Shown: positions 1-64,000 of the stretch, in pieces
How positions within the stretch are numbered: position 1 is the stretch's first letter
Layout: each line of letters begins with the position of its first letter
DNA from: a bacterium
GTDB lineage: Bacteria; Elusimicrobiota; Elusimicrobia; UBA1565; UBA9628
Length of the DNA: 64,000 nucleotides
Assembly: GCA_021822495.1 (NCBI GenBank)
Contig: JAKAQO010000008.1
Coordinates: forward strand, 43,207-107,206
Direction of reading: 5' to 3'
Program-made: the position numbers and the translations under genes
Notes under the pieces: model-generated
Databases searched by the model: none
Told to the model about the DNA's origin: nothing
What the model saw: only the letters and a program-made list of their open reading frames with translations

Positions 1-55
1 ACCTCGCCATGCCGTCTTGGCGAAAGAAAAAACCAGCCCCACATCAAACCGGAAT

Positions 56-472
56 ATGAAAAAAATCTTCTTCCTTCTAATAACGTTTCTTTGCGCCCTG
101 CAATACTCTTCCTTTGCCATGCAAACAGTTTCGGACAAACAAAAAGCGATTCGGGCTATTCTTAAGGTCCAAGGCGTTTTTTCGCCCCGAGGTTTTTTCA
201 ATATCGAAGTACGCCTTTATCAACTCAAAGGCCTCAAGCGCTACCGATTTGATCTTAAAGATTCGCTCGCCATTCTCGATTTTGAGCCGGGCGTTTCCAT
301 CAGTTCTTCTTCCTTGAAAAATGTCATGGTTATGGCGGGATACCAGCCCGGGCCTGTGACAATCAAAGAAATAACTCTCTCTCAAATGAAAGAAAAAGGG
401 CGCGGCTGGCTCGCGCCTCCGGCAGTCAACTCCCCATGGGCCTTTATCCGCTGGCTGGAACTGAATTTTTAG
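56..472 (+). CDS. Secreted hypothetical protein
   Basis: I do not recognise this 138-residue protein. From the ATG at 56 it opens with a typical signal peptide (MKKIFF, hydrophobic core, then SSFA near residue 20). The remainder is a small, mostly beta-type domain with no motif I can name. The ORF track starts 13 codons earlier at a TTG near the window edge, but the signal peptide favours ATG 56. It is followed 33 bp later by an MFS transporter. It is probably periplasmic or envelope-located. Upstream context lies outside the window, so its operon cannot be judged. Confidence 0.6.
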   Translation: MKKIFFLLITFLCALQYSSFAMQTVSDKQKAIRAILKVQGVFSPRGFFNIEVRLYQLKGLKRYRFDLKDSLAILDFEPGVSISSSSLKNVMVMAGYQPGPVTIKEITLSQMKEKGRGWLAPPAVNSPWAFIRWLELNF

Positions 473-493
473 CCTATTCCCTCTTTTGTTTTG

Positions 494-499
494 TAGAAT
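494..499 (+). promoter_or_regulatory. Candidate -10 box (TAGAAT) for the MFS gene
   Basis: TAGAAT ends 6 bp before the GTG start of the MFS gene, which would put transcription initiation at or next to the start codon. No convincing -35 hexamer is seen 16-18 bp upstream, so this is a weak call. It is one of several similar cases in the window. Confidence 0.3.
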
Positions 500-505
500 A
501 GTTTT

Positions 506-1732
506 GTGAGTTCGGCCCAAAAGAAAAGCGTTTTACTTCCTATTTTTCTCATCGTCGCCGTCGACATCATGGGGCTGACTCTCATCCTGCCACTCCTTCC
601 GTTTTACGCGGAAAGATACGGCGCCACTCCTCAAACCGTCGGTCTTTTAATCGCCACCTATGCCTTTTGCCAACTGATTGCCGGACCTATTCTCGGCAAA
701 CTGTCCGACCGCTTCGGCCGCCGCCCACTTCTCATCGTCAGCCAAATTGGCACCTTCGCGGGCTTTTTAGTTTTGGGATGGGCCAAAACCCTTTTTTGGA
801 TATTCTTTTCGCGATTTTTAGATGGAATCACCGCCGGCAATCTCTCTCTAGCCCAGGCCTATATTTCAGACGTCACCGCTCCGGAAGACCGGGCAAAGTC
901 CTTTGGAGTCATCGGCATCGCCTTTGGTCTTGGCTTTCTCATCGGCCCTGCCTTGTCGGGTTTTTTGTCGCAATACAGCTACGCCTATCCCGCTTATCTC
1001 GCGGCCGCGCTTTCTTTTACCAGCATTCTCTGCACTTATTTTCTCTTGCCACAGGCAATTCCTCACCAGGAAGAAGAATCCGGGCCGGGAGGGAAACGCT
1101 TGGGGCTCTTGAATTGGGGAAGCTACATAGACTATTTCAAACGGCCGGAGCTTGCGCCTCTTCTTGTTGAATTTGCGCTTTTCTGCCTGATGTTTTCTCT
1201 TTTTATCCAGGGCTTTGCTCTTTTCGCGCAAAGAAGGTTTTTTATCCATGGTCATCCCTTTGGTCCCAAGGAAGTGGGATATCTCTACGCCTATTCCGGT
1301 TTTCTAGGTCTTATCGTTCAAGGCGGTCTTTTAGGACGCCTGGTTAAACGCTACGGCGAAAAATCTCTCGCTCGTACCGGATTTATCTCTGCTGCATTAG
1401 GCCTTGTCTTTTTAGCCTTTGACCATCCTATTCTGATGCTCATTCCCATTTTCACCGCGACCGCTTTTGGAACCGGAGTATTAAGACCGGCCTTGACCAG
1501 CCTCATTACCCGGGTGACCAGCCGCAAGGAACAAGGGGTGGTTCTGGGGCTGACCCAATCTCTCAACTCTGTTGCCTCGATTTTTTCGCCTCTTTTGGCG
1601 GGATATTTAATAGGAAAAGGAGATTTGGCCGCTTGGGCGCTGATTGCGGCTCTTTTTTCAGGAATAGGGTTTATCCTCATCTCCCGAAGAACAGAACCTC
1701 AAGTCTCTCAAGCGACTCAATCTATCAACTAA
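506..1732 (+). CDS. MFS transporter, TetA-like drug exporter family
   Basis: This 408-residue inner-membrane protein has about twelve hydrophobic segments. Its major facilitator motif A, GKLSDRFGRRPLL, sits in the loop after TM2 (about residues 63-76). The family couples proton entry to export of small molecules. The overall pattern resembles TetA/multidrug members (Pfam MFS_1), but the substrate cannot be read from sequence. The start is a GTG lying 6 bp after a TAGAAT hexamer, so the mRNA may be nearly leaderless. A palindromic repeat element follows directly downstream. Family assignment is secure; substrate is unknown. Confidence 0.88.
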   Translation: MSSAQKKSVLLPIFLIVAVDIMGLTLILPLLPFYAERYGATPQTVGLLIATYAFCQLIAGPILGKLSDRFGRRPLLIVSQIGTFAGFLVLGWAKTLFWIFFSRFLDGITAGNLSLAQAYISDVTAPEDRAKSFGVIGIAFGLGFLIGPALSGFLSQYSYAYPAYLAAALSFTSILCTYFLLPQAIPHQEEESGPGGKRLGLLNWGSYIDYFKRPELAPLLVEFALFCLMFSLFIQGFALFAQRRFFIHGHPFGPKEVGYLYAYSGFLGLIVQGGLLGRLVKRYGEKSLARTGFISAALGLVFLAFDHPILMLIPIFTATAFGTGVLRPALTSLITRVTSRKEQGVVLGLTQSLNSVASIFSPLLAGYLIGKGDLAAWALIAALFSGIGFILISRRTEPQVSQATQSIN

Positions 1733-1737
1733 AGAAC

Positions 1738-1824
1738 AAAGGGGACTGTGCCTTTTCCTCATAATTCTTAGGGACGGCGCTGTCCCGACCTTAAGATTAT
1801 GAAGAAAGGGACTGTCCCCTTTTT
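1738..1824. repeat. 87-bp palindromic repeat element (REP/BIME-like)
   Basis: The stretch between the MFS gene and gnd holds three related blocks: AAAGGGGACTGTGCC (1738), GGGACGGCGCTGTCCC (1771) and AAAGGGACTGTCCCC (1805). The two halves are imperfect reverse complements, including CTCATAATTCTTA against TTAAGATTATGAAG, so the RNA or single-stranded DNA could fold into one long stem. The right end runs into a T tract and then the ribosome-binding site of gnd. Related single copies lie at 12693 and 56622. It could act as a terminator or be a REP-type mobile palindrome. Confidence 0.7.
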
Positions 1825-1835
1825 AGGAGGAAGTT

Positions 1836-2858
1836 ATGCAATTAGGAATGATCGGACTGGGAAGAATGGGCGCGAATATCGTCAGGCGGCTTACAAACGA
1901 CGGACATGACTGCGTCGTTTATGACGTGAGTCCGGAGGCGGTTAAAAATCTAACCGGGCCCCACATCACGGGGGCAACGTCTCTTAAAGATTTTGTTTCA
2001 AAACTCAAAACGCCGAGAGCCATTTGGATCATGGTTCCAGCCGCGGTCACAGGATCAACGGTTGATGAAGTTTCCGCTCTTCTTGAGAAAGACGACGTCA
2101 TTATTGACGGAGGAAACAGCTATTATCTCGATGACATCCAACGATCCAAACAATTAAAATCCAAGGGCATTCATTACGTTGATTGCGGAACCAGCGGCGG
2201 CATTTTTGGTCTTGAACGCGGCTATTGCTTGATGATTGGAGGCGAAAAACCTGTTATCGAACGACTAGACCCGATTTTTAAGACCATCGCTCCGGGAGTC
2301 GAAGCCGCGCCCAGAACTTCGGGCAAAACGGGAAACCCTTCGACGGCCGAACAAGGATACCTCCATTGCGGCCCCAATGGCGCGGGGCACTTTGTCAAAA
2401 TGGTTCACAACGGAATCGAATACGGCCTCATGGCGGCTTACGCGGAAGGACTCAACATTCTCAAAAACGCGAATGCCGGGCTTCGTTCCCATGAGAAAGA
2501 CGCGGAAACCGCCCCCATGAGAAATCCAGAGGCCTATCAATATCAGATTAACACTTCTGAAGTGGCGGAAGTTTGGAGACGGGGTAGCGTGGTCGCCTCC
2601 TGGCTTCTGGATTTAACGGCCAAGGCCCTTGCAACGGACGCGAACCTTTCGGAATTTTCCGGCCGGGTTTCCGACTCTGGAGAAGGACGCTGGACGGCTC
2701 TAGCCGCGATTGATGAAGGGGTTCCCGCGCCAGTCATCAATGCCGCTCTCTTTGCCCGCTTTGAATCCCAAGGGAAATCGAGTTACGCAAATAAAGTTCT
2801 TTCGGCCATGCGAAAAGAATTTGGCGGTCACGCGGAAAAAAAGGAAAAGGGGGCTTAA
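1836..2858 (+). CDS. gnd: 6-phosphogluconate dehydrogenase, decarboxylating (short GndA/YqeC type)
   Basis: It oxidatively decarboxylates 6-phosphogluconate to ribulose 5-phosphate in the cytosolic oxidative pentose-phosphate pathway. The Rossmann motif GLGRMGANIVRRL opens the protein (residues 7-19). GTSGGIFGLERG, near residue 118, is the substrate-binding signature. NGAGHFVKMVHNGIEYG, near residue 181, carries the catalytic lysine region. At 340 residues it is the short form, often NAD-dependent, rather than the roughly 470-residue NADP form; cofactor is an inference. AGGAGG precedes the ATG ideally. zwf follows 4 bp downstream and a glucokinase-like gene after that, forming a pathway operon. 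No 6-phosphogluconolactonase is present here. Confidence 0.93.
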   Translation: MQLGMIGLGRMGANIVRRLTNDGHDCVVYDVSPEAVKNLTGPHITGATSLKDFVSKLKTPRAIWIMVPAAVTGSTVDEVSALLEKDDVIIDGGNSYYLDDIQRSKQLKSKGIHYVDCGTSGGIFGLERGYCLMIGGEKPVIERLDPIFKTIAPGVEAAPRTSGKTGNPSTAEQGYLHCGPNGAGHFVKMVHNGIEYGLMAAYAEGLNILKNANAGLRSHEKDAETAPMRNPEAYQYQINTSEVAEVWRRGSVVASWLLDLTAKALATDANLSEFSGRVSDSGEGRWTALAAIDEGVPAPVINAALFARFESQGKSSYANKVLSAMRKEFGGHAEKKEKGA

Positions 2859-2862
2859 AAAC

Positions 2863-4281
2863 ATGAGCATTCATAAGACCGTCCCAACGCCCTCCGACGC
2901 CTTGGTTATTTTTGGCGCAACGGGAGATTTGGCGCACAAAAAAATATTCCCATCTCTGTATGCAATGGTCAAACGCGGGGTCTTGAACGTTCCCATTATT
3001 GGAGTCGCTTTTTCCAATTGGACGCTTGAGGATCTTAAGAATCGAATCAAGGACAGCATCCGTCAAATGGGGGATTTCGACCCGGAAGTTTTGAATAAAC
3101 TCCTCTCTCTTTTTCGCTACGTGGACGGAGACTATCAAAACCCGGAAACTTTTGCGGCTCTCAAAGAGGCCCTTGGAAATTCGACATGTCCGGCGCATTA
3201 TCTCGCCATTCCGCCGTCTCTTTTCGCGACCGTCATTAAAGACCTGGGACAATCAGGACTTTCCAAGTGCGCGCGCGTCATCGTTGAAAAGCCTTTTGGG
3301 CGAGACCTCGCTTCCGCCCAAGAACTAAACCGAGTCGCTCAAGAGGTGTTTCCAGAATCTTCTATTTTCCGCATCGATCATTTTCTGGGCAAGGAGGAAA
3401 TCGAAAACATCCTTTATTTTCGCTTTGCTAATTCGTTTTTGGAGCCTCTTTGGAACAACCACTACATCTCTTCAATCCAGATTACTCATTGCGAGAGTTT
3501 CGGCGTCGAGGGCCGTGGGAAATTTTATGACAACGTGGGTTGTTTAAAAGACGTCATTCAAAACCATCTTTTCCAGATCGTCTCTCTTTTAGCCATGGAA
3601 CCGCCATCAACCCAGGAGGTCGAATCTTACCGCAATGAAAAGGCGAAAGTCTTTCAGGCCATGCGCCCACTCAAGGCCGATGATCTCGTGCGCGGACAAT
3701 TTATCGGATATCAAAACGAACCCGGCGTCGCTAAAAATTCCGACACCGAGACTTATTGCGCCTTGCGCCTTTTCATCGATTCCTGGAGATGGGCGGGAGT
3801 GCCGTGGTATTTAAGATCCGGAAAATCCCTGCCAACGAACGCCGCCGAGATTTTCGTCAAATTTAAATCTCCGCCGCAAAAATTATTCGCGGATTCTGAT
3901 TCTCAAGGAAATTCTCTCCGCTTTCGCCTCGCCCCTTACTCGGTTATTGCGCTAGCCGCGCGGGTCAAACGCCCCGGAGAAAAATTCATCGGCGATCAAA
4001 AAGAGCTTTTTCTTCTGGACTCCCAACCGGAAAAACAAGCGCCTTACGAACGGCTTTTAGGCGACGCCCTGGCCGGAAACGGCGCGCTTTTCACTCGGCA
4101 AGATTCCGTTGAAGCCGCCTGGGCGACTCTCGATGACGTTTTGACCTATCATCACCCCGCCCATCCCTATAGGCCGGGAACCTGGGGACCGGAGGAAGCC
4201 AATGCCCTCATCGCCCTTCATGGCGGATGGCATGACCCGACCCCGCGCCGAGATCCCGCGGATTTAAAGCTCAAGACGTAA
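2863..4281 (+). CDS. zwf: Glucose-6-phosphate 1-dehydrogenase
   Basis: It oxidises glucose 6-phosphate to 6-phosphogluconolactone, the entry step of the oxidative pentose-phosphate pathway. The nucleotide-binding motif FGATGDLAHKK lies at residues 17-27, EKPFGRD follows near 140, and the active-site signature RIDHFLGKE lies near 170. The ORF track begins at 2710 inside gnd. I chose ATG 2863 because it has a purine-rich ribosome-binding site (AAGGAAAAGGGGG) and gives the normal N-terminus and length (472 residues). It lies 4 bp after gnd and shares its operon. Confidence 0.95.
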   Translation: MSIHKTVPTPSDALVIFGATGDLAHKKIFPSLYAMVKRGVLNVPIIGVAFSNWTLEDLKNRIKDSIRQMGDFDPEVLNKLLSLFRYVDGDYQNPETFAALKEALGNSTCPAHYLAIPPSLFATVIKDLGQSGLSKCARVIVEKPFGRDLASAQELNRVAQEVFPESSIFRIDHFLGKEEIENILYFRFANSFLEPLWNNHYISSIQITHCESFGVEGRGKFYDNVGCLKDVIQNHLFQIVSLLAMEPPSTQEVESYRNEKAKVFQAMRPLKADDLVRGQFIGYQNEPGVAKNSDTETYCALRLFIDSWRWAGVPWYLRSGKSLPTNAAEIFVKFKSPPQKLFADSDSQGNSLRFRLAPYSVIALAARVKRPGEKFIGDQKELFLLDSQPEKQAPYERLLGDALAGNGALFTRQDSVEAAWATLDDVLTYHHPAHPYRPGTWGPEEANALIALHGGWHDPTPRRDPADLKLKT

Positions 4282-4308
4282 AAGGAAAATTTCCAAGGCT
4301 CTCTTCCC

Positions 4309-4983
4309 ATGAATAAAATCGAAAATCCAAAAAAGATTCTGGTCATTGATGTGGGCGGAACTCACGTTAAAGTTTTAGCGAGCGGACAAAAGACCGCGCT
4401 CAAAATTCCCTCCGGCAAGACGATGACGGCTTCCCGCATGGTTGCCGCCGTAAAAAAGGCGGCAAAAAGTTGGGATTATCAAGCCGTCTCCATCGGATAC
4501 CCCGGACCCTTGATCGGCGGAAAACCTCTTCACGAACCGTTTAATCTTGGAGGGGGATGGGTGGGTTTTGATTTTAGAAAAGCCTTTGGGCGCCCTGTCA
4601 AAATCGTTAATGACGCCGCCATGCAGGCCCTGGGAAGTTACGGCGGCAAGGGCCGAATGTTATTTTTGGGTCTCGGCACCGGACTTGGAACGGCCCTCAT
4701 TATTGACGGCATTTTAGAGCCAATGGAGATCGCCCATCTTCCCTATAAAAACGGAAAAACCTACGAGGACTTTTTAGGAATACGGGGACTTGAAAAATCC
4801 GGAAAGAAAAAATGGCGCAAGCACGTTTTTGAAATTGCGCAAAAACTCAAAGAAGCCTTGGAAGCCGATACCGTCGTTTTGGGCGGGGGAAACGCCAAAA
4901 AACTTAAAGATTTTCCGCCTGATTTTAAAATGGTCGCCAACGACAATGCCTTTATCGGAGGGTTTAGGCTTTGGACAAGATAA
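4309..4983 (+). CDS. ROK-family glucokinase, polyphosphate-glucokinase-like
   Basis: This 224-residue ROK kinase has the phosphate motif VIDVGGTHVK at its N-terminus, the YPGP loop near residue 64, the catalytic-type VNDAAMQALG near 104, and GLGTGLGTALI near 121. The segment following, including KKKWRKHV, resembles polyphosphate/ATP glucokinases (PpgK) of actinobacteria. The likely reaction is glucose to glucose 6-phosphate, directly feeding the zwf-gnd pair upstream. Whether polyphosphate or ATP is the donor is an inference. It is slightly shorter than typical PpgK (about 250). It overlaps the next gene by 13 bp. Confidence 0.75.
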   Translation: MNKIENPKKILVIDVGGTHVKVLASGQKTALKIPSGKTMTASRMVAAVKKAAKSWDYQAVSIGYPGPLIGGKPLHEPFNLGGGWVGFDFRKAFGRPVKIVNDAAMQALGSYGGKGRMLFLGLGTGLGTALIIDGILEPMEIAHLPYKNGKTYEDFLGIRGLEKSGKKKWRKHVFEIAQKLKEALEADTVVLGGGNAKKLKDFPPDFKMVANDNAFIGGFRLWTR

Positions 4984-5777
4984 TCGAAGTCCAGAATCTT
5001 TCCAAACATTTCGGGGAATTTGAAGCGGTCGGCGGAATCTCTTTTGACGTAAAAAAAGGGGAAATATTTTCCTTGTTAGGGCCCAACGGCGCGGGGAAAA
5101 CAACGACGATTAAAATGCTGACCACCCTCATTGAGCCTTCTTCCGGACTCATCCACATCGGCGGAATTAATCTCGCCGAAAATAAAATCGCCATCAGAAA
5201 GCAATTTGGAATCGTCTTTCAAGACTCAAGCCTGGATGAGGACTTGACCGCGCAAGAAAATATGTTTTTCCATGCGGTTCTCTATGGACTCAACCGCTCA
5301 AAACGCCAAACCAATATTGAGACCCTTCTGAAATTTTTCGGGTTATGGGAAAGACGAAACGATTTAGTCAAACATTTTTCCGGCGGAATGAAAAAACGTC
5401 TTGAAATCGCGCGGGCTTTATCTCACGAGCCGCCGCTTCTTTTTCTGGATGAGCCCACCTCGGGCCTTGACCCTCAAAATCGAAGCCGACTCTGGGAATA
5501 CCTTAAAGATCTCAATAAAAAGATGAACATGACGATTTTCTTGACCACCCACTCCATGGAGGAAGTCGAAAAAGTATCGGAACGTATTGTGATTATCGAT
5601 CACGGAAAAATTTCGGCGGAAGGAACGCCCGAATCCATTAAAGCCGGAACGAAATCCGACACCTTGGAGGAAGCTTTTCTCGCTTTAACCGGACGCGATA
5701 TTCGGGAAGACGCTCCCGCTCTCACCGATCAGATGCGAAAGGGACGTCTTTTGTGGAGCGGAGGTAAAAAGAAGTGA
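4971..5777 (+). CDS. ABC-2 type exporter, ATP-binding subunit (DrrA/CcmA-like)
   Basis: All ABC ATPase motifs are visible: Walker A GPNGAGKTT (about residue 38), signature FSGGMKKRLEIARAL (about 136), Walker B LLFLDEPTSGLD (about 158) and the switch histidine in TTHSMEE. It powers export through the membrane subunit encoded next. The start is TTG, supported by a GGAGG 8 bp upstream inside the end of the kinase gene. The stop overlaps the permease start (GTGA), showing translational coupling. The long C-terminal tail after the core is usual for DrrA-like ATPases. Substrate (drug, lipid or polysaccharide) is unknown. Confidence 0.9.
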   Translation: MDKIIEVQNLSKHFGEFEAVGGISFDVKKGEIFSLLGPNGAGKTTTIKMLTTLIEPSSGLIHIGGINLAENKIAIRKQFGIVFQDSSLDEDLTAQENMFFHAVLYGLNRSKRQTNIETLLKFFGLWERRNDLVKHFSGGMKKRLEIARALSHEPPLLFLDEPTSGLDPQNRSRLWEYLKDLNKKMNMTIFLTTHSMEEVEKVSERIVIIDHGKISAEGTPESIKAGTKSDTLEEAFLALTGRDIREDAPALTDQMRKGRLLWSGGKKK

Positions 5778-6520
5778 ACGCGATTTGGGCTTTATGGCTC
5801 AGACAGATTAAGCGCTACTTAAGATCGCGCTCGCGCCTGATTGGATCTCTGGGACAACCCCTTCTTTTTTTATTGGCACTGGGATTTGGTTTTGGCCCGA
5901 TTTTCAAAAAAGCCGGAGGGGGAAATTATATTCAATTCTTGACTCCGGGAGTCGTGGCTATGGGCGTCTTATTTACGGCTATTTTTTCCGGGATTGAAAT
6001 CATCTGGGACCGTCAATTCGGATTTTTGAAAGAAACCCTGGTCGCCCCGGTTTCCCGAATTTATATCATGCTGGGCCGAACCCTCGGAGGAGCGACGGTT
6101 GCCGTCATCCAGGGAATTCTGGTTCTGACGATTGCGACATTGGTGGGATTTAAATGGAGTTCTCCGCTTGGAATTTTTCCGGCGCTCTGCTTTATGTTTC
6201 TTATCGCTGTTTTATTTACCGCCTTGGGAACCGGAATCGCTTCCATCCTCGAGGATATGCAGGGCTTTCAAATCATCATGAATTTTCTCGTCATGCCCAT
6301 CTTCTTTTTTTCGGGTTCCCTTTTTCCGCTCTCGGGGTTGCCTCCTTTTCTCGGAGTTTTATCCGCCTTTAACCCCCTCACCTACGGAGTCGAGGGCTTA
6401 AGACTTTCGCTTTTAGGCGGAAGCCTTTTGCGGATGGGAATAGACATTCTCGTTCTTTTTAGTTTTTCAAGCGCTCTTCTTTTGATCGGGTCATGGTTGT
6501 TTGAAAAGATACAAATCTAA
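5774..6520 (+). CDS. ABC-2 type exporter permease (DrrB-like)
   Basis: This 248-residue membrane protein has about six transmembrane segments and the ABC2_membrane layout. It has a hydrophilic N-terminus (LRQIKRYLRSRSR) and the conserved region around FNPLTYGVEGLR near residue 200. It forms the channel half of the exporter with the upstream ATPase, most likely as a homodimer with two ATPases. It begins with GTG overlapping the ATPase stop codon by 4 bp. Function in export is well supported by family; the substrate is not known. Confidence 0.88.
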   Translation: MNAIWALWLRQIKRYLRSRSRLIGSLGQPLLFLLALGFGFGPIFKKAGGGNYIQFLTPGVVAMGVLFTAIFSGIEIIWDRQFGFLKETLVAPVSRIYIMLGRTLGGATVAVIQGILVLTIATLVGFKWSSPLGIFPALCFMFLIAVLFTALGTGIASILEDMQGFQIIMNFLVMPIFFFSGSLFPLSGLPPFLGVLSAFNPLTYGVEGLRLSLLGGSLLRMGIDILVLFSFSSALLLIGSWLFEKIQI

Positions 6521-6545
6521 TCTCCTCTTAAATCAGCGAATTGGA

Positions 6546-6551
6546 TATAAT
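6546..6551 (+). promoter_or_regulatory. Candidate -10 box (TATAAT) upstream of the TPR-SpoIID gene
   Basis: A perfect TATAAT lies 11 bp before the ATG at 6563, giving a predicted leader of only about 5 nt. No ribosome-binding site fits between them. No good -35 hexamer is seen. Confidence 0.4.
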
Positions 6552-6562
6552 TAATCATCCCC

Positions 6563-8629
6563 ATGTTTCTTATTTTTGTCTTCGCGCGGCTTTTTACCTC
6601 GCTCTCTTTCGCAAACCCACCCCCATCTCCATTGAGAAAAAATCTTTTAGACCAAGCCCAAGCTCTTTATTATGCGGGAAATTTAAGCTCATCCGTCAGA
6701 ACCTACAAAAAAGCGATTCACAAAGAGCCCAAGCTCTTGGAGGCTTGGCTTAACGGCGCTGTGGTCCTGGAAACGCTGGGAAGAGAAAAAGAAGCGAGAA
6801 CATGGTATCAAAAGGCTGCGGAAATCAACCCATCTTCAAACATCGAAACCGCTCTGGGTTGGTGCGAACTCAAACTCCATGAACTTTCCTCGGCTAAAAC
6901 GGATTTCAACCGCGCTCTCGCGGGAAACTCAAAAGACTCTTACGCTCATCTGGGAATGGCGCGCGTCTATATGGAGAAACGCAACTTCCCTTGGGCGCTC
7001 CATGAACTTAAAAGCGCGGCGAAATCAAACCCTCATTTAACCCTCATCCCCTTTTATGAGGGACAGATTTATCAAAAGATGCGCCGCCTTGGAAAGGCTT
7101 CTTCTTTTTATCAGAAGGTGGCCTCCGCTGATTCTTATTTTGTCGAAGCGCAAGAAAAACTGGCCCGCGTTTATCTTCAAGAAGGCGATTATTCAAAAGC
7201 TGTCGCCGAATTTGAAAGAATTAACGGTTCCGGACCTGAAAGTTCAAAATGGAAAAAATTATTAAGTCTTCTCCCTAATCAAGTCGCTCCTGGTTTTTCT
7301 CTCAACCCCTCTCGCTTTTATCATTGGCTGATGCCCATTCTTTCAAAACCTCTCCCGTCCCAAGGGGTTCCACTGTTACGCATCGGCATAGGAACCAATC
7401 ACCTGGGACGCCCGGAACGCCGCTCTCTCGCCGCTTTTTACGTCACTTCTCCCTTTGACCTGAAAGATTCTAAAGGAAACATTCTCGCTCATGGAAACGC
7501 CAATCAAATCTGGATTGTCCGTTTGGCCTCCCAAAAACGCAAAAAAATTCTCTCTATTTCTGGTCCGCCAAACAACAATTTTATAGCCAGTCAACCAGTC
7601 ACGATATTTCCTAAAAGCCAAAACGCTCTTATTAAGCTGGAAAGCCCTTCTCGACTGCCTCAGCTTGTTTTGGCCAAGGTCCTGCGGGGAAACGTGGAAT
7701 TTTCCATTTTCCAAGGAAATATTCGCATCGTCAATACGATCGATCTTGAAAATTATACTCAAGGGGTGGTCGCGGCCGAAATGCCGATTAGGTCCCCCGT
7801 TGAAGCGCTCAAAGCCCAGGCGATATTAGCCAGAAGCGAGGCTCTGTTTCTAAAAACAATATGGCGACGCCATAAAAAGCAGGGTTACGATCTCTGCGAC
7901 CGGGAGCATTGTCAGGTTTATCTTGGCGTTCACGCCGAAAGCGCTTTGGCCCGAAGAGTGGTTCAGGAAACAAGGGGGGAAATACTCACTTATCATGGGC
8001 GCATCGCCCACGGAATTTATTCCGCCGATTGCGGAGGGCACACCCAATCCGGGGATGAACTCAGCGGCTGGGGAAAAATTCCGTATTGGAAAGGAATCCC
8101 GGACGGCGGAAAAAAGCGCGACTGGCCCTTATCTCCATGGAAATTGCGCCATTGGCTTCTGTCTTGGCCCGAGGCCTTTTGCCAGCCCTCCTCGAATGTT
8201 GATTATTCGCATTACCGCTGGAGCCAGGTCGTGTCTATCAAAGCCTTAAACCGAAAGGTGTCAAGAAGATTGAAAATAGGACGACTAATCTCCGTCATTC
8301 CTCTCAAGCGTTCCGTTTCCGGAAACGTCAACTCTGTTCTATTTATAGGAAGCAAAGGGCGCGCCATTGTTCGAGACGAACTTGAAATCCGCAATCTCCT
8401 AGGACTCCAAACCTTGAGAAGCACGCTTTTCGTGCTGGACGCCGAATACGACGCGAAAGGACATCTGCAGTCTCTCATTTTTCACGGCGGAGGCTGGGGA
8501 CACGGGGTAGGGCTCTGCCAATCTGGCGCCATGGGCCGGGCCGCGGCTGGACAAGATTACAAACAAATCATTCAAGCCTATTTCCCCGGCGTTAAAATTA
8601 AAAAACTGGACTATTCTAAAAAGAAGTGA
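6563..8629 (+). CDS. TPR-repeat protein fused to a SpoIID/LytB domain
   Basis: The 688-residue protein has a signal-peptide-like N-terminus (to about residue 19) and tetratricopeptide repeats over about residues 22-235 (YYAGNLSSSVRTYKKAI, AWLNGAVVLETLGREKEA). A linker domain follows, then a C-terminal SpoIID domain (from about 385: VNTIDLENYTQGVVAAEMP; later YSADCGGHTQSG and GGGWGHGVGLCQSGAMGRAA). SpoIID proteins are peptidoglycan lytic transglycosylases acting on stem-stripped glycans. No sporulation genes are seen, so a role in wall remodelling outside the cytoplasm is likely. A TATAAT 11 bp upstream marks a new transcription unit. Confidence 0.88.
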   Translation: MFLIFVFARLFTSLSFANPPPSPLRKNLLDQAQALYYAGNLSSSVRTYKKAIHKEPKLLEAWLNGAVVLETLGREKEARTWYQKAAEINPSSNIETALGWCELKLHELSSAKTDFNRALAGNSKDSYAHLGMARVYMEKRNFPWALHELKSAAKSNPHLTLIPFYEGQIYQKMRRLGKASSFYQKVASADSYFVEAQEKLARVYLQEGDYSKAVAEFERINGSGPESSKWKKLLSLLPNQVAPGFSLNPSRFYHWLMPILSKPLPSQGVPLLRIGIGTNHLGRPERRSLAAFYVTSPFDLKDSKGNILAHGNANQIWIVRLASQKRKKILSISGPPNNNFIASQPVTIFPKSQNALIKLESPSRLPQLVLAKVLRGNVEFSIFQGNIRIVNTIDLENYTQGVVAAEMPIRSPVEALKAQAILARSEALFLKTIWRRHKKQGYDLCDREHCQVYLGVHAESALARRVVQETRGEILTYHGRIAHGIYSADCGGHTQSGDELSGWGKIPYWKGIPDGGKKRDWPLSPWKLRHWLLSWPEAFCQPSSNVDYSHYRWSQVVSIKALNRKVSRRLKIGRLISVIPLKRSVSGNVNSVLFIGSKGRAIVRDELEIRNLLGLQTLRSTLFVLDAEYDAKGHLQSLIFHGGGWGHGVGLCQSGAMGRAAAGQDYKQIIQAYFPGVKIKKLDYSKKK

Positions 8630-8653
8630 TATATAAAGAGTAACGGAAAGGAA

Positions 8654-9331
8654 ATGAAAGTCACAGAAAGAAACGGCAAAGAAAACGCTCCAGCCTCAGT
8701 CGTTTGCCTTTTTCTAACTCTTCTTTTATCTGCCTGCGCGGGAACTTCTCCCAGAACAACAGCGGACATCTCTCCCAACCGGGGCGCAGTCGTCATCGCA
8801 GCCAGAATCAACACGCCTGACGGACGGGCCTATACCGGCGGCATTCACCTCACCTTGCAAGGCATCGGTGGGGAATCTTTAGAAACCTATAATTTCTATC
8901 TTCCCGCGCGGCGGACTGTTCTCTACCAGATAGCCGCGGGAACCTACCGCATCGAAGCTCCAAAAAATTTCTTTGGAATCACTCGGGAAACTCTTCCCAT
9001 CGTGGCGGATGGAAAGAAATATTTCCCGAATTTTCCAGAAAGCTTGTCCCAGCTAAAGCCTTTCGTGCTCAAACCGGAAAAAACCATCGTAATCGGGGAA
9101 TTAGATATTTCCGTGACTCCCGGGACGAAGGAAAGCCCACGTTCGGTTTCCATCGAGTTTAAGCAAGGAGCAAAGGATAAAAGAAAGCTTCTCGCTCAAA
9201 TTATTCATCAGATGCTTGACCCGGAAATACCTGAAGACATTAAAAAAAGCGAGCAGTCTTGGCTTAACTCCATTCAACAGGCTCTCATTGCAGTTAATCA
9301 AAAAACCGAAATACCCACTCCAAAACCATGA
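8654..9331 (+). CDS. Putative lipoprotein
   Basis: I do not recognise the family. The N-terminus has a lipoprotein signal: a charged start, a hydrophobic stretch and lipobox LLSAC, with the cysteine near residue 27. The mature part has a beta-rich, carboxypeptidase-regulatory-like look (GAVVIAARINTPDGR, then GIHLTLQGIG). GGAAAGGAA precedes the ATG. Its stop overlaps the rpiB start (ATGA), so it is cotranscribed with rpiB, pgi and kdsC, although nothing in it suggests a role in sugar metabolism. Likely periplasmic, lipid-anchored. Confidence 0.7.
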   Translation: MKVTERNGKENAPASVVCLFLTLLLSACAGTSPRTTADISPNRGAVVIAARINTPDGRAYTGGIHLTLQGIGGESLETYNFYLPARRTVLYQIAAGTYRIEAPKNFFGITRETLPIVADGKKYFPNFPESLSQLKPFVLKPEKTIVIGELDISVTPGTKESPRSVSIEFKQGAKDKRKLLAQIIHQMLDPEIPEDIKKSEQSWLNSIQQALIAVNQKTEIPTPKP

Positions 9332-9783
9332 AAATTGCCATCGCCTCCGACCACGCGGGATATCCGCTCAAAATAAAACTTGTGGAAAGCTTAAAAAAAA
9401 GCGAGCATGAATTATTGGACTTAAGCGAAGGCGCGCCTGACCCGCAAGACGATTATCCTGATTTTGCCAAGGCCGTCGCCTTGGCCGTGGCCGAGAAAAA
9501 AGTCGAGCGCGGCGTTCTTGTTTGCGGAAGCGGAGTCGGGGCCAATGTCGCCGCAAACAAAATTCCCGGGGTCCGAGCTTGTGTCTGTCATGATACTTTT
9601 TCCGCTAGGCAGGGAGTTGAGGACGATGATATGAATGTCCTCTGCCTGGGCGGGCGCATTATCGGAGAAGAGCTCGCGAAAGAAATACTCAAAACCTTTC
9701 TCGCCTCTCGGTTTTCAAATGCCGAAAGGCATTTAAGACGCCTTAAGAAAGTACTGTCCATAGAAAAGGAGTTCGCCAAATGA
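9328..9783 (+). CDS. rpiB: Ribose-5-phosphate isomerase B
   Basis: It interconverts ribose 5-phosphate and ribulose 5-phosphate, linking the oxidative (zwf-gnd) and non-oxidative pentose-phosphate branches. The RpiB/LacAB fold is clear: IASDHAGYPLK at the start, the active-site loop LVCGSGVGANVAANK near residue 65, and VRACVCHDTFSARQGVEDDDMNVLCLGGR near 83-110. Length (151) is normal. The start overlaps the preceding stop and the stop overlaps the pgi start (ATGA), so the three genes are translationally coupled. Confidence 0.92.
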   Translation: MKIAIASDHAGYPLKIKLVESLKKSEHELLDLSEGAPDPQDDYPDFAKAVALAVAEKKVERGVLVCGSGVGANVAANKIPGVRACVCHDTFSARQGVEDDDMNVLCLGGRIIGEELAKEILKTFLASRFSNAERHLRRLKKVLSIEKEFAK

Positions 9784-11504
9784 ATACACTAGAAAAAGCA
9801 AAAGCCGTTCAAGACCCCGCAGTCGAAGCCGCATTTGAGGAACTAAAAAAAAGCGATTTTCTCGCGCTCTTTAAAGCTAAACAAGCGTCTTTGTGGAAAA
9901 AAGAACCCGAAAACCAAGCCATTATCAACAAGTCCCTAGGCTGGATTGACGCCCCTGAAACGACCGCCATGTCGGTGGGAGCCTTAAGATCTTTTGTCTC
10001 CGAACTAGAGAAAGAAGAAATTGAATCCGCCGTCGTTTTGGGAATGGGAGGTTCAAGTCTCTGCTGCGAGGTTTTTAAAGAGTGTTTCCCGCACCCCAAT
10101 CACAAAATCCGGCTTGAGGTCTTGGACTCAACTTCCCCGGAATCCGTTTTGGCCCTTCAGAAAAAACTGAACCTCAAAAAAACCCTCTTTATCGTTTCCA
10201 GTAAATCCGGCTCCACCATGGAGCCTAATTGCTTCATGGATTATTTTTTCTCGGAAACTCAAAAGGTCTTGGGAAATAAAACCCCTAACCATTTTATCGC
10301 CGTCACCGATCCCAACACGAGCCTTGAGAAAAAAACCTCTCAAATGCGCTTTCGGAAAATTTGGCCCGGCAATCCTCAGGTGGGGGGAAGATATTCCGCG
10401 CTGACCAATTTCGGCATCGTTCCAGCCGCTATCTCGGGCCTCAACGTCGAAGACATTCTCAATCGCGCCCGCAAAATAAGAACCCAGGTTCTTTCAGAAA
10501 ATAATCCGGCGGAAAATCCGGCCCTCTGTCTCGGCGCGTTTTTGGGCGCTAACGCCCGCAAGGGAAAAGATAAGTTGACCTTGATTCTTTCTCCTCATTA
10601 CAAGGCCTTCGGACTTTGGATTGAGCAACTCATCGCTGAATCAACCGGAAAAGAAGGACGCGGAATCGTGCCGATTATCGCTGAAGAAGGATTGTCTCCC
10701 AAAGACGTCAGTTCCGATCGCATTTTTGTCGGAATTATTGATCACAAAGACGCGCAGAACGCCGATTTGCTTAGAAAACTTAAGGAGAGCGGCGCGCCTT
10801 GTTTATCTTACGCGACAGAAGACCCCTATGAACTCTCGGAACAGTTTTTTCTCTGGGAGGCGGCAACCGCCGCCGCCGGATTTTTATTGGGAATCAACCC
10901 ATTCGACCAGCCGAACGTCCAAGCGGCCAAAGACCTGACGGTCGATATTCTCTCAAAAGCGAAGAAGGGGAGAATCGCGGAGGAAAAGCCTTTCCTTCGC
11001 TCCGGAGAATCTCAAGTGTTTTGCGATGAGATGCTTAAGGAAAGCATCCTTAAAGATCAAAAGAAGCCCAATTGGCCGCTTGCGGATTTAATCAAAAAAC
11101 ATTGCTCTCGGCTTAAAACAGGGGACTACGCCGTGATCCTAGCCTATATCCATCCCGAAGCCGCAATTCAAAAAGAGTTGGAAACGCTCCGGTCTTTTCT
11201 TGCAAAAACCTACCGCGTTCCCTTCGCCTTGGAGTTTGGTCCTCGCTATCTTCATTCAACCGGACAACTCTACAAAGGAGGGGGGGCAGGCGGGCTTTTT
11301 CTGGAAATCGCCTTGACCAAGGAAAAGAAACTTCCCATTGCCGGCCGGCCATGGGGTTTTGAGACCTTGATTCGGGCCCAGGCCTTGGGAGATTATTCCG
11401 CGCTCAAATCCTCCGGGCATCGGATTCTTAGGCTTGATTTTCCGACGGATGAATTTTCGGCGGTTAAAGCCGTGGCCCAAGCCTTGAAAAAAATAAGCGC
11501 ATGA
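9780..11504 (+). CDS. pgi: Glucose-6-phosphate isomerase
   Basis: It interconverts glucose 6-phosphate and fructose 6-phosphate. Recognised by VLGMGGSSLCCEVF (about residue 87), the phosphosugar (SIS) motif SSKSGSTMEPN (about 139) and the downstream GGRYSALTNFG segment (about 201). At 574 residues it is somewhat long and resembles the Pgi type that in some bacteria is fused to transaldolase; no transaldolase domain is present here. It sits between rpiB and kdsC with 4-bp overlaps on both sides, a compact sugar-phosphate operon. Confidence 0.9.
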   Translation: MNTLEKAKAVQDPAVEAAFEELKKSDFLALFKAKQASLWKKEPENQAIINKSLGWIDAPETTAMSVGALRSFVSELEKEEIESAVVLGMGGSSLCCEVFKECFPHPNHKIRLEVLDSTSPESVLALQKKLNLKKTLFIVSSKSGSTMEPNCFMDYFFSETQKVLGNKTPNHFIAVTDPNTSLEKKTSQMRFRKIWPGNPQVGGRYSALTNFGIVPAAISGLNVEDILNRARKIRTQVLSENNPAENPALCLGAFLGANARKGKDKLTLILSPHYKAFGLWIEQLIAESTGKEGRGIVPIIAEEGLSPKDVSSDRIFVGIIDHKDAQNADLLRKLKESGAPCLSYATEDPYELSEQFFLWEAATAAAGFLLGINPFDQPNVQAAKDLTVDILSKAKKGRIAEEKPFLRSGESQVFCDEMLKESILKDQKKPNWPLADLIKKHCSRLKTGDYAVILAYIHPEAAIQKELETLRSFLAKTYRVPFALEFGPRYLHSTGQLYKGGGAGGLFLEIALTKEKKLPIAGRPWGFETLIRAQALGDYSALKSSGHRILRLDFPTDEFSAVKAVAQALKKISA

Positions 11505-12046
11505 AATTAAAAAACCAAAGCCAATTTTTTGAGGCCGCGAAAAAAATTAAATTAGTTTTGATGGACGTAGACGGGGTTCTCACGGGCGGGGTCGTTTACC
11601 ATTTCGCGCTCAAAGAAGGTCTCGTCGAATTTAAAGGCGTTCACGCGCAAGACGCCATATCTCTTGCTTGGCTTTCTGATTTCCAAATCAAAACTGGAAT
11701 CATCAGCGGAAGAAATTCGGCGGGGCTGGCCGAACGGCTTAAGGCCCTCAAAGTCTCCTTTATCTACCAAGGCCGTCTGGATAAAAAAGCGGTTTTTGAT
11801 GAGATCTGCCAAAATTCCAAAATCCAGCCCAAACACGCGCTCTATCTCGGAGATGATTTGCCGGACATTCCCGTTATCAACTCTGCCGGCATCGGCGTCG
11901 CGGTTAACAACGCGCGTCCGGAGGTCAAACAAGCGGCGGCTTGGGTGACCAAAAATCCCGGCGGACAAGGCGCGGTCAGGGAAATTTCCGAAATGATTCT
12001 CAAGGCCCAAGGCCTCTGGCCTAAAATTCTAGCGACATTCCGCTAA
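11501..12046 (+). CDS. kdsC: 3-deoxy-D-manno-octulosonate 8-phosphate phosphatase (KdsC, HAD family)
   Basis: It dephosphorylates Kdo-8-phosphate to Kdo, an obligate step in LPS inner-core synthesis. The HAD motif I LMDVDGVLTGG is at about residues 19-29, IISGRNSAGL near 67, and GDDLPDIPV near 118. The 181-residue cap-less form is characteristic of KdsC. It overlaps pgi by 4 bp. It is good evidence for a diderm envelope with Kdo-containing lipooligosaccharide. A related HAD specificity cannot be fully excluded because kdsA and kdsD are not in the window. Confidence 0.88.
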   Translation: MKLKNQSQFFEAAKKIKLVLMDVDGVLTGGVVYHFALKEGLVEFKGVHAQDAISLAWLSDFQIKTGIISGRNSAGLAERLKALKVSFIYQGRLDKKAVFDEICQNSKIQPKHALYLGDDLPDIPVINSAGIGVAVNNARPEVKQAAAWVTKNPGGQGAVREISEMILKAQGLWPKILATFR

Positions 12047-12065
12047 GACGCGAACATTTCTTTGT

Positions 12066-12071
12066 TATAAT
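12066..12071 (+). promoter_or_regulatory. Candidate -10 box (TATAAT) for the CBM48 gene
   Basis: TATAAT lies 10 bp before the ATG at 12082, predicting a leader of about 4 nt. No clear -35 box and no proper ribosome-binding site are present. Confidence 0.35.
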
Positions 12072-12081
12072 TTTGAGCGAA

Positions 12082-12678
12082 ATGAACCAATCAGGACAAA
12101 AGTTGTGGGGGCTTCTCCTTGTTATTGATTCTTTTTTTGTCGTTATTTTTGGGGGAGCCTTTGCCGCGAAACTCTATGAGAGTTGGCAAACTCCCGCTCG
12201 CGAATTTACCGCTCCCATTCATGAGTTGAAACCGGCTCTCCCCAAGCCGCTTCGCGCCGTTTCTTCTATCCCTCAGCATTTAAAGAAGGCAACTATTTCT
12301 CAATCGCCTACTCCGGCAGCGCCTAAGCCCATAGCGGCACAACCGCCACAAACGCAGAAACAGAAAAATCAAGTTGCGAAGACTCATCTTCCGTCATATA
12401 AAGAACCCCAGATACTTCCGTCTCGCGGACCCGAGAAGGCCCGAGGCGTAGTCTTTCACTATTACGGCAAAAAATCTCACCGAGTCTTTCTCATCGCTTC
12501 GTTTATTCGCGGGAGAAAAGAGCCGCTTAAAAAGGCCAAGCGCGGGGGGTGGAAAGCGAAAGTTTTTTTGATGCCGGGAAATTATCGTTATCAATTCCTG
12601 GTGGATGGCAGAAAAATCCTCGATCCCCGCAATCCAAGGCATAAAGGCCGATTTTCTTTCTTCTCCCTTGAAAAATAG
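12082..12678 (+). CDS. Membrane-anchored CBM48 (AMPK-type glycogen-binding) protein
   Basis: A single N-terminal transmembrane segment (LLLVIDSFFVVIFGGAF) is followed by a Pro/Ala/Gln-rich spacer. The C-terminal domain, from about residue 120, looks like a CBM48/AMPK1 glycogen-binding domain (HRVFLIASF, GGWKAKVFLMPGNYRYQFLVDG, ILDPRNP). Such domains bind alpha-glucans or help assemble complexes. No catalytic domain is fused, so its role is unknown. I prefer ATG 12082 to the ORF-track TTG at 12073. It lies 35 bp after kdsC behind its own -10 box. Confidence 0.7.
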   Translation: MNQSGQKLWGLLLVIDSFFVVIFGGAFAAKLYESWQTPAREFTAPIHELKPALPKPLRAVSSIPQHLKKATISQSPTPAAPKPIAAQPPQTQKQKNQVAKTHLPSYKEPQILPSRGPEKARGVVFHYYGKKSHRVFLIASFIRGRKEPLKKAKRGGWKAKVFLMPGNYRYQFLVDGRKILDPRNPRHKGRFSFFSLEK

Positions 12679-12692
12679 CGCATGGAGTTTAG

Positions 12693-12716
12693 AAAAAGGG
12701 ACTGTCCCCTTTTTTA
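12693..12716. repeat. Dispersed palindromic repeat copy (GGGACTGTCCCC core)
   Basis: AAAAAGGGACTGTCCCCTTTTTT lies 15 bp after the CBM48 stop. It is the same core as the copies at 1805 and 56622. The palindrome followed by a T run could also serve as an intrinsic terminator for the upstream gene. Confidence 0.7.
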
Positions 12717-12777
12717 TTATTTTCACGTCATTTTTCCGTAACACGTGCCTGTTATCCTCTTTTTCAGCAGCCTTGCT

Positions 12778-15700
12778 ATGTCTAAACGATTAAAGATTTC
12801 CTGGGCAATGGCGGGAGTATTTTTCTGTCTCTTTCCCGCTCTTTCTTACGCTCAATTAACGGCCGTTTTTGGCCAAAGTTCAAGCCTTCTGCCCGACGGT
12901 TCAATTTTGGTTGTCGGAGGCGAAACAACCACAAACCCTCCTTCGACTGCCCGCGCCCAACTCATCAATCCTAATGGAACCGTGACTCAAGCCTCAACCT
13001 CAGGCCTGCCCGCCGTCAGTTCCCACACTGCAACAATTTTGCCCAATGGGCTTGTTCTTGTGACCGGAGGAATCAATAACACGGGAATTCTTCAAACTAC
13101 AGAAATCTATAACCCTACCACCAACACCTGGGCCGCCGGCCCCAATCTCAGCACTCCTCGATTTGGACATACGGCAACTCTCCTAAACAATGGCAACGTC
13201 CTCATTTGCGGAGGCTATCCCAATACATCAGGAACTGCCGTTAATTCCTGCGATCTCTATAATCCGGGAACTAATCAGATCACGGCGGGACCAATCACGG
13301 GCACGGCCCGCGCTTTTCATTCGGCCACTCTTTTGCCGAGTGGTGATGTATTTATGGCCGGCGGCGTCAGCGGTGGAAGCTATATTGACACAACCGAAAC
13401 CTATAGCGCTCAAAGTAATTCCTTTAATGCTGGCCCGGCTCTTTCGCTTGAAACCGCCTTTCATACGGCAACTGCCATGGGAGATGGTCGCGTATTGATT
13501 GTCGGCGGAAAAAATGCGGTCAATAACCCTTTAACACTAAGCATCCCTGGAATTAACGAAAGCACCAACACCGTCCAAATTTACGATCCGGCAAGCGGCT
13601 TTTCATTCGGAGCTCCAATGTATGAAAACCGCGAAAAATTCGCGGCGGATTTAGACGCCAATGGAAATGTCAACGTCTCAGGGGGACTCGGAACCATTCC
13701 CACATCCAATGATCCCGCTCCTACCCTCTCTGTCAGCGGAAGCATCTCTTTTACCCCTACGCCTCTCTCTACTACAACAGTCCTTACTGGAAGTTTCAGT
13801 AATCAAACCGTCACAATCGCAAACCCAACCCCTGTTTTACTCAATCTCTCGGTTAAAACCGCAGGCATCATTGTCGGAGGATTTGTAAGTTTTCCGAACA
13901 GCCAAATTAATTTTACCAGCGGCACTATCAGCGTTAATGCTTTCAATGTAACGATCAATGGTCAGGGAACCTGTATTTATACAGCAGGAAACAGCCCGCC
14001 CTGGACCTGCGGAGAAGTTAAAATCGCATCCCTTCCGCCCTTAAGCGGCACCATTAACTGCACACAGCCCCCTTGCTCATCGCCTATTAATTTATCTTCC
14101 AATGGTTCACCCTCTTCACTCAGCGAAGCTCCTGGAGTCAGCGCCCCCGTCTCCGTTATCACTTCCAGCATGGTGTTTGCCGATGTCGAGAGTTATAATC
14201 CCCAGAAAAATACCTGGACCCTTGAAACCGCGGCCTTAGCCGGCCCTCCGCTCGTCGCTTTTTATATCAACCCATCACAGGCGCCCTACGCCCCTTATAA
14301 TCCTTCGCGATTCGCAGAAAACTCCCTCTTGTCTCCCATGGACACCAATGAGGTCATCGGAGGCGCGACCTGGGGGGGGACATCCTACACCACCCAGGGA
14401 AGCGTCTCTGGAAACGCCGACATCATTATGGGTATTGAGCCCGTTACTCAGACGGCCACCGGGCCAAGCCTTCCAAGCCCCCGGGCCTACCACACGGCGA
14501 CGACCTTGCCCGATGGTCAAATTCTCATCGCCGGAGGCCAAGATGTGAGTACGGATACCCTGAACACTTCTCTAATCTTTGATCCCAATGCCTTGACCTT
14601 TAGCACAACTTCGCCTCTCAATGTCTCGCGCGCCAAACAAACGGCCACGCTTTTGCCGAACGGAAATGTGCTTGTCGCCGGAGGTTTCAACTTTATCAAT
14701 TCCAGCACAGGAACCACTCTATCGAGCTGTGAAATTTACAATTCAACCGGAAACGCCTGGACGTTGACCGGAGCCATGAATTATGCGCGCCAATATCACA
14801 CGGCGACCATTCTCCCCAACGGAAATGTTTTAGTCGTCGGAGGAATAGGAAGCGGGGGTTCAGGCGACTACTTGAACACCGCTGAAATTTATTATTCAAC
14901 TTCAGCGACCTGGGAGCCCGCCGCCTCCATCCCCTCAAGTTTGACGAATAATTCGCCGGGACTCGCGCAACACACGGCCACTCTTCTTCAAGACGGCACG
15001 GTCCTTGTCGCCGGAGGTCAAAACAGTGGAGGCCCTCTAAGCAGCGTGGAAATCTATAACCCCGCGACGAATTCATGGGGCTCCGCCGCTTCAATGCCCG
15101 CCACGCTTTGGGGACATACGGCAACGCTTTTATCCAATGGAAATGTTTTAATTGCCGGCGGAGATAACGGACTAGGCGAACAACAAGGATCTTACCTCTA
15201 TAACCCCACATCAAACTCCTGGTCCGCTACGGGAAAACTCACTGACGCAAGATTTGATCATAATGCCCTCCTACTCCCCAATGGGGGGGTTCTAGTTTCC
15301 GGCGGCTTTACCACCGTTGGCGCGATAGGAGATATTGAGGTCTATGACCCTTATTCCGGAAGCTGGACTATTACTGGAGGCGTCTCGCCCAAAGCCGCTC
15401 ACACAACAAACATCTCTCTTTCCGGAACCATCTTTGATATTGGCGGCCTCGGCTCTCAGGGAGGAGGCAATTATTTAGCGGGAACCAATTCCTATTTCTT
15501 TACCGCAACTCCTGACGGAGACACGGTCAACGCCCCGCCAAGCCTAAGGCAGCCGGTCGTCAACTCTGTCAATCTACCGGTTTTGCTTCCAGGCGCCAAC
15601 GTCACTGTCACCGGAAGCAATTTCCATGGAGTCACCGAAGCCTCGGGAGGCGGGGCTTCCAGCGCGAACTCTGACCAGGACAAACCCAGAATGGTGCTCA

Positions 15701-18006
15701 GCGCTACCGATAACGGCACAAGTTTCATGGTAGATCTCACCACCGCCATCTACGCCAATTCCGCCAATCTTTGGACCCAAACCAATTCCTCAATCACCAT
15801 TCAACTACCCGTCAATAACTCCGCTCTTCCCTACGGTTGGTATCAGTTAAGAGAAGGCGCCAATGCCCAGTATTCCGCGGCTATTCTCGTTCACGCCGGA
15901 CCGCCGCTTCCCACCTCCGCCACGGGAATTCCACAACCCACGATACTCGGAATTTCTTCCGTTTCCTGGACCTGGAGCACACCACCCGGAACTTTTGACG
16001 GTTATGACGTCTATCAAGCGACCACCGGAGTTTTTCTCTCAACCGATGCCCAAACGACTTATGTGGAGACAAATCTTTCTCCCAACACGACAGTTCAACT
16101 CCTTGTCGCGCCTTATACTTTGTCTGGAGACGGACCGGGGTCTACCTCCGGCATGACCTATACTTTTGCGGCCGTTCCGCAAAATCTGTTTATCTCCTCA
16201 GATACGGGCTCCAGCCTGACCTTGGGATGGAGTCCGAATGATAATTCTCTCGGCACGGTTTACGAAGTTTCTGAATCTACGGACGGCTTTGTCAATTCCT
16301 TTTCAACTCCCATTCCTAGTTCTCTTGATTACACTTCGACCACTACCGTCATTTCACCACTCCAAATGGATACGACCTATTATTTCCGCGTCCAAGCTTT
16401 CAACTACAACGGAATTCCCTCGGCTGGATTTAGCAATATCGTCACGACAACCACCGTCAACCAGGTTTTTAATCTTTCCGGAATTCCTATAAGCCCATCC
16501 TCCATTAATTGGAGTTGGACGAGCGCGGTCCTTCCCACTGGCGGATATTTCGCGGTTTATGACGCGACGACAACCCCGCCAGCATTAATTGGAACTACAG
16601 TCAACACCTTCTTTACGGATTCAGGGCTTGCCATCAATTCTCCGCGCACGGTTGAAGTCGCCGCCGTCACTTCTTCCGGTCAAGGACCCTTGACCTCTAG
16701 CGCGACTGTTTACACCGCCGCGGCTCAACCAACCCCTGTCAGCCCGGCCGTCACCGCCATTTCCACTTCGGGTTTTCTCGGGCAATGGGGAACTAGCGGC
16801 AATCCTAATTATACGCTCTATATTTGCAGCGTCACAGCTTTCAATGTCTCGACGAACGTCTTTACCAGTTTAACGACTGCCGCCAGTAGCTTTTCTTATT
16901 GCAATGTCAATGGTCTTCCCTTGCCGGGGACCTGGTTTCAAACCCAGGTTTTTGCCATCAACGGAAATGGAATACTCAGTACGCCGCTTATGCTTGGGAC
17001 ATCGGAAGAAACCTTGGCCGGGCCGCCGCAAAATCTAGCGGTCTTAGGAACCACGGCCGGATCTATTTCCATCGAGTGGAGTACCACCACCAATTCATCC
17101 CTAGACACTTATCAGATTACTTACTCAACGGATGATTTTGTCAACACCATCAGCACCGCCATTTCATTCGCGGATAATTTTAGCGGCAGTTCCACAACGA
17201 TTTTGGGTCTCCTTGGCGGAGATACCTATTACATTCGCGGACAAGCCGAAAACCAAAGCCAAGCCTTAAGCGCTTTCTCAAACGTCATATCAACCTTTAC
17301 CTTTAATAACGGAGCTCCGCCGGGAAGTTCAGGAATTTATGTGGTGGCCAGTTCTCGAACCTATGAGACCTTCACGCTTTCAAACGGCGAGACGGGAAGT
17401 ATTCTTGTTCAACCAAATTCTTTTTCACAAAACGTCATTCTCGTCATCTCGCCTCTCTCGACATCTCCGCCTCTTTGCCCGGGAACGGGATCTCAAATTG
17501 GAATTTCCGTAACGGCGAGCCCGGCTATTGAACCGACGACTCCGCTCACGTTGACCCTCTCTTATACCACACAACAAGTTCAAGGACTTAATCTCAATAC
17601 GGCGTCACTCCTGAGAGTCACCGGGCCCAACACTTGCATCCCAGTTGAGACGACAGTCAATCAACCCGCCTCCCAGTTTACGGCGACTTTAAACCACATT
17701 TCTCAATTTGAATTAGGAGAAGTCGCCGCCGGGACCAGCGTCAAAAGCGTCTTAATCTACCCTAACCCGCTTTATCCCTCTCGCGGAAATGGGTACGTCA
17801 CTTTCCAGAATTTGCCGGATGGCGCCCGAGTTCGAATCTATACAGTCATGGGCTCCCTAGTCTTTGAGGGAACTGCGGACGATTCCGGCCTTTTCCACTG
17901 GCCGGGTACTAACCGAGGCGGCCGTCTTGTCGCCAGCGGAGTCTATCTTGTTTACGTCAATTATCAAGGAACTAACGACATTTACAAAATCGCCGTTGAA
18001 AGATAG
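12778..18006 (+). CDS. Giant secreted Kelch/FN3 protein with FlgD-like C-terminal sorting domain
   Basis: This 1742-residue protein begins with a signal peptide (MSKRLKISWAM to about SYAQ); the ORF-track GTG 11 codons upstream is less likely. At least ten Kelch-type beta-propeller repeats follow to about residue 930, each with an LPNGNVLVAGG-like core. They are split by an insertion of about 230 residues. Residues of about 940-1500 hold an IPT-like and several fibronectin-III-like domains (TTYYFRVQAFN, GDTYYIRGQAEN). The last 85 residues (from VLIYPNPLYP) match the FlgD-Ig/type-A-like C-terminal domain, with IYTVMG and SGVYLVYV. It is likely exported to the cell surface; ligand unknown. A PorV-like gene follows. 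Confidence 0.82.
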   Translation: MSKRLKISWAMAGVFFCLFPALSYAQLTAVFGQSSSLLPDGSILVVGGETTTNPPSTARAQLINPNGTVTQASTSGLPAVSSHTATILPNGLVLVTGGINNTGILQTTEIYNPTTNTWAAGPNLSTPRFGHTATLLNNGNVLICGGYPNTSGTAVNSCDLYNPGTNQITAGPITGTARAFHSATLLPSGDVFMAGGVSGGSYIDTTETYSAQSNSFNAGPALSLETAFHTATAMGDGRVLIVGGKNAVNNPLTLSIPGINESTNTVQIYDPASGFSFGAPMYENREKFAADLDANGNVNVSGGLGTIPTSNDPAPTLSVSGSISFTPTPLSTTTVLTGSFSNQTVTIANPTPVLLNLSVKTAGIIVGGFVSFPNSQINFTSGTISVNAFNVTINGQGTCIYTAGNSPPWTCGEVKIASLPPLSGTINCTQPPCSSPINLSSNGSPSSLSEAPGVSAPVSVITSSMVFADVESYNPQKNTWTLETAALAGPPLVAFYINPSQAPYAPYNPSRFAENSLLSPMDTNEVIGGATWGGTSYTTQGSVSGNADIIMGIEPVTQTATGPSLPSPRAYHTATTLPDGQILIAGGQDVSTDTLNTSLIFDPNALTFSTTSPLNVSRAKQTATLLPNGNVLVAGGFNFINSSTGTTLSSCEIYNSTGNAWTLTGAMNYARQYHTATILPNGNVLVVGGIGSGGSGDYLNTAEIYYSTSATWEPAASIPSSLTNNSPGLAQHTATLLQDGTVLVAGGQNSGGPLSSVEIYNPATNSWGSAASMPATLWGHTATLLSNGNVLIAGGDNGLGEQQGSYLYNPTSNSWSATGKLTDARFDHNALLLPNGGVLVSGGFTTVGAIGDIEVYDPYSGSWTITGGVSPKAAHTTNISLSGTIFDIGGLGSQGGGNYLAGTNSYFFTATPDGDTVNAPPSLRQPVVNSVNLPVLLPGANVTVTGSNFHGVTEASGGGASSANSDQDKPRMVLSATDNGTSFMVDLTTAIYANSANLWTQTNSSITIQLPVNNSALPYGWYQLREGANAQYSAAILVHAGPPLPTSATGIPQPTILGISSVSWTWSTPPGTFDGYDVYQATTGVFLSTDAQTTYVETNLSPNTTVQLLVAPYTLSGDGPGSTSGMTYTFAAVPQNLFISSDTGSSLTLGWSPNDNSLGTVYEVSESTDGFVNSFSTPIPSSLDYTSTTTVISPLQMDTTYYFRVQAFNYNGIPSAGFSNIVTTTTVNQVFNLSGIPISPSSINWSWTSAVLPTGGYFAVYDATTTPPALIGTTVNTFFTDSGLAINSPRTVEVAAVTSSGQGPLTSSATVYTAAAQPTPVSPAVTAISTSGFLGQWGTSGNPNYTLYICSVTAFNVSTNVFTSLTTAASSFSYCNVNGLPLPGTWFQTQVFAINGNGILSTPLMLGTSEETLAGPPQNLAVLGTTAGSISIEWSTTTNSSLDTYQITYSTDDFVNTISTAISFADNFSGSSTTILGLLGGDTYYIRGQAENQSQALSAFSNVISTFTFNNGAPPGSSGIYVVASSRTYETFTLSNGETGSILVQPNSFSQNVILVISPLSTSPPLCPGTGSQIGISVTASPAIEPTTPLTLTLSYTTQQVQGLNLNTASLLRVTGPNTCIPVETTVNQPASQFTATLNHISQFELGEVAAGTSVKSVLIYPNPLYPSRGNGYVTFQNLPDGARVRIYTVMGSLVFEGTADDSGLFHWPGTNRGGRLVASGVYLVYVNYQGTNDIYKIAVER

Positions 18007-18041
18007 CAAAAAGGAGAAGGTAGGCGTATAACAAACGCGCC

Positions 18042-19067
18042 ATGAAAGTCATAATGCAAGGCGATAAAGGCATGAAACTGCGCCCGGTTATCGGCGCGGC
18101 GCTCTGCTTGTTTGTGCTCACCCCTCTTTTCGCCGCCGTCGTATCGGATTTTACCACCAACGCCATTGGAACGGCGGGTGACCAGTTTTTACTCGAACCC
18201 ATTGGCGCGCGCGGCATTGCCATGGGAGGCGCCTACACCGCCGTCACCGATGACGCCACATCCTTATATTGGAACCCAGCTGGGCTTTCCCGCGTGTCGG
18301 ACACCTCAGGCTCTCTCATGTATACGCCGTATTTGGCCGGCATCAATTATCAAGCCGCCGAAGTCGCTAAAAGAGTTTCAGACACCGGCGTTCTCGCCGT
18401 TGGATTTCGCTCACAGAGTTACGGGTCCATCTCCCAAACTGATATCAATGGCAATTCTCTCGGCAGTTTTTCTCCGCATGATTACGTCGCCGAGGTTGGA
18501 TGGGGGGAAAGCATTCCCGACTTATCCGACAATAATATCGCGACCTCCATGGGAGTTTCCGGGCGATGGATTCATTCGACCATTGTCCAATCCGCTGATT
18601 CCTACGGAGGAGATTTCGGCGTTCAAACCCGCATCTATCATGGGAACAGCTATTACGATATGGGAATCACAGCCCAAAATATCGGACAAGGACCGAAATT
18701 TGACGCCGTTCAAACTGTTCAACCCTTCCAACTCAAAGTGGGGGGAGCGATGTATCCGTGGAAAGGCGTCACTCTTTCCATGGACATGATCGCGCCCGAA
18801 CAAAATCTTGTCTACGGAGCTCTTGGAGCCGAGTATTCTATTCCCATTGACAAAACCATCAAGGTCGCCCTGCGTGGTGGAATTAATTCAATGAATATGG
18901 AAAGCTCCGATCTGGGCCCCGTCTCGATGTTTTCGGGGGGGATCGGGTTCTCCGCCGGAGACGTCTCTTTCGACTACGCCTTTGTGCCCATGGCTTTTCT
19001 TGGAAATGTCAGTTACCTATCCCTCAACTTCAATCTCCCCAGCAAATCTAAAAACCAAATTCCGTAA
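18042..19067 (+). CDS. PorV/PorQ-like outer-membrane beta-barrel protein
   Basis: This 341-residue protein has a signal peptide best read from the in-frame ATG at 18072 (MKLRPVIGAALCLFVL). The N-terminal motif GARGIAMGGAYTAVTDDATSLYWNPAGL is quoted here only in part as ARGIAMGGAYTAV; it is diagnostic of the PorV/UPF0164 and FadL-like barrels. PorV shuttles type IX secretion cargo in Bacteroidota; homologues in other phyla are of unclear function. The gene sits 35 bp after the Kelch giant, whose C-terminal domain resembles cargo signals. No other secretion component is in the window. Confidence 0.78.
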   Translation: MKVIMQGDKGMKLRPVIGAALCLFVLTPLFAAVVSDFTTNAIGTAGDQFLLEPIGARGIAMGGAYTAVTDDATSLYWNPAGLSRVSDTSGSLMYTPYLAGINYQAAEVAKRVSDTGVLAVGFRSQSYGSISQTDINGNSLGSFSPHDYVAEVGWGESIPDLSDNNIATSMGVSGRWIHSTIVQSADSYGGDFGVQTRIYHGNSYYDMGITAQNIGQGPKFDAVQTVQPFQLKVGGAMYPWKGVTLSMDMIAPEQNLVYGALGAEYSIPIDKTIKVALRGGINSMNMESSDLGPVSMFSGGIGFSAGDVSFDYAFVPMAFLGNVSYLSLNFNLPSKSKNQIP

Positions 19068-19176
19068 AAGCGTTGCGCGCCCTAAATTCAATTTGTTTTA
19101 ATCGAGGTATGCGTTATTTATTGGCTCAAAATTATTTTCAATTACGGACACAACTCTCGCGACAGGAAAACACTCT

Positions 19177-19839
19177 ATGAAATATTTATTTCTCTTTGTT
19201 CTTTTCATCATCGCCGGATATTTTGCTCTTCAAGAATTAAAACCCAAGCCCTTGCCTCCGCCGCCTCCGCCGCCTCCAATTCTTAGCAAACTCAATACCA
19301 TCAAGCCGCTTTTAAGCCCCCAAGATGAACAGAGAATAGCTCAATCAGTCAATGACACCAATGAGAAAGTCCGCTGGCAAGCCTTAAAACTGTTGGTCAA
19401 TGGAAAATCTTCCTTGGCTCTTCCGCTTCTCTTTAAGCATTTGGAACACGATCCTTCCATCAGCTTGCGCGTTAAAATTCTAGGGCTTCTCTCTCAGTAT
19501 AAATCCAACAACGACGTTTTAACCCATGTTCTTGCCGCGCTGAAAGATTATAATCCAGACATACGGCTGGCGGCGCTTCAAACGCTGGATGATATGAGCG
19601 CTTATTCCGCCGCGCCCAACATCACGGCCCTCTTAAGCGACGGAAGCGGACCGGTGCGCCAAAAAGCTTTGGATGTCCTCAACGATTTACAAAAGAAAAG
19701 ACAAAAAGAAATAGACGCCGCGTGCGCCGAGTGGAAAAAAGAAATGCAAGAAAGGCAAGCTCAAGCCGCTCAAAGCGGAAATCCTCTTGCTCCCGCGCCA
19801 CCCGCGCCGGAAGAGTGCGCCGCGCCTCTGAACCACTAA
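19177..19839 (+). CDS. Membrane-anchored HEAT-repeat protein
   Basis: This 220-residue protein starts with a hydrophobic anchor (YLFLFVLFIIAGYFAL). A run of eight prolines sits near residue 28, followed by HEAT/PBS-lyase-like helical repeats (VRWQALKLLV, SLRVKILGLL, DIRLAALQTLDDM, GPVRQKALDVL) over about residues 50-175. A charged, Ala/Pro-rich tail ends the protein. HEAT repeats are protein-binding scaffolds. It is encoded 12 bp before the moxR ATPase and may belong to the Bat operon, but a direct link is only positional. Confidence 0.7.
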   Translation: MKYLFLFVLFIIAGYFALQELKPKPLPPPPPPPPILSKLNTIKPLLSPQDEQRIAQSVNDTNEKVRWQALKLLVNGKSSLALPLLFKHLEHDPSISLRVKILGLLSQYKSNNDVLTHVLAALKDYNPDIRLAALQTLDDMSAYSAAPNITALLSDGSGPVRQKALDVLNDLQKKRQKEIDAACAEWKKEMQERQAQAAQSGNPLAPAPPAPEECAAPLNH

Positions 19840-19851
19840 GGAGAAACCAGA

Positions 19852-20841
19852 ATGGAACTAGGTATTAAGGAAATCAACAAAAAAGTCTCGGAAGAAAGTT
19901 TGTTTGTCGCCGAACTTAAAAGAGAAATCGGACGGGTCATTGTTGGGCAAGAAGACATTATCGACCGCATTCTTATTGGAATCATCGCCGGAGGGCATGT
20001 CCTTCTTGAAGGAGTTCCCGGACTGGCAAAAACCCTGACTATTAAAACTCTTTCCCAGTGCATGAAAGCGGATTTCTCCCGCATTCAGTTTACTCCTGAC
20101 CTTTTGCCGGCGGATCTAACGGGAACCTTGGTCTTTAACCCAAAGGACTCCGACTTTACGGTGAAGAAAGGCCCCTTGTTTGCCAACCTAGTCCTAGCCG
20201 ATGAAATCAACCGCGCGCCAGCCAAGGTTCAAAGCGCGCTTCTTGAAGCCATGCAGGAAAAAAGCATCACGATTGGAACCACCACCTATCCACTGCCGGA
20301 ACTCTTTTTAGTCTTGGCGACTCAAAACCCCATCGAGCAAGAGGGAACCTACCCGCTTCCGGAAGCGCAGGTTGACCGATTTATGCTAAAGATCAAGGTC
20401 TCCTATCCCAGCAAACTGGAAGAGAAAACGATCCTGGAGCGGATGGCTTCGGATACTCCTTTGGTTCCCAAAGCCGTGGTCACCCCTCAACAAGTCTTGC
20501 AAGCCAGAAAAGTCGCTTCTGAAATCTACATGGATGAAAAAATCAAGGCTTATATCGTGGATTTGGTCTATGCGACAAGAACCCCTCAGGATTATAAATT
20601 GACCAAGGAGAAATCTCTCATTTCCTATGGCGCAAGCCCCCGCGCGACCATTGCGCTAGCCAAGGCGGCGAAGGCCTACGCCTTTTTAAACGGACGAGGG
20701 TATGTCACGCCCGAAGACGTCAAGACCGTTGGAACCGATGTCTTGCGGCACCGCGTTCTTCTCAGCTATGAAGCGGAAGCTCAAAATATAACATCGGAAG
20801 ATATTTTGCGTTCTCTTTTTGAGGCCGTCGAAGTCCCCTAA
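19852..20841 (+). CDS. MoxR-family AAA+ ATPase
   Basis: This 329-residue MoxR chaperone-type ATPase has Walker A GVPGLAKT (about residue 48), Walker B LADEINRAPAK (about 115), sensor 1 LATQNPIEQEGTYPLPEAQ (about 160) and a C-terminal lid. MoxR ATPases act with VWA-domain partners to mature or remodel envelope or metal-dependent complexes. It leads a seven-gene cluster (DUF58, BatA, BatB/C, BatD, BatE-like), the classical arrangement. GGAGAAACCAGA precedes the ATG. Confidence 0.93.
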   Translation: MELGIKEINKKVSEESLFVAELKREIGRVIVGQEDIIDRILIGIIAGGHVLLEGVPGLAKTLTIKTLSQCMKADFSRIQFTPDLLPADLTGTLVFNPKDSDFTVKKGPLFANLVLADEINRAPAKVQSALLEAMQEKSITIGTTTYPLPELFLVLATQNPIEQEGTYPLPEAQVDRFMLKIKVSYPSKLEEKTILERMASDTPLVPKAVVTPQQVLQARKVASEIYMDEKIKAYIVDLVYATRTPQDYKLTKEKSLISYGASPRATIALAKAAKAYAFLNGRGYVTPEDVKTVGTDVLRHRVLLSYEAEAQNITSEDILRSLFEAVEVP

Positions 20842-20861
20842 ACTAAAGAACAGGCTTTCCC

Positions 20862-21776
20862 ATGCCCGAAACTAATTCCGCTCTCGGCCTTTCCAGCGAC
20901 ATCTTATCAAAGGTCCGCCATATCGAGATTTTGACCGGTCGGCTGGTCGCCGAAACCTTCGCGGGAGAATACTTAAGCGTTTTTAAGGGCCGCGGAATGG
21001 AATTTGCAGAGGTCAGGGAGTATTCTCCCGGAGATGATATTCGCCTCATTGACCGCAACGTCACGGCCAGGATGAGAAAGCCCTACGTTCGCCAATATAC
21101 CGAGGAACGGGAACTGACCGTCGTCATCGCCTGCGATCTTTCCAAAAGCCAATTCTTCGGCTCAGCCGCTCTTAAAAAAGAAATCGCGGCCGAACTTGCC
21201 GCCGTTTTAGCCTTTTCCGCTCTTCAAAACAACGACAAGGTCGGAATGTTTCTATTTACGGAAGGAGTTGAAGAATTTGTCCCTCCTAAAAAGGGGAGAA
21301 AACATATTCTCCACCTTATTCGGGATGTCTTGGCCTACGAGCCCAAGAAAAGCGGAACCAGGCTTGATATTATTCTTGAGACTCTGGGCCGGGTTTTGCG
21401 CCGCCATTGCATCGTCTTTCTGATCTCGGATTTTAGAACGGATGACTTCGCTTCCTTTGAACACGCCCTCAAACTTGGAAGCCTCAAGCACGATTTGATT
21501 CCAATTATTTTAACCGACCCGCGGGAGAAAAGCCTGCCTTCCTTTGACGCTCTGATTAACCTAGAAGACCCTGAATCGGGACAAACCATCTTATTTGACG
21601 CTTCGTCCAAAAGCGCCCTTTCCGAGCACCAAAAAGAAGAAGAAAAAAGACTGGCCCGAATCCAAAGACTCTTTCAACTCTCCGGCATCGACTCCATTCA
21701 AATTGGAACGGACGCCTCTTATATCGATCCCGTAGTCCAATTTTTTCGCCGCAGAGCTAAGAAACTTTCCAGATGA
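20862..21776 (+). CDS. DUF58 domain protein (VWA-like, MoxR partner)
   Basis: This 304-residue cytosolic protein carries the DUF58 hallmark GRGMEFAEVREYSPGDD (about residues 44-60) followed by IDRNVTARM. Next comes a degenerate von Willebrand A-like fold with VVIACDLSKSQFF (about residue 90), which keeps a DxSxS-like MIDAS. It probably binds MoxR. It lies 20 bp after moxR and overlaps the next gene by 4 bp. Confidence 0.88.
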   Translation: MPETNSALGLSSDILSKVRHIEILTGRLVAETFAGEYLSVFKGRGMEFAEVREYSPGDDIRLIDRNVTARMRKPYVRQYTEERELTVVIACDLSKSQFFGSAALKKEIAAELAAVLAFSALQNNDKVGMFLFTEGVEEFVPPKKGRKHILHLIRDVLAYEPKKSGTRLDIILETLGRVLRRHCIVFLISDFRTDDFASFEHALKLGSLKHDLIPIILTDPREKSLPSFDALINLEDPESGQTILFDASSKSALSEHQKEEEKRLARIQRLFQLSGIDSIQIGTDASYIDPVVQFFRRRAKKLSR

Positions 21777-22705
21777 CTAAACCCATTTGTCGACTCGCTT
21801 TGATTTCCTTGGCTTTCTTTCTTCTATCCAAAACAGCCTTGGCCCAAGAGCCGTCTTTTAACATCCAAATCGCTTCTGGGACTCCCGTAGCCGCAATGCC
21901 TCTTTATCTCAAAGTAAGCGTCAATAATCCTCCCAACACGCGCGCCTCTCTTGATTTAGCGGCATCCTCAACCGACACATTCGTCATTGCCCAAGTCCAG
22001 GACCTATCCCCCAAGGGCGGCAATTCTTCTAGTCAAAATTTTTTATTAAAAATACTGCCCCTCAATGTCGGAACCTTGCCCATCAATCTCTTTTGGAAAC
22101 TCAGCGCGCCTTCGCAAACGACAGAAATTCAAAGTCCGACGTTTATCTTGAACGTGGCGGAAAAACCGCTTAAGACTCTTAAGATTTACGATATCGCCTC
22201 TCCCCTAAAAGCATGGCCCTTATTGTGGCCGTGGCTTTTGGCGGCGTTAATCCTCGGCTTGATTACTTGGTTTTACCTCAAGCGCAAAAAAGAGGTTTTC
22301 CTCGGCCCGTCAGTTCTCACTATCGACACGCGCCCAGCTCATGTGATTGCCCAAGAAGAAATTGAAAAGCTCAGGGCCTCCAAGCTTTTTGAAGAGTCGC
22401 GCTATAAAGAATTTTATTTTGAACTCAGCGAAATTCTTAAGCGCTATTTTGAACGGCGTTTTGCGATGCCCGCGACCAAAATGACGACGGTTGAACTTCA
22501 CCGGCATTTAAAGCAGTCCGAAATCGACCCGCAAACGCTGGCCCGGTTTAAAAATCTTTTCGACAAGGCCGATTTGGTTAAGTTCGCAAAAGTCGCGCCG
22601 GAGAAAGACTGGAATTTCTTGGATATTGAAAGCGCCCTTTATTTAGTCGAGAGCACAAAGCCCAAGGAAACTCTTCCCGCTCAAGGTTCGGGAGTGTCCC
22701 CATGA
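21773..22705 (+). CDS. BatD-adjacent membrane protein (DUF4381-like)
   Basis: This 310-residue protein has a signal peptide (IVRLALISLAFFLLSK-like, ending TALAQ), a beta-sandwich periplasmic domain to about residue 135, one transmembrane helix (WPLLWPWLLAALILGLITW) and a cytosolic helical tail. The tail contains YKEFYFELSEILKRYFERR, a pattern seen in the DUF4381 and BatD C-terminal regions of MoxR operons. It overlaps its neighbours at both ends, so cotranslation with DUF58 and BatA is expected. Exact role is unknown. Confidence 0.75.
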   Translation: MTKPICRLALISLAFFLLSKTALAQEPSFNIQIASGTPVAAMPLYLKVSVNNPPNTRASLDLAASSTDTFVIAQVQDLSPKGGNSSSQNFLLKILPLNVGTLPINLFWKLSAPSQTTEIQSPTFILNVAEKPLKTLKIYDIASPLKAWPLLWPWLLAALILGLITWFYLKRKKEVFLGPSVLTIDTRPAHVIAQEEIEKLRASKLFEESRYKEFYFELSEILKRYFERRFAMPATKMTTVELHRHLKQSEIDPQTLARFKNLFDKADLVKFAKVAPEKDWNFLDIESALYLVESTKPKETLPAQGSGVSP

Positions 22706-23691
22706 TTTTTGTGCATCCCTGGGCTTTTGCCCTTTTAGCGCTTGTCGTTTTATCTCTCGCTCTTGCCTATTATTTTCAGAACTTAAATCAGGTTTTGCCT
22801 TTTCCGGCAAATTCGCAGTTTTGGAAGCAGGGAAAAACCTTGAAAACCTGGGCGGGACAATGGACGCCTTTGATTTCCAGAGGACTCGCTCTTTGTCTCA
22901 TTGTCTTTTCGCTGGCGAGACCTCAAAAAATATCAAGCGCCCTCAAAGGCTTTGGAGAAGGCATCGACATCATGCTCGCTATCGACAGTTCTCTCAGCAT
23001 GAGTTCCATTGACATTAAGCCTAACCGAATCACCGCCGCCAAAGAAGCGGCCATTAATTTCGTTTTAGGGAGAGTTCAGGACCGCGTTGGGCTTGTCACT
23101 TTTGGAGGAGCGCCCGAGCTTCTGTGTCCTCTGACCTTGGATTATAACGCGCTCATCTCTCAAATTAAAACTCTCTACCCCGGAATCACTCAATCGGACG
23201 GAACCGCCATTGGAGACGGGATCGTCTCCGCTCTTAATCATCTCAAGCAAAGTCACGCCAAAACAAAAATTATTATTCTTTTAACCGACGGCCGTTCCAA
23301 TACCGGCACGGTCGACCCGGTGACGGCCGCGCGCGCGGCGGCTTCCATGGGAGTTAAAATCTACGCCATCGGCACCGCCCGGCACGGCTCGACTCTCATG
23401 CCGGTTAGAGATCCCAGCGGCGGACAAGTCATGGTTCGAATTGACGACGATATTGACGACGCTCTTTTAACTCAAATCGCGCAAATGACCAATGGCCGCT
23501 ATTTCCGCGTGACCAATAGAAACGAGCTTAAGGAAGTTTACAGGACGATCAACCAACTTCAAAAGTCAAAAGTCAAAATTCCGCCCATTATCATGCGCGC
23601 GGATATGTACCGAATCCCGGTTTTAATCGCATCGTTGATTCTTCTACTGGAAATTTTACTCGCCAACACCTGGCTTTTGAGGTGGCCGTAA
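22702..23691 (+). CDS. batA: BatA-like VWA-domain membrane protein
   Basis: This 329-residue protein has two N-terminal transmembrane segments, a periplasmic or cytosolic VWA domain and a C-terminal transmembrane helix (VLIASLILLLEILLANTWLL). The metal-ion-dependent adhesion site is intact: DSSLSM (DxSxS, about residue 94), the TxxxT-type SDGTAIGDGI and LLTDGRSNTG. It matches BatA of the aerotolerance operon. The start overlaps the previous gene by 4 bp. Confidence 0.9.
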   Translation: MIFVHPWAFALLALVVLSLALAYYFQNLNQVLPFPANSQFWKQGKTLKTWAGQWTPLISRGLALCLIVFSLARPQKISSALKGFGEGIDIMLAIDSSLSMSSIDIKPNRITAAKEAAINFVLGRVQDRVGLVTFGGAPELLCPLTLDYNALISQIKTLYPGITQSDGTAIGDGIVSALNHLKQSHAKTKIIILLTDGRSNTGTVDPVTAARAAASMGVKIYAIGTARHGSTLMPVRDPSGGQVMVRIDDDIDDALLTQIAQMTNGRYFRVTNRNELKEVYRTINQLQKSKVKIPPIIMRADMYRIPVLIASLILLLEILLANTWLLRWP

Positions 23692-23693
23692 CT

Positions 23694-25457
23694 ATGTTTA
23701 GAAACCCTCTCTATCTGTTGTGGGCGCTTCTTGCCGCTGTGGCCATCTGGCTATTCATTCGTCTTGGAAACTCCAGGAGAGAAAAAATTTCCGGCCGGTT
23801 TGGCAGCCTCGGGACCCTCGCCCGCCTTTTAAAACCGGAAACCAGCCAAAGACGAAATATTAAATCGCTTCTTCAGCTTGGGATTCTCGTTTTACTCTTT
23901 CTCGCTCTGGCCGGCCCGCAATGGGGAGTGGAACTGAATTCATCCAAAAGCTCTTCTCAAGTCGTTCTTCTCGCTATTGACACTTCTCTTTCCATGCTGA
24001 CTGAAGACGTTTCCCCTAATCGCCTGGAAAAAGCGCGAAGCGAACTCCAGCTCATTATTTCAGGCCTAAAAGAAGAAGGAACTCCCGTTCGCATTGGAAT
24101 CATCGTCTTTTCCGGACAAGCGACTCTTGTATGTCCCTTGACCACCGATTTAAACGCAGTCTCAGACGTTCTGTCCGATATTCACGCCGATATGCTCCCG
24201 ACCCCGGGGACCGCGATGGGAGACGCGATTAACCTCGCGACTCAGACCTTATCTCCATACGTTGGCAATAAAAACCTTATTATCCTTTCGGATGGAGGGG
24301 ATCATGACACCCACCCCGGAGAAGCCTCAACTGAAGCCGCCTCGCATGGGATACGAATTTTCACCTTGGGTTTTGGAACCACGGAAGGCGGCCCCATTCC
24401 CATTAAGGACGCTTCTGGCAACCTCCTTCGTTACCAAAAAAATAAATCGGGAACTACCGTCATTACTCACTTAAGGCCGGAAATTTTGCAAAAAATCGCC
24501 GCCAAATCAGGCGGAACTTATTGGCAGGCCAGCGCCACTCAAGATGAAATTTCCGATCTCTTAAAAGGAATAACGCAAGGGCCTAAATCCAAAGGAACTC
24601 AAGAAACCGCCCATGTCTATAAAAATCATTTTATGATTCCGCTCAGCCTCGCTTTTATCCTCCTTCTTATCGAACTCCTCATTCCAGAAAAAATGGGGGC
24701 TTTGGAAAAAATTTCAAAATCCGGAAAAGAACTCCTTGGGAAGGCGATGCCATCTAAAAAAGAGGCCTCACTTCTTATCTTACTCGCCGCCCTTCAAATG
24801 TCCTTCCTGGGTTTGACGGCTAAAGCGGGAATGGAATCGGATTTAAGACAAGGAAATAATCTCTACGGCGACAAGCAATACGCCCCCGCGCTTAACTCTT
24901 ATCTCTCAGCCGTCAAGGCCGCCCCTGATAATCCAAAACCAATTTTTAACGCGGGAGACGCTTTATACCGTCTCGGGAAATATAATTCTGCGGCCAAGGC
25001 TTTCACCCAGGCAAGCAAAATTAAAAATGCGCCTCAAATTTTAAAATCGGCAGCCTACTATAACATTGGAAACAGCGCTTTTCAAAAATCCCAATACGCA
25101 GAAGCCGCACAGGCCTACAGAAACTCGTTGCTTCTTAATCCCAACAATCCGGAAGCCGCGCACAATTTAGCGGTGGCCCTTCATTATCTTAAGCATCCTC
25201 CGCCCAAAAAACAAAACCAAAAGAAAAATAATCCTAAGAATCAAAAAGGAGGAGGGGGAAAACCGCCCCCGCCCCCGCCGCGCCCGTCGTCATCTCAACA
25301 AAATCAACAGCAACAACAAAGAGACCAATCTCAAAACCAGTTGTCCCAAGATGACCTGCGGCGAATTCTAAGTTCGGTGACCGATAAAAAACCCAACACC
25401 GATCAACAATTACAAAAAGGAAGTCCGTCAAAGCCTCCGGAGGGAGAAGATTGGTAA
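23694..25457 (+). CDS. BatB/BatC-like fusion: VWA domain plus TPR domain
   Basis: Residues 1-330 mirror BatA: N-terminal helices, the VWA MIDAS DTSLSML (about 95), ILSDGGDHDT and a C-terminal helix. Residues of about 375-500 hold tetratricopeptide repeats (RQGNNLYGDKQYAPALNSYL, YYNIGNSAFQKSQYAEAAQAY) like BatC. The tail is low-complexity, Lys/Asn-, Pro- and Gln-rich. I prefer ATG 23694, with GAGGTGG 8 bp upstream, to the overlapping GTG at 23682. The fusion links two normally separate Bat subunits. Confidence 0.88.
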   Translation: MFRNPLYLLWALLAAVAIWLFIRLGNSRREKISGRFGSLGTLARLLKPETSQRRNIKSLLQLGILVLLFLALAGPQWGVELNSSKSSSQVVLLAIDTSLSMLTEDVSPNRLEKARSELQLIISGLKEEGTPVRIGIIVFSGQATLVCPLTTDLNAVSDVLSDIHADMLPTPGTAMGDAINLATQTLSPYVGNKNLIILSDGGDHDTHPGEASTEAASHGIRIFTLGFGTTEGGPIPIKDASGNLLRYQKNKSGTTVITHLRPEILQKIAAKSGGTYWQASATQDEISDLLKGITQGPKSKGTQETAHVYKNHFMIPLSLAFILLLIELLIPEKMGALEKISKSGKELLGKAMPSKKEASLLILLAALQMSFLGLTAKAGMESDLRQGNNLYGDKQYAPALNSYLSAVKAAPDNPKPIFNAGDALYRLGKYNSAAKAFTQASKIKNAPQILKSAAYYNIGNSAFQKSQYAEAAQAYRNSLLLNPNNPEAAHNLAVALHYLKHPPPKKQNQKKNNPKNQKGGGGKPPPPPPRPSSSQQNQQQQQRDQSQNQLSQDDLRRILSSVTDKKPNTDQQLQKGSPSKPPEGEDW

Positions 25458-27349
25458 TGAAAAAAAAGAGCATAATTTTTATTGCCTTAACCGGGTGTTT
25501 TCTTCTGACGTCTGGAAGGCGAGCCAGCGCCCAAGTCGCCATTCATGCAAGCGTAGACAAAACCATCGTGAGTCTTAATGAGCAAATTACCCTCACTGTT
25601 TCGGTCACCGGTTCCGGCGGTTCCATTCCCGATCCTCAAATCCCGCTTCTTTCAAACTTCAGCGTTTACTCTTCCGGAAAAGGCCAATCTATTTCCATTA
25701 TTAACGGACAAATGGAAACAGACACCGAATACACCTACGTCCTCGTCCCGCGATTTGTCGGGAAAGGAACGATTCCGCCCATCTCAATTAGCTACGGGGG
25801 ACGAAAATATCAAACCCGTCCTATTATTATCAAGGTGTCTAAAAATGGCGCGTCCGCAAACCAGGGCCATCCCCAGGGCGGCGGAGCCGTTTCCGTTCAA
25901 GCTCCTCCAGGAGTCAGCGTCCAATCCGCTTCTGGATATAATTACGCGCGAAACCCCTCTCCCCGTAATCCCGATGTCTTCGTCAAAGCGACTGTCAATC
26001 GAAATAAAGTCTACGTCAACGAGCAGACGACTCTTTCAGTCAAATTTTTTACCGGAGTCAGCCTCGCGGGAAGCCCGCAATATAACCCGCCCAAACTCTC
26101 AGGATTTATCTCAGAAGATTTGCCGCCCCAGAGAAATGGACGAACCCTCATCAACGGCAGGGAATACTATTATTCCGAGATCAAACTCGCTCTCTTCCCA
26201 GTCCAGGCCGGACGACTTGAAATAGGCCCGGCGATGGTCAGTTGCCGGATTCAAAAGAGTCTTGCCATTGATCCCTTTTCTCAAAGCTTCTTAAACAACA
26301 TTTTTTCCGGACAATTGGGAATGACCCAGCCGGAAACGCTTCATTCCGAACCTCTGATTTTAACGGCCTTGCCGCTTCCCGACAGAGGAAAACCAGCCAA
26401 TTTTTCTGGAGCAGTCGGCAGTTTTTTGATCTCGGCATCGGTAGACCGAACGCAGGTCAATGTCGGGGACGCAGTCAATTTTACGATGGTCATTTCTGGC
26501 CAGGGGAATTTAAAGAGTTTAGACGCTCCCTCAATTCCAGCCATGCCGGATTTCCATGTCTACGACACGGTCAATTCGCTCAAACTCAACAAGCAAAACG
26601 ACATCGTTCAAGGAAGCAAGTTTTTTAAAACCGTCTTGGTCCCAAGAATTTCGGGAACATTAACGATTCCTAAAATCGCATTTTCTTTTTTTAACCCAAA
26701 AACGAATTCCTATCAAACCCTCTATTCTCCAAGCATTGTCCTTCACGTTGCGAAGGGCGCTCCGGGATCAGGAGCAGGAAACGCCTCTAATTTTTCAGCC
26801 ACGGCTCCTCAAGACGTATCCACTATTTCCGAGGACATTCGCTATCTGAAGCCTTATCAAAAAGTCTCATTTCTTGAAAGATTTCTGGGCGCCACCTCCA
26901 ATGCAGGACTCATCAACTTATTTCCTTTCGCATTTTTTGCGTTTTTCTTCGGTCTTGATCAATATGAAGAAATGAAGGCCCGCAACCCCTTGGAAGCCAG
27001 AAAACGACAAGCCTTTAAAAAAGCTCTCCAAATTATTGAAACAGCCAAAAAAGAGCACCTCTCTAATCCGAAAGAAATGACGGAAGACCTCTCCGCTGCC
27101 CTCATTGGATATTTGGCGGACAAGCTAGGCCAATCTCCATCGGCTTTGACGCTGAAAGGGCTAAATCAGGAAATCCAAAAAGCTAATTTCCGCGTATCTC
27201 CAAACGCTCTTGAAAACATTAAGCGCGTTTGGGATGAAATTGACTCTCGAAGGTTCGCACCCACTGGAGTCGCGACCCAAACCGCCAATTCTGAAATCGC
27301 GGAAGACGTCTCCGCGTTAATCGAATCTATTGAGAGAGAGCTTAAATGA
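25457..27349 (+). CDS. batD: BatD-like protein (oxygen tolerance family)
   Basis: This protein of about 630 residues has a signal peptide (IIFIALTGCFLLTSG to about RASAQ), then repeated Ig-like BatD domains (VDKTIVSLNEQITLTVSVTG, VNRNKVYVNEQTTLSVKFF, VDRTQVNVGDAVNFTMVISG) and a C-terminal membrane helix (LFPFAFFAFFFGLDQ). A cytosolic helical tail ends it. The family name is BatD/oxygen tolerance. The ATG at 25457 shares its A with the TAA stop of the preceding gene, implying coupled translation. Confidence 0.9.
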   Translation: MKKKSIIFIALTGCFLLTSGRRASAQVAIHASVDKTIVSLNEQITLTVSVTGSGGSIPDPQIPLLSNFSVYSSGKGQSISIINGQMETDTEYTYVLVPRFVGKGTIPPISISYGGRKYQTRPIIIKVSKNGASANQGHPQGGGAVSVQAPPGVSVQSASGYNYARNPSPRNPDVFVKATVNRNKVYVNEQTTLSVKFFTGVSLAGSPQYNPPKLSGFISEDLPPQRNGRTLINGREYYYSEIKLALFPVQAGRLEIGPAMVSCRIQKSLAIDPFSQSFLNNIFSGQLGMTQPETLHSEPLILTALPLPDRGKPANFSGAVGSFLISASVDRTQVNVGDAVNFTMVISGQGNLKSLDAPSIPAMPDFHVYDTVNSLKLNKQNDIVQGSKFFKTVLVPRISGTLTIPKIAFSFFNPKTNSYQTLYSPSIVLHVAKGAPGSGAGNASNFSATAPQDVSTISEDIRYLKPYQKVSFLERFLGATSNAGLINLFPFAFFAFFFGLDQYEEMKARNPLEARKRQAFKKALQIIETAKKEHLSNPKEMTEDLSAALIGYLADKLGQSPSALTLKGLNQEIQKANFRVSPNALENIKRVWDEIDSRRFAPTGVATQTANSEIAEDVSALIESIERELK

Positions 27350-28098
27350 AAGAAAAGCGTTTTCCCACCCATTCTTACTTTTATCTTCCGTTCCTCCTTT
27401 TACTTTCTGCTTCCGCCTCGGCCCAACAAAATTTAGCCGCTCAAGCTCGACAAAAATATGATGCGGGCAATTACGCGGCGTCCGCCGTTTTATTTCAAAA
27501 TGCCATTGAAAAGTCTCCCGAAAATCCATTCTTGCAGTATGACTTAGGAAACGCCCTATTTAAATCTGGAAAGCTGGGAGAAGCCATCGTCTCCTATCAA
27601 AGGGCTTTTGATCTCATGCCACGCAATTCCGACATTCGCTATAATTTGGCTTTTGCGCTTAAGAGAGCGGGGGAAGACCTCGTTCCCTCCGGCATTCCGC
27701 CCATTCTCTTTTATCTTTTCTATTGGCTTAGCCTTAAAGAGCTCTCCGGTTTTTTCTGGGTTTTTACCTGGATACTTCTTCTATCCGCAGGAATTTGGAT
27801 TAAAATGAAAAAGCCCGCGCCGTTACGACCTCTTCTCTCAATTTCTCTCACCCTTTGTTCCATTTTTGGAATTTGGTGGGGAATCCGGTTCTTGCTTGAA
27901 CCGAATGCCCTGGGAGTCATCGTGACCCAAACAGCGGAAGTCCGCAGCGGCCCCGGAGAATCTTTTTCGGTTAATTTCACCGCGCCCGAGGGCCGCCGGG
28001 TTGAAATATTGTCGGAAAGTTCCGGCTGGATCGAAGTCGGACTTTTAAAAGAGGGATCCCGTGGTTGGGTTTCCACAAAGGACGTTGAAAAAATTTAG
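27346..28098 (+). CDS. batE: BatE-like TPR/SH3 membrane protein
   Basis: This 250-residue protein has a signal peptide (FLLLLSASASAQ), two to three TPRs (YDAGNYAASAVLFQNAI, NPFLQYDLGNALFKSGKLGEAIVSYQRA), two membrane helices near residues 120 and 155, and a C-terminal bacterial SH3 domain (VTQTAEVRSGPGESFSVNF). This is the BatE layout. It overlaps batD by 4 bp and closes the seven-gene MoxR/Bat cluster; an AGGAGG 5 bp after its stop belongs to the next gene. Confidence 0.85.
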   Translation: MKEKRFPTHSYFYLPFLLLLSASASAQQNLAAQARQKYDAGNYAASAVLFQNAIEKSPENPFLQYDLGNALFKSGKLGEAIVSYQRAFDLMPRNSDIRYNLAFALKRAGEDLVPSGIPPILFYLFYWLSLKELSGFFWVFTWILLLSAGIWIKMKKPAPLRPLLSISLTLCSIFGIWWGIRFLLEPNALGVIVTQTAEVRSGPGESFSVNFTAPEGRRVEILSESSGWIEVGLLKEGSRGWVSTKDVEKI

Positions 28099-28110
28099 GA
28101 GGATATCGTC

Positions 28111-29511
28111 ATGAATAACGCCCATCCGTTTCGCATCGAAAAAGATTCCTTGGGGGAAAAAGAAGTTCCAGCCGTAGCCTATTACGGGGTTCAAACCCAA
28201 CGCGCGGTCGAGAATTTTCCTGTTTCCGGACTCAAAGCCCATCCCGCCTTGATTTTCGCCTACGCCGCGGTAAAAAAAGCCTGCGCCATGGCCAACCGGG
28301 AGATTCAAGCTCTTCCCGAGGAAAAGGCCTCTGTCATCATCAAAGCCGCCGATGAAATTCTCTCGGGACAATGGAAAGAACAATTTGTCATTGACGTCTA
28401 TCAAGCCGGCGCCGGCACTTCGTTTAACATGAATACAAATGAGGTGATCGCCAATCGCGCAGCTGAAATGCTGGGGAAACCTTTAGGAAAATACGATTTC
28501 ATTCATCCCAACGATCACGTCAACATGGCCCAATCCACCAACGACACCTTTCCCACGGCCTCCTATGTCGCGGTATTTTCAGAAATTAAAAAACTTCTCC
28601 CGATTCTCGACTCACTGACTAAAGCCTTCCTAGACAAGGGAGAAGAATTCAAAGACATCGTCAAAACCGCCCGCACTCATTTGCAGGACGCCGTTCCCAT
28701 TACGCTGGGGCAAGAATTTAAAGCCTATGGAGAAGCCTTAAAAGCCTGCCGCTCGGAAATTAGTCGAAGGTCCGAACTTCTCGCCCATGTCGCTTTGGGC
28801 GGAACCGCCGCCGGAACCGGAGCCAACACCTTGCCTCATTTTAGAGAAAAAGCCGTGGCTCATTTAGCCGCGATTACCCATCTTCCCTTGGTCCCAGCTC
28901 ATGACCCCAGAATGGCGCTTCAAAGCCATCAGCCGCTACTTGCCGTTTCAAGCGCGCTTAAGGAACTCGCTTCTGAGCTCATTCGCATCGCCAATGACTT
29001 GCGCCTTCTTTGTTCGGGACCGACCACCGGCTTTGCGGAAATTGTCTTGCCCGCAGTCCAGCCGGGATCTTCCATCATGCCGGGAAAAGTAAACCCCTCG
29101 ATTCTCGAATGCCTCAACATGGTTTGTTTTCAAATCGTGGGGAGAGATTCCGCCGTTTCTCTCTGCGCACAAGCGGGTCAAATGGATTTAAACGTCATGA
29201 CCCCTTTAACCACTTATAATCTTCTTGATTCTCTAAGTCTCTTGATTAACTTTCTTCCTGTAGTCGAGAAAAAATGTATCGCGGGAATTGTCTGCGACAA
29301 GGAAAAATGCTCCCACTATTTCGAGCAAAACCCATCCTTGGCGACCCTCTTAAACCCCAAAATCGGCTACGCCCGCGCCGCGGAAGTGTTCAAAGAAGCG
29401 GTGGCCAAGAAAACGACGATCCCTAAAATCGTCCTCGCCCGCAAATTAGTCGAGGAAAAAGAGCTTGCTGAAATTCTCGACCCCAAAAAAGCCGTCGGAA
29501 TCCTCGATTAA
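28111..29511 (+). CDS. aspA: Aspartate ammonia-lyase
   Basis: It deaminates aspartate to fumarate and ammonia in the cytosol. The fumarase/aspartase signature GSSIMPGKVNPS is at about residue 318. The N-terminal features (RIEKDSLGEKEVPA, YYGVQTQRAVENF, YQAGAGTSFNMNTNEV) match aspartase more closely than class II fumarase, because fumarases usually have ERDTFG and SGTQTNMN variants. Length of 466 is typical. A strong AGGAGGATATCGTC ribosome-binding site precedes the ATG. Fumarase activity is the main alternative. Confidence 0.87.
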   Translation: MNNAHPFRIEKDSLGEKEVPAVAYYGVQTQRAVENFPVSGLKAHPALIFAYAAVKKACAMANREIQALPEEKASVIIKAADEILSGQWKEQFVIDVYQAGAGTSFNMNTNEVIANRAAEMLGKPLGKYDFIHPNDHVNMAQSTNDTFPTASYVAVFSEIKKLLPILDSLTKAFLDKGEEFKDIVKTARTHLQDAVPITLGQEFKAYGEALKACRSEISRRSELLAHVALGGTAAGTGANTLPHFREKAVAHLAAITHLPLVPAHDPRMALQSHQPLLAVSSALKELASELIRIANDLRLLCSGPTTGFAEIVLPAVQPGSSIMPGKVNPSILECLNMVCFQIVGRDSAVSLCAQAGQMDLNVMTPLTTYNLLDSLSLLINFLPVVEKKCIAGIVCDKEKCSHYFEQNPSLATLLNPKIGYARAAEVFKEAVAKKTTIPKIVLARKLVEEKELAEILDPKKAVGILD

Positions 29512-29516
29512 GATAC

Positions 29517-30005
29517 ATGAGCGAACTCTCCTATTTCCCAGGCGCTATCAACCGAGAGGATTACGCAAAAAAAATCGAAACTCTTTTTTCCGAGTATTTG
29601 GAAAGAAACGGTCTGCGATTGACCTCTCCGCGCCGAAAAATACTGGCCTGTTTTCTTAAAGCCGAAAGGCATCTTAATCAAGAAGAAATCTATCAAGCCC
29701 TCCGCTCCCAGGGAATCGGCCGCGCAACCGTCTTTAGGACTATTAAAATGCTCGAGGACTCAAACCTCTTAAGCCGCATCGCCGGCATTTCCGGGCCGCC
29801 AAGGTTTGAAGTTCATTTCGAGCGCCCCCATCATGATCATTTGGTCTGCATCTCCTGCGGGAGCATTCAGGAAATTCAATGGCCGGAGCTTGAAAAAATT
29901 CAGGAAGCAGCGTGCCGCAAAATAGGGTTTACCATTAAATGGCACCGCCATGAGATATTTGGATTCTGCGAAAAATGCGCGGCGAGAAGAAACAAAAATG
30001 AGTGA
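29517..30005 (+). CDS. Fur-family metalloregulator
   Basis: This 162-residue protein has the Fur winged helix (LRLTSPRRKILACFLKAERHLNQEEIYQAL, then GRATVFRTIKML), with the HHDH-type metal site (ERPHHDHLVCISCG) near residue 105 and a second Cys pair CEKC at the C-terminus. Both CxxC motifs of the structural zinc site are present. It could be Fur, Zur or PerR; the sequence does not decide which. It starts 6 bp after aspA and overlaps miaB by 8 bp. Confidence 0.9.
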   Translation: MSELSYFPGAINREDYAKKIETLFSEYLERNGLRLTSPRRKILACFLKAERHLNQEEIYQALRSQGIGRATVFRTIKMLEDSNLLSRIAGISGPPRFEVHFERPHHDHLVCISCGSIQEIQWPELEKIQEAACRKIGFTIKWHRHEIFGFCEKCAARRNKNE

Positions 30006-31329
30006 GCCCATCACAATATCTTCGCTGAAAGTTTTTATCAAAAAACCTAAAATTCATGTCGTCAGTTTCGGATGTCAAATGTCCTTTGCCGATTCCTCTG
30101 AAATGGCTCAGTCTTTTTTAGATAAGGGCTTTTCATCCGGAGAATCCCTGGAAACGGCGGACGCCGTCGTCATTTCTACCTGCACGGTGCGCCAGCACGC
30201 GGAAGACCGCGCCATTTCTTTTATCGGAAGACTACGGAAATGGAAAAAACAAAAACCCCATCGTCTCCTAGTCGTCGCCGGATGCGCGGCCGAACGGCTT
30301 GGCCCCAAGCTCAAGGAGCGCTTTCCTCACGTCGATTTAGTCATCGGCGCCAAATCAATAGAGAGTTTCTCTAAAATCATCGAGGACGTCTTGTCGGAAA
30401 AATTTGATCTCGCCTCCGAAAGCGCCACTGATTTTCCCCAAACGCCTATTTCTACGCAAGGAGCTGCTGCCTGCGATTTTGTGACGATTATGCGGGGATG
30501 TAATTATTCTTGCTCTTATTGTATCGTCCCTTCGGTTCGAGGACGAGAAAAATATCGTCCGGTTCAAATCATTATTGAAGAAGTTATATCCAAGATCGAA
30601 GCGGGGGTGAAAGAAATCACTCTTCTGGGGCAAACCGTCAATAGTTATCAATCCGAATATCAAGGAAAAACCGTCAAATTCCCCGAGCTCTTAAGAATTC
30701 TTGATGAAACCAAAGGGCTCAAACGCCTCCGGTTCATGAGCCCGCACCCTTATTACGTGACGAAAGAAATGATTTCCGTCTTTAGAGACTGCCCAACGGT
30801 CTGCAACTATCTTCATTTACCCCTTCAATCCGGTTCCAACCGTATTTTGAAGATGATGCGCCGTAATTATACCAGAGAACTTTTCATGGAAAAAATTTTG
30901 ATGTTGAAATCAGAACTCCCCAATCTCGTCCTATCCACCGATATCATCGTAGGTTTTCCCACCGAAACGGAAACGGATTTCGACGAAACCTTGTCCTTAA
31001 TCAAGGATTTTCAACCGGCCTGGATTTATTCCTTCAAATATTCTCCGCGTCCTGGAACTCTTTCCTCAACCGAAAACCCTGATGATGTCCCGTCTGCCGT
31101 CAAAGAGGAGCGTCTGGCCCGATTAAACAATCTCGCTCGAGAAATCGGACGAAAAGCCCTCCAAGGGAAAGTCGGACAAACAGTCGAGGTCCTTGAAGAA
31201 AATGAAAATTTTGGGCGCACAAGGGACGGCTTTAAGGTAAAATGGAAGGGTGGGGACAAGAGTGTCGGAGAAGTTCATTCCGTTAAGATTGTCGACGCAT
31301 CAGACTTTCTTCTCATAGGAGAAAAATAA
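29998..31329 (+). CDS. miaB: tRNA-2-methylthio-N6-dimethylallyladenosine synthase
   Basis: This radical-SAM methylthiotransferase adds the 2-methylthio group to i6A37 in tRNA. The N-terminal cluster cysteines are in FGCQMS, STCTVR and AGCAAE. The radical-SAM motif GCNYSCSYCIVPSVRGRE (CxxxCxxC) is near residue 165, and a TRAM domain ends the protein. I chose the ATG at 29998, which gives 443 residues and a short overlap with the Fur gene. The ORF-track start 16 codons earlier lies deep in that gene. miaA, which makes its substrate, is two genes downstream. Confidence 0.93.
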   Translation: MSEPITISSLKVFIKKPKIHVVSFGCQMSFADSSEMAQSFLDKGFSSGESLETADAVVISTCTVRQHAEDRAISFIGRLRKWKKQKPHRLLVVAGCAAERLGPKLKERFPHVDLVIGAKSIESFSKIIEDVLSEKFDLASESATDFPQTPISTQGAAACDFVTIMRGCNYSCSYCIVPSVRGREKYRPVQIIIEEVISKIEAGVKEITLLGQTVNSYQSEYQGKTVKFPELLRILDETKGLKRLRFMSPHPYYVTKEMISVFRDCPTVCNYLHLPLQSGSNRILKMMRRNYTRELFMEKILMLKSELPNLVLSTDIIVGFPTETETDFDETLSLIKDFQPAWIYSFKYSPRPGTLSSTENPDDVPSAVKEERLARLNNLAREIGRKALQGKVGQTVEVLEENENFGRTRDGFKVKWKGGDKSVGEVHSVKIVDASDFLLIGEK

Positions 31330-31330
31330 A

Positions 31331-31828
31331 ATGAATCACAAACACCAAGGAGCCGAACGCCGCAAGCATCCGCGTTTTAATATCATGGAGGGAATGGTCG
31401 AACCGATTTCCATTCAATTCGGCCCGGACGCCCATCCCAACCCGCATGAGGCTCATTCGCCGACTCAGCCCGCCATTCTCACGGATTTGTCCGCCGGGGG
31501 AATGTCCTTAATCGTTTTTTTAGAGCCCCCCAAGGCCAAGAAATTCGAGATGGTCATTAATCTTCCCGGACTTAAAAGAATTCCAATCGAGGGGGAAATC
31601 GTCAGCGTCAATTCCAAGGGAGAAACCCATAAGGTGGGAATTTCTTTTACAAAAATCAGTTCCAAGCATCAAAAAGAACTCATTCAAATGGCGGAAGACG
31701 ACCTCGACTGCGAAACAAGGATTTCCCTTCGGCTTCCAGAAGTCTGCATTCCGGGCTGTTCCTTTCATTGTCTTTGCGTTAAAAACCACAAAGGGCCTTA
31801 TTGGAAAGAATCCACGCTCAAATCCTAA
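31331..31828 (+). CDS. PilZ-domain protein
   Basis: This 165-residue protein has the c-di-GMP-binding PilZ signature: RRKHPRF near residue 11 (RxxxR) and LTDLSAGGMSL near 51 (DxSxxG). The rest of the barrel contains VEGEIVSVN-type strands. A Cys-rich tail (PGCSFHCLCVKN) follows, which is unusual. PilZ proteins couple c-di-GMP to motility or envelope functions. It sits between miaB and miaA and its 3' end overlaps the miaA start by 28 bp. The neighbours do not explain it. Confidence 0.85.
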   Translation: MNHKHQGAERRKHPRFNIMEGMVEPISIQFGPDAHPNPHEAHSPTQPAILTDLSAGGMSLIVFLEPPKAKKFEMVINLPGLKRIPIEGEIVSVNSKGETHKVGISFTKISSKHQKELIQMAEDDLDCETRISLRLPEVCIPGCSFHCLCVKNHKGPYWKESTLKS

Positions 31829-32769
31829 AAACGCGCGGAGGTTGTATCGCCGTCGTCGGTCCAACAGGTTCCGGGAAGACGAAACTTGCCGTTTCGCTGG
31901 CTCGCGAGTTTAACGGGGAAGTAGTGTCGGCCGATTCGCGTCAAATTTACAAGTCGCTTGACGCCGGCACGGCTAAGCCACTTCTTGACGAAAAAGGCCG
32001 CATCGAGGAAATTCCCTACCATCTGGTGGATTTTTTAGATCCCAAAAAACCCTTTGACGCGGGAAGTTTCGCCGCCATGGCAAAACCCATTCTTGCGAAA
32101 ATAAAAAATGAAAATCGCCTTCCCATTATCGCTGGAGGGACAGGGCTCTATGTTAAGGCTCTTTCGCAAGGATTATCGCCTCTTCCTAAGGCCGACGCGC
32201 GCATTCGCGCCGAACTTCTTCAAATTTCAAAAGAGAAAGGTCGTGCATTTTTGCACCAAGAGCTTGAGAAAATTGATCCTCTCGCGGCGCGCCGTATTCC
32301 CGCCAATAATATCCAAAGAGTCATTCGCGCGATCGAGGTCCATCGAATCAGCGGACGCCCTCTGTCGGATTTTTGGAAGGAAGAAAACGAAAACACGGAA
32401 GAATTCATCACCCTCCGCATTGAATGGCCAGTTGAAATTTTAAAGCAAAAACTCAAAGAGAGATGCCGGCGCATGTGGCCGCAAATTCTTAAAGAAACCG
32501 CCCATCTCATTCCAAGATTTTACTCTGGAGAAGAGCCGGGATTTCAAAGTCTCGGTTACCCGCAAGCCGTTCGCTGTCTTCAAGGAAAAATGTCATCTGA
32601 AGCGGGGCTACTTGAATTCATCAAGGAAACCCTGACCTACGCTAAAAGACAGCGCACCTGGTTTAGGCATCAGATTAAGGGCCCGGTGTTTGAAATCGCC
32701 GGACAAGAATCCGAACTCATGTTTTCTCAAGCCGCCAAAATTCTTCGCCAAGAGGGTATCGCCCGATGA
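31801..32769 (+). CDS. miaA: tRNA dimethylallyltransferase
   Basis: It transfers the dimethylallyl group to A37 of tRNAs reading UNN codons. P-loop VVGPTGSGKTKLA is near residue 18; DSRQIYKSLDAGTAKP near 41 and GGTGLYVKAL near 107 are hallmark motifs. It starts with TTG at 31801, inside the PilZ gene; no better start exists before the P-loop. Length of 322 is normal. Stop overlaps hflX (ATGA). Confidence 0.93.
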   Translation: MERIHAQILKTRGGCIAVVGPTGSGKTKLAVSLAREFNGEVVSADSRQIYKSLDAGTAKPLLDEKGRIEEIPYHLVDFLDPKKPFDAGSFAAMAKPILAKIKNENRLPIIAGGTGLYVKALSQGLSPLPKADARIRAELLQISKEKGRAFLHQELEKIDPLAARRIPANNIQRVIRAIEVHRISGRPLSDFWKEENENTEEFITLRIEWPVEILKQKLKERCRRMWPQILKETAHLIPRFYSGEEPGFQSLGYPQAVRCLQGKMSSEAGLLEFIKETLTYAKRQRTWFRHQIKGPVFEIAGQESELMFSQAAKILRQEGIAR

Positions 32770-33926
32770 ACCACGAGCCGCAAAAAGGATTTACTCGTTT
32801 CTTTGAGAATAAATCATTTGAGCGAATCATCTTGGTCGGCGTCGGCCTTAAACGGGAATTTGACGCCATGGAATCAAGCCTCTCCGAACTCGAGCGTTTA
32901 ACGGAAACCGCGGGCGGGACCGTCGCGGAAAAATTTTATCAATTGGTCGAGCGTTACCACCCAGCGACCTTGCTTGGGCGCGGCAAAATCCTGGAGATTG
33001 CCTCCGCCTGCCAAAGGCTCAAATCCTCGACCGTGATTTTCGATCACGATTTAACCGCCGCCCAACAAAAAAACATCGAATCACTTTGTCGCGCCAAAGT
33101 GCTCGACCGCTCGCGCCTGATTTTGGATATCTTCGCCAAAAGAGCGCAAACCAGCGAGGGAAAAATTCAAGTAGAACTGGCGCAGCTCTCGTATCTTTTG
33201 CCGCGCTTGACCGGATCCTGGAGAGGATTTTCCCAACAAGTGGGGGGAATTGGAACCCGCGGCCCTGGAGAGAGAAAATTGGAATATGAGAAACGCCATA
33301 TTCAGCTTCGCATCCGGCATTTGAAAAGGGATATTGAAAGAGTCAAATCAAGCCGCCTAGTTCGTCGAAAAAAGCGTTTGGAAGGAAATGAAAAGCAAAT
33401 CGCCATCATCGGATACACCAACGCCGGAAAGTCAACGCTCCTTAACGCCTTAAGCAAAACCACGAAAACAGTTTACGCCGACGATAAGCTCTTCGCGACT
33501 TTAGACCCGCATTCCCGAAAAATCCGCTTGCCGGGGGAAACCTTCGCCGTTTTAACCGATACCGTCGGCTTTATTCAACGCCTCCCCACCGCCTTGATAG
33601 CGGCCTTTCATTCGACTCTTGAGGAAATTCCCCAGGCGGATTGTCTCTTGATTGTCTCGGACGCCAATTCAAAAGATATTGAAACTCAAGACCAATCCGT
33701 CATTCAAACTCTTGAACAGCTGAAAGCCGAAAAAATCCCCCAAGTTAAAATCCTTAATAAAGCGGACACGCTGGATTTCCAAAAACGCGCGGCATTAAAT
33801 GCAAGATATCCAGACCGTTTGCTGGTCTCGGCGAAAACGGGAGAAGGATTCGATTTATTGCTAAAACAAATTACGGAAACGCTCCAAGCTCATCCTTTCC
33901 TAAGTTCTCAGGATTTGGTTAAATAG
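32766..33926 (+). CDS. hflX: GTPase HflX
   Basis: This ribosome-associated GTPase splits stalled or stress-inactivated 70S ribosomes. The N-terminal HflX domain contains PATLLGRGKILEI and the conserved loop GGIGTRGPGERKLE (about 160). The G domain has GYTNAGKSTLLNAL (G1), DTVGFIQRLP (G3) and NKAD (G4). Length of 386 is usual. Adjacency to miaA is widespread in bacteria. Confidence 0.94.
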   Translation: MNHEPQKGFTRFFENKSFERIILVGVGLKREFDAMESSLSELERLTETAGGTVAEKFYQLVERYHPATLLGRGKILEIASACQRLKSSTVIFDHDLTAAQQKNIESLCRAKVLDRSRLILDIFAKRAQTSEGKIQVELAQLSYLLPRLTGSWRGFSQQVGGIGTRGPGERKLEYEKRHIQLRIRHLKRDIERVKSSRLVRRKKRLEGNEKQIAIIGYTNAGKSTLLNALSKTTKTVYADDKLFATLDPHSRKIRLPGETFAVLTDTVGFIQRLPTALIAAFHSTLEEIPQADCLLIVSDANSKDIETQDQSVIQTLEQLKAEKIPQVKILNKADTLDFQKRAALNARYPDRLLVSAKTGEGFDLLLKQITETLQAHPFLSSQDLVK

Positions 33927-33930
33927 ATTC

Positions 33931-34488
33931 ATGGCCAAAGCCAAAGAACCGAAAGATTTGGAAGTTCGCATCTATTCTCTGGCGACCATGGTCAATGAAG
34001 CCATTATTTTCTTGGAAGAACTCAGCGGAAACCGACTTCTCCCCATCTGGATTGGCATCGCTGAAAGCCAAGCCATCGCCATTCGTTTCTCCGGAATCGT
34101 CCTGCCCAGGCCCCTCACACACGATCTGCTCGTTTCAGCAATTAAAACTCTGGGGTATTCCGTCGATAAAGCCGTGATCTCCGATATAAAAGAAAATACA
34201 TTTTACGCGAGAGTTCATATCCATAAAGGAAATTCCTCAATTACATTGGATGCTCGTCCCTCGGACGCAATTGCGGTGGCCGTTCGCGTGGGATGCCCTA
34301 TTTACGTCGATAGCGGCGTTTTTGATCGTTGCCAAACCCTCGCGAAACCCATCACGGAAGAGGAAGTTTCTAAATTTAAAGACGAACTAAAAAATCTAAA
34401 ACCGGAAGACATTTTTAAGGACCTTGAAAAGAAGAAAGATGACGGCGGAGAGAACCCTCCGCAGTCGTCTGAGGAGTCGCGGTCATGA
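33931..34488 (+). CDS. Bifunctional nuclease family protein (DUF151)
   Basis: This 185-residue protein matches the BFN/DUF151 family: LLPIWIGIAESQAIAIRFSG (about residue 35), RPLTHDLL (about 60), and DARPSDAIAVAVRVGCPIYVD (about 110). Family members are reported to have RNase/DNase activity or to assist transcription elongation; physiological role here is unknown. The C-terminus is acidic and lysine-rich. It starts 5 bp after hflX and its stop overlaps the HU/IHF start. Confidence 0.88.
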   Translation: MAKAKEPKDLEVRIYSLATMVNEAIIFLEELSGNRLLPIWIGIAESQAIAIRFSGIVLPRPLTHDLLVSAIKTLGYSVDKAVISDIKENTFYARVHIHKGNSSITLDARPSDAIAVAVRVGCPIYVDSGVFDRCQTLAKPITEEEVSKFKDELKNLKPEDIFKDLEKKKDDGGENPPQSSEESRS

Positions 34489-34748
34489 ATAGATTGGACG
34501 TCATCAAAGCCGTTGCAAAAACTCTCAGCGCGAAAAGCGAAGCGGTTGCGGCCGTGGAAACCGCTTTTCAGGCGATAGGCGAGGCTTTACGAAAAGATGA
34601 AAAAGTCGTCATCTCGAACTTCGGAACTTTCCGCGTTAAATACAGGAAAGCCCGCTCGGGACGGAACCCAAAAACCGGGGCGTCGGTCTCGGTTCCCGAA
34701 CGCAGAAGCGTCCGCTTTAAGGCTTCGCGCAATCTACTGAACCCTTAG
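34485..34748 (+). CDS. HU/IHF-family DNA-binding protein
   Basis: This 87-residue histone-like protein has the classic layout: two N-terminal helices, then FGTFRVKYRKARSGRNPKTGASVSVPERRSVRFKAS, of which the arm motif GRNPKTG inserts into the DNA minor groove. It bends and compacts DNA as a dimer. IHF-alpha versus HU cannot be separated. It is followed 4 bp later by a MerR-type gene, an arrangement common for ihfA in several phyla. Confidence 0.93.
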   Translation: MNRLDVIKAVAKTLSAKSEAVAAVETAFQAIGEALRKDEKVVISNFGTFRVKYRKARSGRNPKTGASVSVPERRSVRFKASRNLLNP

Positions 34749-34752
34749 CGGA

Positions 34753-35133
34753 ATGTCGGATTTGCTAGGGGCTTTGCCCGATAAAAAATTTTTTACCATG
34801 GGCGAGGTTTGCCGTTTCTGCCAAATTAAATCCTATACGCTGAGATATTGGGAAAAACGCGTCGGCTTCCCTCGCCCCTCGCGAAGGCCGAGCGGCCACC
34901 GCCGTTATGAGCGCAAGGATCTCATTTCTCTTCTTCGACTCAAAGACCTCATCATCGATCAGAAAGTGACCTTGGTTGGAGCGCGAAAAACTTTTTTAAA
35001 GGAATCAAAAAACGGAAAAAAGACCCAGCCCCTCGGCTCTAATATTTTCGCGACGCCTGACCATTCATTTTTTAAAACCTTGGAGGAAATTCGTCAAGAA
35101 TTGCGCGCCACGATCAAGGAACTTTCATCCTGA
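34753..35133 (+). CDS. MerR-family transcriptional regulator
   Basis: This 126-residue protein starts with a MerR winged helix (FTMGEVCRFCQIKSYTLRYWEKR, then RRPSGHRRYERKDL). The short helical remainder has no metal-binding cysteines typical of metal sensors. The IKSYTLRYWE variant resembles the regulator often paired with ihfA. Target is unknown. It closes the miaB-to-merR run and is followed by the tRNA-Pro pair. Confidence 0.9.
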   Translation: MSDLLGALPDKKFFTMGEVCRFCQIKSYTLRYWEKRVGFPRPSRRPSGHRRYERKDLISLLRLKDLIIDQKVTLVGARKTFLKESKNGKKTQPLGSNIFATPDHSFFKTLEEIRQELRATIKELSS

Positions 35134-35165
35134 TTCAAATTTTTATAGAGTATGGAGCTTTGGTT

Positions 35166-35185
35166 TTGTGGTGACTGGACCACAA
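35166..35185. other. Inverted repeat upstream of tRNA genes
   Basis: TTGTGGT and ACCACAA form a perfect 7-bp inverted repeat around a 6-nt centre, between the MerR gene and tRNA-Pro(GGG). No T tract follows, so it is not a good terminator. It could be an operator, perhaps for the adjacent MerR regulator, or chance. Confidence 0.35.
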
Positions 35186-35224
35186 TGGTCGTCTGCGGGC
35201 AAAGTATGGGGTTCCGCGATTTTG

Positions 35225-35296
35225 CGGGGACTGGCTCAATGGTAGAGCGCTCCCTTGGGGTGGGAGAGACTCCGGGTTCGATTCCCGGGTCCCCGA
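35225..35296 (+). tRNA. tRNA-Pro (anticodon GGG)
   Basis: The full cloverleaf is visible: acceptor CGGGGAC/GTCCCCG, D stem GCTC/GAGC, anticodon stem CTCCC/GGGAG with loop TTGGGGT (anticodon GGG), T arm CCGGG-TTCGATT-CCCGG. The discriminator is A. The 3' CCA is not encoded (TGT follows). Confidence 0.96.
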
Positions 35297-35319
35297 TGTT
35301 TTATCGGCATCTATTTTCA

Positions 35320-35392
35320 CGGGGCATAGCTCAATTGGCAGAGCGCTTGGTTCGGGACCAAGAGGTTCTGAGTTCAAATCTCAGTGCCCCGA
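35320..35392 (+). tRNA. tRNA-Pro (anticodon CGG)
   Basis: Acceptor CGGGGCA/TGCCCCG, D stem GCTC/GAGC, anticodon stem CTTGG/CCAAG with loop TTCGGGA (anticodon CGG), T arm CTGAG-TTCAAAT-CTCAG, discriminator A. No encoded CCA. It lies 23 bp after tRNA-Pro(GGG) and ends 7 bp before the acylphosphatase start, so the mRNA may be processed from a shared transcript. Confidence 0.96.
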
Positions 35393-35399
35393 GCTTTAG

Positions 35400-35672
35400 A
35401 TGAAAAGGGTCCATTTTACCGCCAGTGGAGAGGTCCAAGGAGTGGGATTACGCTGGTCGGTTCAAGAGATGGCTCAAAGTCTCGGGTTATCAGGGTGGAT
35501 TCGCAATAGAGAAGATGGGATGGTTGAGGGAGAAGTTCAAGGCACGGACCCAAAAATTGGAGAATTTATGAAAAATTTGAAAGCCGGTCCGGGACGCGCA
35601 AGAATCGAGACCCTCATTCAAGAAGCGCGACCCATTCAAAAACTAGAATCGGGGTTTGATATTCGCCGTTAA
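35400..35672 (+). CDS. acyP: Acylphosphatase
   Basis: It hydrolyses carboxyl-phosphate bonds such as acetyl phosphate. At 90 residues it has the family signatures: GEVQGVGLRWSVQEMA (P-loop-like with the catalytic Arg of GxRW/FR at about 18) and GLSGWIRNREDGMVEGEVQG with the catalytic Asn (about 36). It directly follows the tRNA pair, with the ATG only 7 bp from the tRNA 3' end. Confidence 0.93.
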   Translation: MKRVHFTASGEVQGVGLRWSVQEMAQSLGLSGWIRNREDGMVEGEVQGTDPKIGEFMKNLKAGPGRARIETLIQEARPIQKLESGFDIRR

Positions 35673-35698
35673 GGCCCCGCGACACGATAGGAGAACGC

Positions 35699-36766
35699 AT
35701 GACTGAAGCCAGCATTGATTCCCTCAACCAATATTTTAAGGGCATTCAAAGACTTCCCGCCGTTGATCGCGAGGAGATGCACAAGCTTTGGAAACAAGCC
35801 AAGCGAGGCGATCATGAGGCCAAAAAGCGCATTTTGGAACTCAACCTTCGCCTGGTCGTTCCCATCGCGAAAAAATATCATCGGCAGGGCATAGATTTTA
35901 TGGATTTGGTCGAAGAAGGAAACATCGGCCTCATCCGCTCCATCGAGAAATTCGACCCTAGAAAAGGATTCCGTTTTTCAACCTATTCCTCTTACTGGAT
36001 CGAACAATCCATTCGCCGGGCGGTGGAGGAACAATCAAAAACCATCCGCGTCCCTCCCCATGCGTGGGAAGCCTTAAGGAAATGGCTCAAGGAATGGGAG
36101 AAAATGCGCGCCAAACTCGGAAGAGAACCGAGCCTGGTTGAAATGGCGAAAAAAATGCGCTGGAATGCCCGGCAGGTGCGGGCGGTTTTAGACACCGCCG
36201 AAGCCACGCGCGGAATCGGGTCTCTGGACGCGCCCATTGACAGCGAAGAAGAAAACTTAACGGTTGAAAATACGCTTTCTGATTCCGAAAGTAATTCCCC
36301 CGACAACCTTCTTTCCGTTCTCAAGTTGCATGACGAACTCAACCAAGCCATTCGGGAAATTGGAAACCGCGAGCGCATGATTATCGAACTCAGATACGGC
36401 CTGACCGGACAAAACCCGATGACCCTTGAAGAAGTGGGAAAGCGCCTGAGGCTCTCCCGCGAGAGAATACGTCAGATTGAAGAAAGAGCTCTTCTCCGGC
36501 TTAGGCGGGTTTCAAACCGCATGGGTTTGATTGAAGTTGAGGAAGCTAAATATAAAGCTCCGAACCTTCAGCCGGGATGGCATTCCCATTCGGAACACAC
36601 CGACATTCTAGGCCGCCCCGTTCTTCGCAAAAAGAAAAGTTCCTCCAACGAACTTTCCTTGATGCGGCGAAGAATTCCGCGGCTCACACTGACTCTCTTA
36701 AAAAATAAAAAGGCGACGCAAAAACGCTCGCCTAAACTCTCGCATTCCAAGAAAAAGAGGAAATAA
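35699..36766 (+). CDS. RNA polymerase sigma-70 family factor (RpoD/RpoS-like)
   Basis: This 355-residue group 1/2 sigma factor has region 1.2 (SIDSLNQYFKGIQRLPAV), region 2 (LNLRLVVPIAKKYH, DLVEEGNIGLIRSIEKFDPRKG, FSTYSSYWIEQSIRRAV), region 3 and region 4 (EEVGKRLRLSRERIRQIEERAL). No long 1.1 or non-conserved region is present. The -10-recognition helix has SYWIEQSI instead of the usual TWWIRQAI, which suggests an alternative (RpoS-type) rather than the housekeeping factor. A basic C-terminal tail of about 75 residues is unusual. ATAGGAGAACGC precedes the ATG. apt overlaps the stop by one base. Confidence 0.88.
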   Translation: MTEASIDSLNQYFKGIQRLPAVDREEMHKLWKQAKRGDHEAKKRILELNLRLVVPIAKKYHRQGIDFMDLVEEGNIGLIRSIEKFDPRKGFRFSTYSSYWIEQSIRRAVEEQSKTIRVPPHAWEALRKWLKEWEKMRAKLGREPSLVEMAKKMRWNARQVRAVLDTAEATRGIGSLDAPIDSEEENLTVENTLSDSESNSPDNLLSVLKLHDELNQAIREIGNRERMIIELRYGLTGQNPMTLEEVGKRLRLSRERIRQIEERALLRLRRVSNRMGLIEVEEAKYKAPNLQPGWHSHSEHTDILGRPVLRKKKSSSNELSLMRRRIPRLTLTLLKNKKATQKRSPKLSHSKKKRK

Positions 36767-37284
36767 TGAGCGCTCACTTAAAAGAATCCATCATTGACGT
36801 TCCCGATTTTCCAAAACCGGGCATTGTTTTTAAAGACATCACGCCTCTTTTGGCCGACCCGAAAGCTTTTAAAGCCGCCATTGATCAAATGGCCGAGCCC
36901 TTTAAAAACGCCCGCATCGGCATCGTCGCTGGAATCGAGTCGCGCGGTTTTCTCCTTGCGACCCCGATTGCCTACTGCCTGGGCGCGGGCGTCATTCTGG
37001 TTCGCAAGAAAGGAAAGTTACCCCGCAAGACGGTAGCTGTCAATTACGATTTGGAATACGGACAAGACATTCTTGAGGCTCACGCGGACGCCTTTTCCTC
37101 GGGAACCAACATATTGTTGGTTGACGATGTCCTTGCCACCGGAGGCACCGCCCAAGCCGCGTGTAGGCTTTTAGAAAAAATCGGGGGGAAAGTAGTGGGA
37201 CTGGCGTTTTTACTGGAACTTAAAGCGCTCAAAGGCCGAGACAAATTAACCGGCCAACGCATTCATTCTCTGCTGGAGTATTGA
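36766..37284 (+). CDS. apt: Adenine phosphoribosyltransferase
   Basis: It salvages adenine to AMP using PRPP. At 172 residues it has PDFPKPGIVFKDITPLL (about residue 11), GIESRGFLLATPIAY (about 57) and the PRPP-binding motif ILLVDDVLATGGTAQA (about 115). The ATG overlaps the TAA of the sigma gene. tRNA-Arg follows 12 bp after the stop. Confidence 0.95.
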   Translation: MSAHLKESIIDVPDFPKPGIVFKDITPLLADPKAFKAAIDQMAEPFKNARIGIVAGIESRGFLLATPIAYCLGAGVILVRKKGKLPRKTVAVNYDLEYGQDILEAHADAFSSGTNILLVDDVLATGGTAQAACRLLEKIGGKVVGLAFLLELKALKGRDKLTGQRIHSLLEY

Positions 37285-37296
37285 AGCCTTTTTTGA

Positions 37297-37368
37297 GCCC
37301 CGATAGCTCAATGGATAGAGCTACTCCGTCCTAAGGAGAGGATGGGGGTTCGATTCCCTCTCGGGGCA
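37297..37368 (+). tRNA. tRNA-Arg (anticodon CCT)
   Basis: Acceptor GCCCCGA/TCGGGGC, D stem GCTC/GAGC, anticodon loop GTCCTAA (anticodon CCT), T arm GGGGG-TTCGATT-CCCTC with one G-T pair. The outermost anticodon-stem pair (A-A) is mismatched. Discriminator A; no encoded CCA. Confidence 0.93.
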
Positions 37369-37405
37369 GATTTTTGTTATCTTTTGATAGAGTGGAGAAA
37401 ATTTA

Positions 37406-38152
37406 ATGGGAACACACTGGGCCAGACAACAGGTTAAAAATAACGAATTGGAAGGAAGCCTCGCCAAAACGATTCTTTGGATCAAAGCCAACAAACAAGT
37501 TTCCGGAATGATCGCGGGCGTTATGCTTGTCGCGGCTATTGTGGGATTAACCGTCTATCACAATTTCAAAACTCACCGAAACAAAGCCTGGGAAGAACTA
37601 GGACTCGCAGAAGGGCTCTACGCCGCCGGACACAAAGCTAAATCTTTCGCTCAGGTTAAAAACCTTGAAACTCAATACTCCAACACTCCGGCCGCCGGTT
37701 ACGGACTCTTGTTCGCGGGAGATGTGTCTTTTTCAACCGGCGATTATGCGACGGCTAAATCTTATTACCGGCAGCTTGAAGCGCTCAACTCGCAAACGCT
37801 GACCCCTTTTGCCCTCAATGATTTGGCTTTGACTTACGAGGCCTCCAGGGCCTGCGATAAAGCCGAGATGGAAGCCCAGAAATTTCTCGATCTTTATCCC
37901 GATCATTTCTTGGCGCCTCAAGTTCACTCCGTTTTAGCCCGTTGCTATGAGAGCCAGGGAAAAATAGAGGATGCCAAGGTGACTTATCAAAAAATTGCTT
38001 TGGAATATCCCAATACTTATTTTGCCGCGTGGGCCCAAGACAAAATTTCGCCCAAGGGGGGGAAAACGGGCTCTAAAAAAACGGCGGAGACCTCGGTGAA
38101 AGTTGCCCCGCCCTCCCCTCAAAAATCAAAAAAACTCCCGCGAAAAACTTAA
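37406..38152 (+). CDS. Membrane-anchored TPR protein (YfgM/TPR_21-like)
   Basis: This 248-residue protein has a cytosolic N-terminus (about 35 residues), one transmembrane helix (MIAGVMLVAAIVGLTVYH) and tetratricopeptide repeats (GYGLLFAGDVSFSTGDYATAKSYYRQL, VHSVLARCYESQGKIEDAKVTYQKIA). The tail is Lys/Pro-rich. The layout resembles YfgM-type ancillary proteins of the secretion pathway, but similarity is only architectural. GTGGAG lies upstream of the ATG. Its TAA shares a base with the next ATG. Confidence 0.75.
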   Translation: MGTHWARQQVKNNELEGSLAKTILWIKANKQVSGMIAGVMLVAAIVGLTVYHNFKTHRNKAWEELGLAEGLYAAGHKAKSFAQVKNLETQYSNTPAAGYGLLFAGDVSFSTGDYATAKSYYRQLEALNSQTLTPFALNDLALTYEASRACDKAEMEAQKFLDLYPDHFLAPQVHSVLARCYESQGKIEDAKVTYQKIALEYPNTYFAAWAQDKISPKGGKTGSKKTAETSVKVAPPSPQKSKKLPRKT

Positions 38153-39567
38153 TGCCCCAAGGCTCAAAAAAGATTCTTTCGTTTTTTGTATGCGGCTTTT
38201 CGCTATTACTACTCTATTCATCCCAACTCTACGCCACCAATCTCGATTTATCCGCCGGATACAACGTGGACGCTCTTTCTTACTCCAATCTTAACTACAA
38301 CCCTTCCCAAAAGGACAATCAACAATACCTCGCCAATGACGCAAGTCTTGGCATTTCCGTCCGCAACATCGATTTGCCGGACTCTTGGAACGGAACGACG
38401 ATGGACATCGGCGTCAAATTTCACGCCTTGGGAGTGTCGGGTTCAACCGTCGCGCTTAAAGGATCGCCTTTCGGCCAAATCGCATCCAACTACCCCAACA
38501 CCGCGATGACCCCTTTCATGGAGAATGCCTACATCCGCATTCATCGCATCTTGGGGAAATCCCTTGAAGCGACCATTGGAAGGCAAAATTTCAAACTTGG
38601 AAGCGGACTTTTGCTCGACGATGACGGCGCCGGGTTTACCGGAGCGACCATCAAGGGAAATCTCCCTTTTTGGGAAACCTCTCTTGAAGGCTTCTACTTT
38701 AACACCAGCCATTCGATTTACAATGACAGCTACGCCGCCCCCGCTTCAAGTTTTCTTGCCCCAAGCGGCCTTAACCTCGCCGGGTTTACTTTCGCCATTC
38801 CCACTGACGGCATGTGGGAACTCAATGAACTGGTTGAAAATGGAAACGGGCCGGAAATTGATCCGGGACTTGGGGATACTCTCACTTCCGCAACCCGAAG
38901 TTTTACCAGCCTGAGATATCAAATCAATTATAACTCTCTTGTTTTTGATGGAGAAGCGGCTATTGAAAAAGGACAAGCGACCACCAATGGCGCCAATGGA
39001 GCGCCGAGTTCCATCACTTATAATGGAAACGCCGCAGTCGTCAGAGCTAAGTGGAAACAACCTCTTTATAAAGTGGGGGAGGGAATCGCTCATTTAGCCT
39101 TGGCCCACGGTAGCGGAGCAACCCCTGGAGCAACGGGCACCGATACCGCCTTTTTCCCGGCCCATGGACACCAATTTGACGGGCTTCAAAGAGACGGCTT
39201 TGGCGCCTTTTTTGCCGCCACCCCCTACGCCGCATTGGGTACCGCTCCCACCGCCAGCGGCCTTGCTCAAGGCGCGACCGGCATTGATGTCGTCAGCGGC
39301 GGGTATACCCCTCCCGCTTATGACAATGTTTCCCTTGATCTTGATTATTTCCTTTACCGAGCCGATCAAGTCGCCAGCGGCTCGCGCAATCTGGGAGATG
39401 AGTGGGATATCACATTTAGGCGTAGTTTTAGGAGCAATTTAACCGTTTCCTTGACTGGAGCCATCTTTTTAGCGGGTCCCGCCGCCGTGGCTGGATACCC
39501 CAACACCTCCGCTCCCGCGGGCGACATCGCAAGCCTCATCTCCTTTAACGTTTCCGGCCGATTTTAA
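38152..39567 (+). CDS. Outer-membrane porin-like beta-barrel protein
   Basis: This 471-residue protein has a signal peptide (SFFVCGFSLLLLYSSQLYAT). It continues with alternating strands rich in Gly, Ser, Asn and aromatics (NAYIRIHRILGKSLEATIGRQNFKLGSG), as in the alginate-export/porin families, and ends in a phenylalanine-final strand (SFNVSGRF). The terminal Phe is the BAM recognition signature. The transported substrate is unknown. It is translationally coupled to the TPR gene upstream and is the last recognisable gene before the 39.6-40.6 kb AT-rich region. Confidence 0.75.
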   Translation: MPQGSKKILSFFVCGFSLLLLYSSQLYATNLDLSAGYNVDALSYSNLNYNPSQKDNQQYLANDASLGISVRNIDLPDSWNGTTMDIGVKFHALGVSGSTVALKGSPFGQIASNYPNTAMTPFMENAYIRIHRILGKSLEATIGRQNFKLGSGLLLDDDGAGFTGATIKGNLPFWETSLEGFYFNTSHSIYNDSYAAPASSFLAPSGLNLAGFTFAIPTDGMWELNELVENGNGPEIDPGLGDTLTSATRSFTSLRYQINYNSLVFDGEAAIEKGQATTNGANGAPSSITYNGNAAVVRAKWKQPLYKVGEGIAHLALAHGSGATPGATGTDTAFFPAHGHQFDGLQRDGFGAFFAATPYAALGTAPTASGLAQGATGIDVVSGGYTPPAYDNVSLDLDYFLYRADQVASGSRNLGDEWDITFRRSFRSNLTVSLTGAIFLAGPAAVAGYPNTSAPAGDIASLISFNVSGRF

Positions 39568-39603
39568 AGTCTTTCTCCTCCTACTTATACCCCCCCAAAC
39601 CCG

Positions 39604-39624
39604 TTTTCCACAGGCTTATCCACA
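39604..39624 (+). promoter_or_regulatory. Two tandem DnaA-box-like 9-mers
   Basis: TTTTCCACA (39604-39612) and the consensus box TTATCCACA (39616-39624) lie in the same orientation, 3 bp apart. The second is also part of the inverted repeat CTTAT-CCAC-ATAAG. An AT-rich run follows to 39690. Tandem spacing like this is typical of DnaA-binding regions in origins or DnaA-regulated promoters. No dnaA, dnaN or gyrB gene is nearby. Confidence 0.45.
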
Positions 39625-39641
39625 TAAGTATATCCATATAA

Positions 39642-39659
39642 ATGGCATAAAGTTGCCAT
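39642..39659. other. Inverted repeat ATGGCA-N6-TGCCAT
   Basis: A perfect 6-bp inverted repeat with a 6-nt centre lies 23 bp before the ATG of the next gene. It may be an operator for that gene; no regulator can be named. Confidence 0.3.
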
Positions 39660-39681
39660 AAAAAGACTTATTTAATATTAT

Positions 39682-40251
39682 ATGTCTATATTTATGACAG
39701 ATACTCCTGACTTTTCAGCCAAAAAACTTCGACTGCGATTCCCCAATGGATTTGAATTTGAAGCTCTGGGCAGCGAAGATTTCATCAAAGAACAACTCAA
39801 GGCCTTTTTAAATCAAGAAAGCGGACCCGAGCGCTTAAGCAAACCACAAAAAGAATCCCCGGAAGATGCGCGCGCGGAAAATCAAAATAGCCCGATAATC
39901 GTTGAGTGGGGGAAAATAGCGGAAATTTCAGGAGAAAACCTTCTGCTCAGAAGCAAAATTGAACCCTTTGGACAGGAAACAGAGGCCTGCCTCATCCTCA
40001 TCGCCGCAAGCAAAAACCTCACCAACAACCCAAAACCCAGCGCCCTACAGCTGGCCCGCTGGCTTCGCAAATCAGGATACCCTATTCCAAGAATTGACCG
40101 CGTCCTTCAAAATGCCGTCCAAAACGGAGAGATACTCATCTCCGGATCGCGTCGCGGACGCAAATACGAATTAAGCCCGGCTGGCAAAGTCAAAGCCCTC
40201 CTTATCGCGGAAAAACTCACCCGACGCATCACGCCGACACCTAAAACCTAA
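39682..40251 (+). CDS. Hypothetical protein with a winged-helix-like C-terminus
   Basis: I do not recognise this 189-residue protein. The N-terminus has LRLRFPNGFEFEALGSEDFIKEQL, which looks like a short beta-strand unit followed by a helix. The middle is acidic and probably flexible. The C-terminal third (ALQLARWLRKSGYPIPRIDRVLQNAVQNGEILISGSRRGRKYELS) reads as a winged helix with a basic wing. No good ribosome-binding site precedes the ATG, and ATG 39694 is an alternative. It sits alone between tandem DnaA boxes and a dif-like site. Confidence 0.6.
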   Translation: MSIFMTDTPDFSAKKLRLRFPNGFEFEALGSEDFIKEQLKAFLNQESGPERLSKPQKESPEDARAENQNSPIIVEWGKIAEISGENLLLRSKIEPFGQETEACLILIAASKNLTNNPKPSALQLARWLRKSGYPIPRIDRVLQNAVQNGEILISGSRRGRKYELSPAGKVKALLIAEKLTRRITPTPKT

Positions 40252-40294
40252 GCGCCCAGCAAAATACCCCAGACACCCAAGGCCTTATTTTATA

Positions 40295-40322
40295 ACTATT
40301 GATAATAAATATTATGTTACAT
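40295..40322 (+). other. dif: dif-like XerC/XerD recombination site
   Basis: The 28-mer has the canonical 11-6-11 layout. The right arm TTATGTTACAT differs from the E. coli XerD arm TTATGTTAAAT at one position. The centre is TAAATA (E. coli TGTATA). The left arm ACTATTGATAA keeps the inner ATAA that mirrors TTAT of the right arm. Total identity to E. coli dif is 19/28 by eye. It lies exactly at the meeting point of two convergent gene blocks, as expected for a terminus. AT-rich context makes chance similarity possible. Confidence 0.5.
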
Positions 40323-40347
40323 ATAGCCATCCCAAGAATGCCTAGTT

Positions 40348-40433
40348 AAAATCAATAAATAATATTGTAATTGTTGTAAAAGTTATTAAATATAAACAAT
40401 TATTTTATTGTTTCAATATATTTTATTGATTTT
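40348..40433. repeat. 12-bp perfect inverted repeat pair with nested hairpin
   Basis: AAAATCAATAAA (40348-40359) and its exact reverse complement TTTATTGATTTT (40422-40433) are separated by 62 bp. Between them AAACAAT-TATTTT-ATTGTTT (40394-40413) forms a further 7-bp hairpin. It lies immediately right of the dif-like site. The arms could be paired protein-binding sites; function is unknown. Confidence 0.45.
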
Positions 40434-40656
40434 TAAAATTAGCAGTCTCGCATCAAAAAAATTGAGTAAAAAATTGGCTAAGAATTTGCGGATTTAAGAA
40501 ATCAGATATCCAAATAAAGCAAATCGGGGCAAAAAATCAGTCAAAAGATTGAACTCAAAAAAACCATGAGACGCCAAGGGGCAAGTTCTAGGCAAAAACA
40601 GGAACATTAAGGAGAATTGGGAATTAAGGTAAAAACCGTTAAGAAGTGGCGTTAAA

Positions 40657-40920
40657 CTAAGACAATGAAGGGAAATCGAAAGGCCAAATAATGCCCAAAG
40701 CGATGAGGGCATAGCCCCCTAAAATCAAAACAGGAGAAACCCAGGAGGCCCAATTGCGCCCCAGAGGATCGGAAGCGGACAAAACCCAGAAGCCTAAAAC
40801 AGCCGTAAAAACGCCCCCCAAGATGAGCCTTGTCCCCCATTTAGAAAAAATCAGGGCCCGGGAAGGTTTTAAAAGGGCGGTCTTGTTGGGTTTTTTATCC
40901 CTTTGACGGTTTCTGGACAT
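40657..40920 (-). CDS. Small hypothetical membrane protein
   Basis: This 87-residue protein has a basic N-terminus (MSRNRQRDKKPNK) and two transmembrane helices (LILGGVFTAVLGFWVLSA and WVSPVLILGGYALIALGII). I cannot name a family. It overlaps the 3' end of the TPR gene by 26 bp, consistent with translational coupling at the end of the long - strand operon. Coding status rests on the clean two-helix pattern and positional coupling. Confidence 0.65.
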   Translation of the reverse strand: MSRNRQRDKKPNKTALLKPSRALIFSKWGTRLILGGVFTAVLGFWVLSASDPLGRNWASWVSPVLILGGYALIALGIIWPFDFPSLS

Positions 40921-41854
40921 AATGCCGTTTCTGTTTTTTTCGCCTTTTTTGAGCCAAAAGAAAGCGGCGAGCCTTTCTTAACCCCATTTTAGCCTGGGAG
41001 TCTTTTGGATTGAGAGCCAAAACTTTTTTCCACAGTTTTTCTGACTCCTTATAATTGCCAAGCTTCTGCCAGGTTTCAGCGACAAAAAAATATATTTTTT
41101 GAGGCAGAATCCCGATCTCTTCATTCTTAGATGGAACAGCCTTCAGAAAATGATTGAGGGCTCCTTTATAGTCTTTTTTATCCCAATCAATTCTTCCAAG
41201 GTAAAACTCAGCCCTTTGAACGCCCGGGAAAGATAAGGAAGCGCCGGCTAAACCTCGAAATATCTCCGCGGCGCCTTCGTCTTCATGGTTTTTCCAAAGA
41301 CAAAGACCTAAATTTTCTTTAATGACCGGGTCTCGGGGAGAGAGAGAACTTAAACGCTCATATTCTGCTTGCGCCTCGTAATACCGACCCGCTTGAAAGA
41401 GAAGTTTGGCTTCCCGTTGACGGAGGTCTTGATCGTCGGGAAAATTGCGCAGATAGCGTTGATATTCCTTAAGGGCGAAAGGATAAAAACCGAGGTTTTG
41501 ATACATAATCCCCAAGTAATAGAAAATATCCGGGTCCAAGGAACCGAGAGAACGCGCTTCTTCAAGGGCATTGACGCCTTGCGGATAAAAATCAGGGCCT
41601 TTCTTGAAATAACAAGTTCCCAAGAGCGCCAAAGCCTTTAAATCCTGGGGATTGGTTTTAAGGTCTCTTTGGGCCGCGGCAATTTCGGAATCAAGATTTT
41701 GGACAGTTTTCTTCTTTCTTTGCCTGGGCAAAAGAAACGCCAAGACTAATAGACCAACCAGGAATGTAGAAATAATAAGGACGCGCGTTTTTAGTTTAGG
41801 CAGAGAACTTGGCTTTTCTCCCGTCTTAGATAAGGGAGAATCTCCAGATTTCAT
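40895..41854 (-). CDS. Membrane-anchored TPR protein
   Basis: This 319-residue protein has one transmembrane helix near residue 30 (VLIISTFLVGLLVLAFLLP), then several tetratricopeptide repeats (LKALALLGTCYFKKG, DIFYYLGIMYQNLGFYPFALKEYQRYL, RQREAKLLFQAGRYYEAQAEYERL, FVAETWQKLGNYKESEKLWKKVL). It ends in a strongly basic tail (RRFLLAQKRRKKQKRH). Likely an envelope scaffold. Its start overlaps the stop of the S1 gene (ATGA). Confidence 0.8.
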   Translation of the reverse strand: MKSGDSPLSKTGEKPSSLPKLKTRVLIISTFLVGLLVLAFLLPRQRKKKTVQNLDSEIAAAQRDLKTNPQDLKALALLGTCYFKKGPDFYPQGVNALEEARSLGSLDPDIFYYLGIMYQNLGFYPFALKEYQRYLRNFPDDQDLRQREAKLLFQAGRYYEAQAEYERLSSLSPRDPVIKENLGLCLWKNHEDEGAAEIFRGLAGASLSFPGVQRAEFYLGRIDWDKKDYKGALNHFLKAVPSKNEEIGILPQKIYFFVAETWQKLGNYKESEKLWKKVLALNPKDSQAKMGLRKARRFLLAQKRRKKQKRHYVQKPSKG

Positions 41855-43149
41855 TCGTCAGAGGACAAAATATCTCCCAGGGTCAAGGGAGAAGGAGCTT
41901 TGAGATATTGCGCGACGCGAGCGCGCTCTTGTTTTTCGCTATGGCGCTTAATTGAAACAAACAAGCGAAGAGTCTTCGCGTCCACGCCCGAAACCAACGC
42001 CCCTACTTCCTCTCCCACCTTCGGCGCTTCCTCATCTATTTGAGAAGCCGGGCAAAAAGCGAGAACAGGGCTTCCCTTTTTATTTTTTTCGGAAGGGGCG
42101 GCCTCCTTGCGGTTTTTTCCCTGAACGCTCGTCACTGTAAAGACTACTCCCGCCTGATCAACGGAAACCACGGGCCCGGAAACGACCGTTCCAGATGGAT
42201 ATTTTTTACGCAACAAATCAGAAGGATTCGGAAGAAGCTGTTTAATTCCAAAATAGACCGCCCCTTCGGAGTTTTGCCCCTCGGCTTCGGGCAAAACCTT
42301 TGAAATGACCTTCACTCTTAATTTATCTCCGCGCTTATAAAGCGGCGTACTATTTTCCCCCCAAGCGATATCCGCCGGACGAATAAGCCCCTTGAAACCT
42401 CCGATATCAATGGTCAAGCCTTCAACAGAAGTTTTGGAAATGCGTCCGAAACGCACTTGTCCCACTTCAATTTCAGAGAAAATTTTTACGCGCCTTTGGG
42501 ATGCTTCTTCTTCCAAAACCGCTTTTCGTGAAATAACGACTCTTTTTTCCGCCTCGTTTAGATCAATAATGTAACACTCAATCGTTTTATTTAAAAGAAT
42601 TTCTACTTTAAAGACCGGGCGAAAATCGGCCAGGGAGGCGGGCAAAAAAGCGGTAATGCCGGAAACGTCCACTAAAAAGCCCCCCTTGATTCCGGAGTGA
42701 ACCTTTCCCAAAACGCGCGCGCGTTCGCGAAAAGATTTTGAAATTCCCTCCCAAGATAATTCCGCCATCGCTTTTCTATGCGATAGAAGAGTCGTTCCAT
42801 CGGAACGCTTACCCACATAGAGAACGGCGATTTTCTCGCCGGATTTCGGCATCTTGGGCGCGAGAGATTCTTCTTTGCGCTTCTTAGGCGAGTCTTGGTT
42901 TTTGGAAGTCTTTTTAGGAACGGAAAACGTAAAATCCGAAACGGGGATAAAGCCTTCCTTTTTTTCTCCGATATCCACCCAAACGCCCTCGGCGGTCGAG
43001 GAAATCACATTGGCCCAAACAATCTGCCGGGAGGAAACTTGCTTGGAAAGCCCTTCTTCCTGGGCGAAGAGAGCCTCCATTTCTTTCCGGGCTTCCCAAT
43101 CTTCCTTAGCCTCGGCCCCGGCGAAATCATCCTGCATTTTGTCTTTCAT
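41851..43149 (-). CDS. S1-domain RNA-binding protein (ribosomal protein S1-like)
   Basis: This 432-residue protein has about four S1/OB-fold domains: VWANVISSTAEGVWVDIGEKKEGFIPVSDF (about residue 44), the repeat around GKVHSGIKGGFLVDVSGITAFLPASL (about 147), VRFGRISKTSVEGLTIDIGGFKGLIRPADI (about 232) and a diverged C-terminal one. Its position directly downstream of cmk reproduces the widespread cmk-rpsA pair, supporting a ribosomal S1 role in mRNA binding. It has fewer domains than the six of E. coli S1, and lysine-rich insertions. AAGGGG precedes the ATG. Confidence 0.82.
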   Translation of the reverse strand: MKDKMQDDFAGAEAKEDWEARKEMEALFAQEEGLSKQVSSRQIVWANVISSTAEGVWVDIGEKKEGFIPVSDFTFSVPKKTSKNQDSPKKRKEESLAPKMPKSGEKIAVLYVGKRSDGTTLLSHRKAMAELSWEGISKSFRERARVLGKVHSGIKGGFLVDVSGITAFLPASLADFRPVFKVEILLNKTIECYIIDLNEAEKRVVISRKAVLEEEASQRRVKIFSEIEVGQVRFGRISKTSVEGLTIDIGGFKGLIRPADIAWGENSTPLYKRGDKLRVKVISKVLPEAEGQNSEGAVYFGIKQLLPNPSDLLRKKYPSGTVVSGPVVSVDQAGVVFTVTSVQGKNRKEAAPSEKNKKGSPVLAFCPASQIDEEAPKVGEEVGALVSGVDAKTLRLFVSIKRHSEKQERARVAQYLKAPSPLTLGDILSSDE

Positions 43150-43234
43150 TAAACCTAACCCCTTGAGAGATATTAACTAAAATTGCGCTATCGAAGAAGA
43201 AACACATCTTATTTATTGTATTAAAGTTTAGGGC

Positions 43235-43930
43235 TCATTTTGAACCCCTATCCCGACGGCGGCGAACCATCTTGATAATTTTCTGGGCGACCGCCCGGCG
43301 GCTCATGTGAGTGGAATCAATGAGAACGGCGTCTTTGGCGAAACTTAAGGGATTGATTTTTCTCTTTAAATCCCCCAGATCTCTTTTCAAAATCGCCTCC
43401 TTGATTTTTCTCCAATTAGCCTCTTGCCCCGCCGCCTTGAGCTGGTGATAACGGCGTTTCGCCCGCTCCTCGACCGAAGCGTCCAAATAAATCTTAAACT
43501 CGGCGTCGGGAAAAACGTGGGTCGTGATATCTCGCCCTTCCATGACGACTCCGCCATTTTTACCCAAGGAGCGCTGCAACTTACAGAAAAATTTCCGCAC
43601 TCCCGGATAAGACGCGACTTGACTGGAAGAGGCGCCAACCCGCTCATCCCGGATATGAGAAGACACGGGTTCGCCATCAACAAAGGTTTTGAGAGTGACC
43701 TCATCGGAAGACGGATGAAAACCCCAGTCAATCTCATGGGCCAAAGCGACAATTCTTTTCTCATCCCCAATATCTAATTTTTTTTCGAGCGCCTTCCAGG
43801 TCAAGGCCCGATACATCTCTCCGGTATTGACGAAATGGTATCCCAAGGATTTCGCCACCCATTGGCCGATGGTGGATTTTCCCACTCCCGCTGGGCCGTC
43901 CATGGCGATAACAAAGCCTTTTTTTCTCAT
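43235..43930 (-). CDS. cmk: Cytidylate kinase
   Basis: It phosphorylates CMP and dCMP. At 231 residues it has P-loop AMDGPAGVGKSTIGQWVA at the N-terminus, FVNTGEMYRALTW (about 34), VVMEGRDITTHVFPDAEFKIYLDAS (about 129) and ERAKRRYHQLK in the lid. An 85-bp gap separates it from the S1 gene, and its start overlaps the end of hisC by 4 bp. Confidence 0.94.
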   Translation of the reverse strand: MRKKGFVIAMDGPAGVGKSTIGQWVAKSLGYHFVNTGEMYRALTWKALEKKLDIGDEKRIVALAHEIDWGFHPSSDEVTLKTFVDGEPVSSHIRDERVGASSSQVASYPGVRKFFCKLQRSLGKNGGVVMEGRDITTHVFPDAEFKIYLDASVEERAKRRYHQLKAAGQEANWRKIKEAILKRDLGDLKRKINPLSFAKDAVLIDSTHMSRRAVAQKIIKMVRRRRDRGSK

Positions 43931-45024
43931 TTTAAAACGCCTTCCAATACCTTGATTAATTTTAGATGGTCCGGTCCGCGCCCGATGCTGATGCGAACGT
44001 AAAAGGGAAGCCCATATTCATCCAGCGGGCGAATAATGATTCCGCGCTCAAGCAGTTTTTGGAAAAGCTCTTTTCCCAAAATGGGCGATTTCGCGAAAAT
44101 AAAATTGCAAGCCGAAGGAACAATTTCAAAACCGAACTTGGGAAGGGCCTTTTCTAAAAAAACTTTTTCCTTGCGGTTGAGAGAAACGCCCTTGGAGACA
44201 AAGCGGGCGTCTTGAATAGCCGCGATGCAGGCCCTCTGGGCGGGCAAGCTGACATTAAAAGGCATCCGAATGCGGTCCAGCCATCCCACAATTTCAGGAT
44301 GAGTCACGACATAACCAACTCTAAGACCCGCTAAACCGTAAGCTTTAGAAAAAGTTCTGAGGACCGCCACGTTCGGAAGCCTGGGCGACCATAAGGGAAC
44401 GCTGTTTGGATAATCTTTTTCCAGGCGCGCATAATTATAATAAGCTTCGTCTAAAATTAAAATGGCCTTGGGCGGAAGCCGGACGATAAATTTCTCCAGT
44501 TCCTTTTGCGAATTATAGGTCCCCGTGGGATTATTCGGATTCGGAATAAACACAAGCCGGGTCCTCTCGCTTAAAGCCCGCGCCATCGCCTCAAGATCGA
44601 GCTTCCAATTCATCATTGGAACCTCAATAATCCGAGCCCCCATGAGCATGGATTGCTGGCGAAAGCGAATAAAAGCATATTGGGAGGTCAACGCTTCTTG
44701 ATTTTCGTCTAAGAAAGCTTCGCAAAAGAGACGAATAATTTCATCCGAGCCATTGCCGATTAAAATGGATTCTTCCGGCGCTTTATGAAATTTGGCCAAG
44801 GCCTTCCGAAGTTCGGGGCTGGCGCCTTCCGGGTAAAGAAAGCAATCCTTAGAGGATTTCCGGTAAACGGAAATAGCCTTGGGAGAAGCCCCCAAGGGAT
44901 TTTCATTGGAGGCCAGTTTAATCACTTTTTTAAGCCCGAATTCCCGGCGCACCGATTCAATGGATTTTCCGGGAATATAGGGAGAAATTTTCCGCAACAG
45001 CGGCCGCGGCTCTATTTGCGACAT
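43927..45024 (-). CDS. hisC: Histidinol-phosphate aminotransferase
   Basis: This PLP-dependent class II aminotransferase converts imidazole-acetol phosphate to histidinol phosphate. KLASNENPLGASPKA near residue 37, NPNNPTGTY near 163, DEAYYNYA near 197 and the Schiff-base lysine in TFSKAYGLAGLRVGY near 225 are all present. I trimmed the ORF to the ATG at 45024, which has AAGGAAGG upstream and gives 365 residues. Other his genes are absent, so a broader aminotransferase role is possible. It overlaps pgeF by 13 bp. Confidence 0.88.
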   Translation of the reverse strand: MSQIEPRPLLRKISPYIPGKSIESVRREFGLKKVIKLASNENPLGASPKAISVYRKSSKDCFLYPEGASPELRKALAKFHKAPEESILIGNGSDEIIRLFCEAFLDENQEALTSQYAFIRFRQQSMLMGARIIEVPMMNWKLDLEAMARALSERTRLVFIPNPNNPTGTYNSQKELEKFIVRLPPKAILILDEAYYNYARLEKDYPNSVPLWSPRLPNVAVLRTFSKAYGLAGLRVGYVVTHPEIVGWLDRIRMPFNVSLPAQRACIAAIQDARFVSKGVSLNRKEKVFLEKALPKFGFEIVPSACNFIFAKSPILGKELFQKLLERGIIIRPLDEYGLPFYVRISIGRGPDHLKLIKVLEGVLK

Positions 45025-45734
45025 GACAAACCTTCCTTTAGCGTCATAAAAGCGGCCATGCGCTCGGTTTCCCCGTTTCGGTGAGAAAAATAACCCGGGG
45101 CACAAACGGTACATTCCAAACTTAAATAAATCGAATCTTCCGAAAGCCCTGAACGCAAGAGTTGGTTCTTGGCCTCGATATTTAAGTCCAATCTCAGGCC
45201 TTTTTTATCATCGATGAAATCTTCCTTGGGGAAAAATTCCTTTATTTCAGGCCCCACTTCGCAGCAGCAAACTCCGATATGAGGGCCGGCCGAGGCCAAT
45301 AAATCTTTCGCATTCAAGTTAAACAGTCTCTGCATTTCGGTTGAGGCGATATAAGCAAAACTCTTCGCCATTCCCCGCCACCCGGCGTGAAAAACGCCAA
45401 AGACAGGCTCTTTTTTAGACCAAATAAAAAGCGGAACACAATCGGCGACTAAAATAAGAGGAAGCATTTCCCCGTCGTTTGCAAACCAACCGTCGCCTTC
45501 CAGGACTTTTTCAGCTCCCTTCTCTGCATGAAAAATCCTGGTCCCATGAACCTGGCTTAAAGCCCGCGGCATTTTTCCCTTTAATTTTTGGCTCTCGAAA
45601 AATTTTTTGCGAACTTGCGCGTCTTTCATGTTTCCCAAGGAGCGTTTAGTTAGGCCGCCCAAAAAACCGTAATCAGCCATCCGCAAGTCTTGCCAGAGAT
45701 ATTGAGATGAGACTTCAGGCTCTTTGATCGGCAT
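45012..45734 (-). CDS. pgeF: Polyphenol oxidase/purine nucleoside phosphorylase family protein (YfiH/PgeF)
   Basis: This 240-residue member of the multicopper-like YfiH/PgeF family has VHGTRI, GDGWFAND, ADCVPLFI, FHAGWRGMAKS and GPHIGVCCCEVG. These hold the conserved His and Cys residues that bind zinc or copper. E. coli PgeF edits mis-incorporated L-Ser in peptidoglycan precursors, and human FAMIN is a purine enzyme. yfiH near ftsZ is widespread, and ftsZ is three genes upstream here, supporting a wall-related role. Confidence 0.88.
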   Translation of the reverse strand: MPIKEPEVSSQYLWQDLRMADYGFLGGLTKRSLGNMKDAQVRKKFFESQKLKGKMPRALSQVHGTRIFHAEKGAEKVLEGDGWFANDGEMLPLILVADCVPLFIWSKKEPVFGVFHAGWRGMAKSFAYIASTEMQRLFNLNAKDLLASAGPHIGVCCCEVGPEIKEFFPKEDFIDDKKGLRLDLNIEAKNQLLRSGLSEDSIYLSLECTVCAPGYFSHRNGETERMAAFMTLKEGLSCRK

Positions 45735-46434
45735 ATATCTTCGCTTGAGATTTAGGCGCGGGTTTCACCGAACGGAGGGGCCGCACCCATTTCGTGAAAC
45801 TGGAGGGTTTAAGAGAATATTCATGGACTAGTCGGACGACTTCCGAAATCGGCAAGAATTTTTCCCAATTAAGCCTTAAGATGCGCACGCCCGCCTGCTC
45901 CATTTCCGAGACGAACTGATCATAATTAGATTGAAGATATTTTAAATATTCCAAGGTAATCGTTTTTTCCATCGAGCGGCCCCTCATTTTTATGCGCTCA
46001 AGGGCCGTTTCGGGACTGCATTGAATGTAAATTAAAATTTGCGGAAAAACAAGCTCCCGAAGCACCATGTTATCGAAGAGATCCAAATAGGTATTGTAAT
46101 CCAAATCAGAAATAATCTTGTCGGGATGATTATTGAGCATGCGGGCGAAAATGGTGTCTTCCCAAATCGTGCGGTCTTGAACCACGCCTCGAATTTTCCC
46201 AAGGCTGATGCGGGTCACGAATTCCCGGTGCTGCCTAAAACGATGATTGAGAAGCCAGACCTGCATCATCGTTCCGTAGCCTTTCATGTCGTGATAAAAA
46301 CGATCCAGATAAGGATTCCCATCCACTTCTTCCAGGACCGGCTCAAAATTAAGAGCCTTGGCCAACTCAACAGTCAAGGTAGATTTTCCGACACCTATCG
46401 TTCCCGCGATTCCTATATATCCCTCGCCAAACAT
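45715..46434 (-). CDS. Deoxynucleoside kinase (dAK/dGK family)
   Basis: This 239-residue salvage kinase phosphorylates deoxynucleosides. P-loop GIAGTIGVGKSTLTVELA is near residue 7, the substrate segment LEEVDGNPYLDRFYHDM near 33, VVQDRTIWEDTIFA near 84 (DRS/DRT motif), and the lid RIKMRGRSME near 150. The EVDGNPYLDRFY variant matches bacterial dAdo/dGuo kinases. It lies 3 bp after the pilT stop and overlaps pgeF by 20 bp. Confidence 0.88.
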   Translation of the reverse strand: MFGEGYIGIAGTIGVGKSTLTVELAKALNFEPVLEEVDGNPYLDRFYHDMKGYGTMMQVWLLNHRFRQHREFVTRISLGKIRGVVQDRTIWEDTIFARMLNNHPDKIISDLDYNTYLDLFDNMVLRELVFPQILIYIQCSPETALERIKMRGRSMEKTITLEYLKYLQSNYDQFVSEMEQAGVRILRLNWEKFLPISEVVRLVHEYSLKPSSFTKWVRPLRSVKPAPKSQAKIYADQRA

Positions 46435-46437
46435 TTT

Positions 46438-47517
46438 TCACCCCATCCGGATTTCTTGTTCGATTCCCTTCATCGCCAGCCTTAAATCGTCCGGGCTGGT
46501 CGCGGCATCCATGATATCGTTTTCGGAGGCAAGGCCGTCTTTAAAAAGACGGAAAAGAGATTGATTGAAAGTCTGCATTCCGTAAAATTGTCCTTTCCCG
46601 ATGGCTTGAACGATTCCGTTTGAATCGTTGTCTTCAATGAGTTTTTTAATGTGGGCGGTCACCGCCATAATCTCAATAGCGGGAACTCTTCCGCCTTTTA
46701 AGCAGGGCAAAAGCCTTTGGCTGACGACGGCCTTAAGCGTTTCGGCCAATTCCTTGCGCATTAAATTCTGCTGATGCGGAGGATAAAGATCGATAATTCG
46801 GGTAATGGTCTGGGTGGTGTCGACGGTGTGCATCGTGGCCAAAACCAAATGTCCGGTTTGAGCGGCTGTCAGGGCCGCAGCCGTCGTTTCAATATCCCGC
46901 ATTTCCCCGAGCAAAATCACGTCCGGGTCTTGTCTTAAGGCCATTCGAAGGCCCTCCGCGAACGATTCCGTATCTTGGCCGATTTCTCTTTGGGTCACAA
47001 TCGCCTTTTTATCTTTATGCAAAAATTCAATGGGATCTTCAATCGTCACGATATGGCAAGGCCGCGTCTCGTTAATGGCATCCACCATCGCCGCCAATGT
47101 CGAGGATTTCCCGGAGCCGGTGGCCCCGGTCAGCAAAACCAAGCCGCGCCTTAAATCAGCAATTTTGCGAATCGTCGTGGCTGGAAGCTTGAGTTCCTGA
47201 AAAGAGGGAATTTGAACCGGAATATAGCGAATGGCCAAAGATAAGCGGCCTCTTTGATGAAAAGCGTTGACGCGAAAGCGCGCCACGTTTTCAATCTCGA
47301 ATGAAAAGTCGCACTCGCCTTTTTCATCGAATATTTTTTTCGCGTGAGGGGTGATGAGTTTCTTTAAAATGTCCTCGACAACGGCGGGAGTCAACATTTC
47401 CTGGGAAAAGGGCGTCAGTAGCCCGTCAATGCGAATGTGAGGAACCCCGCCGACCCTTAAATGAATATCGCTTCCTTTTTTATCGATCGTCGCCTGCAAA
47501 ACATTTTGGATATCCAT
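46438..47517 (-). CDS. Type IV pilus retraction ATPase, PilT/PilU family
   Basis: This 359-residue hexameric secretion ATPase has DIHLRVGGVPHIRIDG at the N-terminal PAS-like domain, Walker A LTGATGSGKSSTLAAM (about 126), the Asp box TIEDPIEFLHKDKKAIVTQREIG in part, Walker B VILLGEMRD (about 195) and the His box LVLATMHTVDTTQT. LGEMRD instead of AGELRD, and the MQTFNQSLF tail, resemble PilU more than PilT. It drives pilus retraction for twitching. No other pilus genes are in the window. Confidence 0.92.
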   Translation of the reverse strand: MDIQNVLQATIDKKGSDIHLRVGGVPHIRIDGLLTPFSQEMLTPAVVEDILKKLITPHAKKIFDEKGECDFSFEIENVARFRVNAFHQRGRLSLAIRYIPVQIPSFQELKLPATTIRKIADLRRGLVLLTGATGSGKSSTLAAMVDAINETRPCHIVTIEDPIEFLHKDKKAIVTQREIGQDTESFAEGLRMALRQDPDVILLGEMRDIETTAAALTAAQTGHLVLATMHTVDTTQTITRIIDLYPPHQQNLMRKELAETLKAVVSQRLLPCLKGGRVPAIEIMAVTAHIKKLIEDNDSNGIVQAIGKGQFYGMQTFNQSLFRLFKDGLASENDIMDAATSPDDLRLAMKGIEQEIRMG

Positions 47518-47527
47518 GAAAATTCCT

Positions 47528-48661
47528 CTATTTCAATTTGCGGGTCTTAAGCCTCAAAAACGCGGGCTTGGATAAATCATCCAAGGAGTCCTGCGATTTC
47601 GAGATTTCAAAAGCGCCTTTTTTCTTGCCTGAAAGGGCCGACTCATTTGAGTCGTCTTGAAAATGATTGGCTTTAAAAAAATGACGCGGATTTCTTTTGA
47701 CGGGAAAACCGGTCGCAATGACCGTAATGCGAATGGAATCTCCCAAGGAATCGTCATAGGCTTTTCCCATTTTAATTTTAGCGTCCGGGCTGGCGGCGCC
47801 GGTGATTAAATCCATCGCCTCTTCCATTTCCGCGAGCTTAAGCCCGTCTTTTCGACCGGTAATGTTGACGATAAGCCCCTTCGCCCCGTCCATGACGACA
47901 TTTTCAAGGAGAGGCGAATGAACCGCCGCCTTGGCCGCGGCCGCCGCGCGTCCCGCCCCAGAGGCTTCTCCCATTCCAATCAAGGCCTCGCCTGCGTCTT
48001 TCATGATCGCCCGCATATCGTTTAGGTCCATATTGATGTTTCCGGGCATGGTGATGACATCAGAAATGGATTGAATCGCTTTTCTCAAGACATCATCCGC
48101 CAGACGAAAGGCGGACTCCGCCGTCGTTTCCGAATCGCTGATATCCAAAAGACGCTGATTGGGAATCACCAGTAGAGTGTCCACATTTTTGCGCATCTCC
48201 TGAATTCCCTGTTCCGCGAGATTGGCGCGGTTGAGTTTCTCAAAAGCGAAGGGCCGGGTTACGACGCCGACGGTCAAAGCCCCCAATTCGCGGGCAATTT
48301 GAGAAACCAAGGGCGCGCCCCCCGTTCCGGTTCCGCCGCCCATCCCCGCGGTAATAAAAACTAAATCCGAGCCTTGAAGAATTTCGCGAATCTGTTCGGC
48401 GCTTTCTTCCATCGCCAAGCGCCCGCGGGCGGAATCGCCGCCGACCCCAAGCCCCTTGGTTAATTTTTCTCCAATTTGAACGCGAATATGAGCGAGACTT
48501 CTTCTTAAATCCTGGGCGTCGGAATTGGCCGCGATGAGTTCGACAGATTTAATTCCAGCTTCCGCCATTCGGTTAATCGCGTTTCCTCCCGCTCCGCCAA
48601 CGCCTATGGCCTTAATAACGGCGCGGGTTTCATGGACATCCTCTAAAACCTGAATTTTCAT
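47528..48661 (-). CDS. ftsZ: Cell division protein FtsZ
   Basis: This tubulin-like GTPase forms the Z-ring. IKAIGVGGAGGNAINRM is at about residue 15, the tubulin signature GGGTGTGGAPLVS near 105, and the T7 loop NMDLNDMRAIMKDAG near 203. The C-terminal peptide SKPAFLRLK is intact and should bind FtsA. Length of 377 is usual. It follows ftsA without a gap, within a murB-ftsQ-ftsA-ftsZ division cluster. Confidence 0.97.
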   Translation of the reverse strand: MKIQVLEDVHETRAVIKAIGVGGAGGNAINRMAEAGIKSVELIAANSDAQDLRRSLAHIRVQIGEKLTKGLGVGGDSARGRLAMEESAEQIREILQGSDLVFITAGMGGGTGTGGAPLVSQIARELGALTVGVVTRPFAFEKLNRANLAEQGIQEMRKNVDTLLVIPNQRLLDISDSETTAESAFRLADDVLRKAIQSISDVITMPGNINMDLNDMRAIMKDAGEALIGMGEASGAGRAAAAAKAAVHSPLLENVVMDGAKGLIVNITGRKDGLKLAEMEEAMDLITGAASPDAKIKMGKAYDDSLGDSIRITVIATGFPVKRNPRHFFKANHFQDDSNESALSGKKKGAFEISKSQDSLDDLSKPAFLRLKTRKLK

Positions 48662-49903
48662 TTAAAAAAGCTCCTGAAAGACCGCGGTCACGCTTTTAAG
48701 CCAAGCTGGTTTTTTTCTCGGCATTACGCGGCGATTGGGAGAGGCCAGCGAAAAGGGAAGGGAATTGGATAAAAGCCCCAAAGCCGTTGAATACGCCGGA
48801 GAACTCCAGGCTGGCTCAACCGAAAACATATCCGGATGCGGAACCGCGACGCGAGCGGGCATACCCAAAATTTGATTGGCCGCGTCGCCCATTCCCCGCA
48901 TCAAAGCTCCGCCTCCGGCTAAAACGACGCCTCCGGGGCCGACGATATCGGCATAAGGAGAATTACGGATGTCCTCTTCAACCAAGGTCAAAATCTCCTC
49001 GACCCTGGGAAGAACAATCCCCATCACCGCGCTCACTCTGATTTTCCCGGGGGTTCGCCCGTCCACTCCGTTAAATTCCAATTCTTCGTCGTCTCCCAGA
49101 AGAGAGGGGTGGGCAAATCCGTGTTCTACTTTCAGACGTTCCGCCGTCGCCAAGGACGTGCGAAGCCCCATTGCTAAATCCCGCGTGATAAAATCAGAGC
49201 CAATCGGAAGCTCTTTAGAATAGCGAATGCTTCCCTCGGAATAAATCCCCATCGAAACCGATTGACCGCCGATATCGATAAAAAGAGCGCCGAGTTCTTT
49301 TTCCTCGGGCGTCACCAAAACGTCTCCCGCGGCCAAGAGCCCATAAACCGTTTCCCTGGCCTCAAAACCCGCTTGAGCGACAGCCTTGGTCAAATTATTT
49401 AAATGCGCGGAAGAAGCGGTCACGATGTGAACTTCGACCTCGAGCAAAGAACCCTCCATCCCCACCGGATTGGGGACGCCTCTTTGGCGATCGAGAGTAA
49501 AGGATTGCGGCATCACGTGCAAAATCTCGCGATCGGAGGAAAGAGGAACGGCCTTGGCATTGGCAATGACGCCTTCAACATCTTCCGACGTAATCTCCTT
49601 ATCGGTCCGCGCAATATTAAAGGCCCCTCGGTTATTAAAGGACTGCAGATGACTACCGCGAATGCCGACCACGAGTTCTTTAACCTCGCAATGGGAATTT
49701 TTTTCCGCCTTTTCGACCGCGTCTTGAATGGCGCGGGCGGTTTCCTGAATATTAATGACTACTCCGCCCTTAAGGCCGCGGCAAGGAACGCTCGCTCCGC
49801 CCACAATTTTGACTAATTCTTGCCCCTCTCCGCGCTCCCCGATCAGGCAGGTCACGCGGCTGGATCCAATATCTAAACCGGCCAACACATTGTCTGTCGA
49901 CAT
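48662..49903 (-). CDS. ftsA: Cell division protein FtsA
   Basis: This actin-like ATPase tethers FtsZ to the membrane. LAGLDIGSSRVTCLIGE opens the protein, ALFIDIGGQSVSMGIYSEGSI lies near 204 (phosphate 2), and the adenosine motif GGVVLAGGGALMRGMGD near 327. A predicted amphipathic C-terminal helix (WLKSVTAVFQELF) serves for membrane binding. Length of 413 is normal. Order ftsQ-ftsA-ftsZ is the classical one. Confidence 0.96.
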   Translation of the reverse strand: MSTDNVLAGLDIGSSRVTCLIGERGEGQELVKIVGGASVPCRGLKGGVVINIQETARAIQDAVEKAEKNSHCEVKELVVGIRGSHLQSFNNRGAFNIARTDKEITSEDVEGVIANAKAVPLSSDREILHVMPQSFTLDRQRGVPNPVGMEGSLLEVEVHIVTASSAHLNNLTKAVAQAGFEARETVYGLLAAGDVLVTPEEKELGALFIDIGGQSVSMGIYSEGSIRYSKELPIGSDFITRDLAMGLRTSLATAERLKVEHGFAHPSLLGDDEELEFNGVDGRTPGKIRVSAVMGIVLPRVEEILTLVEEDIRNSPYADIVGPGGVVLAGGGALMRGMGDAANQILGMPARVAVPHPDMFSVEPAWSSPAYSTALGLLSNSLPFSLASPNRRVMPRKKPAWLKSVTAVFQELF

Positions 49904-49904
49904 C

Positions 49905-50720
49905 CTAAAACCCCCTCGCCAAAGCCTTACTTACCGCCGGCTTGACGAAAATTTTTCCATTTCCAAAAGAACGCATATCGACGAAAAAATTGCCCTTGGC
50001 ATACGTCTTGGCGTCCGCAAGAACGGCATTGAGCCGCTTGACTTTCTCTTTTGTCCAACGAAAGTCGCCCCAATCAATGAGGGTTCCGTCTTGGAGCTCA
50101 ACGCTCCACCCATTGACCGGAGACAAATAGCGCAAACTCTCGATGGGAGAGGGAAGATTTAAAGATGCAATCTTGTTAAGGAAACTTGCCGCTTGACGCA
50201 GGGCCTTTGAATCCATATTTGAGTCTTGAATTTCAGGAAGAGACTCCGCATAGAGTTCCTTGGGAGCTTTAAAAAAATTCCCCTTATCATCCATGAAATT
50301 CCGCCCGTTTCCTCCTGAAACGACGGCGACAGCCTGACGCAAAACAATATGATAAACCAACCCCCGAGAGAAAAAATCTCGGCTCAGATGCGCCGATTTC
50401 AAAAAAGGGAAGCGCTCCATAATTTTAGAACCCTGGCTTTTCCAGGAGTTGAGGCTTTGAGCGTTAAGGAAGGAAAGAATCTGGGGCTTTAAAGAATCAG
50501 GAACGCCTTCCAATTCCACGGTCTTGGGAGAAGGAATATCCTCCACGAGAGATTGTTTAAGAGTGAAAACTGATTTTTTAAAGCGCGCCCAACTCAAAAC
50601 AAAGGCGGCTCCTAAAACGAGAATCGCGAGAATGGAAACGACCCTGCGATTACGCGCCTTGCGCTGTTGCGGCCGCAAAGCGATTCTGGGATTTCTCCTG
50701 GGCGAAGCGACACGTTTCAT
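49905..50720 (-). CDS. ftsQ: Cell division protein FtsQ (POTRA domain)
   Basis: This 271-residue bitopic membrane protein has a basic cytosolic tail (PRRNPRIALRPQQRKARNRR), one transmembrane helix (VVSILAILVLGAAFVLSW) and a POTRA domain (KTVELEGVPDSLKPQILSFL). The FtsQ beta-domain contains LRQAVAVV and the conserved-type GWSVELQDGTLIDWG. It bridges early and late divisome proteins. It overlaps murB by 4 bp and precedes ftsA. Confidence 0.88.
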   Translation of the reverse strand: MKRVASPRRNPRIALRPQQRKARNRRVVSILAILVLGAAFVLSWARFKKSVFTLKQSLVEDIPSPKTVELEGVPDSLKPQILSFLNAQSLNSWKSQGSKIMERFPFLKSAHLSRDFFSRGLVYHIVLRQAVAVVSGGNGRNFMDDKGNFFKAPKELYAESLPEIQDSNMDSKALRQAASFLNKIASLNLPSPIESLRYLSPVNGWSVELQDGTLIDWGDFRWTKEKVKRLNAVLADAKTYAKGNFFVDMRSFGNGKIFVKPAVSKALARGF

Positions 50721-51625
50721 AAAGAGCGCCCGACGACCTTGATTTCAAGCTCAAGCTCGACGCCCGCATCTTCTTTAATCTTTCGCCGGATGATTTCAAT
50801 CAAGCCCACGACATCAGAAGCCTTGGCGTTATTAAAATTCTCGATAAAATTAGCGTGAAGGGGAGACACGCGCGCCCCCCCATGCTCCATTCCCTTAAGC
50901 CCGGCTTTTTCAATCAATTCGGCGGCAAAAAATCCATTCGGGTTTTTAAAAATAGAACCGACATTAAAAGTATGCACGGGTTGAGTTTTCAGGCGTTTTG
51001 ATTGATGATCGGCAACGCGCTTCATTATATCAACTTTATCGCCTTCCCTCAATCGCAAAAGGGCCGACAAAATCACGCGGCCCGAAAGTCCGCTTGAGCG
51101 ATACGAAAAACTGACTTGCGAGGAATCAACAAACTGCGGCTTAAGAGTCTTTGAATCGAAAATTTCAACATCTTGAATCAAGGCACCGATTTCAAGGTCG
51201 CGCGTTCCGGCGTTCATCATGACTGCTCCGCCCAAGGTTCCTGGAATTCCAACCAGAGGCTCAGCCCCGCCCAAACCATGACTAGCCGCGACTGAGATGA
51301 GTTGTGGAATCCGAACTCCAGACCCCACGCGAACAAGGCCTTTTTCCAGAAAATCAATTTTTTCAAAATCCCCTTTAAGTGTCGCGACCACCCCCGGGAT
51401 TCCGCCATCTAAAATAAGAAGGTTAGAGCCCCATCCTATAAAGAAAACTGGGATGTTTGAGCGCGAACAAAAACGCATCAAGGTTTCTAGTTCAAGACGG
51501 TTGCTGAGCTCAAGATAGGCCTCGGCAGGCCCTCCGATCTTGAAAGTCGTGTAGCGAAAAAGCGGTTCGTTTAAACGCGCTTGCGGGAAAATTTTTTTGA
51601 GCCCTTCTTGCCACTCTGATTCCAT
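50717..51625 (-). CDS. murB: UDP-N-acetylenolpyruvoylglucosamine reductase
   Basis: This FAD enzyme makes UDP-MurNAc. YTTFKIGGPAEAYLE (about residue 24), FIGWGSNLLILDGGIPG (about 62), GIPGTLGGAVMMNAG (about 125) and FSYRSSGL are present, with the catalytic serine in NVGSIFKNPNG (about 222). The region after it lacks the tyrosine loop of E. coli, so it is a type II MurB. I prefer ATG 51625 over the TTG at 51643. It heads the ftsQ-A-Z cluster. Confidence 0.94.
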   Translation of the reverse strand: MESEWQEGLKKIFPQARLNEPLFRYTTFKIGGPAEAYLELSNRLELETLMRFCSRSNIPVFFIGWGSNLLILDGGIPGVVATLKGDFEKIDFLEKGLVRVGSGVRIPQLISVAASHGLGGAEPLVGIPGTLGGAVMMNAGTRDLEIGALIQDVEIFDSKTLKPQFVDSSQVSFSYRSSGLSGRVILSALLRLREGDKVDIMKRVADHQSKRLKTQPVHTFNVGSIFKNPNGFFAAELIEKAGLKGMEHGGARVSPLHANFIENFNNAKASDVVGLIEIIRRKIKEDAGVELELEIKVVGRSL

Positions 51626-51685
51626 CAAATACAAGCCTAACAAATCACGTCTTGAAATTCCATTAGAGGTCGGCCGCCGGACCTT

Positions 51686-52603
51686 TTATGAAGGGGATAA
51701 AAAGGGCCGACCAGACACCGCGATTTCCTCGCGAACAGAATCAACCAGCGCGCCAATCAACTTGTTCCGCCGCGTGATTAAATGAACGGACTCCCGCAAC
51801 CCCCAATCACGATGGGAGTTGAGGGTCACGAGTCCGCCATGGGGAAGGCTTTTCGCCACGGTATAGGCGTTCAGCGGAGCGATTCCCTCTCCCGCCAAGG
51901 CCATCCGCCGAATTAGTTCCACATCCTGGACCTCGGCGACGATATGGGGCGCGGCTTTCCAGGATGAAAGCAAATCAAGGATTCGTTCATAGACGAGACT
52001 CGGATACGAAGGCAAGAGAAAAGGAGCCCCGTTTAAATCCCGGGGCAGCCGCTTAAATCGCCGCGCGACATGGGGAGCCGCGACGAAAACAATCGGAATC
52101 TCCGCCAACACATGATTATCGAGATCGTCTCGGTCCGGCCCTCGCAAGCTCATGTCCGTCAATATCGCGTCAAGGCGAAAATCCCGGAGCTCCGCGAGCA
52201 AGGATTCAAGATTTCCCTCTTTGAGGACAATGAGGGCGTCTTTGTCATGGCGACGCAAGCCGCGCAACAAGGCGTGACCAAAGGATCTGGGCGTGCCGTT
52301 TAGAATTCCAGCCGTAATCACGCGCCTTCCCGCGGATTTGCCCCCATGCAAGGCGTCCTCCATTTGCTTGCCCAGTTCAAAAATTTGACGGGCGAAATCC
52401 AACACGCGACGCCCATCCGGGGTCAGTATCAGCCGTTGTCGGCGGCGTTCAAAAAGGGTCTTGCCAAGCGATCGCTCGAATTGTCGAAGTTGAATGCTGA
52501 GCGTCGATTGATTAAGGAATAATTTTTCCGCGGCAAGCGTCAGAGAGCGACTCTCGGCGATCACGTAGAAGTAATAGAGATGATGGTAATTTATGGAGAT
52601 CAT
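51686..52603 (-). CDS. LysR-type transcriptional regulator (NhaR-like)
   Basis: This 305-residue regulator has an N-terminal winged helix (YHHLYYFYVIAESRSLTLAAEKLFLNQSTLSIQLRQFERSLGKTLFERRR, of which HLYYFYVIAES resembles NhaR proteins) and a periplasmic-binding-like effector domain. It is transcribed divergently from the unknown-icd-DUF6671 unit. A TTGATTAATTCAA box overlaps its own start codon. Autorepression and activation of the divergent operon are inferred from that geometry. The inducer is unknown. Confidence 0.9.
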   Translation of the reverse strand: MISINYHHLYYFYVIAESRSLTLAAEKLFLNQSTLSIQLRQFERSLGKTLFERRRQRLILTPDGRRVLDFARQIFELGKQMEDALHGGKSAGRRVITAGILNGTPRSFGHALLRGLRRHDKDALIVLKEGNLESLLAELRDFRLDAILTDMSLRGPDRDDLDNHVLAEIPIVFVAAPHVARRFKRLPRDLNGAPFLLPSYPSLVYERILDLLSSWKAAPHIVAEVQDVELIRRMALAGEGIAPLNAYTVAKSLPHGGLVTLNSHRDWGLRESVHLITRRNKLIGALVDSVREEIAVSGRPFLSPS

Positions 52604-52615
52604 TGATTAATTCAA
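52603..52615. promoter_or_regulatory. LysR-type operator (TTGATTAATTCAA)
   Basis: TTGA-TTAAT-TCAA is a dyad that fits the LysR T-N11-A rule. Its centre (52609) lies about 65 bp before the transcription start predicted from the downstream promoter, the standard LysR recognition position. It overlaps the first base of the divergent LysR gene, which suits autorepression. Confidence 0.55.
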
Positions 52616-52627
52616 ATACTATGTATT
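52615..52627. promoter_or_regulatory. Second dyad (AATAC-TAT-GTATT), possible activation site
   Basis: A perfect 5-bp inverted repeat abuts the LysR recognition dyad and lies 11 bp before the -35 box. This is where LysR activators place their secondary, inducer-sensitive site. Confidence 0.4.
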
Positions 52628-52638
52628 AGATTATCAAA

Positions 52639-52667
52639 TTTACAAAACAACTCCATCCCGTTATAAT
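52639..52667 (+). promoter_or_regulatory. Sigma-70 promoter TTTACA-N17-TATAAT
   Basis: The -35 hexamer TTTACA (52639-52644) matches five of six consensus bases and the -10 TATAAT (52662-52667) all six, with an optimal 17-bp spacer. The predicted start of transcription is near 52674. The ORF-track ATG at 52666 falls inside the -10 box and so cannot be the translation start from this promoter. Confidence 0.7.
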
Positions 52668-52677
52668 GTTTGAGGGA

Positions 52678-53271
52678 ATGGATATTCTTTCGATGTTCCC
52701 GAACCCATGGCAAAACCGAATGAATCGAATCGAAACAAAAGCAGGGAAATTTAATCCCATGAGCTCTCTTATTATTGTCCGAAGCGCGGGAAGATTATCC
52801 CGTAGCATTAAAAGCATTAACGCATTCTTAACCTTCGATCGCGGGCGCCAAACCCGGAATGAACGCATTATCGGCATCGCCATTCAAGACGATATTGATG
52901 CCAGCCCGGCGGAAATCTCGGAATCGTTTTCCATCTCGGGGGAATGGGCTCTCTATCAGATTAGCGACAAAATCATGGGTTCCAAGGGAACCCCTTCCAG
53001 CCGAAGGCGATCGTTATTTAATCTCCTTTGCCAATTAAATCCCAACAAAGAAAACAGGAAGCTGATCGCCGTTTTCGCTGCGAATGAAAATATCGAGAAA
53101 ATTGGGCGAGAGATGAGAAAATTGCGCGAAGAATTCGGGCGCGTGATTGATCCTGCTTGGTTTATTGATGATCCAATGCGAGGAATCATGCCCTCGGATA
53201 AATCCCGCAAGATTCGTTCAACGAATAGAAACAAAGGAGAGGAAACTCTATGTCTAAAAAAACGCCGGTAA
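52678..53271 (+). CDS. Hypothetical protein in LysR-controlled icd operon
   Basis: I do not recognise this protein of about 197 residues. It appears soluble, basic and alpha/beta mixed, with VRSAGRLSRSIKSINAFLTFDRG and RKLIAVFAANENIEKIGREMRKLREEFG as the most structured-looking segments. I place the start at the in-frame ATG 52678, about 4 nt after the predicted transcription start. ATG 52759 is an alternative; the ORF-track start at 52666 lies in the -10 box. The end overlaps icd by 22 bp, including its ribosome-binding site. Confidence 0.5.
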   Translation: MDILSMFPNPWQNRMNRIETKAGKFNPMSSLIIVRSAGRLSRSIKSINAFLTFDRGRQTRNERIIGIAIQDDIDASPAEISESFSISGEWALYQISDKIMGSKGTPSSRRRSLFNLLCQLNPNKENRKLIAVFAANENIEKIGREMRKLREEFGRVIDPAWFIDDPMRGIMPSDKSRKIRSTNRNKGEETLCLKKRR

Positions 53272-54707
53272 CAATCGCTCGCGGAGACGGCATCGGTCCT
53301 GAAATTATGGATGCCGTCCTTCATATTCTTAAAGAGGCTCAAGCTCCCCTGGAGTTCGAGGAAATAGAAATTGGAAAAAAGCTCTACGAAGCGGGCCATA
53401 CCTCCGGAATTTCGCCGTCGGCCTGGGAATCCCTGCGCAGGACCCGCATCTTCCTGAAGGCTCCAATAACGACCCCTCAAGGAAGCGGCTATAAGAGTCT
53501 CAACGTTACAATCAGAAAAACCCTCGGCCTCTACGCGAACGTGCGTCCGTGCGTGGCCTACCCGCCTTTTGTCGCGACGAGGCATCCCCAGATGAAAGTC
53601 ACGATCATCCGCGAAAACGAGGAAGACCTCTATGCGGGAATCGAGCACCGGCAAACCGATGAGGTCACGCAATGTCTAAAACTCATCACCAGACCGGGCT
53701 GTGAAAAAATCATTCGCTATGCGTTTGAATACGCCCGCCATCATGGAACGCGGAAAATCACCTGCATGACCAAGGATAATATCATGAAGATGACCGATGG
53801 ATTATTTCACGCCGTTTTCAACGAAATTTCCGCCGAATATCCCGAACTCGAGAAAGAACACCTGATTATCGACATCGGCGCCGCTCGTCTTGCGGACACG
53901 CCGGAACGTTTCGAGCTCATCGTCCTGCCGAATCTATACGGGGACATACTTTCAGACATTGCCGCCCAAGTGGCGGGTTCCGTGGGTTTGGCCCCCTCCT
54001 GCAATATCGGCGATCACGGAGCGATGTTTGAAGCCATTCACGGTTCGGCCCCCGATATCGCGGGCCTTAATATCGCAAACCCCTCTGGCCTACTCCTTTC
54101 CGCTGTAATGATGCTCGTCCATATCGGAGAAGCTAAGATAGCGGAAAAAATCCACAATGCCTGGCTTAAAACAATAGAGGACGGCTTCCACACGAAAGAT
54201 ATTTTTTCTTCCCACAGCGCCCACCAGTGCGGCACGCGCGAATTCGCCAAGGAAATCATCGCAAGACTCGGGGCCTCTCCCAACAAGCTCAAGCCCGTCG
54301 CCTATCAAGACGGAAGACCCGCTTCAATGGCCCGCGCCGCCATTTCTTCCGCTCCTTCCAGGACCGCCCGCAAGGAACTTATCGGAACGGACATATTCCT
54401 GGATTGGAAAGGAATACCTCCGGATGAACTCGGCGCCAAACTCAAGACCCTTGAGACGCCCTCATTGCAACTCAAGATGATCACCAACAGAGGCGTCAAG
54501 GTCTGGCCGGAGGGTCTCCCCGAAACATTTTGCACCGATCATTGGCGTTGCCGCTTCGTCAGGACGCAAACAGGAAGCCCCGCCAAAAGCGCCGACATCA
54601 TTGAACTCCTCGATAAACTCTCGAAAGCGGGGTTGAATTTCATTAAACTAGAGAATCTTTATGATTTCGACGGCATTCCAGGCTACTCGCTTGGACAGGG
54701 GCAATGA
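53250..54707 (+). CDS. icd: NADP-type isocitrate dehydrogenase (long Thermus/Rickettsia-like form)
   Basis: It oxidatively decarboxylates isocitrate to 2-oxoglutarate in the TCA cycle. Substrate-binding SLNVTIRKTLGLYANVRPC is near residue 90, the metal-binding signature LPNLYGDILSDIAAQVAG near 229, and GAMFEAIHGSAPDIAG near 259. At 485 residues it carries the C-terminal extension of the Thermus and alphaproteobacterial long forms. Isopropylmalate dehydrogenase is shorter and lacks this tail. AAAGGAGAGG is an excellent ribosome-binding site. It overlaps its neighbours on both sides. Confidence 0.9.
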   Translation: MSKKTPVTIARGDGIGPEIMDAVLHILKEAQAPLEFEEIEIGKKLYEAGHTSGISPSAWESLRRTRIFLKAPITTPQGSGYKSLNVTIRKTLGLYANVRPCVAYPPFVATRHPQMKVTIIRENEEDLYAGIEHRQTDEVTQCLKLITRPGCEKIIRYAFEYARHHGTRKITCMTKDNIMKMTDGLFHAVFNEISAEYPELEKEHLIIDIGAARLADTPERFELIVLPNLYGDILSDIAAQVAGSVGLAPSCNIGDHGAMFEAIHGSAPDIAGLNIANPSGLLLSAVMMLVHIGEAKIAEKIHNAWLKTIEDGFHTKDIFSSHSAHQCGTREFAKEIIARLGASPNKLKPVAYQDGRPASMARAAISSAPSRTARKELIGTDIFLDWKGIPPDELGAKLKTLETPSLQLKMITNRGVKVWPEGLPETFCTDHWRCRFVRTQTGSPAKSADIIELLDKLSKAGLNFIKLENLYDFDGIPGYSLGQGQ

Positions 54708-55570
54708 GTGGCGCTTTGGCGGCGCCTTATGCGATGCGCCTCGTCGCGCTGAGCACGATGCACCGAAAAGAAAAGGCGATAGCCCCCGCGTTCCGCCAAA
54801 CCCTTGGTTCTCTCGTCCTTGCCATTCCTGGAATCAATACCGACGAATTGGGAACATTCACCGGAGAAATCCCGAGGACGGGCACGATGGAGGAAACGGT
54901 CAGGAAAAAAGCCCGGTTGGGGATGAGGGCTAGCGGTTTGCGTCTGGGAATAGCCAGCGAGGGAAGTTTTGGACCCCACCCCGCAATCCCGTTTTTTCCC
55001 GCCGGACTGGAATTAATGATTTTTATTGACGATGAAAGAGGTTTTGAGATTATCGAAAGCCAGATGTCCGAGGAAACCAACTATACGGGCGTCCTCGTCA
55101 AGACGCTCGCGGAAGCCGAGGAATTTCTAAAGCGGAGTCGCTTCCCCTCCCACAAAACGATCGTGGCTTCACAATATCCTCGAGGAAAAAGTTTTCTGGC
55201 AAAAGGTATCGGTGAGAAATATCAACTAATCCAAGCCGTCAAAGCCGCCGCCAAAGCGTCAAAAAACGGAATCGTTCGGATAGAAACCGATATGCGGGCG
55301 CACATGAACCCCACCCGCATGCGCTGCATCCGTTCACTCGCCGCCAAGTTAGCGAAACGGTTAAACACCCCTTGCCCGAAATGCGAAGCTCCGGGATGGG
55401 GAGTTACAGACGTCGAAAAAGGTCTCCCCTGCCGCTCCTGTCATACGCCCACCCATTGGACAGCTCGCCTGATTTTTTCCTGCGCCCTCTGTGGATATCG
55501 GCGGGTTACGGGCAGACCCGATGGGAAGAATTACGCGGATGAAGCGCTGTGCCCATATTGCAATCCCTGA
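54704..55570 (+). CDS. DUF6671-like protein with C-terminal zinc ribbons
   Basis: This 288-residue protein has the conserved core STMHRKEKAIAPAF, GTFTGEIPRTGTMEETVRKKA, IASEGSFGPHP and SEETNYTG, which I associate with the uncharacterised DUF6671 family. The C-terminal 75 residues add four CxxC pairs (CPKC, CRSC, CALC, CPYC), enough for two zinc ribbons. Function is unknown. The conserved Glu/Asp/His content suggests an enzyme. It overlaps icd by 4 bp, so the two are made together under LysR control. Confidence 0.7.
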   Translation: MSGALAAPYAMRLVALSTMHRKEKAIAPAFRQTLGSLVLAIPGINTDELGTFTGEIPRTGTMEETVRKKARLGMRASGLRLGIASEGSFGPHPAIPFFPAGLELMIFIDDERGFEIIESQMSEETNYTGVLVKTLAEAEEFLKRSRFPSHKTIVASQYPRGKSFLAKGIGEKYQLIQAVKAAAKASKNGIVRIETDMRAHMNPTRMRCIRSLAAKLAKRLNTPCPKCEAPGWGVTDVEKGLPCRSCHTPTHWTARLIFSCALCGYRRVTGRPDGKNYADEALCPYCNP

Positions 55571-55612
55571 GTCCCTTCTTCTTAAATCAAAACTTCTCCG
55601 CCGAAAAATCCA

Positions 55613-55641
55613 CGGGGCGAGCGAAGAACCCGCCCGCCCCG
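55613..55641 (-). terminator. Hairpin between convergent genes, likely terminator
   Basis: CGGGGCG (55613-55619) and CGCCCCG (55635-55641) form a 7-bp GC stem with a 15-nt loop. On the - strand a run of five T follows 4 nt later, fitting a terminator for the secreted-protein gene at 55668. On the + strand no T run follows. Confidence 0.45.
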
Positions 55642-55667
55642 GTTGAGTCCGCATTCTTAAAATGTTC

Positions 55668-56429
55668 TCAGCGACTTTGATAGTCGCCCCTAGACACCCC
55701 AGCCTGAGCTTTTTTATTCCGAGTCTGAGTCTGGAGTTTAGCCTTAAGAGAGTTAAGGTCTTGGCTCATCCAGAACTGAATATCTTTTTTAAGTTTTCTC
55801 TGGATGTAAGGATATCTCAGGTCCGAGGCGTCGCAATATGAGCTCAATTTAGGATTATTCAGTTTTTCTATGGCAAATCCATACTGCTCAGTTACGCAGT
55901 CGCTGTTGTACTCTTGTTCTTGAGTTGGGCGCACGAGCTCAAGCATGGACTCTCCGTGCTCATCACCGAGCGAGTCTCCAAAGGCTATCTGATCAACTAA
56001 GGCGTTTCCATTTGCATCAACCCCTACCTCGACCCATACGAAGAAATGCCCGCCATAAGGCGAGTTGGGATCGCGCGCATCCAGGCGCAAATAAGCGCGA
56101 TCGGAGGCCAACTCAATGTCTTGAGCCAAGAAAGCCGCGATCTGTTTGAATTTTTGCATTTGTTCTGGCGTCAGGCGTGCAATTAATTCCTGCGAAGGAA
56201 TTGCGTCCGTTCGAGGAACGACAAGTTGCCCATCGGAATTAAGAGTGGGAGGATTATTCGCCAAAACCCCCTTGGCCGGATTAGCCGCGACTTCCTTGAG
56301 ATTCGCGACCATCGCATGGACATTAACGCCTTGATCGAAGTTCACATTCTGCGCCCGAGCCGGCAAGACCGCCGCCGCGCTAAACGCCGCGACCGCCATA
56401 CCCGTCAACGCCATTTTTAATTTCGTCAT
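55668..56429 (-). CDS. Secreted hypothetical protein
   Basis: I do not recognise this 253-residue protein. From ATG 56429, which follows GGAGGAG, it has a clear signal peptide (MTKLKMALTGMAVAAF to ARAQ). A helical segment with LTPEQMQKFKQIAAFLAQD follows, then a beta-rich domain (GGHFFVWVEVGVDANGNALVDQI). The two cysteines in the second half could form a disulfide. The acidic region and secretion suggest a periplasmic or surface role. It is transcribed alone, with a possible promoter 35 bp upstream. Confidence 0.7.
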   Translation of the reverse strand: MTKLKMALTGMAVAAFSAAAVLPARAQNVNFDQGVNVHAMVANLKEVAANPAKGVLANNPPTLNSDGQLVVPRTDAIPSQELIARLTPEQMQKFKQIAAFLAQDIELASDRAYLRLDARDPNSPYGGHFFVWVEVGVDANGNALVDQIAFGDSLGDEHGESMLELVRPTQEQEYNSDCVTEQYGFAIEKLNNPKLSSYCDASDLRYPYIQRKLKKDIQFWMSQDLNSLKAKLQTQTRNKKAQAGVSRGDYQSR

Positions 56430-56461
56430 TTCTATTCTCCTCCGCTTCACGCGGAACATCT

Positions 56462-56491
56462 TTTAAACCGCGCCGAAATATCCGGCGTCAA
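56462..56491 (-). promoter_or_regulatory. Candidate promoter TTGACG-N18-TTTAAA
   Basis: On the - strand TTGACG (56491-56486) and TTTAAA (56467-56462) lie 18 bp apart, about 33 bp before the ATG at 56429. The -35 is close to consensus and the -10 is weak. Confidence 0.35.
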
Positions 56492-56621
56492 GTAATATCC
56501 TACGCCCAAAGCCGGAAAATCCGTATGGGTCCAAAGTCCTAGACGCGACCCGGCAAAAGACCCAGTTCTTTTTGGATTTTTTCGAGATTCGGCGCGGCAT
56601 TCGGGCGAGGGTCAAAAGGTC

Positions 56622-56643
56622 AAAAGGGACTGTCCCCTTTTCC
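56622..56643. repeat. Dispersed palindromic repeat copy (GGGACTGTCCCC core)
   Basis: AAAAGGGACTGTCCCCTTTT, the same core as at 1805 and 12693, lies in the 236-bp gap between the antitoxin-like gene and the secreted-protein gene. It sits 23 bp beyond the stop of the antitoxin-like gene. Confidence 0.7.
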
Positions 56644-56665
56644 CACCCGTGAATATCTCCGGCTC

Positions 56666-56872
56666 TTAAATGGCCGCGTGAGAGCGAATGATTGGGACTA
56701 GAGCTCTTAAGGCTTTATTGACATCCCTGGAGGTCGGGAATACGGCCGCCACGTCTTTTTCCAGGACGACGATGTTAGTCCCTCTCTCGTATTGCCGAGC
56801 ATACTTCCCGCGAACGGCCCTGCTAAAATCATACTCCGGCAAAATATCCGCCTTGCCCCTAGCCTTCTTCAT
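56666..56872 (-). CDS. Orphan antitoxin-like small protein
   Basis: This 68-residue protein contains DILPEYDFSRAVRGKYARQYERGTN and a short tail with VVLEKDVAAVFPTSRDVNKALRALV. This pattern recurs in a widespread family of small proteins often found beside PIN or RelE toxins. GGGAGAG precedes the ATG. No toxin gene flanks it: tsaC lies upstream and a repeat downstream. It may be an orphan antitoxin or a regulator; function is an inference from family resemblance. Confidence 0.65.
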   Translation of the reverse strand: MKKARGKADILPEYDFSRAVRGKYARQYERGTNIVVLEKDVAAVFPTSRDVNKALRALVPIIRSHAAI

Positions 56873-56923
56873 ATTGATTTCTCTCCCTTTTCGTCGCCAA
56901 TGTCGCTTACCCGCGTCGCCACT

Positions 56924-57904
56924 CTACTGCGCCGGATGGCTTAGACCGGCGGCCCTTTGCAATCGGTCCATCACCGCCCGCCCCACGCCGCGCTTCGGGA
57001 CAGTCTCAACATATAAAGTTTTGACGCCGAAAGATTCGGCCTCGCGCAAGGAGGCAAATAAAGAGCGCGCGTAGACGTCAAGGCCCCCGGGAATTTTTCG
57101 GGAAAAGCCCGGCAAGGGCGCGCCCGAAGGCGAGCGGTGAATGAGCCCCGTTTTCGGAAATTTCAAAGCCTCAATTCCTTCGCGCACGCGCCTGGGGGAA
57201 ACAAGCTCAACGCGGCAATCGGGAGCGTAATGCCGATAGCGCGTTCCGGGAGAGGCGGGAGAATTCGCGCCGGGGTTGAGGACTTTAACTCCCGCGGCGC
57301 GGGCAATATCCTCAACCGTTAAGGAACCGGGACGCAAAAGCACGGGATAACGCCCGCGCGCGTCAATAATCGTGGATTCCAAACCTTCATTGCAAGGGCC
57401 GCCGTCTAAAATGAGGGCAATGCGTCCGTCTAAATCCGCGTAAACATGAGCGGCGGTCGTAGGGCTAGGGCGCCCGGAAAGATTGGCCGATGGAGCGGCG
57501 ATGGGTTCGCCCAGAAAATCAATCAGGGTTTGGAAAAAGGGATGGGCCGGACAACGGACCGCAATGGTTTCCTGCCCTCCTGTCACAACATCAGGCACAA
57601 GACCAGAACTTTTCAGAATCAAGGTCAAAGGCCCCGGCCAAAATGCCGCAATCAATTTTCGCGCAAGCGAAGTCGGATGCGCGACGGTTTCCATCATGGC
57701 GGAGCCGTTTACATGCACAATGAGCGGATTATCAGACGGGCGCCCCTTGGCCCGGTAAATTTTCTTAACCGCCTTAGCGTCTAAAGCGCGCGCCCCAAGA
57801 CCATAGACCGTTTCCGTTGGAAAAGCGACTAATTGCCCGCGCCTTAAGGCTTGCGCCGCCGCCTTCATCCCGGCGACATCGGCTTTCAAAAAGCGCGTCT
57901 TCAT
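56924..57904 (-). CDS. tsaC: Threonylcarbamoyl-AMP synthase, long Sua5 type
   Basis: It makes threonylcarbamoyl-AMP for the t6A37 modification of ANN-decoding tRNAs. The YrdC domain has [18 protein letters not shown] (about residue 24), [13 protein letters not shown] (about 53), [13 protein letters not shown] (about 142) and [17 protein letters not shown] linker leads into the Sua5 C-terminal domain, giving 326 residues. It is translationally coupled to purE (4-bp overlap). The Sua5 form, rather than short TsaC, is evident from length and linker. Confidence 0.93.
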
Positions 57905-58461
57905 TTTCTGACGAATAGTTTTATTAACTTGCTCGGAAGACGCGCATCTAAAACTTTCCGGGTTTGAGCCGCGCGATAGGATTTAACCGCCGCGCTTAAT
58001 TCAGGATGAGAAAGACCAAGAATAGCGCCTGCCAGCAAAGCCGCATTGACCGCTCCCGCCCGGCCGATGGCCAAACTTCCCACCGGAATTCCCGCCGGCA
58101 TCTGAGCGATGGAGAGAAGAGAATCAAGCCCGCGCAAAGCCTTGGACTCGACAGGAACGCCTAAAACTGGAAGGCTCGTTTTTGAAGCCGTCATTCCCGG
58201 CAGATGCGCGGCCCCGCCGGCTCCGGCGATGATGAGCTTAAGCCCGCGCCGCTCGGCTGAAACCGCGTATTGAAATAATTTATCAGGCGTGCGGTGAGCC
58301 GAGACGATTTCGACCTCATAAGGGATTCCTAATTGTTTAAGAGTCTTGACCGTATGTCGCATCGTTGAATAATCTGATGCTGAACCCATAATAACGCCGA
58401 CTAAAGGCGCGAAGGTCTTTCCTTGAGTTCGACGAATTTTTTTTAATGGCATCTGGTTCAT
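57901..58461 (-). CDS. purE: N5-carboxyaminoimidazole ribonucleotide mutase
   Basis: It converts N5-CAIR to CAIR in purine synthesis. [28 protein letters not shown] and [12 protein letters not shown] are the class I PurE active-site motifs. The GSASD serine and AHR histidine are intact. Length of 186 includes a short basic N-terminal extension. It pairs with purK upstream, with a 4-bp overlap, so the two-step bacterial route is complete here. Confidence 0.95.
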
Positions 58462-59636
58462 GAAGATCGCCTGGAAGGAGCGCCAAATTGAATGGCCGCT
58501 GCGGCTTTTTGAGCGGTTTTAAGAGCTTCCGCCGGATTCGGGCCCAGCGCGGTCACATGCCCCATTTTTCTTCCGGGAAAACTTTCCTTTTTTCCGTAGA
58601 GATGAACCGAGGCCCCCGAAACGGCCCTCGCTTCATCAAGTCCTTTGGGGATTCCATCTCCCTTTTCGATACCCAGAAGATTAACCATGGCGGCGGCCTT
58701 TTCTTTGAGAGCGGCAGAGCCGAGAGGCAAATCAAAAACCGCGCGAACATGATTATCAAACTGGCTTGATTCACAAGCCTCAATCGTATAATGACCGGAG
58801 TTATGAACCCGCGGAGATATCTCGTTGACCAGAATCTCCCCATCTTTTCGGAGAAAAAGTTCAACGCCCATGGAGCCCACTCCGCCAATTCCCTCAACCG
58901 CTTTAAGAGCGATCTCCGAAGCGCGGACCGCGGTTGGCTCATCAATAGAAGCGGGAACAAGAACGGCCCGGCACACATGATTTTCCTGAATCGTTTCGGC
59001 CACGGGATAAACCGCCGCCTCTTTATTTTGCGAGACAGAAACAATCACGGCTAACTCCTTTTCAAATAGACAAAATTCTTCCGCGTAAAGAGATTCCGCA
59101 TCTCCCTTGAGAAATTCCCAAGCGCTTTTAATTTCTTCTTCTGAACGAGCGACAGCGTTGCCTCGTCCATCATAAGCGTTCCGGCGTTTTTTAATCATCA
59201 CGGCCCCGCCCCATTTTTTGGCTGTGGATATAATTTCCTCGACACTGGAAGCTTCCGCAAAACGCGGAACCGGAATCCCCTGGCGGGAGAGCTCACGCTT
59301 CTGGAAAAACTTATCCTGAATCAAAGACAGACAAGAAGACGAGGGACGCACGCAATGCCCCGAGCGTTCCAAGTCCGCTAAAAGTTGAGAGTCCACGAAT
59401 TCATTTTCCAAGGTCAGAACATCGCAAGCATCCGCAAGAGAAGACAAAGCGGCGCGGTCATTAAGAGAACCAAGAAAAAATTGATCCGCAAGTTTTACAG
59501 CGGGGCTGTCAGGCGATTGAGCCAAAATAACCACTTTAAACCCAAGCCTTTTGGCAGCCTCAGACATCATCGCCGCCAATTGCCCACCGCCCAATATCCC
59601 CAAGGTTTTCAAGGCGCCGATTTTAACTTTTCCCAT
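58458..59636 (-). CDS. purK: N5-carboxyaminoimidazole ribonucleotide synthase
   Basis: This ATP-grasp enzyme carboxylates AIR using bicarbonate. [20 protein letters not shown] at the N-terminus, [12 protein letters not shown] (about 75), [15 protein letters not shown] (about 150), [16 protein letters not shown]-type residues and the metal-binding [18 protein letters not shown] (about 268) are all present. Length of 392 is normal. It heads a purK-purE-tsaC operon with overlapping genes; a 103-bp divergent spacer separates it from the rhomboid-like gene. Confidence 0.95.
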
Positions 59637-59725
59637 AAATCATTCCCCAAAAAATGAGGACAATCAATTTTACCATAGTTCCCACGTCGGCGGTTTTATT
59701 TAAAACGCGGAGATAAGCAAAATGA

Positions 59726-59731
59726 TATCAT
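59726..59731 (+). promoter_or_regulatory. Candidate -10 box (TATCAT) for the rhomboid-like gene
   Basis: TATCAT ends 8 bp before the ATG at 59740 in the purK/rhomboid divergent spacer. No good -35 is seen. The rest of the 103-bp spacer shows nothing else I can name. Confidence 0.25.
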
Positions 59732-59739
59732 GACTCAAT

Positions 59740-60363
59740 ATGGGCCCCCAATGGATGGACCGGCTGGAAAGAAAATTGGGCTTTTTGTCCATCCCTGGTC
59801 TCGCCGCGTTTCTGGCCGGAATGAACGCCATCATTGGAATTCTCAGCCTCTTTAAACCTCAATTTCCCGATATTCTCGTCTTTGATCCCGGCTTGTTTTT
59901 AAGCGGGCAATATTGGCGCGCCATAACTTTCCTCTTTGTCCCGCCGGAAATGGGGCCTTTGTGGCTGGCCTTTTGGCTGATTTTTTTCTACTGGCTCATG
60001 AACCGCCTGGAACAAATCTGGGGAGATTTTAAATTTCTCGCCTATTGTCTCATCGGGGCTTTGGCCGTAATCGCGTGTTCTCTCATTTTAGGCCGGGAAT
60101 TTTCCAATTCCATTTTTACGACGAGTCTGGTTCTCGCTTTCGCGCGACTCAACGCCGATGTCGAAATTCTTTTATTTTTCTTTTTGCCGATTAAAATGAA
60201 ATGGATTTGGGCCGTCGGCTGTTTTGTCGTCGCCTGGACTCTTTTGTTCGGTTCTTTTGGGGATCGTCTCTATTACGGCCTTGGCGTTCTCAACTATCTC
60301 GTCTTTTTCGGCCCGGAACACTGGAATTCTCTCTATTTTGCCTGGCGCCGGCGACGGCTTTAG
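59740..60363 (+). CDS. Rhomboid-like membrane protein, probably non-catalytic
   Basis: This 207-residue protein has about five to six transmembrane helices. The N-terminal part (FDPGLFLSGQYWRAITFLFVPP) and the WLIFFYWLMNRLEQIWGDFKFL segment are characteristic of rhomboid/Derlin-like folds. The catalytic GxSG serine motif and the matching histidine are not visible, so it is more likely a pseudoprotease. ATG 59752 is an alternative start. It converges on the vapC gene 22 bp downstream. Confidence 0.7.
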   Translation: MGPQWMDRLERKLGFLSIPGLAAFLAGMNAIIGILSLFKPQFPDILVFDPGLFLSGQYWRAITFLFVPPEMGPLWLAFWLIFFYWLMNRLEQIWGDFKFLAYCLIGALAVIACSLILGREFSNSIFTTSLVLAFARLNADVEILLFFFLPIKMKWIWAVGCFVVAWTLLFGSFGDRLYYGLGVLNYLVFFGPEHWNSLYFAWRRRRL

Positions 60364-60385
60364 AAGCGCGTCCAAAGAATCTTGA

Positions 60386-60775
60386 TCAATTCCAAAGACG
60401 AAGCCCTGGAACGCGGCGAAAATGAGCGTCGAGCGTCACCAGAACAGACCCTGTTTCAACCGTTTGCGCCGCCAGCCAAACATCGTTAATGGGAACGGGA
60501 GTTCCGGCGCGGGCGAGCCCCGCCTTAATTTCTCCGAAAATCCGCGCCGTCTCAAGAGAAAGCAAAAGCGGCAAGACTCCCGGGCGCGTCAGGAACTTCT
60601 CCAGAATCCTTTCATTTTCGGCGCGTTTGTGTCCGCCCCGAAAGCCCGCCTGAAGTTCTCCCAAGACAATCACGGACATGAAAACGGTCTCGGCTTGAGA
60701 CAATGCGTCTAAAATCGCATGATTTCCCGCCAGAAAGGCGGCATAGGCGTTTGTGTCGAGAATGATTGATTTCAT
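60386..60775 (-). CDS. vapC: PIN-domain toxin (VapC-like)
   Basis: This 129-residue PIN ribonuclease has the acidic residues expected for Mg-dependent cleavage: LDTNAYAAFLAGN (Asp 7), VLGELQAGFRGG (Glu near 40), PINDVWLAAQ (Asp near 97) and TLDAHFRRVPGL (Asp near 115). Family members cut tRNA or rRNA to stop growth. It overlaps its antitoxin gene by 4 bp, in the usual antitoxin-first order. Confidence 0.9.
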   Translation of the reverse strand: MKSIILDTNAYAAFLAGNHAILDALSQAETVFMSVIVLGELQAGFRGGHKRAENERILEKFLTRPGVLPLLLSLETARIFGEIKAGLARAGTPVPINDVWLAAQTVETGSVLVTLDAHFRRVPGLRLWN

Positions 60776-61029
60776 TTCCAGTCTTCGGGATCGATTCGCT
60801 CGAACATTTCCGATGACTTTTTAAAAATATCGGCATCCTTCTTGGACCAAAGCCCGCAAAGGTCCTCGAAATTTTTCCGGCGATTGACGGTTTCTTCGCG
60901 CGACAGCCCCAGGGCCGACGCCAATATTTTTTTAATCGTCTTATTCAAACTCAGGCCGTTTTTTTCCGCCTCGCGTTCGATAAGATTAGCGAGACTGGGT
61001 TCGATATGATGGATGGTCATTGATTTCAT
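60772..61029 (-). CDS. vapB: VapB-type antitoxin
   Basis: This 85-residue protein begins with a ribbon-helix-helix-like DNA-binding domain (TIHHIEPSLANLIEREAEKNGLSLNKTIKKILASALG) and ends with an acidic/aromatic toxin-binding tail (EMFERIDPEDWK). I trimmed the ORF to the ATG at 61029, which has GAGGAAAAT directly upstream. Two operator-like dyads lie in the promoter, consistent with autoregulation by the VapBC complex. The pair is probably a mobile or stability module. Confidence 0.82.
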   Translation of the reverse strand: MKSMTIHHIEPSLANLIEREAEKNGLSLNKTIKKILASALGLSREETVNRRKNFEDLCGLWSKKDADIFKKSSEMFERIDPEDWK

Positions 61030-61043
61030 ATTTTCCTCGATTA

Positions 61044-61080
61044 AACCATTAAGTGGTTCATTTATAACCATATTATGGTT
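61044..61080 (-). promoter_or_regulatory. Paired operator dyads for vapBC
   Basis: AACCA-TTAAG-TGGTT (61044-61058) and AACCAT-ATT-ATGGTT (61066-61080) share the same half-site. The second overlaps the -10 hexamer and the first lies just past the predicted transcription start. This is the expected arrangement for repression by a ribbon-helix-helix antitoxin. Confidence 0.65.
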
Positions 61081-61100
61081 CATATTTTTGCCCCTGTCAA
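61072..61100 (-). promoter_or_regulatory. vapBC promoter TTGACA-N17-CATAAT
   Basis: On the - strand a perfect -35 TTGACA (61100-61095) and a -10 CATAAT (61077-61072) are separated by exactly 17 bp. Predicted transcription start is near 61065, 36 nt before the vapB ATG. Confidence 0.7.
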
Positions 61101-61104
61101 GGGA

Positions 61105-61140
61105 GAAAAAAGCCGCCCGCCTGAATTTCAAGCGGGCGGA
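61105..61140 (-). terminator. Intrinsic terminator of the secreted-protein gene
   Basis: On the - strand CCGCCCGC and GCGGGCGG form a perfect 8-bp stem around an 11-nt loop and are followed by C and six T. It lies 23 bp after the stop at 61163 and just upstream of the vapBC promoter. Confidence 0.85.
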
Positions 61141-61162
61141 AAAATACGACTTCTTTTTAGTT

Positions 61163-61807
61163 TTATTTCGAGGCGAAGCTTTCCGATTTCATCACCCAAT
61201 AATTAAGCAAATCAAGACAAGCTTTGCGCACGGGCGCGGTTGACTGTCCCGAACTCACCACATTACCGCCTCTACGATCGAGGATCATCATCGTAGCTGC
61301 GCCATTATTTGCGAAGCTGCGGTTGTCGCTGTATCCCAATAGAATGGAACCGCTAGAATCTTTCGGCGCCATGAACATATAAGCGACTTCGGATTTTTTT
61401 GAATTATCTTTCTCGATAATAAACAATGCCGTCGCTTCGGAGGTCTCGCTACGATAAATGCCGGAACCGAGAGTAGACACGGGGGTACCCTGGTCAATTT
61501 TTTTCCCTATGTCTTGATTTTTCAGCGCCGCAACCAAGGTCTCCAAAGAACCTATTTGTTCAAGCGTGGGGGACGGAAGGCGAACGGCCACGCCGTGCGC
61601 CATCAGGCCCTGGACAAACTGAAGGGGACTTTCTTGTCCTGCGGCTACGGTCTTTGAGGTTAAGGTCTTTGCCTTTGCCGCACGAACGACTGTCTGAACG
61701 CCTTGTCCTACTTGGGCCTCAAAGTCCGAACCGGCGATTTGCGCCGCGCTCAAGATTTGAGAGCCGAACATCACGACTACGACTAACGCCATCAACGTAT
61801 TTTTCAT
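61163..61807 (-). CDS. Secreted hypothetical protein
   Basis: I do not recognise this 214-residue protein. From ATG 61807, with CGGAGGTCG upstream, it has a signal peptide (MKNTLMALVVVVMFGSQILSAAQ). The mature part is mostly beta with VAYMFMAPKDSSGSILLGYSD and AATMMILDRRGGNV; a single Cys is near the end (RKACLDLLNYW). It lies 28 bp after the 720-residue membrane protein gene, so the two are probably cotranscribed. A strong terminator follows. Confidence 0.7.
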   Translation of the reverse strand: MKNTLMALVVVVMFGSQILSAAQIAGSDFEAQVGQGVQTVVRAAKAKTLTSKTVAAGQESPLQFVQGLMAHGVAVRLPSPTLEQIGSLETLVAALKNQDIGKKIDQGTPVSTLGSGIYRSETSEATALFIIEKDNSKKSEVAYMFMAPKDSSGSILLGYSDNRSFANNGAATMMILDRRGGNVVSSGQSTAPVRKACLDLLNYWVMKSESFASK

Positions 61808-61835
61808 GTAACGACCTCCGTTTTTTATTTTTGCT

Positions 61836-63998
61836 TCAAATGAAGAGTCCAACAAAGAATCCAATGAACGCGCCGACAACGGCGCCGATTGCTCCAAAAA
61901 CAGGGGCGAGAAACACAAGCGCAACTTTCGCATTCCCGCCGTAGGTCTTCGGAAAAATACGATTCGCCAGAAACGCGGCGGCTATGACGCCAACAATGAC
62001 GCCGACGCCGGCGCCCATGAGAACGTCAACGTTGCTGGCCAATGTCCCGCCAACTCCCGCCGCCGCGAGAGTCGCCGCATGGGCGGCGGCGGGCGCGGCC
62101 ATCAAGGTCGCCGCTGGGGCGAGATGCGGCATGAGCGCCAAGGCCAGAGTTCCAATCGCCAGACCCGCGATGACGGCGATGATTTTGCCTTTGACGGCTG
62201 CTTTCTCCGACTTTTGATTTTGAGGAGGAATGTCCATCGTGAAAGGATATCTCCCGATCTCAGGCGTGATGGAAAGTCGGCGGCCGTCGGAGCTGACGGA
62301 AAGAGCGTGAATCCAACCATCGGCGTCCGGAACGTCCATGCGCCAAAGTATTTTCCCCGTAAATCTGTTCCACGCCGAGACGGATGCTCCGTAGTGTGCC
62401 CCCCAATGCTCTCCGACATAGACGATGTTCCCATCCGGGCTGAGTGCCGTCGACATGGCCGCTCTCATAATCAAGGCGTCCCAAAAATTTCCCATGATTT
62501 TCGTCACGGGAGAAGCGAAAACCATTTCGCGCTTGCCGGTCTCGATATTCCACATCGCGGCTTGACGCCGATCGTGCTGGCCAGCAAACAAGTAGTGGCC
62601 GTCCGCGCTGACCGCCTTCGACCAGAATCCGACATTGGGGCCCTTGAAGGCGCGGATGATTTTTCCGTTTTGGGCGTCCAGGACGACGGCTTGCCCGTCT
62701 TCCATGCTGTCGACGATTACGATTTCCTTTCCGCCTTTAATCGTGGCGGCGAACGTAACCCAGAACGAAGGGAGATCCAAGCGGCGCAATTCCTCGCCCG
62801 TTTTCGCATCGCGCAGGCTGATGGAATGCCCGTCATCACTGATGACCGGAACTATTCCGCCGGCGGCGGTCGCACGGCCGGACACGGAAACCGGTTCCGC
62901 TTTCGCGCCGGCCGTCTTCGAATACTCAAGCTCGGCCGCGATGATCGCGCCGTTGGAGGCGGAACCGGAATTCGGAGTCATCGGCGCCGTGTTAGTCGGC
63001 GCGGCCGAAGATTCGATCGAGTTTTTTAAGGAGTCCACCAACGCATTGATATTGCGGTTGAGGGTGCGAACGTCATCCGAGCCCTTGGCGAAGGCCGCCA
63101 TGGAACCAAGATCCTTACCCCGCATAAAGCCCTCGCCCAAGGCGTAAACCATCGTCACGGGCAAGGCCAGCGCGTTGACGAGAACATAGGTCGCCGGCGC
63201 GAGCAATGAAAGAGCGAGTTTATAGCGCAAACCGATTGTTTGGGTTTTCCAAAGCGCCTTAAGTCCGTAGTACAAGACGCGGTGGCTCTGCCAAAGGATG
63301 ACCCCGAAAGCCGGAATCGGAATGGAGACAAGCGAGAGGGCCGATCCAGCAACCCCCTTGGCCAGCGCCTTAAGCGAGATGTCCGCGGCGTTCGATGGGC
63401 GCGGCTCGGCTTTTTGCCGCGCGATAGTCGCCTGGGCCTGAAGTCGAGCGTTGTTAAGTTGGTGGACCGCATCGCGCGCGGTCGAATTGATATCCTTAAC
63501 CGCCGCCGTAAAACCGCTCTGCGCGGCTTTCCCAAAGCCTCGAATCAACCCATAAAACATTCCAACGATGGGAGAAGCGGCCATGAGGAGAGGAACGGCG
63601 GGCAAAAGAAGCGCGCCATAGCCCAATTTGTAGCGCAAGCCCAAATTCTTATTGGTCAGGATTTCCCCGTAGCCGTACCAAAGGACCTGGGGCCCGTACC
63701 AAAGAGCCAATCCCGCGGCGCTGACCGAGAGAGCGACCGCGCCCACAACCGCAGCGCCCATGCCGGCGAAGAATCGGCCCCAAGAAATATCCATGGGCGC
63801 CGGAGGCGTCGGCGTACGCGGATCAGCGGGATGCCCCGCAACCGACGGTTCGGCCTTCGAGCCGTTGTCGGCGCCGGAGTTCGGCGTCTTGGGATATTGA
63901 ATATCCGTTTCCCGGTCGGAAAATCCCGGAATGAAAATCTCTTTTACCTTGTCGTCTTGAAGCGTCAACCGGACCAGCGTTTCTTCCTTAAGTCCCAT
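61836..63998 (-). CDS. Large membrane protein with duplicated module and beta-propeller domain
   Basis: This 720-residue protein starts within 3 bp of the window end, so its N-terminus may extend further. After a soluble N-terminus of about 75 residues there are two similar two-helix modules (about 78-150 with GLRYKLGYGALLLPAVPLL and about 225-300 with GLRYKLALSLLAPATYVL). A WD40/quinoprotein-like propeller follows (about 375-590: SLRDAKTGEELRRLDLP, SADGHYLFAGQHDRRQAAMWNIETG, SPDGNIVYVGEHWG). Glycine-rich membrane helices end it (GAGVGVIVGVIAAAFL, GAIGAVVGAFIGFFVGL). I recognise the folds but not the protein; function is unknown. Confidence 0.72.
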   Translation of the reverse strand: MGLKEETLVRLTLQDDKVKEIFIPGFSDRETDIQYPKTPNSGADNGSKAEPSVAGHPADPRTPTPPAPMDISWGRFFAGMGAAVVGAVALSVSAAGLALWYGPQVLWYGYGEILTNKNLGLRYKLGYGALLLPAVPLLMAASPIVGMFYGLIRGFGKAAQSGFTAAVKDINSTARDAVHQLNNARLQAQATIARQKAEPRPSNAADISLKALAKGVAGSALSLVSIPIPAFGVILWQSHRVLYYGLKALWKTQTIGLRYKLALSLLAPATYVLVNALALPVTMVYALGEGFMRGKDLGSMAAFAKGSDDVRTLNRNINALVDSLKNSIESSAAPTNTAPMTPNSGSASNGAIIAAELEYSKTAGAKAEPVSVSGRATAAGGIVPVISDDGHSISLRDAKTGEELRRLDLPSFWVTFAATIKGGKEIVIVDSMEDGQAVVLDAQNGKIIRAFKGPNVGFWSKAVSADGHYLFAGQHDRRQAAMWNIETGKREMVFASPVTKIMGNFWDALIMRAAMSTALSPDGNIVYVGEHWGAHYGASVSAWNRFTGKILWRMDVPDADGWIHALSVSSDGRRLSITPEIGRYPFTMDIPPQNQKSEKAAVKGKIIAVIAGLAIGTLALALMPHLAPAATLMAAPAAAHAATLAAAGVGGTLASNVDVLMGAGVGVIVGVIAAAFLANRIFPKTYGGNAKVALVFLAPVFGAIGAVVGAFIGFFVGLFI

Positions 63999-64000
63999 TT

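What the first reader, a model, noticed from the sequence alone, without database searches (positions are those of the whole stretch)
40295..40322. dif-like XerCD site at the convergence of two gene blocks
The 28-mer has the 11-6-11 layout. Its right arm TTATGTTACAT differs from the E. coli XerD arm at one base, and the inner ATAA/TTAT symmetry is kept. It sits exactly where 40 kb of + genes meet 12 kb of - genes. dif sites mark the replication terminus in most bacteria with circular chromosomes. AT-rich surroundings raise the chance of a false match.
Basis: partly seen in the sequence, partly recalled or inferred. Interest (0 to 1): 0.75.

Follow-up and report, generated by a model that had tools for sequence, protein, structure and literature searches.

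The report
Conserved dif site at replication terminus
This 28-base sequence is very probably the bacterium's dif site, the spot where accidentally joined daughter chromosomes are cut apart; runs of six or more G on both chromosome arms point at it, and an uncharacterised probable DNA-binding protein gene sits beside it across the bacterial class.

Summary
ACTATTGATAATAAATATTATGTTACAT is at 40295-40322 between convergent genes, once in the 2.2 Mb draft genome (an Elusimicrobiota MAG). It is identical in three congeners while its flanks drift (mean column conservation 0.91 in the site, 0.46 in flanks, 16 genomes). It recurs in single copy at the same place across the family, and related sites occur across the phylum, including a complete 1.64 Mb genome where it lies at 56% of the circle from dnaA. 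The genome encodes XerC, XerD and FtsK. I accept it as dif.

Another polarity does. Runs of six or more G point at the site from both sides and flip within 2.3 kb of it in five contigs, whatever the gene strand, and within 1.8 kb in the complete genome, where bulk skew flips about 60-105 kb away. The FtsK gamma domain lacks the E. coli KOPS-reading residues R1300 and E1303. I infer that G-runs stand in for KOPS.

The gene ending 43 bp from the site (189 aa, probable winged helix, no family match) is dif-linked in all 72 genomes compared.

The parts
40295..40322 (+). dif site, 28 bp
   Evidence: Single copy, conserved in relatives, at the polarity switch.
40295..40305 (+). Left arm ACTATTGATAA, inferred XerC half site; GATAA invariant, outer bases variable
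   Evidence: Column conservation over 16 genomes.
40306..40311 (+). Central region TAAATA (6 bp)
   Evidence: Position between the arms; partly variable.
40312..40322 (+). Right arm TTATGTTACAT, inferred XerD half site; TTATGTT invariant
   Evidence: one base from the E. coli arm.
39682..40251 (+). dif-linked gene, 189 aa, probable C-terminal winged helix, function unknown
   Evidence: Linked to the site in 72 of 72 compared genomes; no Pfam or NCBIfam match; fold.
7974..38061 (+). Left arm G-runs of six or more on the + strand: starts at 7974, 10382, 11280, 12544, 14372, 15283, 18502, 18740, 18935, 33242, 37183, 38056. Exceptions (C-runs): 31526, 39590
   Evidence: left 12 G: 2 C, right 0 G: 6 C, Fisher p = 0.0007.
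40814..62404 (-). Right arm G-runs on the - strand (C-runs on +): starts at 40814, 42357, 42680, 48318, 50875, 62399
40895..41854 (-). TPR-like gene, first gene of the right arm
   Evidence: ORF; conserved on the same side in most relatives. Name by inspection.
41851..43149 (-). S1-like gene, syntenic anchor
   Evidence: Linked to the site across the family, with the same relative orientation. Name by inspection.

Best explanation
The site is the chromosomal dif of an Elusimicrobiota bacterium. When recombination joins sister chromosomes into a dimer, FtsK at the septum pumps DNA until the two dif copies meet; XerC binds the variable left arm and XerD the conserved right arm, and strand exchange at the 6-bp centre resolves the dimer. 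In this phylum I infer that FtsK reads its direction from runs of six or more G pointing at dif rather than from the E. coli word GGGNAGGG. Shown here: the site, its conservation and copy number, the Xer and FtsK genes, and the G-run polarity switch at the site. Inferred: binding, recombination, and G-runs being read by FtsK gamma.
For: Single copy; syntenic conservation with drifting flanks; arm-like conservation pattern; XerD above the NCBIfam cut-off and a XerC-like partner; full-length FtsK; site at 56% of the circle from dnaA in complete G115; G-run change point within 2.3 kb of the site in five contigs and within 1.8 kb in G115, independent of gene strand; FtsK gamma lacks the KOPS-reading residues R1300 and E1303.
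Against: Bulk GC skew does not switch at the site in the window or in four relatives. The XerC candidate is below its NCBIfam cut-off (312.8 against 335.15). In G223 the site is 29% of the circle from dnaA rather than 50%. No experiment. The KOPS-replacement part rests on polarity and residue changes only.
Confidence: 0.95

Rival explanations
1. The site is dif, but the G-run polarity is a by-product of replication-strand mutation or selection, such as avoidance of G-runs on one template strand, and not an FtsK signal. The flip would then simply mark where forks usually meet.
For: Much of the bias is depletion of wrong-way runs: 110 seen against about 259 expected (sums mine). Polarity rises with run length, as a structural or slippage effect could.
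Against: The flip is at the site itself and not at the bulk-skew flip: in G115, 12 G-runs to 0 between 840 kb and the site although skew is already negative there. Runs of 3 and 4 show no polarity in the family contigs.
Confidence: 0.45
2. The 28-mer is an operator or other regulatory palindrome (for example Fur-like or PerR-like) and not a recombination site.
For: AT-rich, with the inner palindrome ATAATA-AA-TATTAT.
Against: It lies between gene ends, not in a promoter; one copy per genome in most family members; at the polarity switch; asymmetric arms conserved as in dif.
Confidence: 0.02
3. It is an attachment site left by, or used by, a Xer-dependent integrated element rather than the primary dif.
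For: A few other genomes of the class carry two dif-like sites on one contig (G053, G072).
Against: One copy only here, in synteny conserved across the family, and at the polarity switch.
Confidence: 0.02

Closest known systems
dif/XerCD of E. coli (GGTGCGCATAATGTATATTATGTTAAAT)
   Same: 11-6-11 layout, inner ATAA/TTAT, right arm one base different, separate XerC, XerD and FtsK genes, flanking polar sequences pointing at the site.
   Different: 19 of 28 positions match; left arm ACTATTGATAA instead of GGTGCGCATAA; polar word is a G-run; a conserved unknown gene lies beside it.
Predicted dif of Elusimicrobia in Kono et al. 2011 (PMC3025954)
   Same: Same phylum; predicted in one genome.
   Different: That paper had one genome and gave no polar word or linked gene in the text searched; the sequence itself was not in the text I could read.
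KOPS (GGGNAGGG) and AIMS
   Same: Short polar sequences on both arms that converge on dif (PMC5357621, PMC5993296).
   Different: Here the word is a run of six or more G; GGGNAGGG has no switch at the site in the family.
XerS/dif and XerH/dif, single-recombinase systems
   Same: A gene conserved directly beside dif (XerS linkage: abstract of PMC2731167; XerH from memory).
   Different: The linked gene here is not a tyrosine recombinase but a small probable winged-helix protein, and separate XerC and XerD genes exist.

Membership tests
dif (XerCD chromosome dimer resolution site) | 28 bp, two 11-bp arms around a 6-bp centre, inner ATAA/TTAT | tested here: met
dif (XerCD chromosome dimer resolution site) | Single copy per chromosome | tested here: met
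   One hit within 3 mismatches in the draft genome, 94.7% complete.
dif (XerCD chromosome dimer resolution site) | Cognate XerC and XerD encoded | tested here: met
   XerD above cut-off; the second protein's best match is XerC, below cut-off.
dif (XerCD chromosome dimer resolution site) | Lies in the replication terminus, at the switch of chromosome polarity | tested here: met
   G-run and gene-strand polarity switch at or near the site; 56% from dnaA in G115.
dif (XerCD chromosome dimer resolution site) | Near the bulk GC-skew shift point | tested here: not met
   No switch in the window or four relatives; 60-105 kb away in G115. A usual correlate in Kono et al., not a definition; they report that distance and skew strength do not correlate.
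dif (XerCD chromosome dimer resolution site) | XerCD binding and recombination at the site | not testable with these tools
   Needs bench work.
KOPS | Short sequence oriented toward dif on both arms, switching at dif | tested here: met
   G-runs of six or more.
KOPS | Sequence GGGNAGGG or close | tested here: not met
   No switch at the site in the family; in G115 its peak is at 863 kb, away from dif.
KOPS | Bound by FtsK gamma | not testable with these tools
   Gamma domain present but diverged: 15 bits, cut-off 30.6; R1300 to N/D and E1303 to S.

The most novel reading that the evidence does not exclude
In Elusimicrobia the terminus works as a three-part variant: dif, G-run polar signals read by a re-specified FtsK gamma domain, and a dedicated dif-linked winged-helix protein that acts at or near dif, for instance to organise the terminus or regulate XerCD.
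Probability: 0.25. Interest if true: 0.75.

Novelty: new variant of a known kind. Interest (0 to 1): 0.55.

Why it matters
dif gives a fixed terminus for a phylum known mostly from draft genomes, in a family where GC skew cannot place it. The G-run flip is a sharper marker than skew and separates dif-centred polarity from bulk strand composition. Altered FtsK reading residues together with a changed polar word make KOPS co-evolution directly testable. The dif-linked gene is a concrete lead for an unknown terminus protein. The dif site alone would be ordinary.

Tried and rejected
GC skew as terminus test: no switch at the site in the window or four relatives. GGGNAGGG and GAGAAGGG: no switch at the site in the family. 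Codon-like polar words such as TCTACG were set aside because they follow gene strand; restricting the count to genes facing away plus intergenic DNA left mainly G-runs. A better dif elsewhere: a generic dif pattern at 3 mismatches gives 14 hits against 22 for the reversed control, so those are noise. Endomicrobium-type genomes G289 and G293: no clear site with this pattern. Structure of the linked protein: moderate confidence only, pLDDT 61.

Full report
Observation. The 28-mer ACTATTGATAATAAATATTATGTTACAT is at 40295-40322 as stated. It lies in an AT-rich spacer between the stop of a + ORF at 40251 and the stop of a - ORF at 40895. On the contig, genes left of the site are 51 + and 3 -, right of it 3 + and 15 -, so the convergence is real though not absolute. 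The right arm differs from the E. coli arm at one base.

Source. The window is part of a 2,215,484-bp, 15-contig draft and runs to the end of contig 3. A congener carrying the neighbouring S1-like gene is titled 'Elusimicrobia bacterium', so the phylum is Elusimicrobiota.

Conservation. The site is single copy in its genome within 3 mismatches. Of 38 genomes searched, 14 have exactly one such copy and the reversed-pattern control has none. Three congeners are identical over the 28 bases, while in G003 the surrounding region is only about 70% identical. In 16 genomes the mean majority frequency per column is 0.91 in the site and 0.46 in 40 bp of either flank. GATAA of the left arm and TATTATGTT across the centre and right arm are invariant, and the outer left arm varies. 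That is the pattern expected of a XerC arm and a XerD arm. A looser pattern finds hits in 281 of 341 phylum genomes; in AT-rich genomes some of these are chance, as the control shows.

Machinery. The genome has a XerD above the NCBIfam cut-off, beside a recA, and a second recombinase whose best match is XerC, beside a topA-like gene (recA and topA named by inspection). It has an FtsK with membrane, alpha and motor domains.

Terminus placement. In the complete genome G115 (1,643,562 bp; from memory the size of Elusimicrobium minutum Pei191) the homologous site is at 917,176 and dnaA at 889. In G223, a single-contig member of the window's family, the site is at 2,508,433 and dnaA at 3,598,626 of 3,802,950. 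In sampled stretches, G-runs are 22 to 1 before the site and 0 to 5 from it toward dnaA, with one more G-run 0.4 kb short of dnaA. That fits unequal arms.

GC skew. Skew stays negative through the window and does not switch at the site in G006, G011, G005 or G015. In G115 bulk skew switches between about 810 and 860 kb, roughly 60-105 kb short of the site.

G-run polarity. A word count around the site showed runs of G pointing at it. The cumulative G6-minus-C6 count peaks 0.6 to 2.3 kb from the site in five contigs, including 1.4 kb in a 551 kb contig. Likelihood change points agree, and shuffles do not reach them. Polarity by exact run length is 49% for 3, 51% for 4, 58% for 5, 78% for 6, 90% for 7 and 20 of 20 for 8. 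It is the same in genes facing the site (289:68), genes facing away (82:18) and intergenic DNA (92:24), so transcription does not explain it. Eleven more genomes give 89:15 in stretches of up to 20 kb around the site. The family contigs share synteny and are not independent, but G115 is from another family, and its runs flip between 915,833 and 917,597, around the site. In G115 between 840 kb and the site, where skew is already negative, G-runs are 12 to 0. Much of the bias is depletion of wrong-way runs: 110 seen against about 259 expected under an order-2 Markov model (sums mine). The E. coli control gave the expected GGGNAGGG flip (3:0 and 0:10) in 100 kb around dif.

Reading head. The Pfam FtsK gamma model scores below its cut-off in all 341 phylum genomes and 15 bits in the own FtsK. 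Aligned to E. coli FtsK, R1300 becomes N or D and E1303 becomes S in three Elusimicrobiota proteins, while E1306 is kept. PMC2680272 reports R1300A and E1303A as defective in KOPS recognition. I infer that this clade reads a different word; G-runs are the only candidate found. The alternative, a by-product of replication, stays open at 0.45.

dif-linked gene. The 189-aa ORF at 39682-40251 ends 43 bp from the site. A profile of its family finds it in 147 of 175 class genomes. In 72 genomes where gene and site were located on one contig, the gene is always on the same (XerC-arm) side and in the same orientation; median gap 342 bp, 69 of 72 under 2 kb. I compiled these pairs by hand and picked the dif-like hit by sequence where several were listed. 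In G114 the two lie on different contigs of a draft. The family has no significant Pfam, NCBIfam or PDB sequence match. The model, of moderate confidence, has a C-terminal winged helix resembling MarR-type folds. A role at dif is a hypothesis.

Known context. dif in Elusimicrobia was predicted in one genome by Kono et al. (PMC3025954). KOPS and AIMS are established elsewhere (PMC5357621, PMC5993296). In the open-access library searched I found no report of G-run polarity or of this linked gene in the phylum; subscription literature was not searched.

Verdict. The site is dif, with high confidence. The surrounding polarity and the linked gene make it a variant worth testing.

Noticed in passing
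window 39682-40251: A 189-aa gene with a probable winged helix and no family match is tied to dif across the class (72 of 72 pairs, always the XerC-arm side).
   Followed up: partly
G053:C90:26578 and 27069; G072:C10:39295 and 51008: Two dif-like sites in opposite orientation on one contig; possibly Xer-dependent integrated elements or inversions.
   Followed up: no
many g30 genomes, for example G054:C1:492659: A second recurrent, conserved sequence TTGTTATAATTTATATTATATTAATT, unrelated in position to dif; nature unknown.
   Followed up: no
G003, L055, syntenic position: G003 lacks the TPR-like gene found between dif and the S1-like gene in most relatives.
   Followed up: no

Follow-up and report, generated by a model that had tools for sequence, protein, structure and literature searches.

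The DUF6671 protein family is linked to inorganic carbon in bacterial genomes, an association in which we place considerable confidence. We propose, with a probability of roughly 0.6, that DUF6671 functions as an accessory protein in bacterial gene sets for the supply or use of inorganic carbon, probably acting when CO2 or HCO3- is scarce. The gene was analyzed in a 64-kb stretch of DNA (here the window) from an Elusimicrobiota bacterium with a genome of 2.2 Mb, and in the gene neighborhoods of its relatives in other bacteria.

Organization of the locus

Three overlapping genes are located on the + strand of the window, as described in the initial annotation. ORF1 (52759 to 53271) has a coding-like frame for an orphan protein of 170 amino acids, icd (53250 to 54707) is predicted to encode an NADP-dependent isocitrate dehydrogenase with the bacterial C-terminal domain (PF00180 and PF18324, the latter at 154.1 bits), and the third gene (54704 to 55570) encodes the DUF6671 protein of 288 amino acids. 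ORF1 and icd overlap by 22 nt, and icd and the DUF6671 gene overlap by 4 nt (ATGA). Just 5' of ORF1 is a sigma-70-like promoter (TTTACA-17-TATAAT; 52639 to 52667, + strand), a consensus match only, which agrees with the consensus at 11 of 12 positions and is the best of five sites in the region; the only terminator-like site on the + strand within the cluster is weak. The overlaps and the promoter-like site together suggest that the three genes are likely transcribed as one unit, in agreement with the single shared promoter claimed earlier. A gene for a LysR-family regulator (51686 to 52603, - strand; Pfam HTH_1 and LysR_substrate) is divergent from the cluster and lies outside the interval 52678 to 55570 that had been described as a LysR-controlled trio.

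Downstream, on the opposite strand, the genes for Sua5/TsaC, PurE, and PurK form an overlapping operon (56924 to 59636) 1.35 kb from the DUF6671 gene; their products are users of bicarbonate or CO2 (or of its carboxylated product). Between this operon and the DUF6671 gene is a gene (55668 to 56459, - strand) whose product of 263 amino acids begins like a signal peptide and matches no Pfam family. In the related genome G002 (locus L009), a TsaC-type gene is found directly 3' of the DUF6671 gene.

Neighborhoods of DUF6671 genes

When 84,980 species, represented by one genome each, were scanned, the patterns used yielded 133 DUF6671 relatives, and the best 80 loci were read. Neighboring genes were clustered, then named on the basis of Pfam and NCBIfam, and then counted. 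Among these best 80 of the 133 relatives, the neighbors included DabA (40 loci), DabB (36), LysR (24), a winged-helix regulator (18), Icd (16), SbtA (14), CysD (12), PurK (7), and PurE (7). A theme gene, counted as DabA, DabB, SbtA, PurK, PurE, Icd, or CysD, was present within 1.5 kb of DUF6671 in 67 of the 80 loci, which are not independent of each other, versus 0 of 55 control loci of HAM1, beta-carbonic anhydrase, and other LysR genes, a rough comparison that involves different genes and partly different phyla. Nine of the 80 loci had no theme gene in the stretch read. On a quick DUF6671 tree with weakly supported deep branches, the partner label changed at least 7 (Icd), 10 (Dab), 7 (Sbt), and 8 (CysD) times. 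The recurrence of DUF6671 beside DabA/DabB, SbtA, PurE/PurK, icd, and CysD extends over many phyla. Most partners belong to inorganic carbon (DabAB, SbtA, PurK/PurE, Sua5/TsaC, and carbonic anhydrase), and the TCA or redox theme originally put forward is not supported.

Some partners are joined to DUF6671 in a single reading frame. Fusions with DabA were identified in two chlamydiae (L061, 1,062 amino acids, and L073, 1,034 amino acids, the latter from a single-contig chromosome record), and a PurK-DUF6671 fusion of 715 amino acids was identified in a Desulforudis (L063).

Not all neighbors fit the theme: CysD (12 loci), IlvD, TerC, and RaiA have no simple explanation in bicarbonate supply. 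The gene for the CysD-type sulfate adenylyltransferase subunit is directly beside DUF6671 in its 12 loci of the 80, as in L020 (5090 to 5980), L040 (6843 to 7760), and L050 (5884 to 6687), and is also found beside it in plasmid loci L164 (5072 to 5977) and L165 (5057 to 5953). PADLOC gave no defense link for DUF6671, and no DUF6671 match was obtained in phage records.

Predicted fold of the DUF6671 protein

The window protein matches PF20376 with 193.6 bits (gathering cut-off, 23.8) over model positions 2 to 217 of 217, corresponding to residues 70 to 288. The four CxxC pairs reported for its C-terminal zinc ribbon (55373 to 55567) are indeed present, whereas the description of this tail as an addition was incorrect: it lies inside the PF20376 model, and its eight cysteines (C224, C227, C243, C246, C260, C263, C283, and C286) are invariant in an alignment of 74 homologues. 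Residues H20, K22, D196, R198, H200, N202, and R205 are likewise invariant in the 74 sequences and present in the window protein, and the invariant charged residues resemble an enzyme-like set.

The AlphaFold2 model built with the 74 sequences had a mean pLDDT of 93.5. In a Foldseek search of the PDB, the top matches included RdgB ITPase, YjjX, KomBC, TM0159, and PH NTPase (probability, 0.97 to 1.00; E, 0.002 to 0.02). The values for RdgB and YjjX were a probability of 1.00 and an E of 0.002 to 0.006 with low TM-scores; no PDB match reached an E of 0.001, and TM-scores were modest (0.25 to 0.28 by query). Among the matches to viral models were an inosine/xanthosine triphosphatase and potyvirid polyproteins, the latter presumably through the HAM1-like parts that such viruses carry. 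When a Ham1 alignment was compared with DUF6671 by hhalign, residues 15 to 79 were aligned (P, 0.0034), and T18/H20/K22, K69, and E86 of DUF6671 are near the positions of HAM1 motifs. This fold evidence is in favor of, though no proof of, an ITPase-like N-terminal part, approximately residues 12 to 159 (54737 to 55180; boundary approximate). The likeness to the ITPase/HAM1/YjjX/Maf proteins thus concerns the predicted N-terminal fold and the spacing of some phosphate-binding or acidic positions, whereas PF01725 (HAM1) gave no match to DUF6671 at an E of 1 and the C-terminal half contains D-x-R-A-H-x-N-x-x-R and the four CxxC pairs. On the predicted structure, nucleotide-handling biochemistry is somewhat more probable than its absence.

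A house-cleaning (d)NTP pyrophosphatase, whose carbon-gene neighbors reflect shared stress regulation only, would account for the ITPase-like fold, the hhalign result, and the residues near the HAM1 motif positions. However, the window genome already contains a regular HAM1 gene, PF01725 does not detect DUF6671, and a role tied to particular partners is suggested by the fusions with DabA and PurK, which makes this explanation unlikely.

Carbonic anhydrases and a zinc-less homologue

The partners of DUF6671 are users or suppliers of bicarbonate, and its invariant His, Asp, Glu, and Cys residues could hold a metal; DUF6671 could therefore itself be a new carbonic anhydrase or another bicarbonate-producing enzyme, with the neighbors consuming or transporting its product. 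In a search restricted to the beta class, 16 of 39 sampled host genomes had no beta-carbonic anhydrase over the Pfam cut-off, as such an enzyme might predict, but the other 23 of the 39 did, which also weakens the idea of a plain carbonic anhydrase replacement. Moreover, one plasmid encodes a carbonic anhydrase within the stretch that contains DUF6671, the DabA-fused copies are on a protein with its own carbonic anhydrase-like site, and the predicted fold matches nucleotide pyrophosphatases instead. We regard this explanation as improbable. The window genome contains a weak beta-carbonic anhydrase match (contig C4; L088, 1279 to 1881, - strand; E, 1.7e-4, below the cut-off) in which CxDSR and HxxC are kept.

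In Bacillota, a gene for a 190-amino-acid protein is located between DUF6671 and icd or DabB. No Pfam family matches the protein significantly, but searches with its profile recover true beta-carbonic anhydrases at E values as low as 5e-24, some of them at places also marked by PF00484. The zinc-ligand motifs CxDxR and HxxC are lost from the protein. By its sequence, it is a zinc-less beta-carbonic anhydrase homologue, and such homologues were counted among the neighbors in 7 of the 80 loci. In Bacillota, members of this family accompany icd, DabB, or SbtA in the vicinity of DUF6671: L018 (6934 to 7524), L019 (5360 to 5935), L029 (7103 to 7648), L049 (1852 to 2418), L059 (2766 to 3365), and L075 (1079 to 1678).

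DUF6671 on plasmids

As an independent set, plasmids were searched by tblastn with Dab-linked DUF6671, giving 12 plasmid records, and 11 regions were read. DabAB and DUF6671 were found together in six regions, SbtA in three, a TsaC-type synthase in one, and a carbonic anhydrase in one; CysD was immediately ahead of DUF6671 in two. One match (H1) overlaps a DUF2309 gene. The regions also carry IlvD, PyrC, TerC, and RaiA. IlvD or PyrC is beside DUF6671 in L155 (2648 to 5999), L157 (6923 to 8626), L158 (6855 to 8588), and L159 (6845 to 7906), and three chromosomal loci have IlvD after DUF6671 in the same orientation. PyrC contains a carbamylated lysine. A carbamylated lysine is also found in IlvD-family enzymes of known structure (PMC5770437). 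The spare PyrC and IlvD were considered as CO2-independent forms, an idea rejected on finding that the copies read keep the lysine motif.

These regions raise the alternative of a metal or alkaline-stress cassette comprising TerC/Alx, NhaR-like regulators, SbtA, DabB, spare IlvD, PyrC, and CysD, in which CO2 scarcity is a side effect of high pH. TerC/Alx and annotated NhaR are present in plasmid loci, the LysRs find their best NCBIfam match in NhaR, and alkaliphile and salt-habitat names occur among the hosts. Nevertheless, the acidophiles Sulfobacillus and Ferroacidibacillus are common hosts, no TerC or RaiA homologues were found in the 80 chromosomal loci, and PurK and PurE do not fit such a cassette, so that we give it little credence.

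Pairing of DUF6671 with isocitrate dehydrogenase

The icd product scored 772.6 bits against NCBIfam PRK09222 (cut-off, 509) and 695.4 bits against TIGR02924 (cut-off, 561) and is thus predicted to be an NADP-dependent isocitrate dehydrogenase of this type. In two relatives, G026 and G002, the DUF6671 gene comes after icd, and the 4-nt overlap of the window is preserved (L004 and L005); the G002 contig ends inside icd. Among 295 Elusimicrobiota genomes, a strong PF18324 C-terminal domain (155 to 159 bits) is found in exactly the three icd-DUF6671 genomes, and a divergent one (64 to 100 bits) is found in eleven other genomes of the phylum and in a second locus of G026. A further isocitrate dehydrogenase-like gene is present on contig C14 of the window genome, and we therefore refer to the icd of the cluster as spare. 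In another Elusimicrobiota family (G159; L091, 1306 to 2985), the gene after a more distant DUF6671 is ion-channel-like and is not a carbon gene.

The pairing with icd, to which the initial annotation had drawn attention, recurs in other genomes: Icd is near DUF6671 in 16 of the 80 loci (four phyla), and the Icd-linked DUF6671 proteins are in three parts of the tree (Elusimicrobiota, Lysobacteraceae, and Bacillota/Chloroflexota). In Lysobacter (L074), icd and DUF6671 overlap by GTGA; an 801-amino-acid open frame there was considered as an Icd-DUF6671 fusion and rejected, since the frame is wrong for icd and the genes are two overlapping ones. It could be argued that icd and DUF6671 merely travel together on a transferred segment with no functional link, since DUF6671 is patchy in Elusimicrobiota (4 of the 295 genomes) and a second icd-like gene is present elsewhere in the genome with the pair. 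Such hitch-hiking is very improbable in view of the occurrence of linked genes in three distinct regions of the tree and in both gene orders, the proximity of theme genes in DUF6671 but not control loci, and the overlaps kept in the window, L004, L005, and Lysobacter.

ORF1 and the LysR regulator

Alternative starts at 52666 or 52678 would give longer readings of ORF1; the start at 52759, which has AGGGA upstream, is more likely than that at 52678, given that the -10 element extends as far as 52667. The coding score of the frame is positive (0.125 to 0.15 per codon), below those of the neighboring genes, and the other same-strand frames have negative scores. ORF1 belongs to no Pfam or NCBIfam family and has no convincing relative among the 295 Elusimicrobiota genomes, a weak match in one of them (G143; E, 3e-4) being treated as chance. 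Structure prediction, suggested at the outset for both uncharacterized proteins, was informative for DUF6671, whereas the single-sequence AlphaFold model of ORF1 (pLDDT, 38) was not. A by-eye likeness of ORF1 to the zinc-less beta-carbonic anhydrase homologues, as another degenerate form, was rejected, as hhalign gave no match to that family and the HMM score did not exceed those of shuffled copies.

The best NCBIfam match of the window LysR is NhaR, at 86.7 bits versus a cut-off of 219, indicating a LysR but not NhaR itself. Its top identity (34%) is to a Dab-linked LysR. Although its position in the tree is uncertain, it appears to fall into the broad NhaR-like group that also contains the LysRs next to DabAB-DUF6671 operons; membership in the Dab-linked clade was not retained in view of the long branches of the tree. 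The divergent LysR perhaps controls the cluster. In G026 (L008), the nearest relative with a complete locus, icd and DUF6671 are present with neither LysR nor ORF1, and a winged-helix gene is upstream of icd where the window has LysR/ORF1. Around DUF6671, icd and LysR do recur (16 and 24 of the 80 loci, respectively), but the LysR and ORF1 of the window are local and not conserved with the icd-DUF6671 pair. A small winged-helix regulator (WTFLTNHxxVLLC...ITERAVQRI) replaces LysR near DUF6671/icd in Bacillota, Elusimicrobiota, and Lysobacter: L008 (4103 to 4411), L038 (1507 to 1800), L012 (3691 to 3978), L049 (148 to 432), and L074 (4075 to 4443). The LysR-controlled TCA or redox module of three proteins proposed in the initial annotation, consistent with the gene overlaps, the one promoter-like site, and the divergent LysR, is hardly credible given that LysR and ORF1 are local, icd is one of several alternative partners, and most DUF6671 partners are outside the TCA cycle.

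A possible role in inorganic-carbon supply and use

As an accessory protein of inorganic-carbon gene sets, DUF6671 would sense or turn over a nucleotide through its nucleotide-binding part and dock on a partner through its zinc-ribbon part, and it would adjust or assist a partner that handles CO2 or HCO3-, be it a transporter, a vectorial carbonic anhydrase, a carboxylase, or a decarboxylase. The fusions and the zinc ribbons hint at docking or regulation rather than independent catalysis, which we suggest only tentatively. In the window bacterium, the partner would be the spare icd, which is probably cotranslated with DUF6671 and which the divergent LysR perhaps switches. In its usual direction, Icd consumes no bicarbonate. 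When anaplerosis that depends on bicarbonate is limited, the extra enzyme might sustain the supply of 2-oxoglutarate and NADPH, or might run in the carboxylating direction, a weak suggestion.

Several known systems offer parallels. SbtB is a nucleotide-binding regulator of the bicarbonate transporter SbtA (PF05982). DUF6671 adjoins SbtA and may bind a nucleotide, and could therefore work like SbtB, whereas its predicted fold is ITPase/HAM1 rather than PII-like and it carries zinc ribbons. With the DAB/DAC pumps (DabA PF10070 and DabB PF00361; MpsAB), the resemblance is that many hosts carry DUF6671 after dabB-dabA, frequently along with a divergent LysR, and that DUF6671 is fused with DabA in two chlamydiae; the window differs in that its 64 kb contain no match to DabA, DabB, or SbtA, and thus no operon of the DAB type. 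The introduction of a paper on DAB2 describes two- and three-subunit systems without DUF6671 (PMC13144422). We found no paper naming DUF6671 in the open literature; subscription journals were mostly outside the scope of this search, and the link may be known.

A bolder and more doubtful extension is that DUF6671 marks a modular, mobile low-CO2 gene set of importers (DabAB and SbtA) and spare PurK, TsaC/Sua5, Icd, IlvD, and PyrC, with DUF6671 as the nucleotide-handling core acting on the partners. In such a set, PurK and TsaC/Sua5 would consume bicarbonate, Icd would release or fix CO2, and IlvD and PyrC would need CO2 for lysine carbamylation; judging from these partners, the set would be induced at low CO2. 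Zur-regulated spare enzymes are zinc-limitation paralogues. They, too, form a scarce-nutrient gene set with spare copies of nutrient-dependent enzymes, but here the nutrient would be CO2 or HCO3-, and the linked PyrC and IlvD show no sign of being CO2-independent forms.

Inorganic-carbon supply in bacteria other than cyanobacteria is still being worked out. If the proposed role is correct, this supply would gain a new component in a widespread family that has no name and is fused to DabA and PurK, and the supply of CO2 would be connected with isocitrate dehydrogenase, with purine synthesis, and possibly with sulfate activation.
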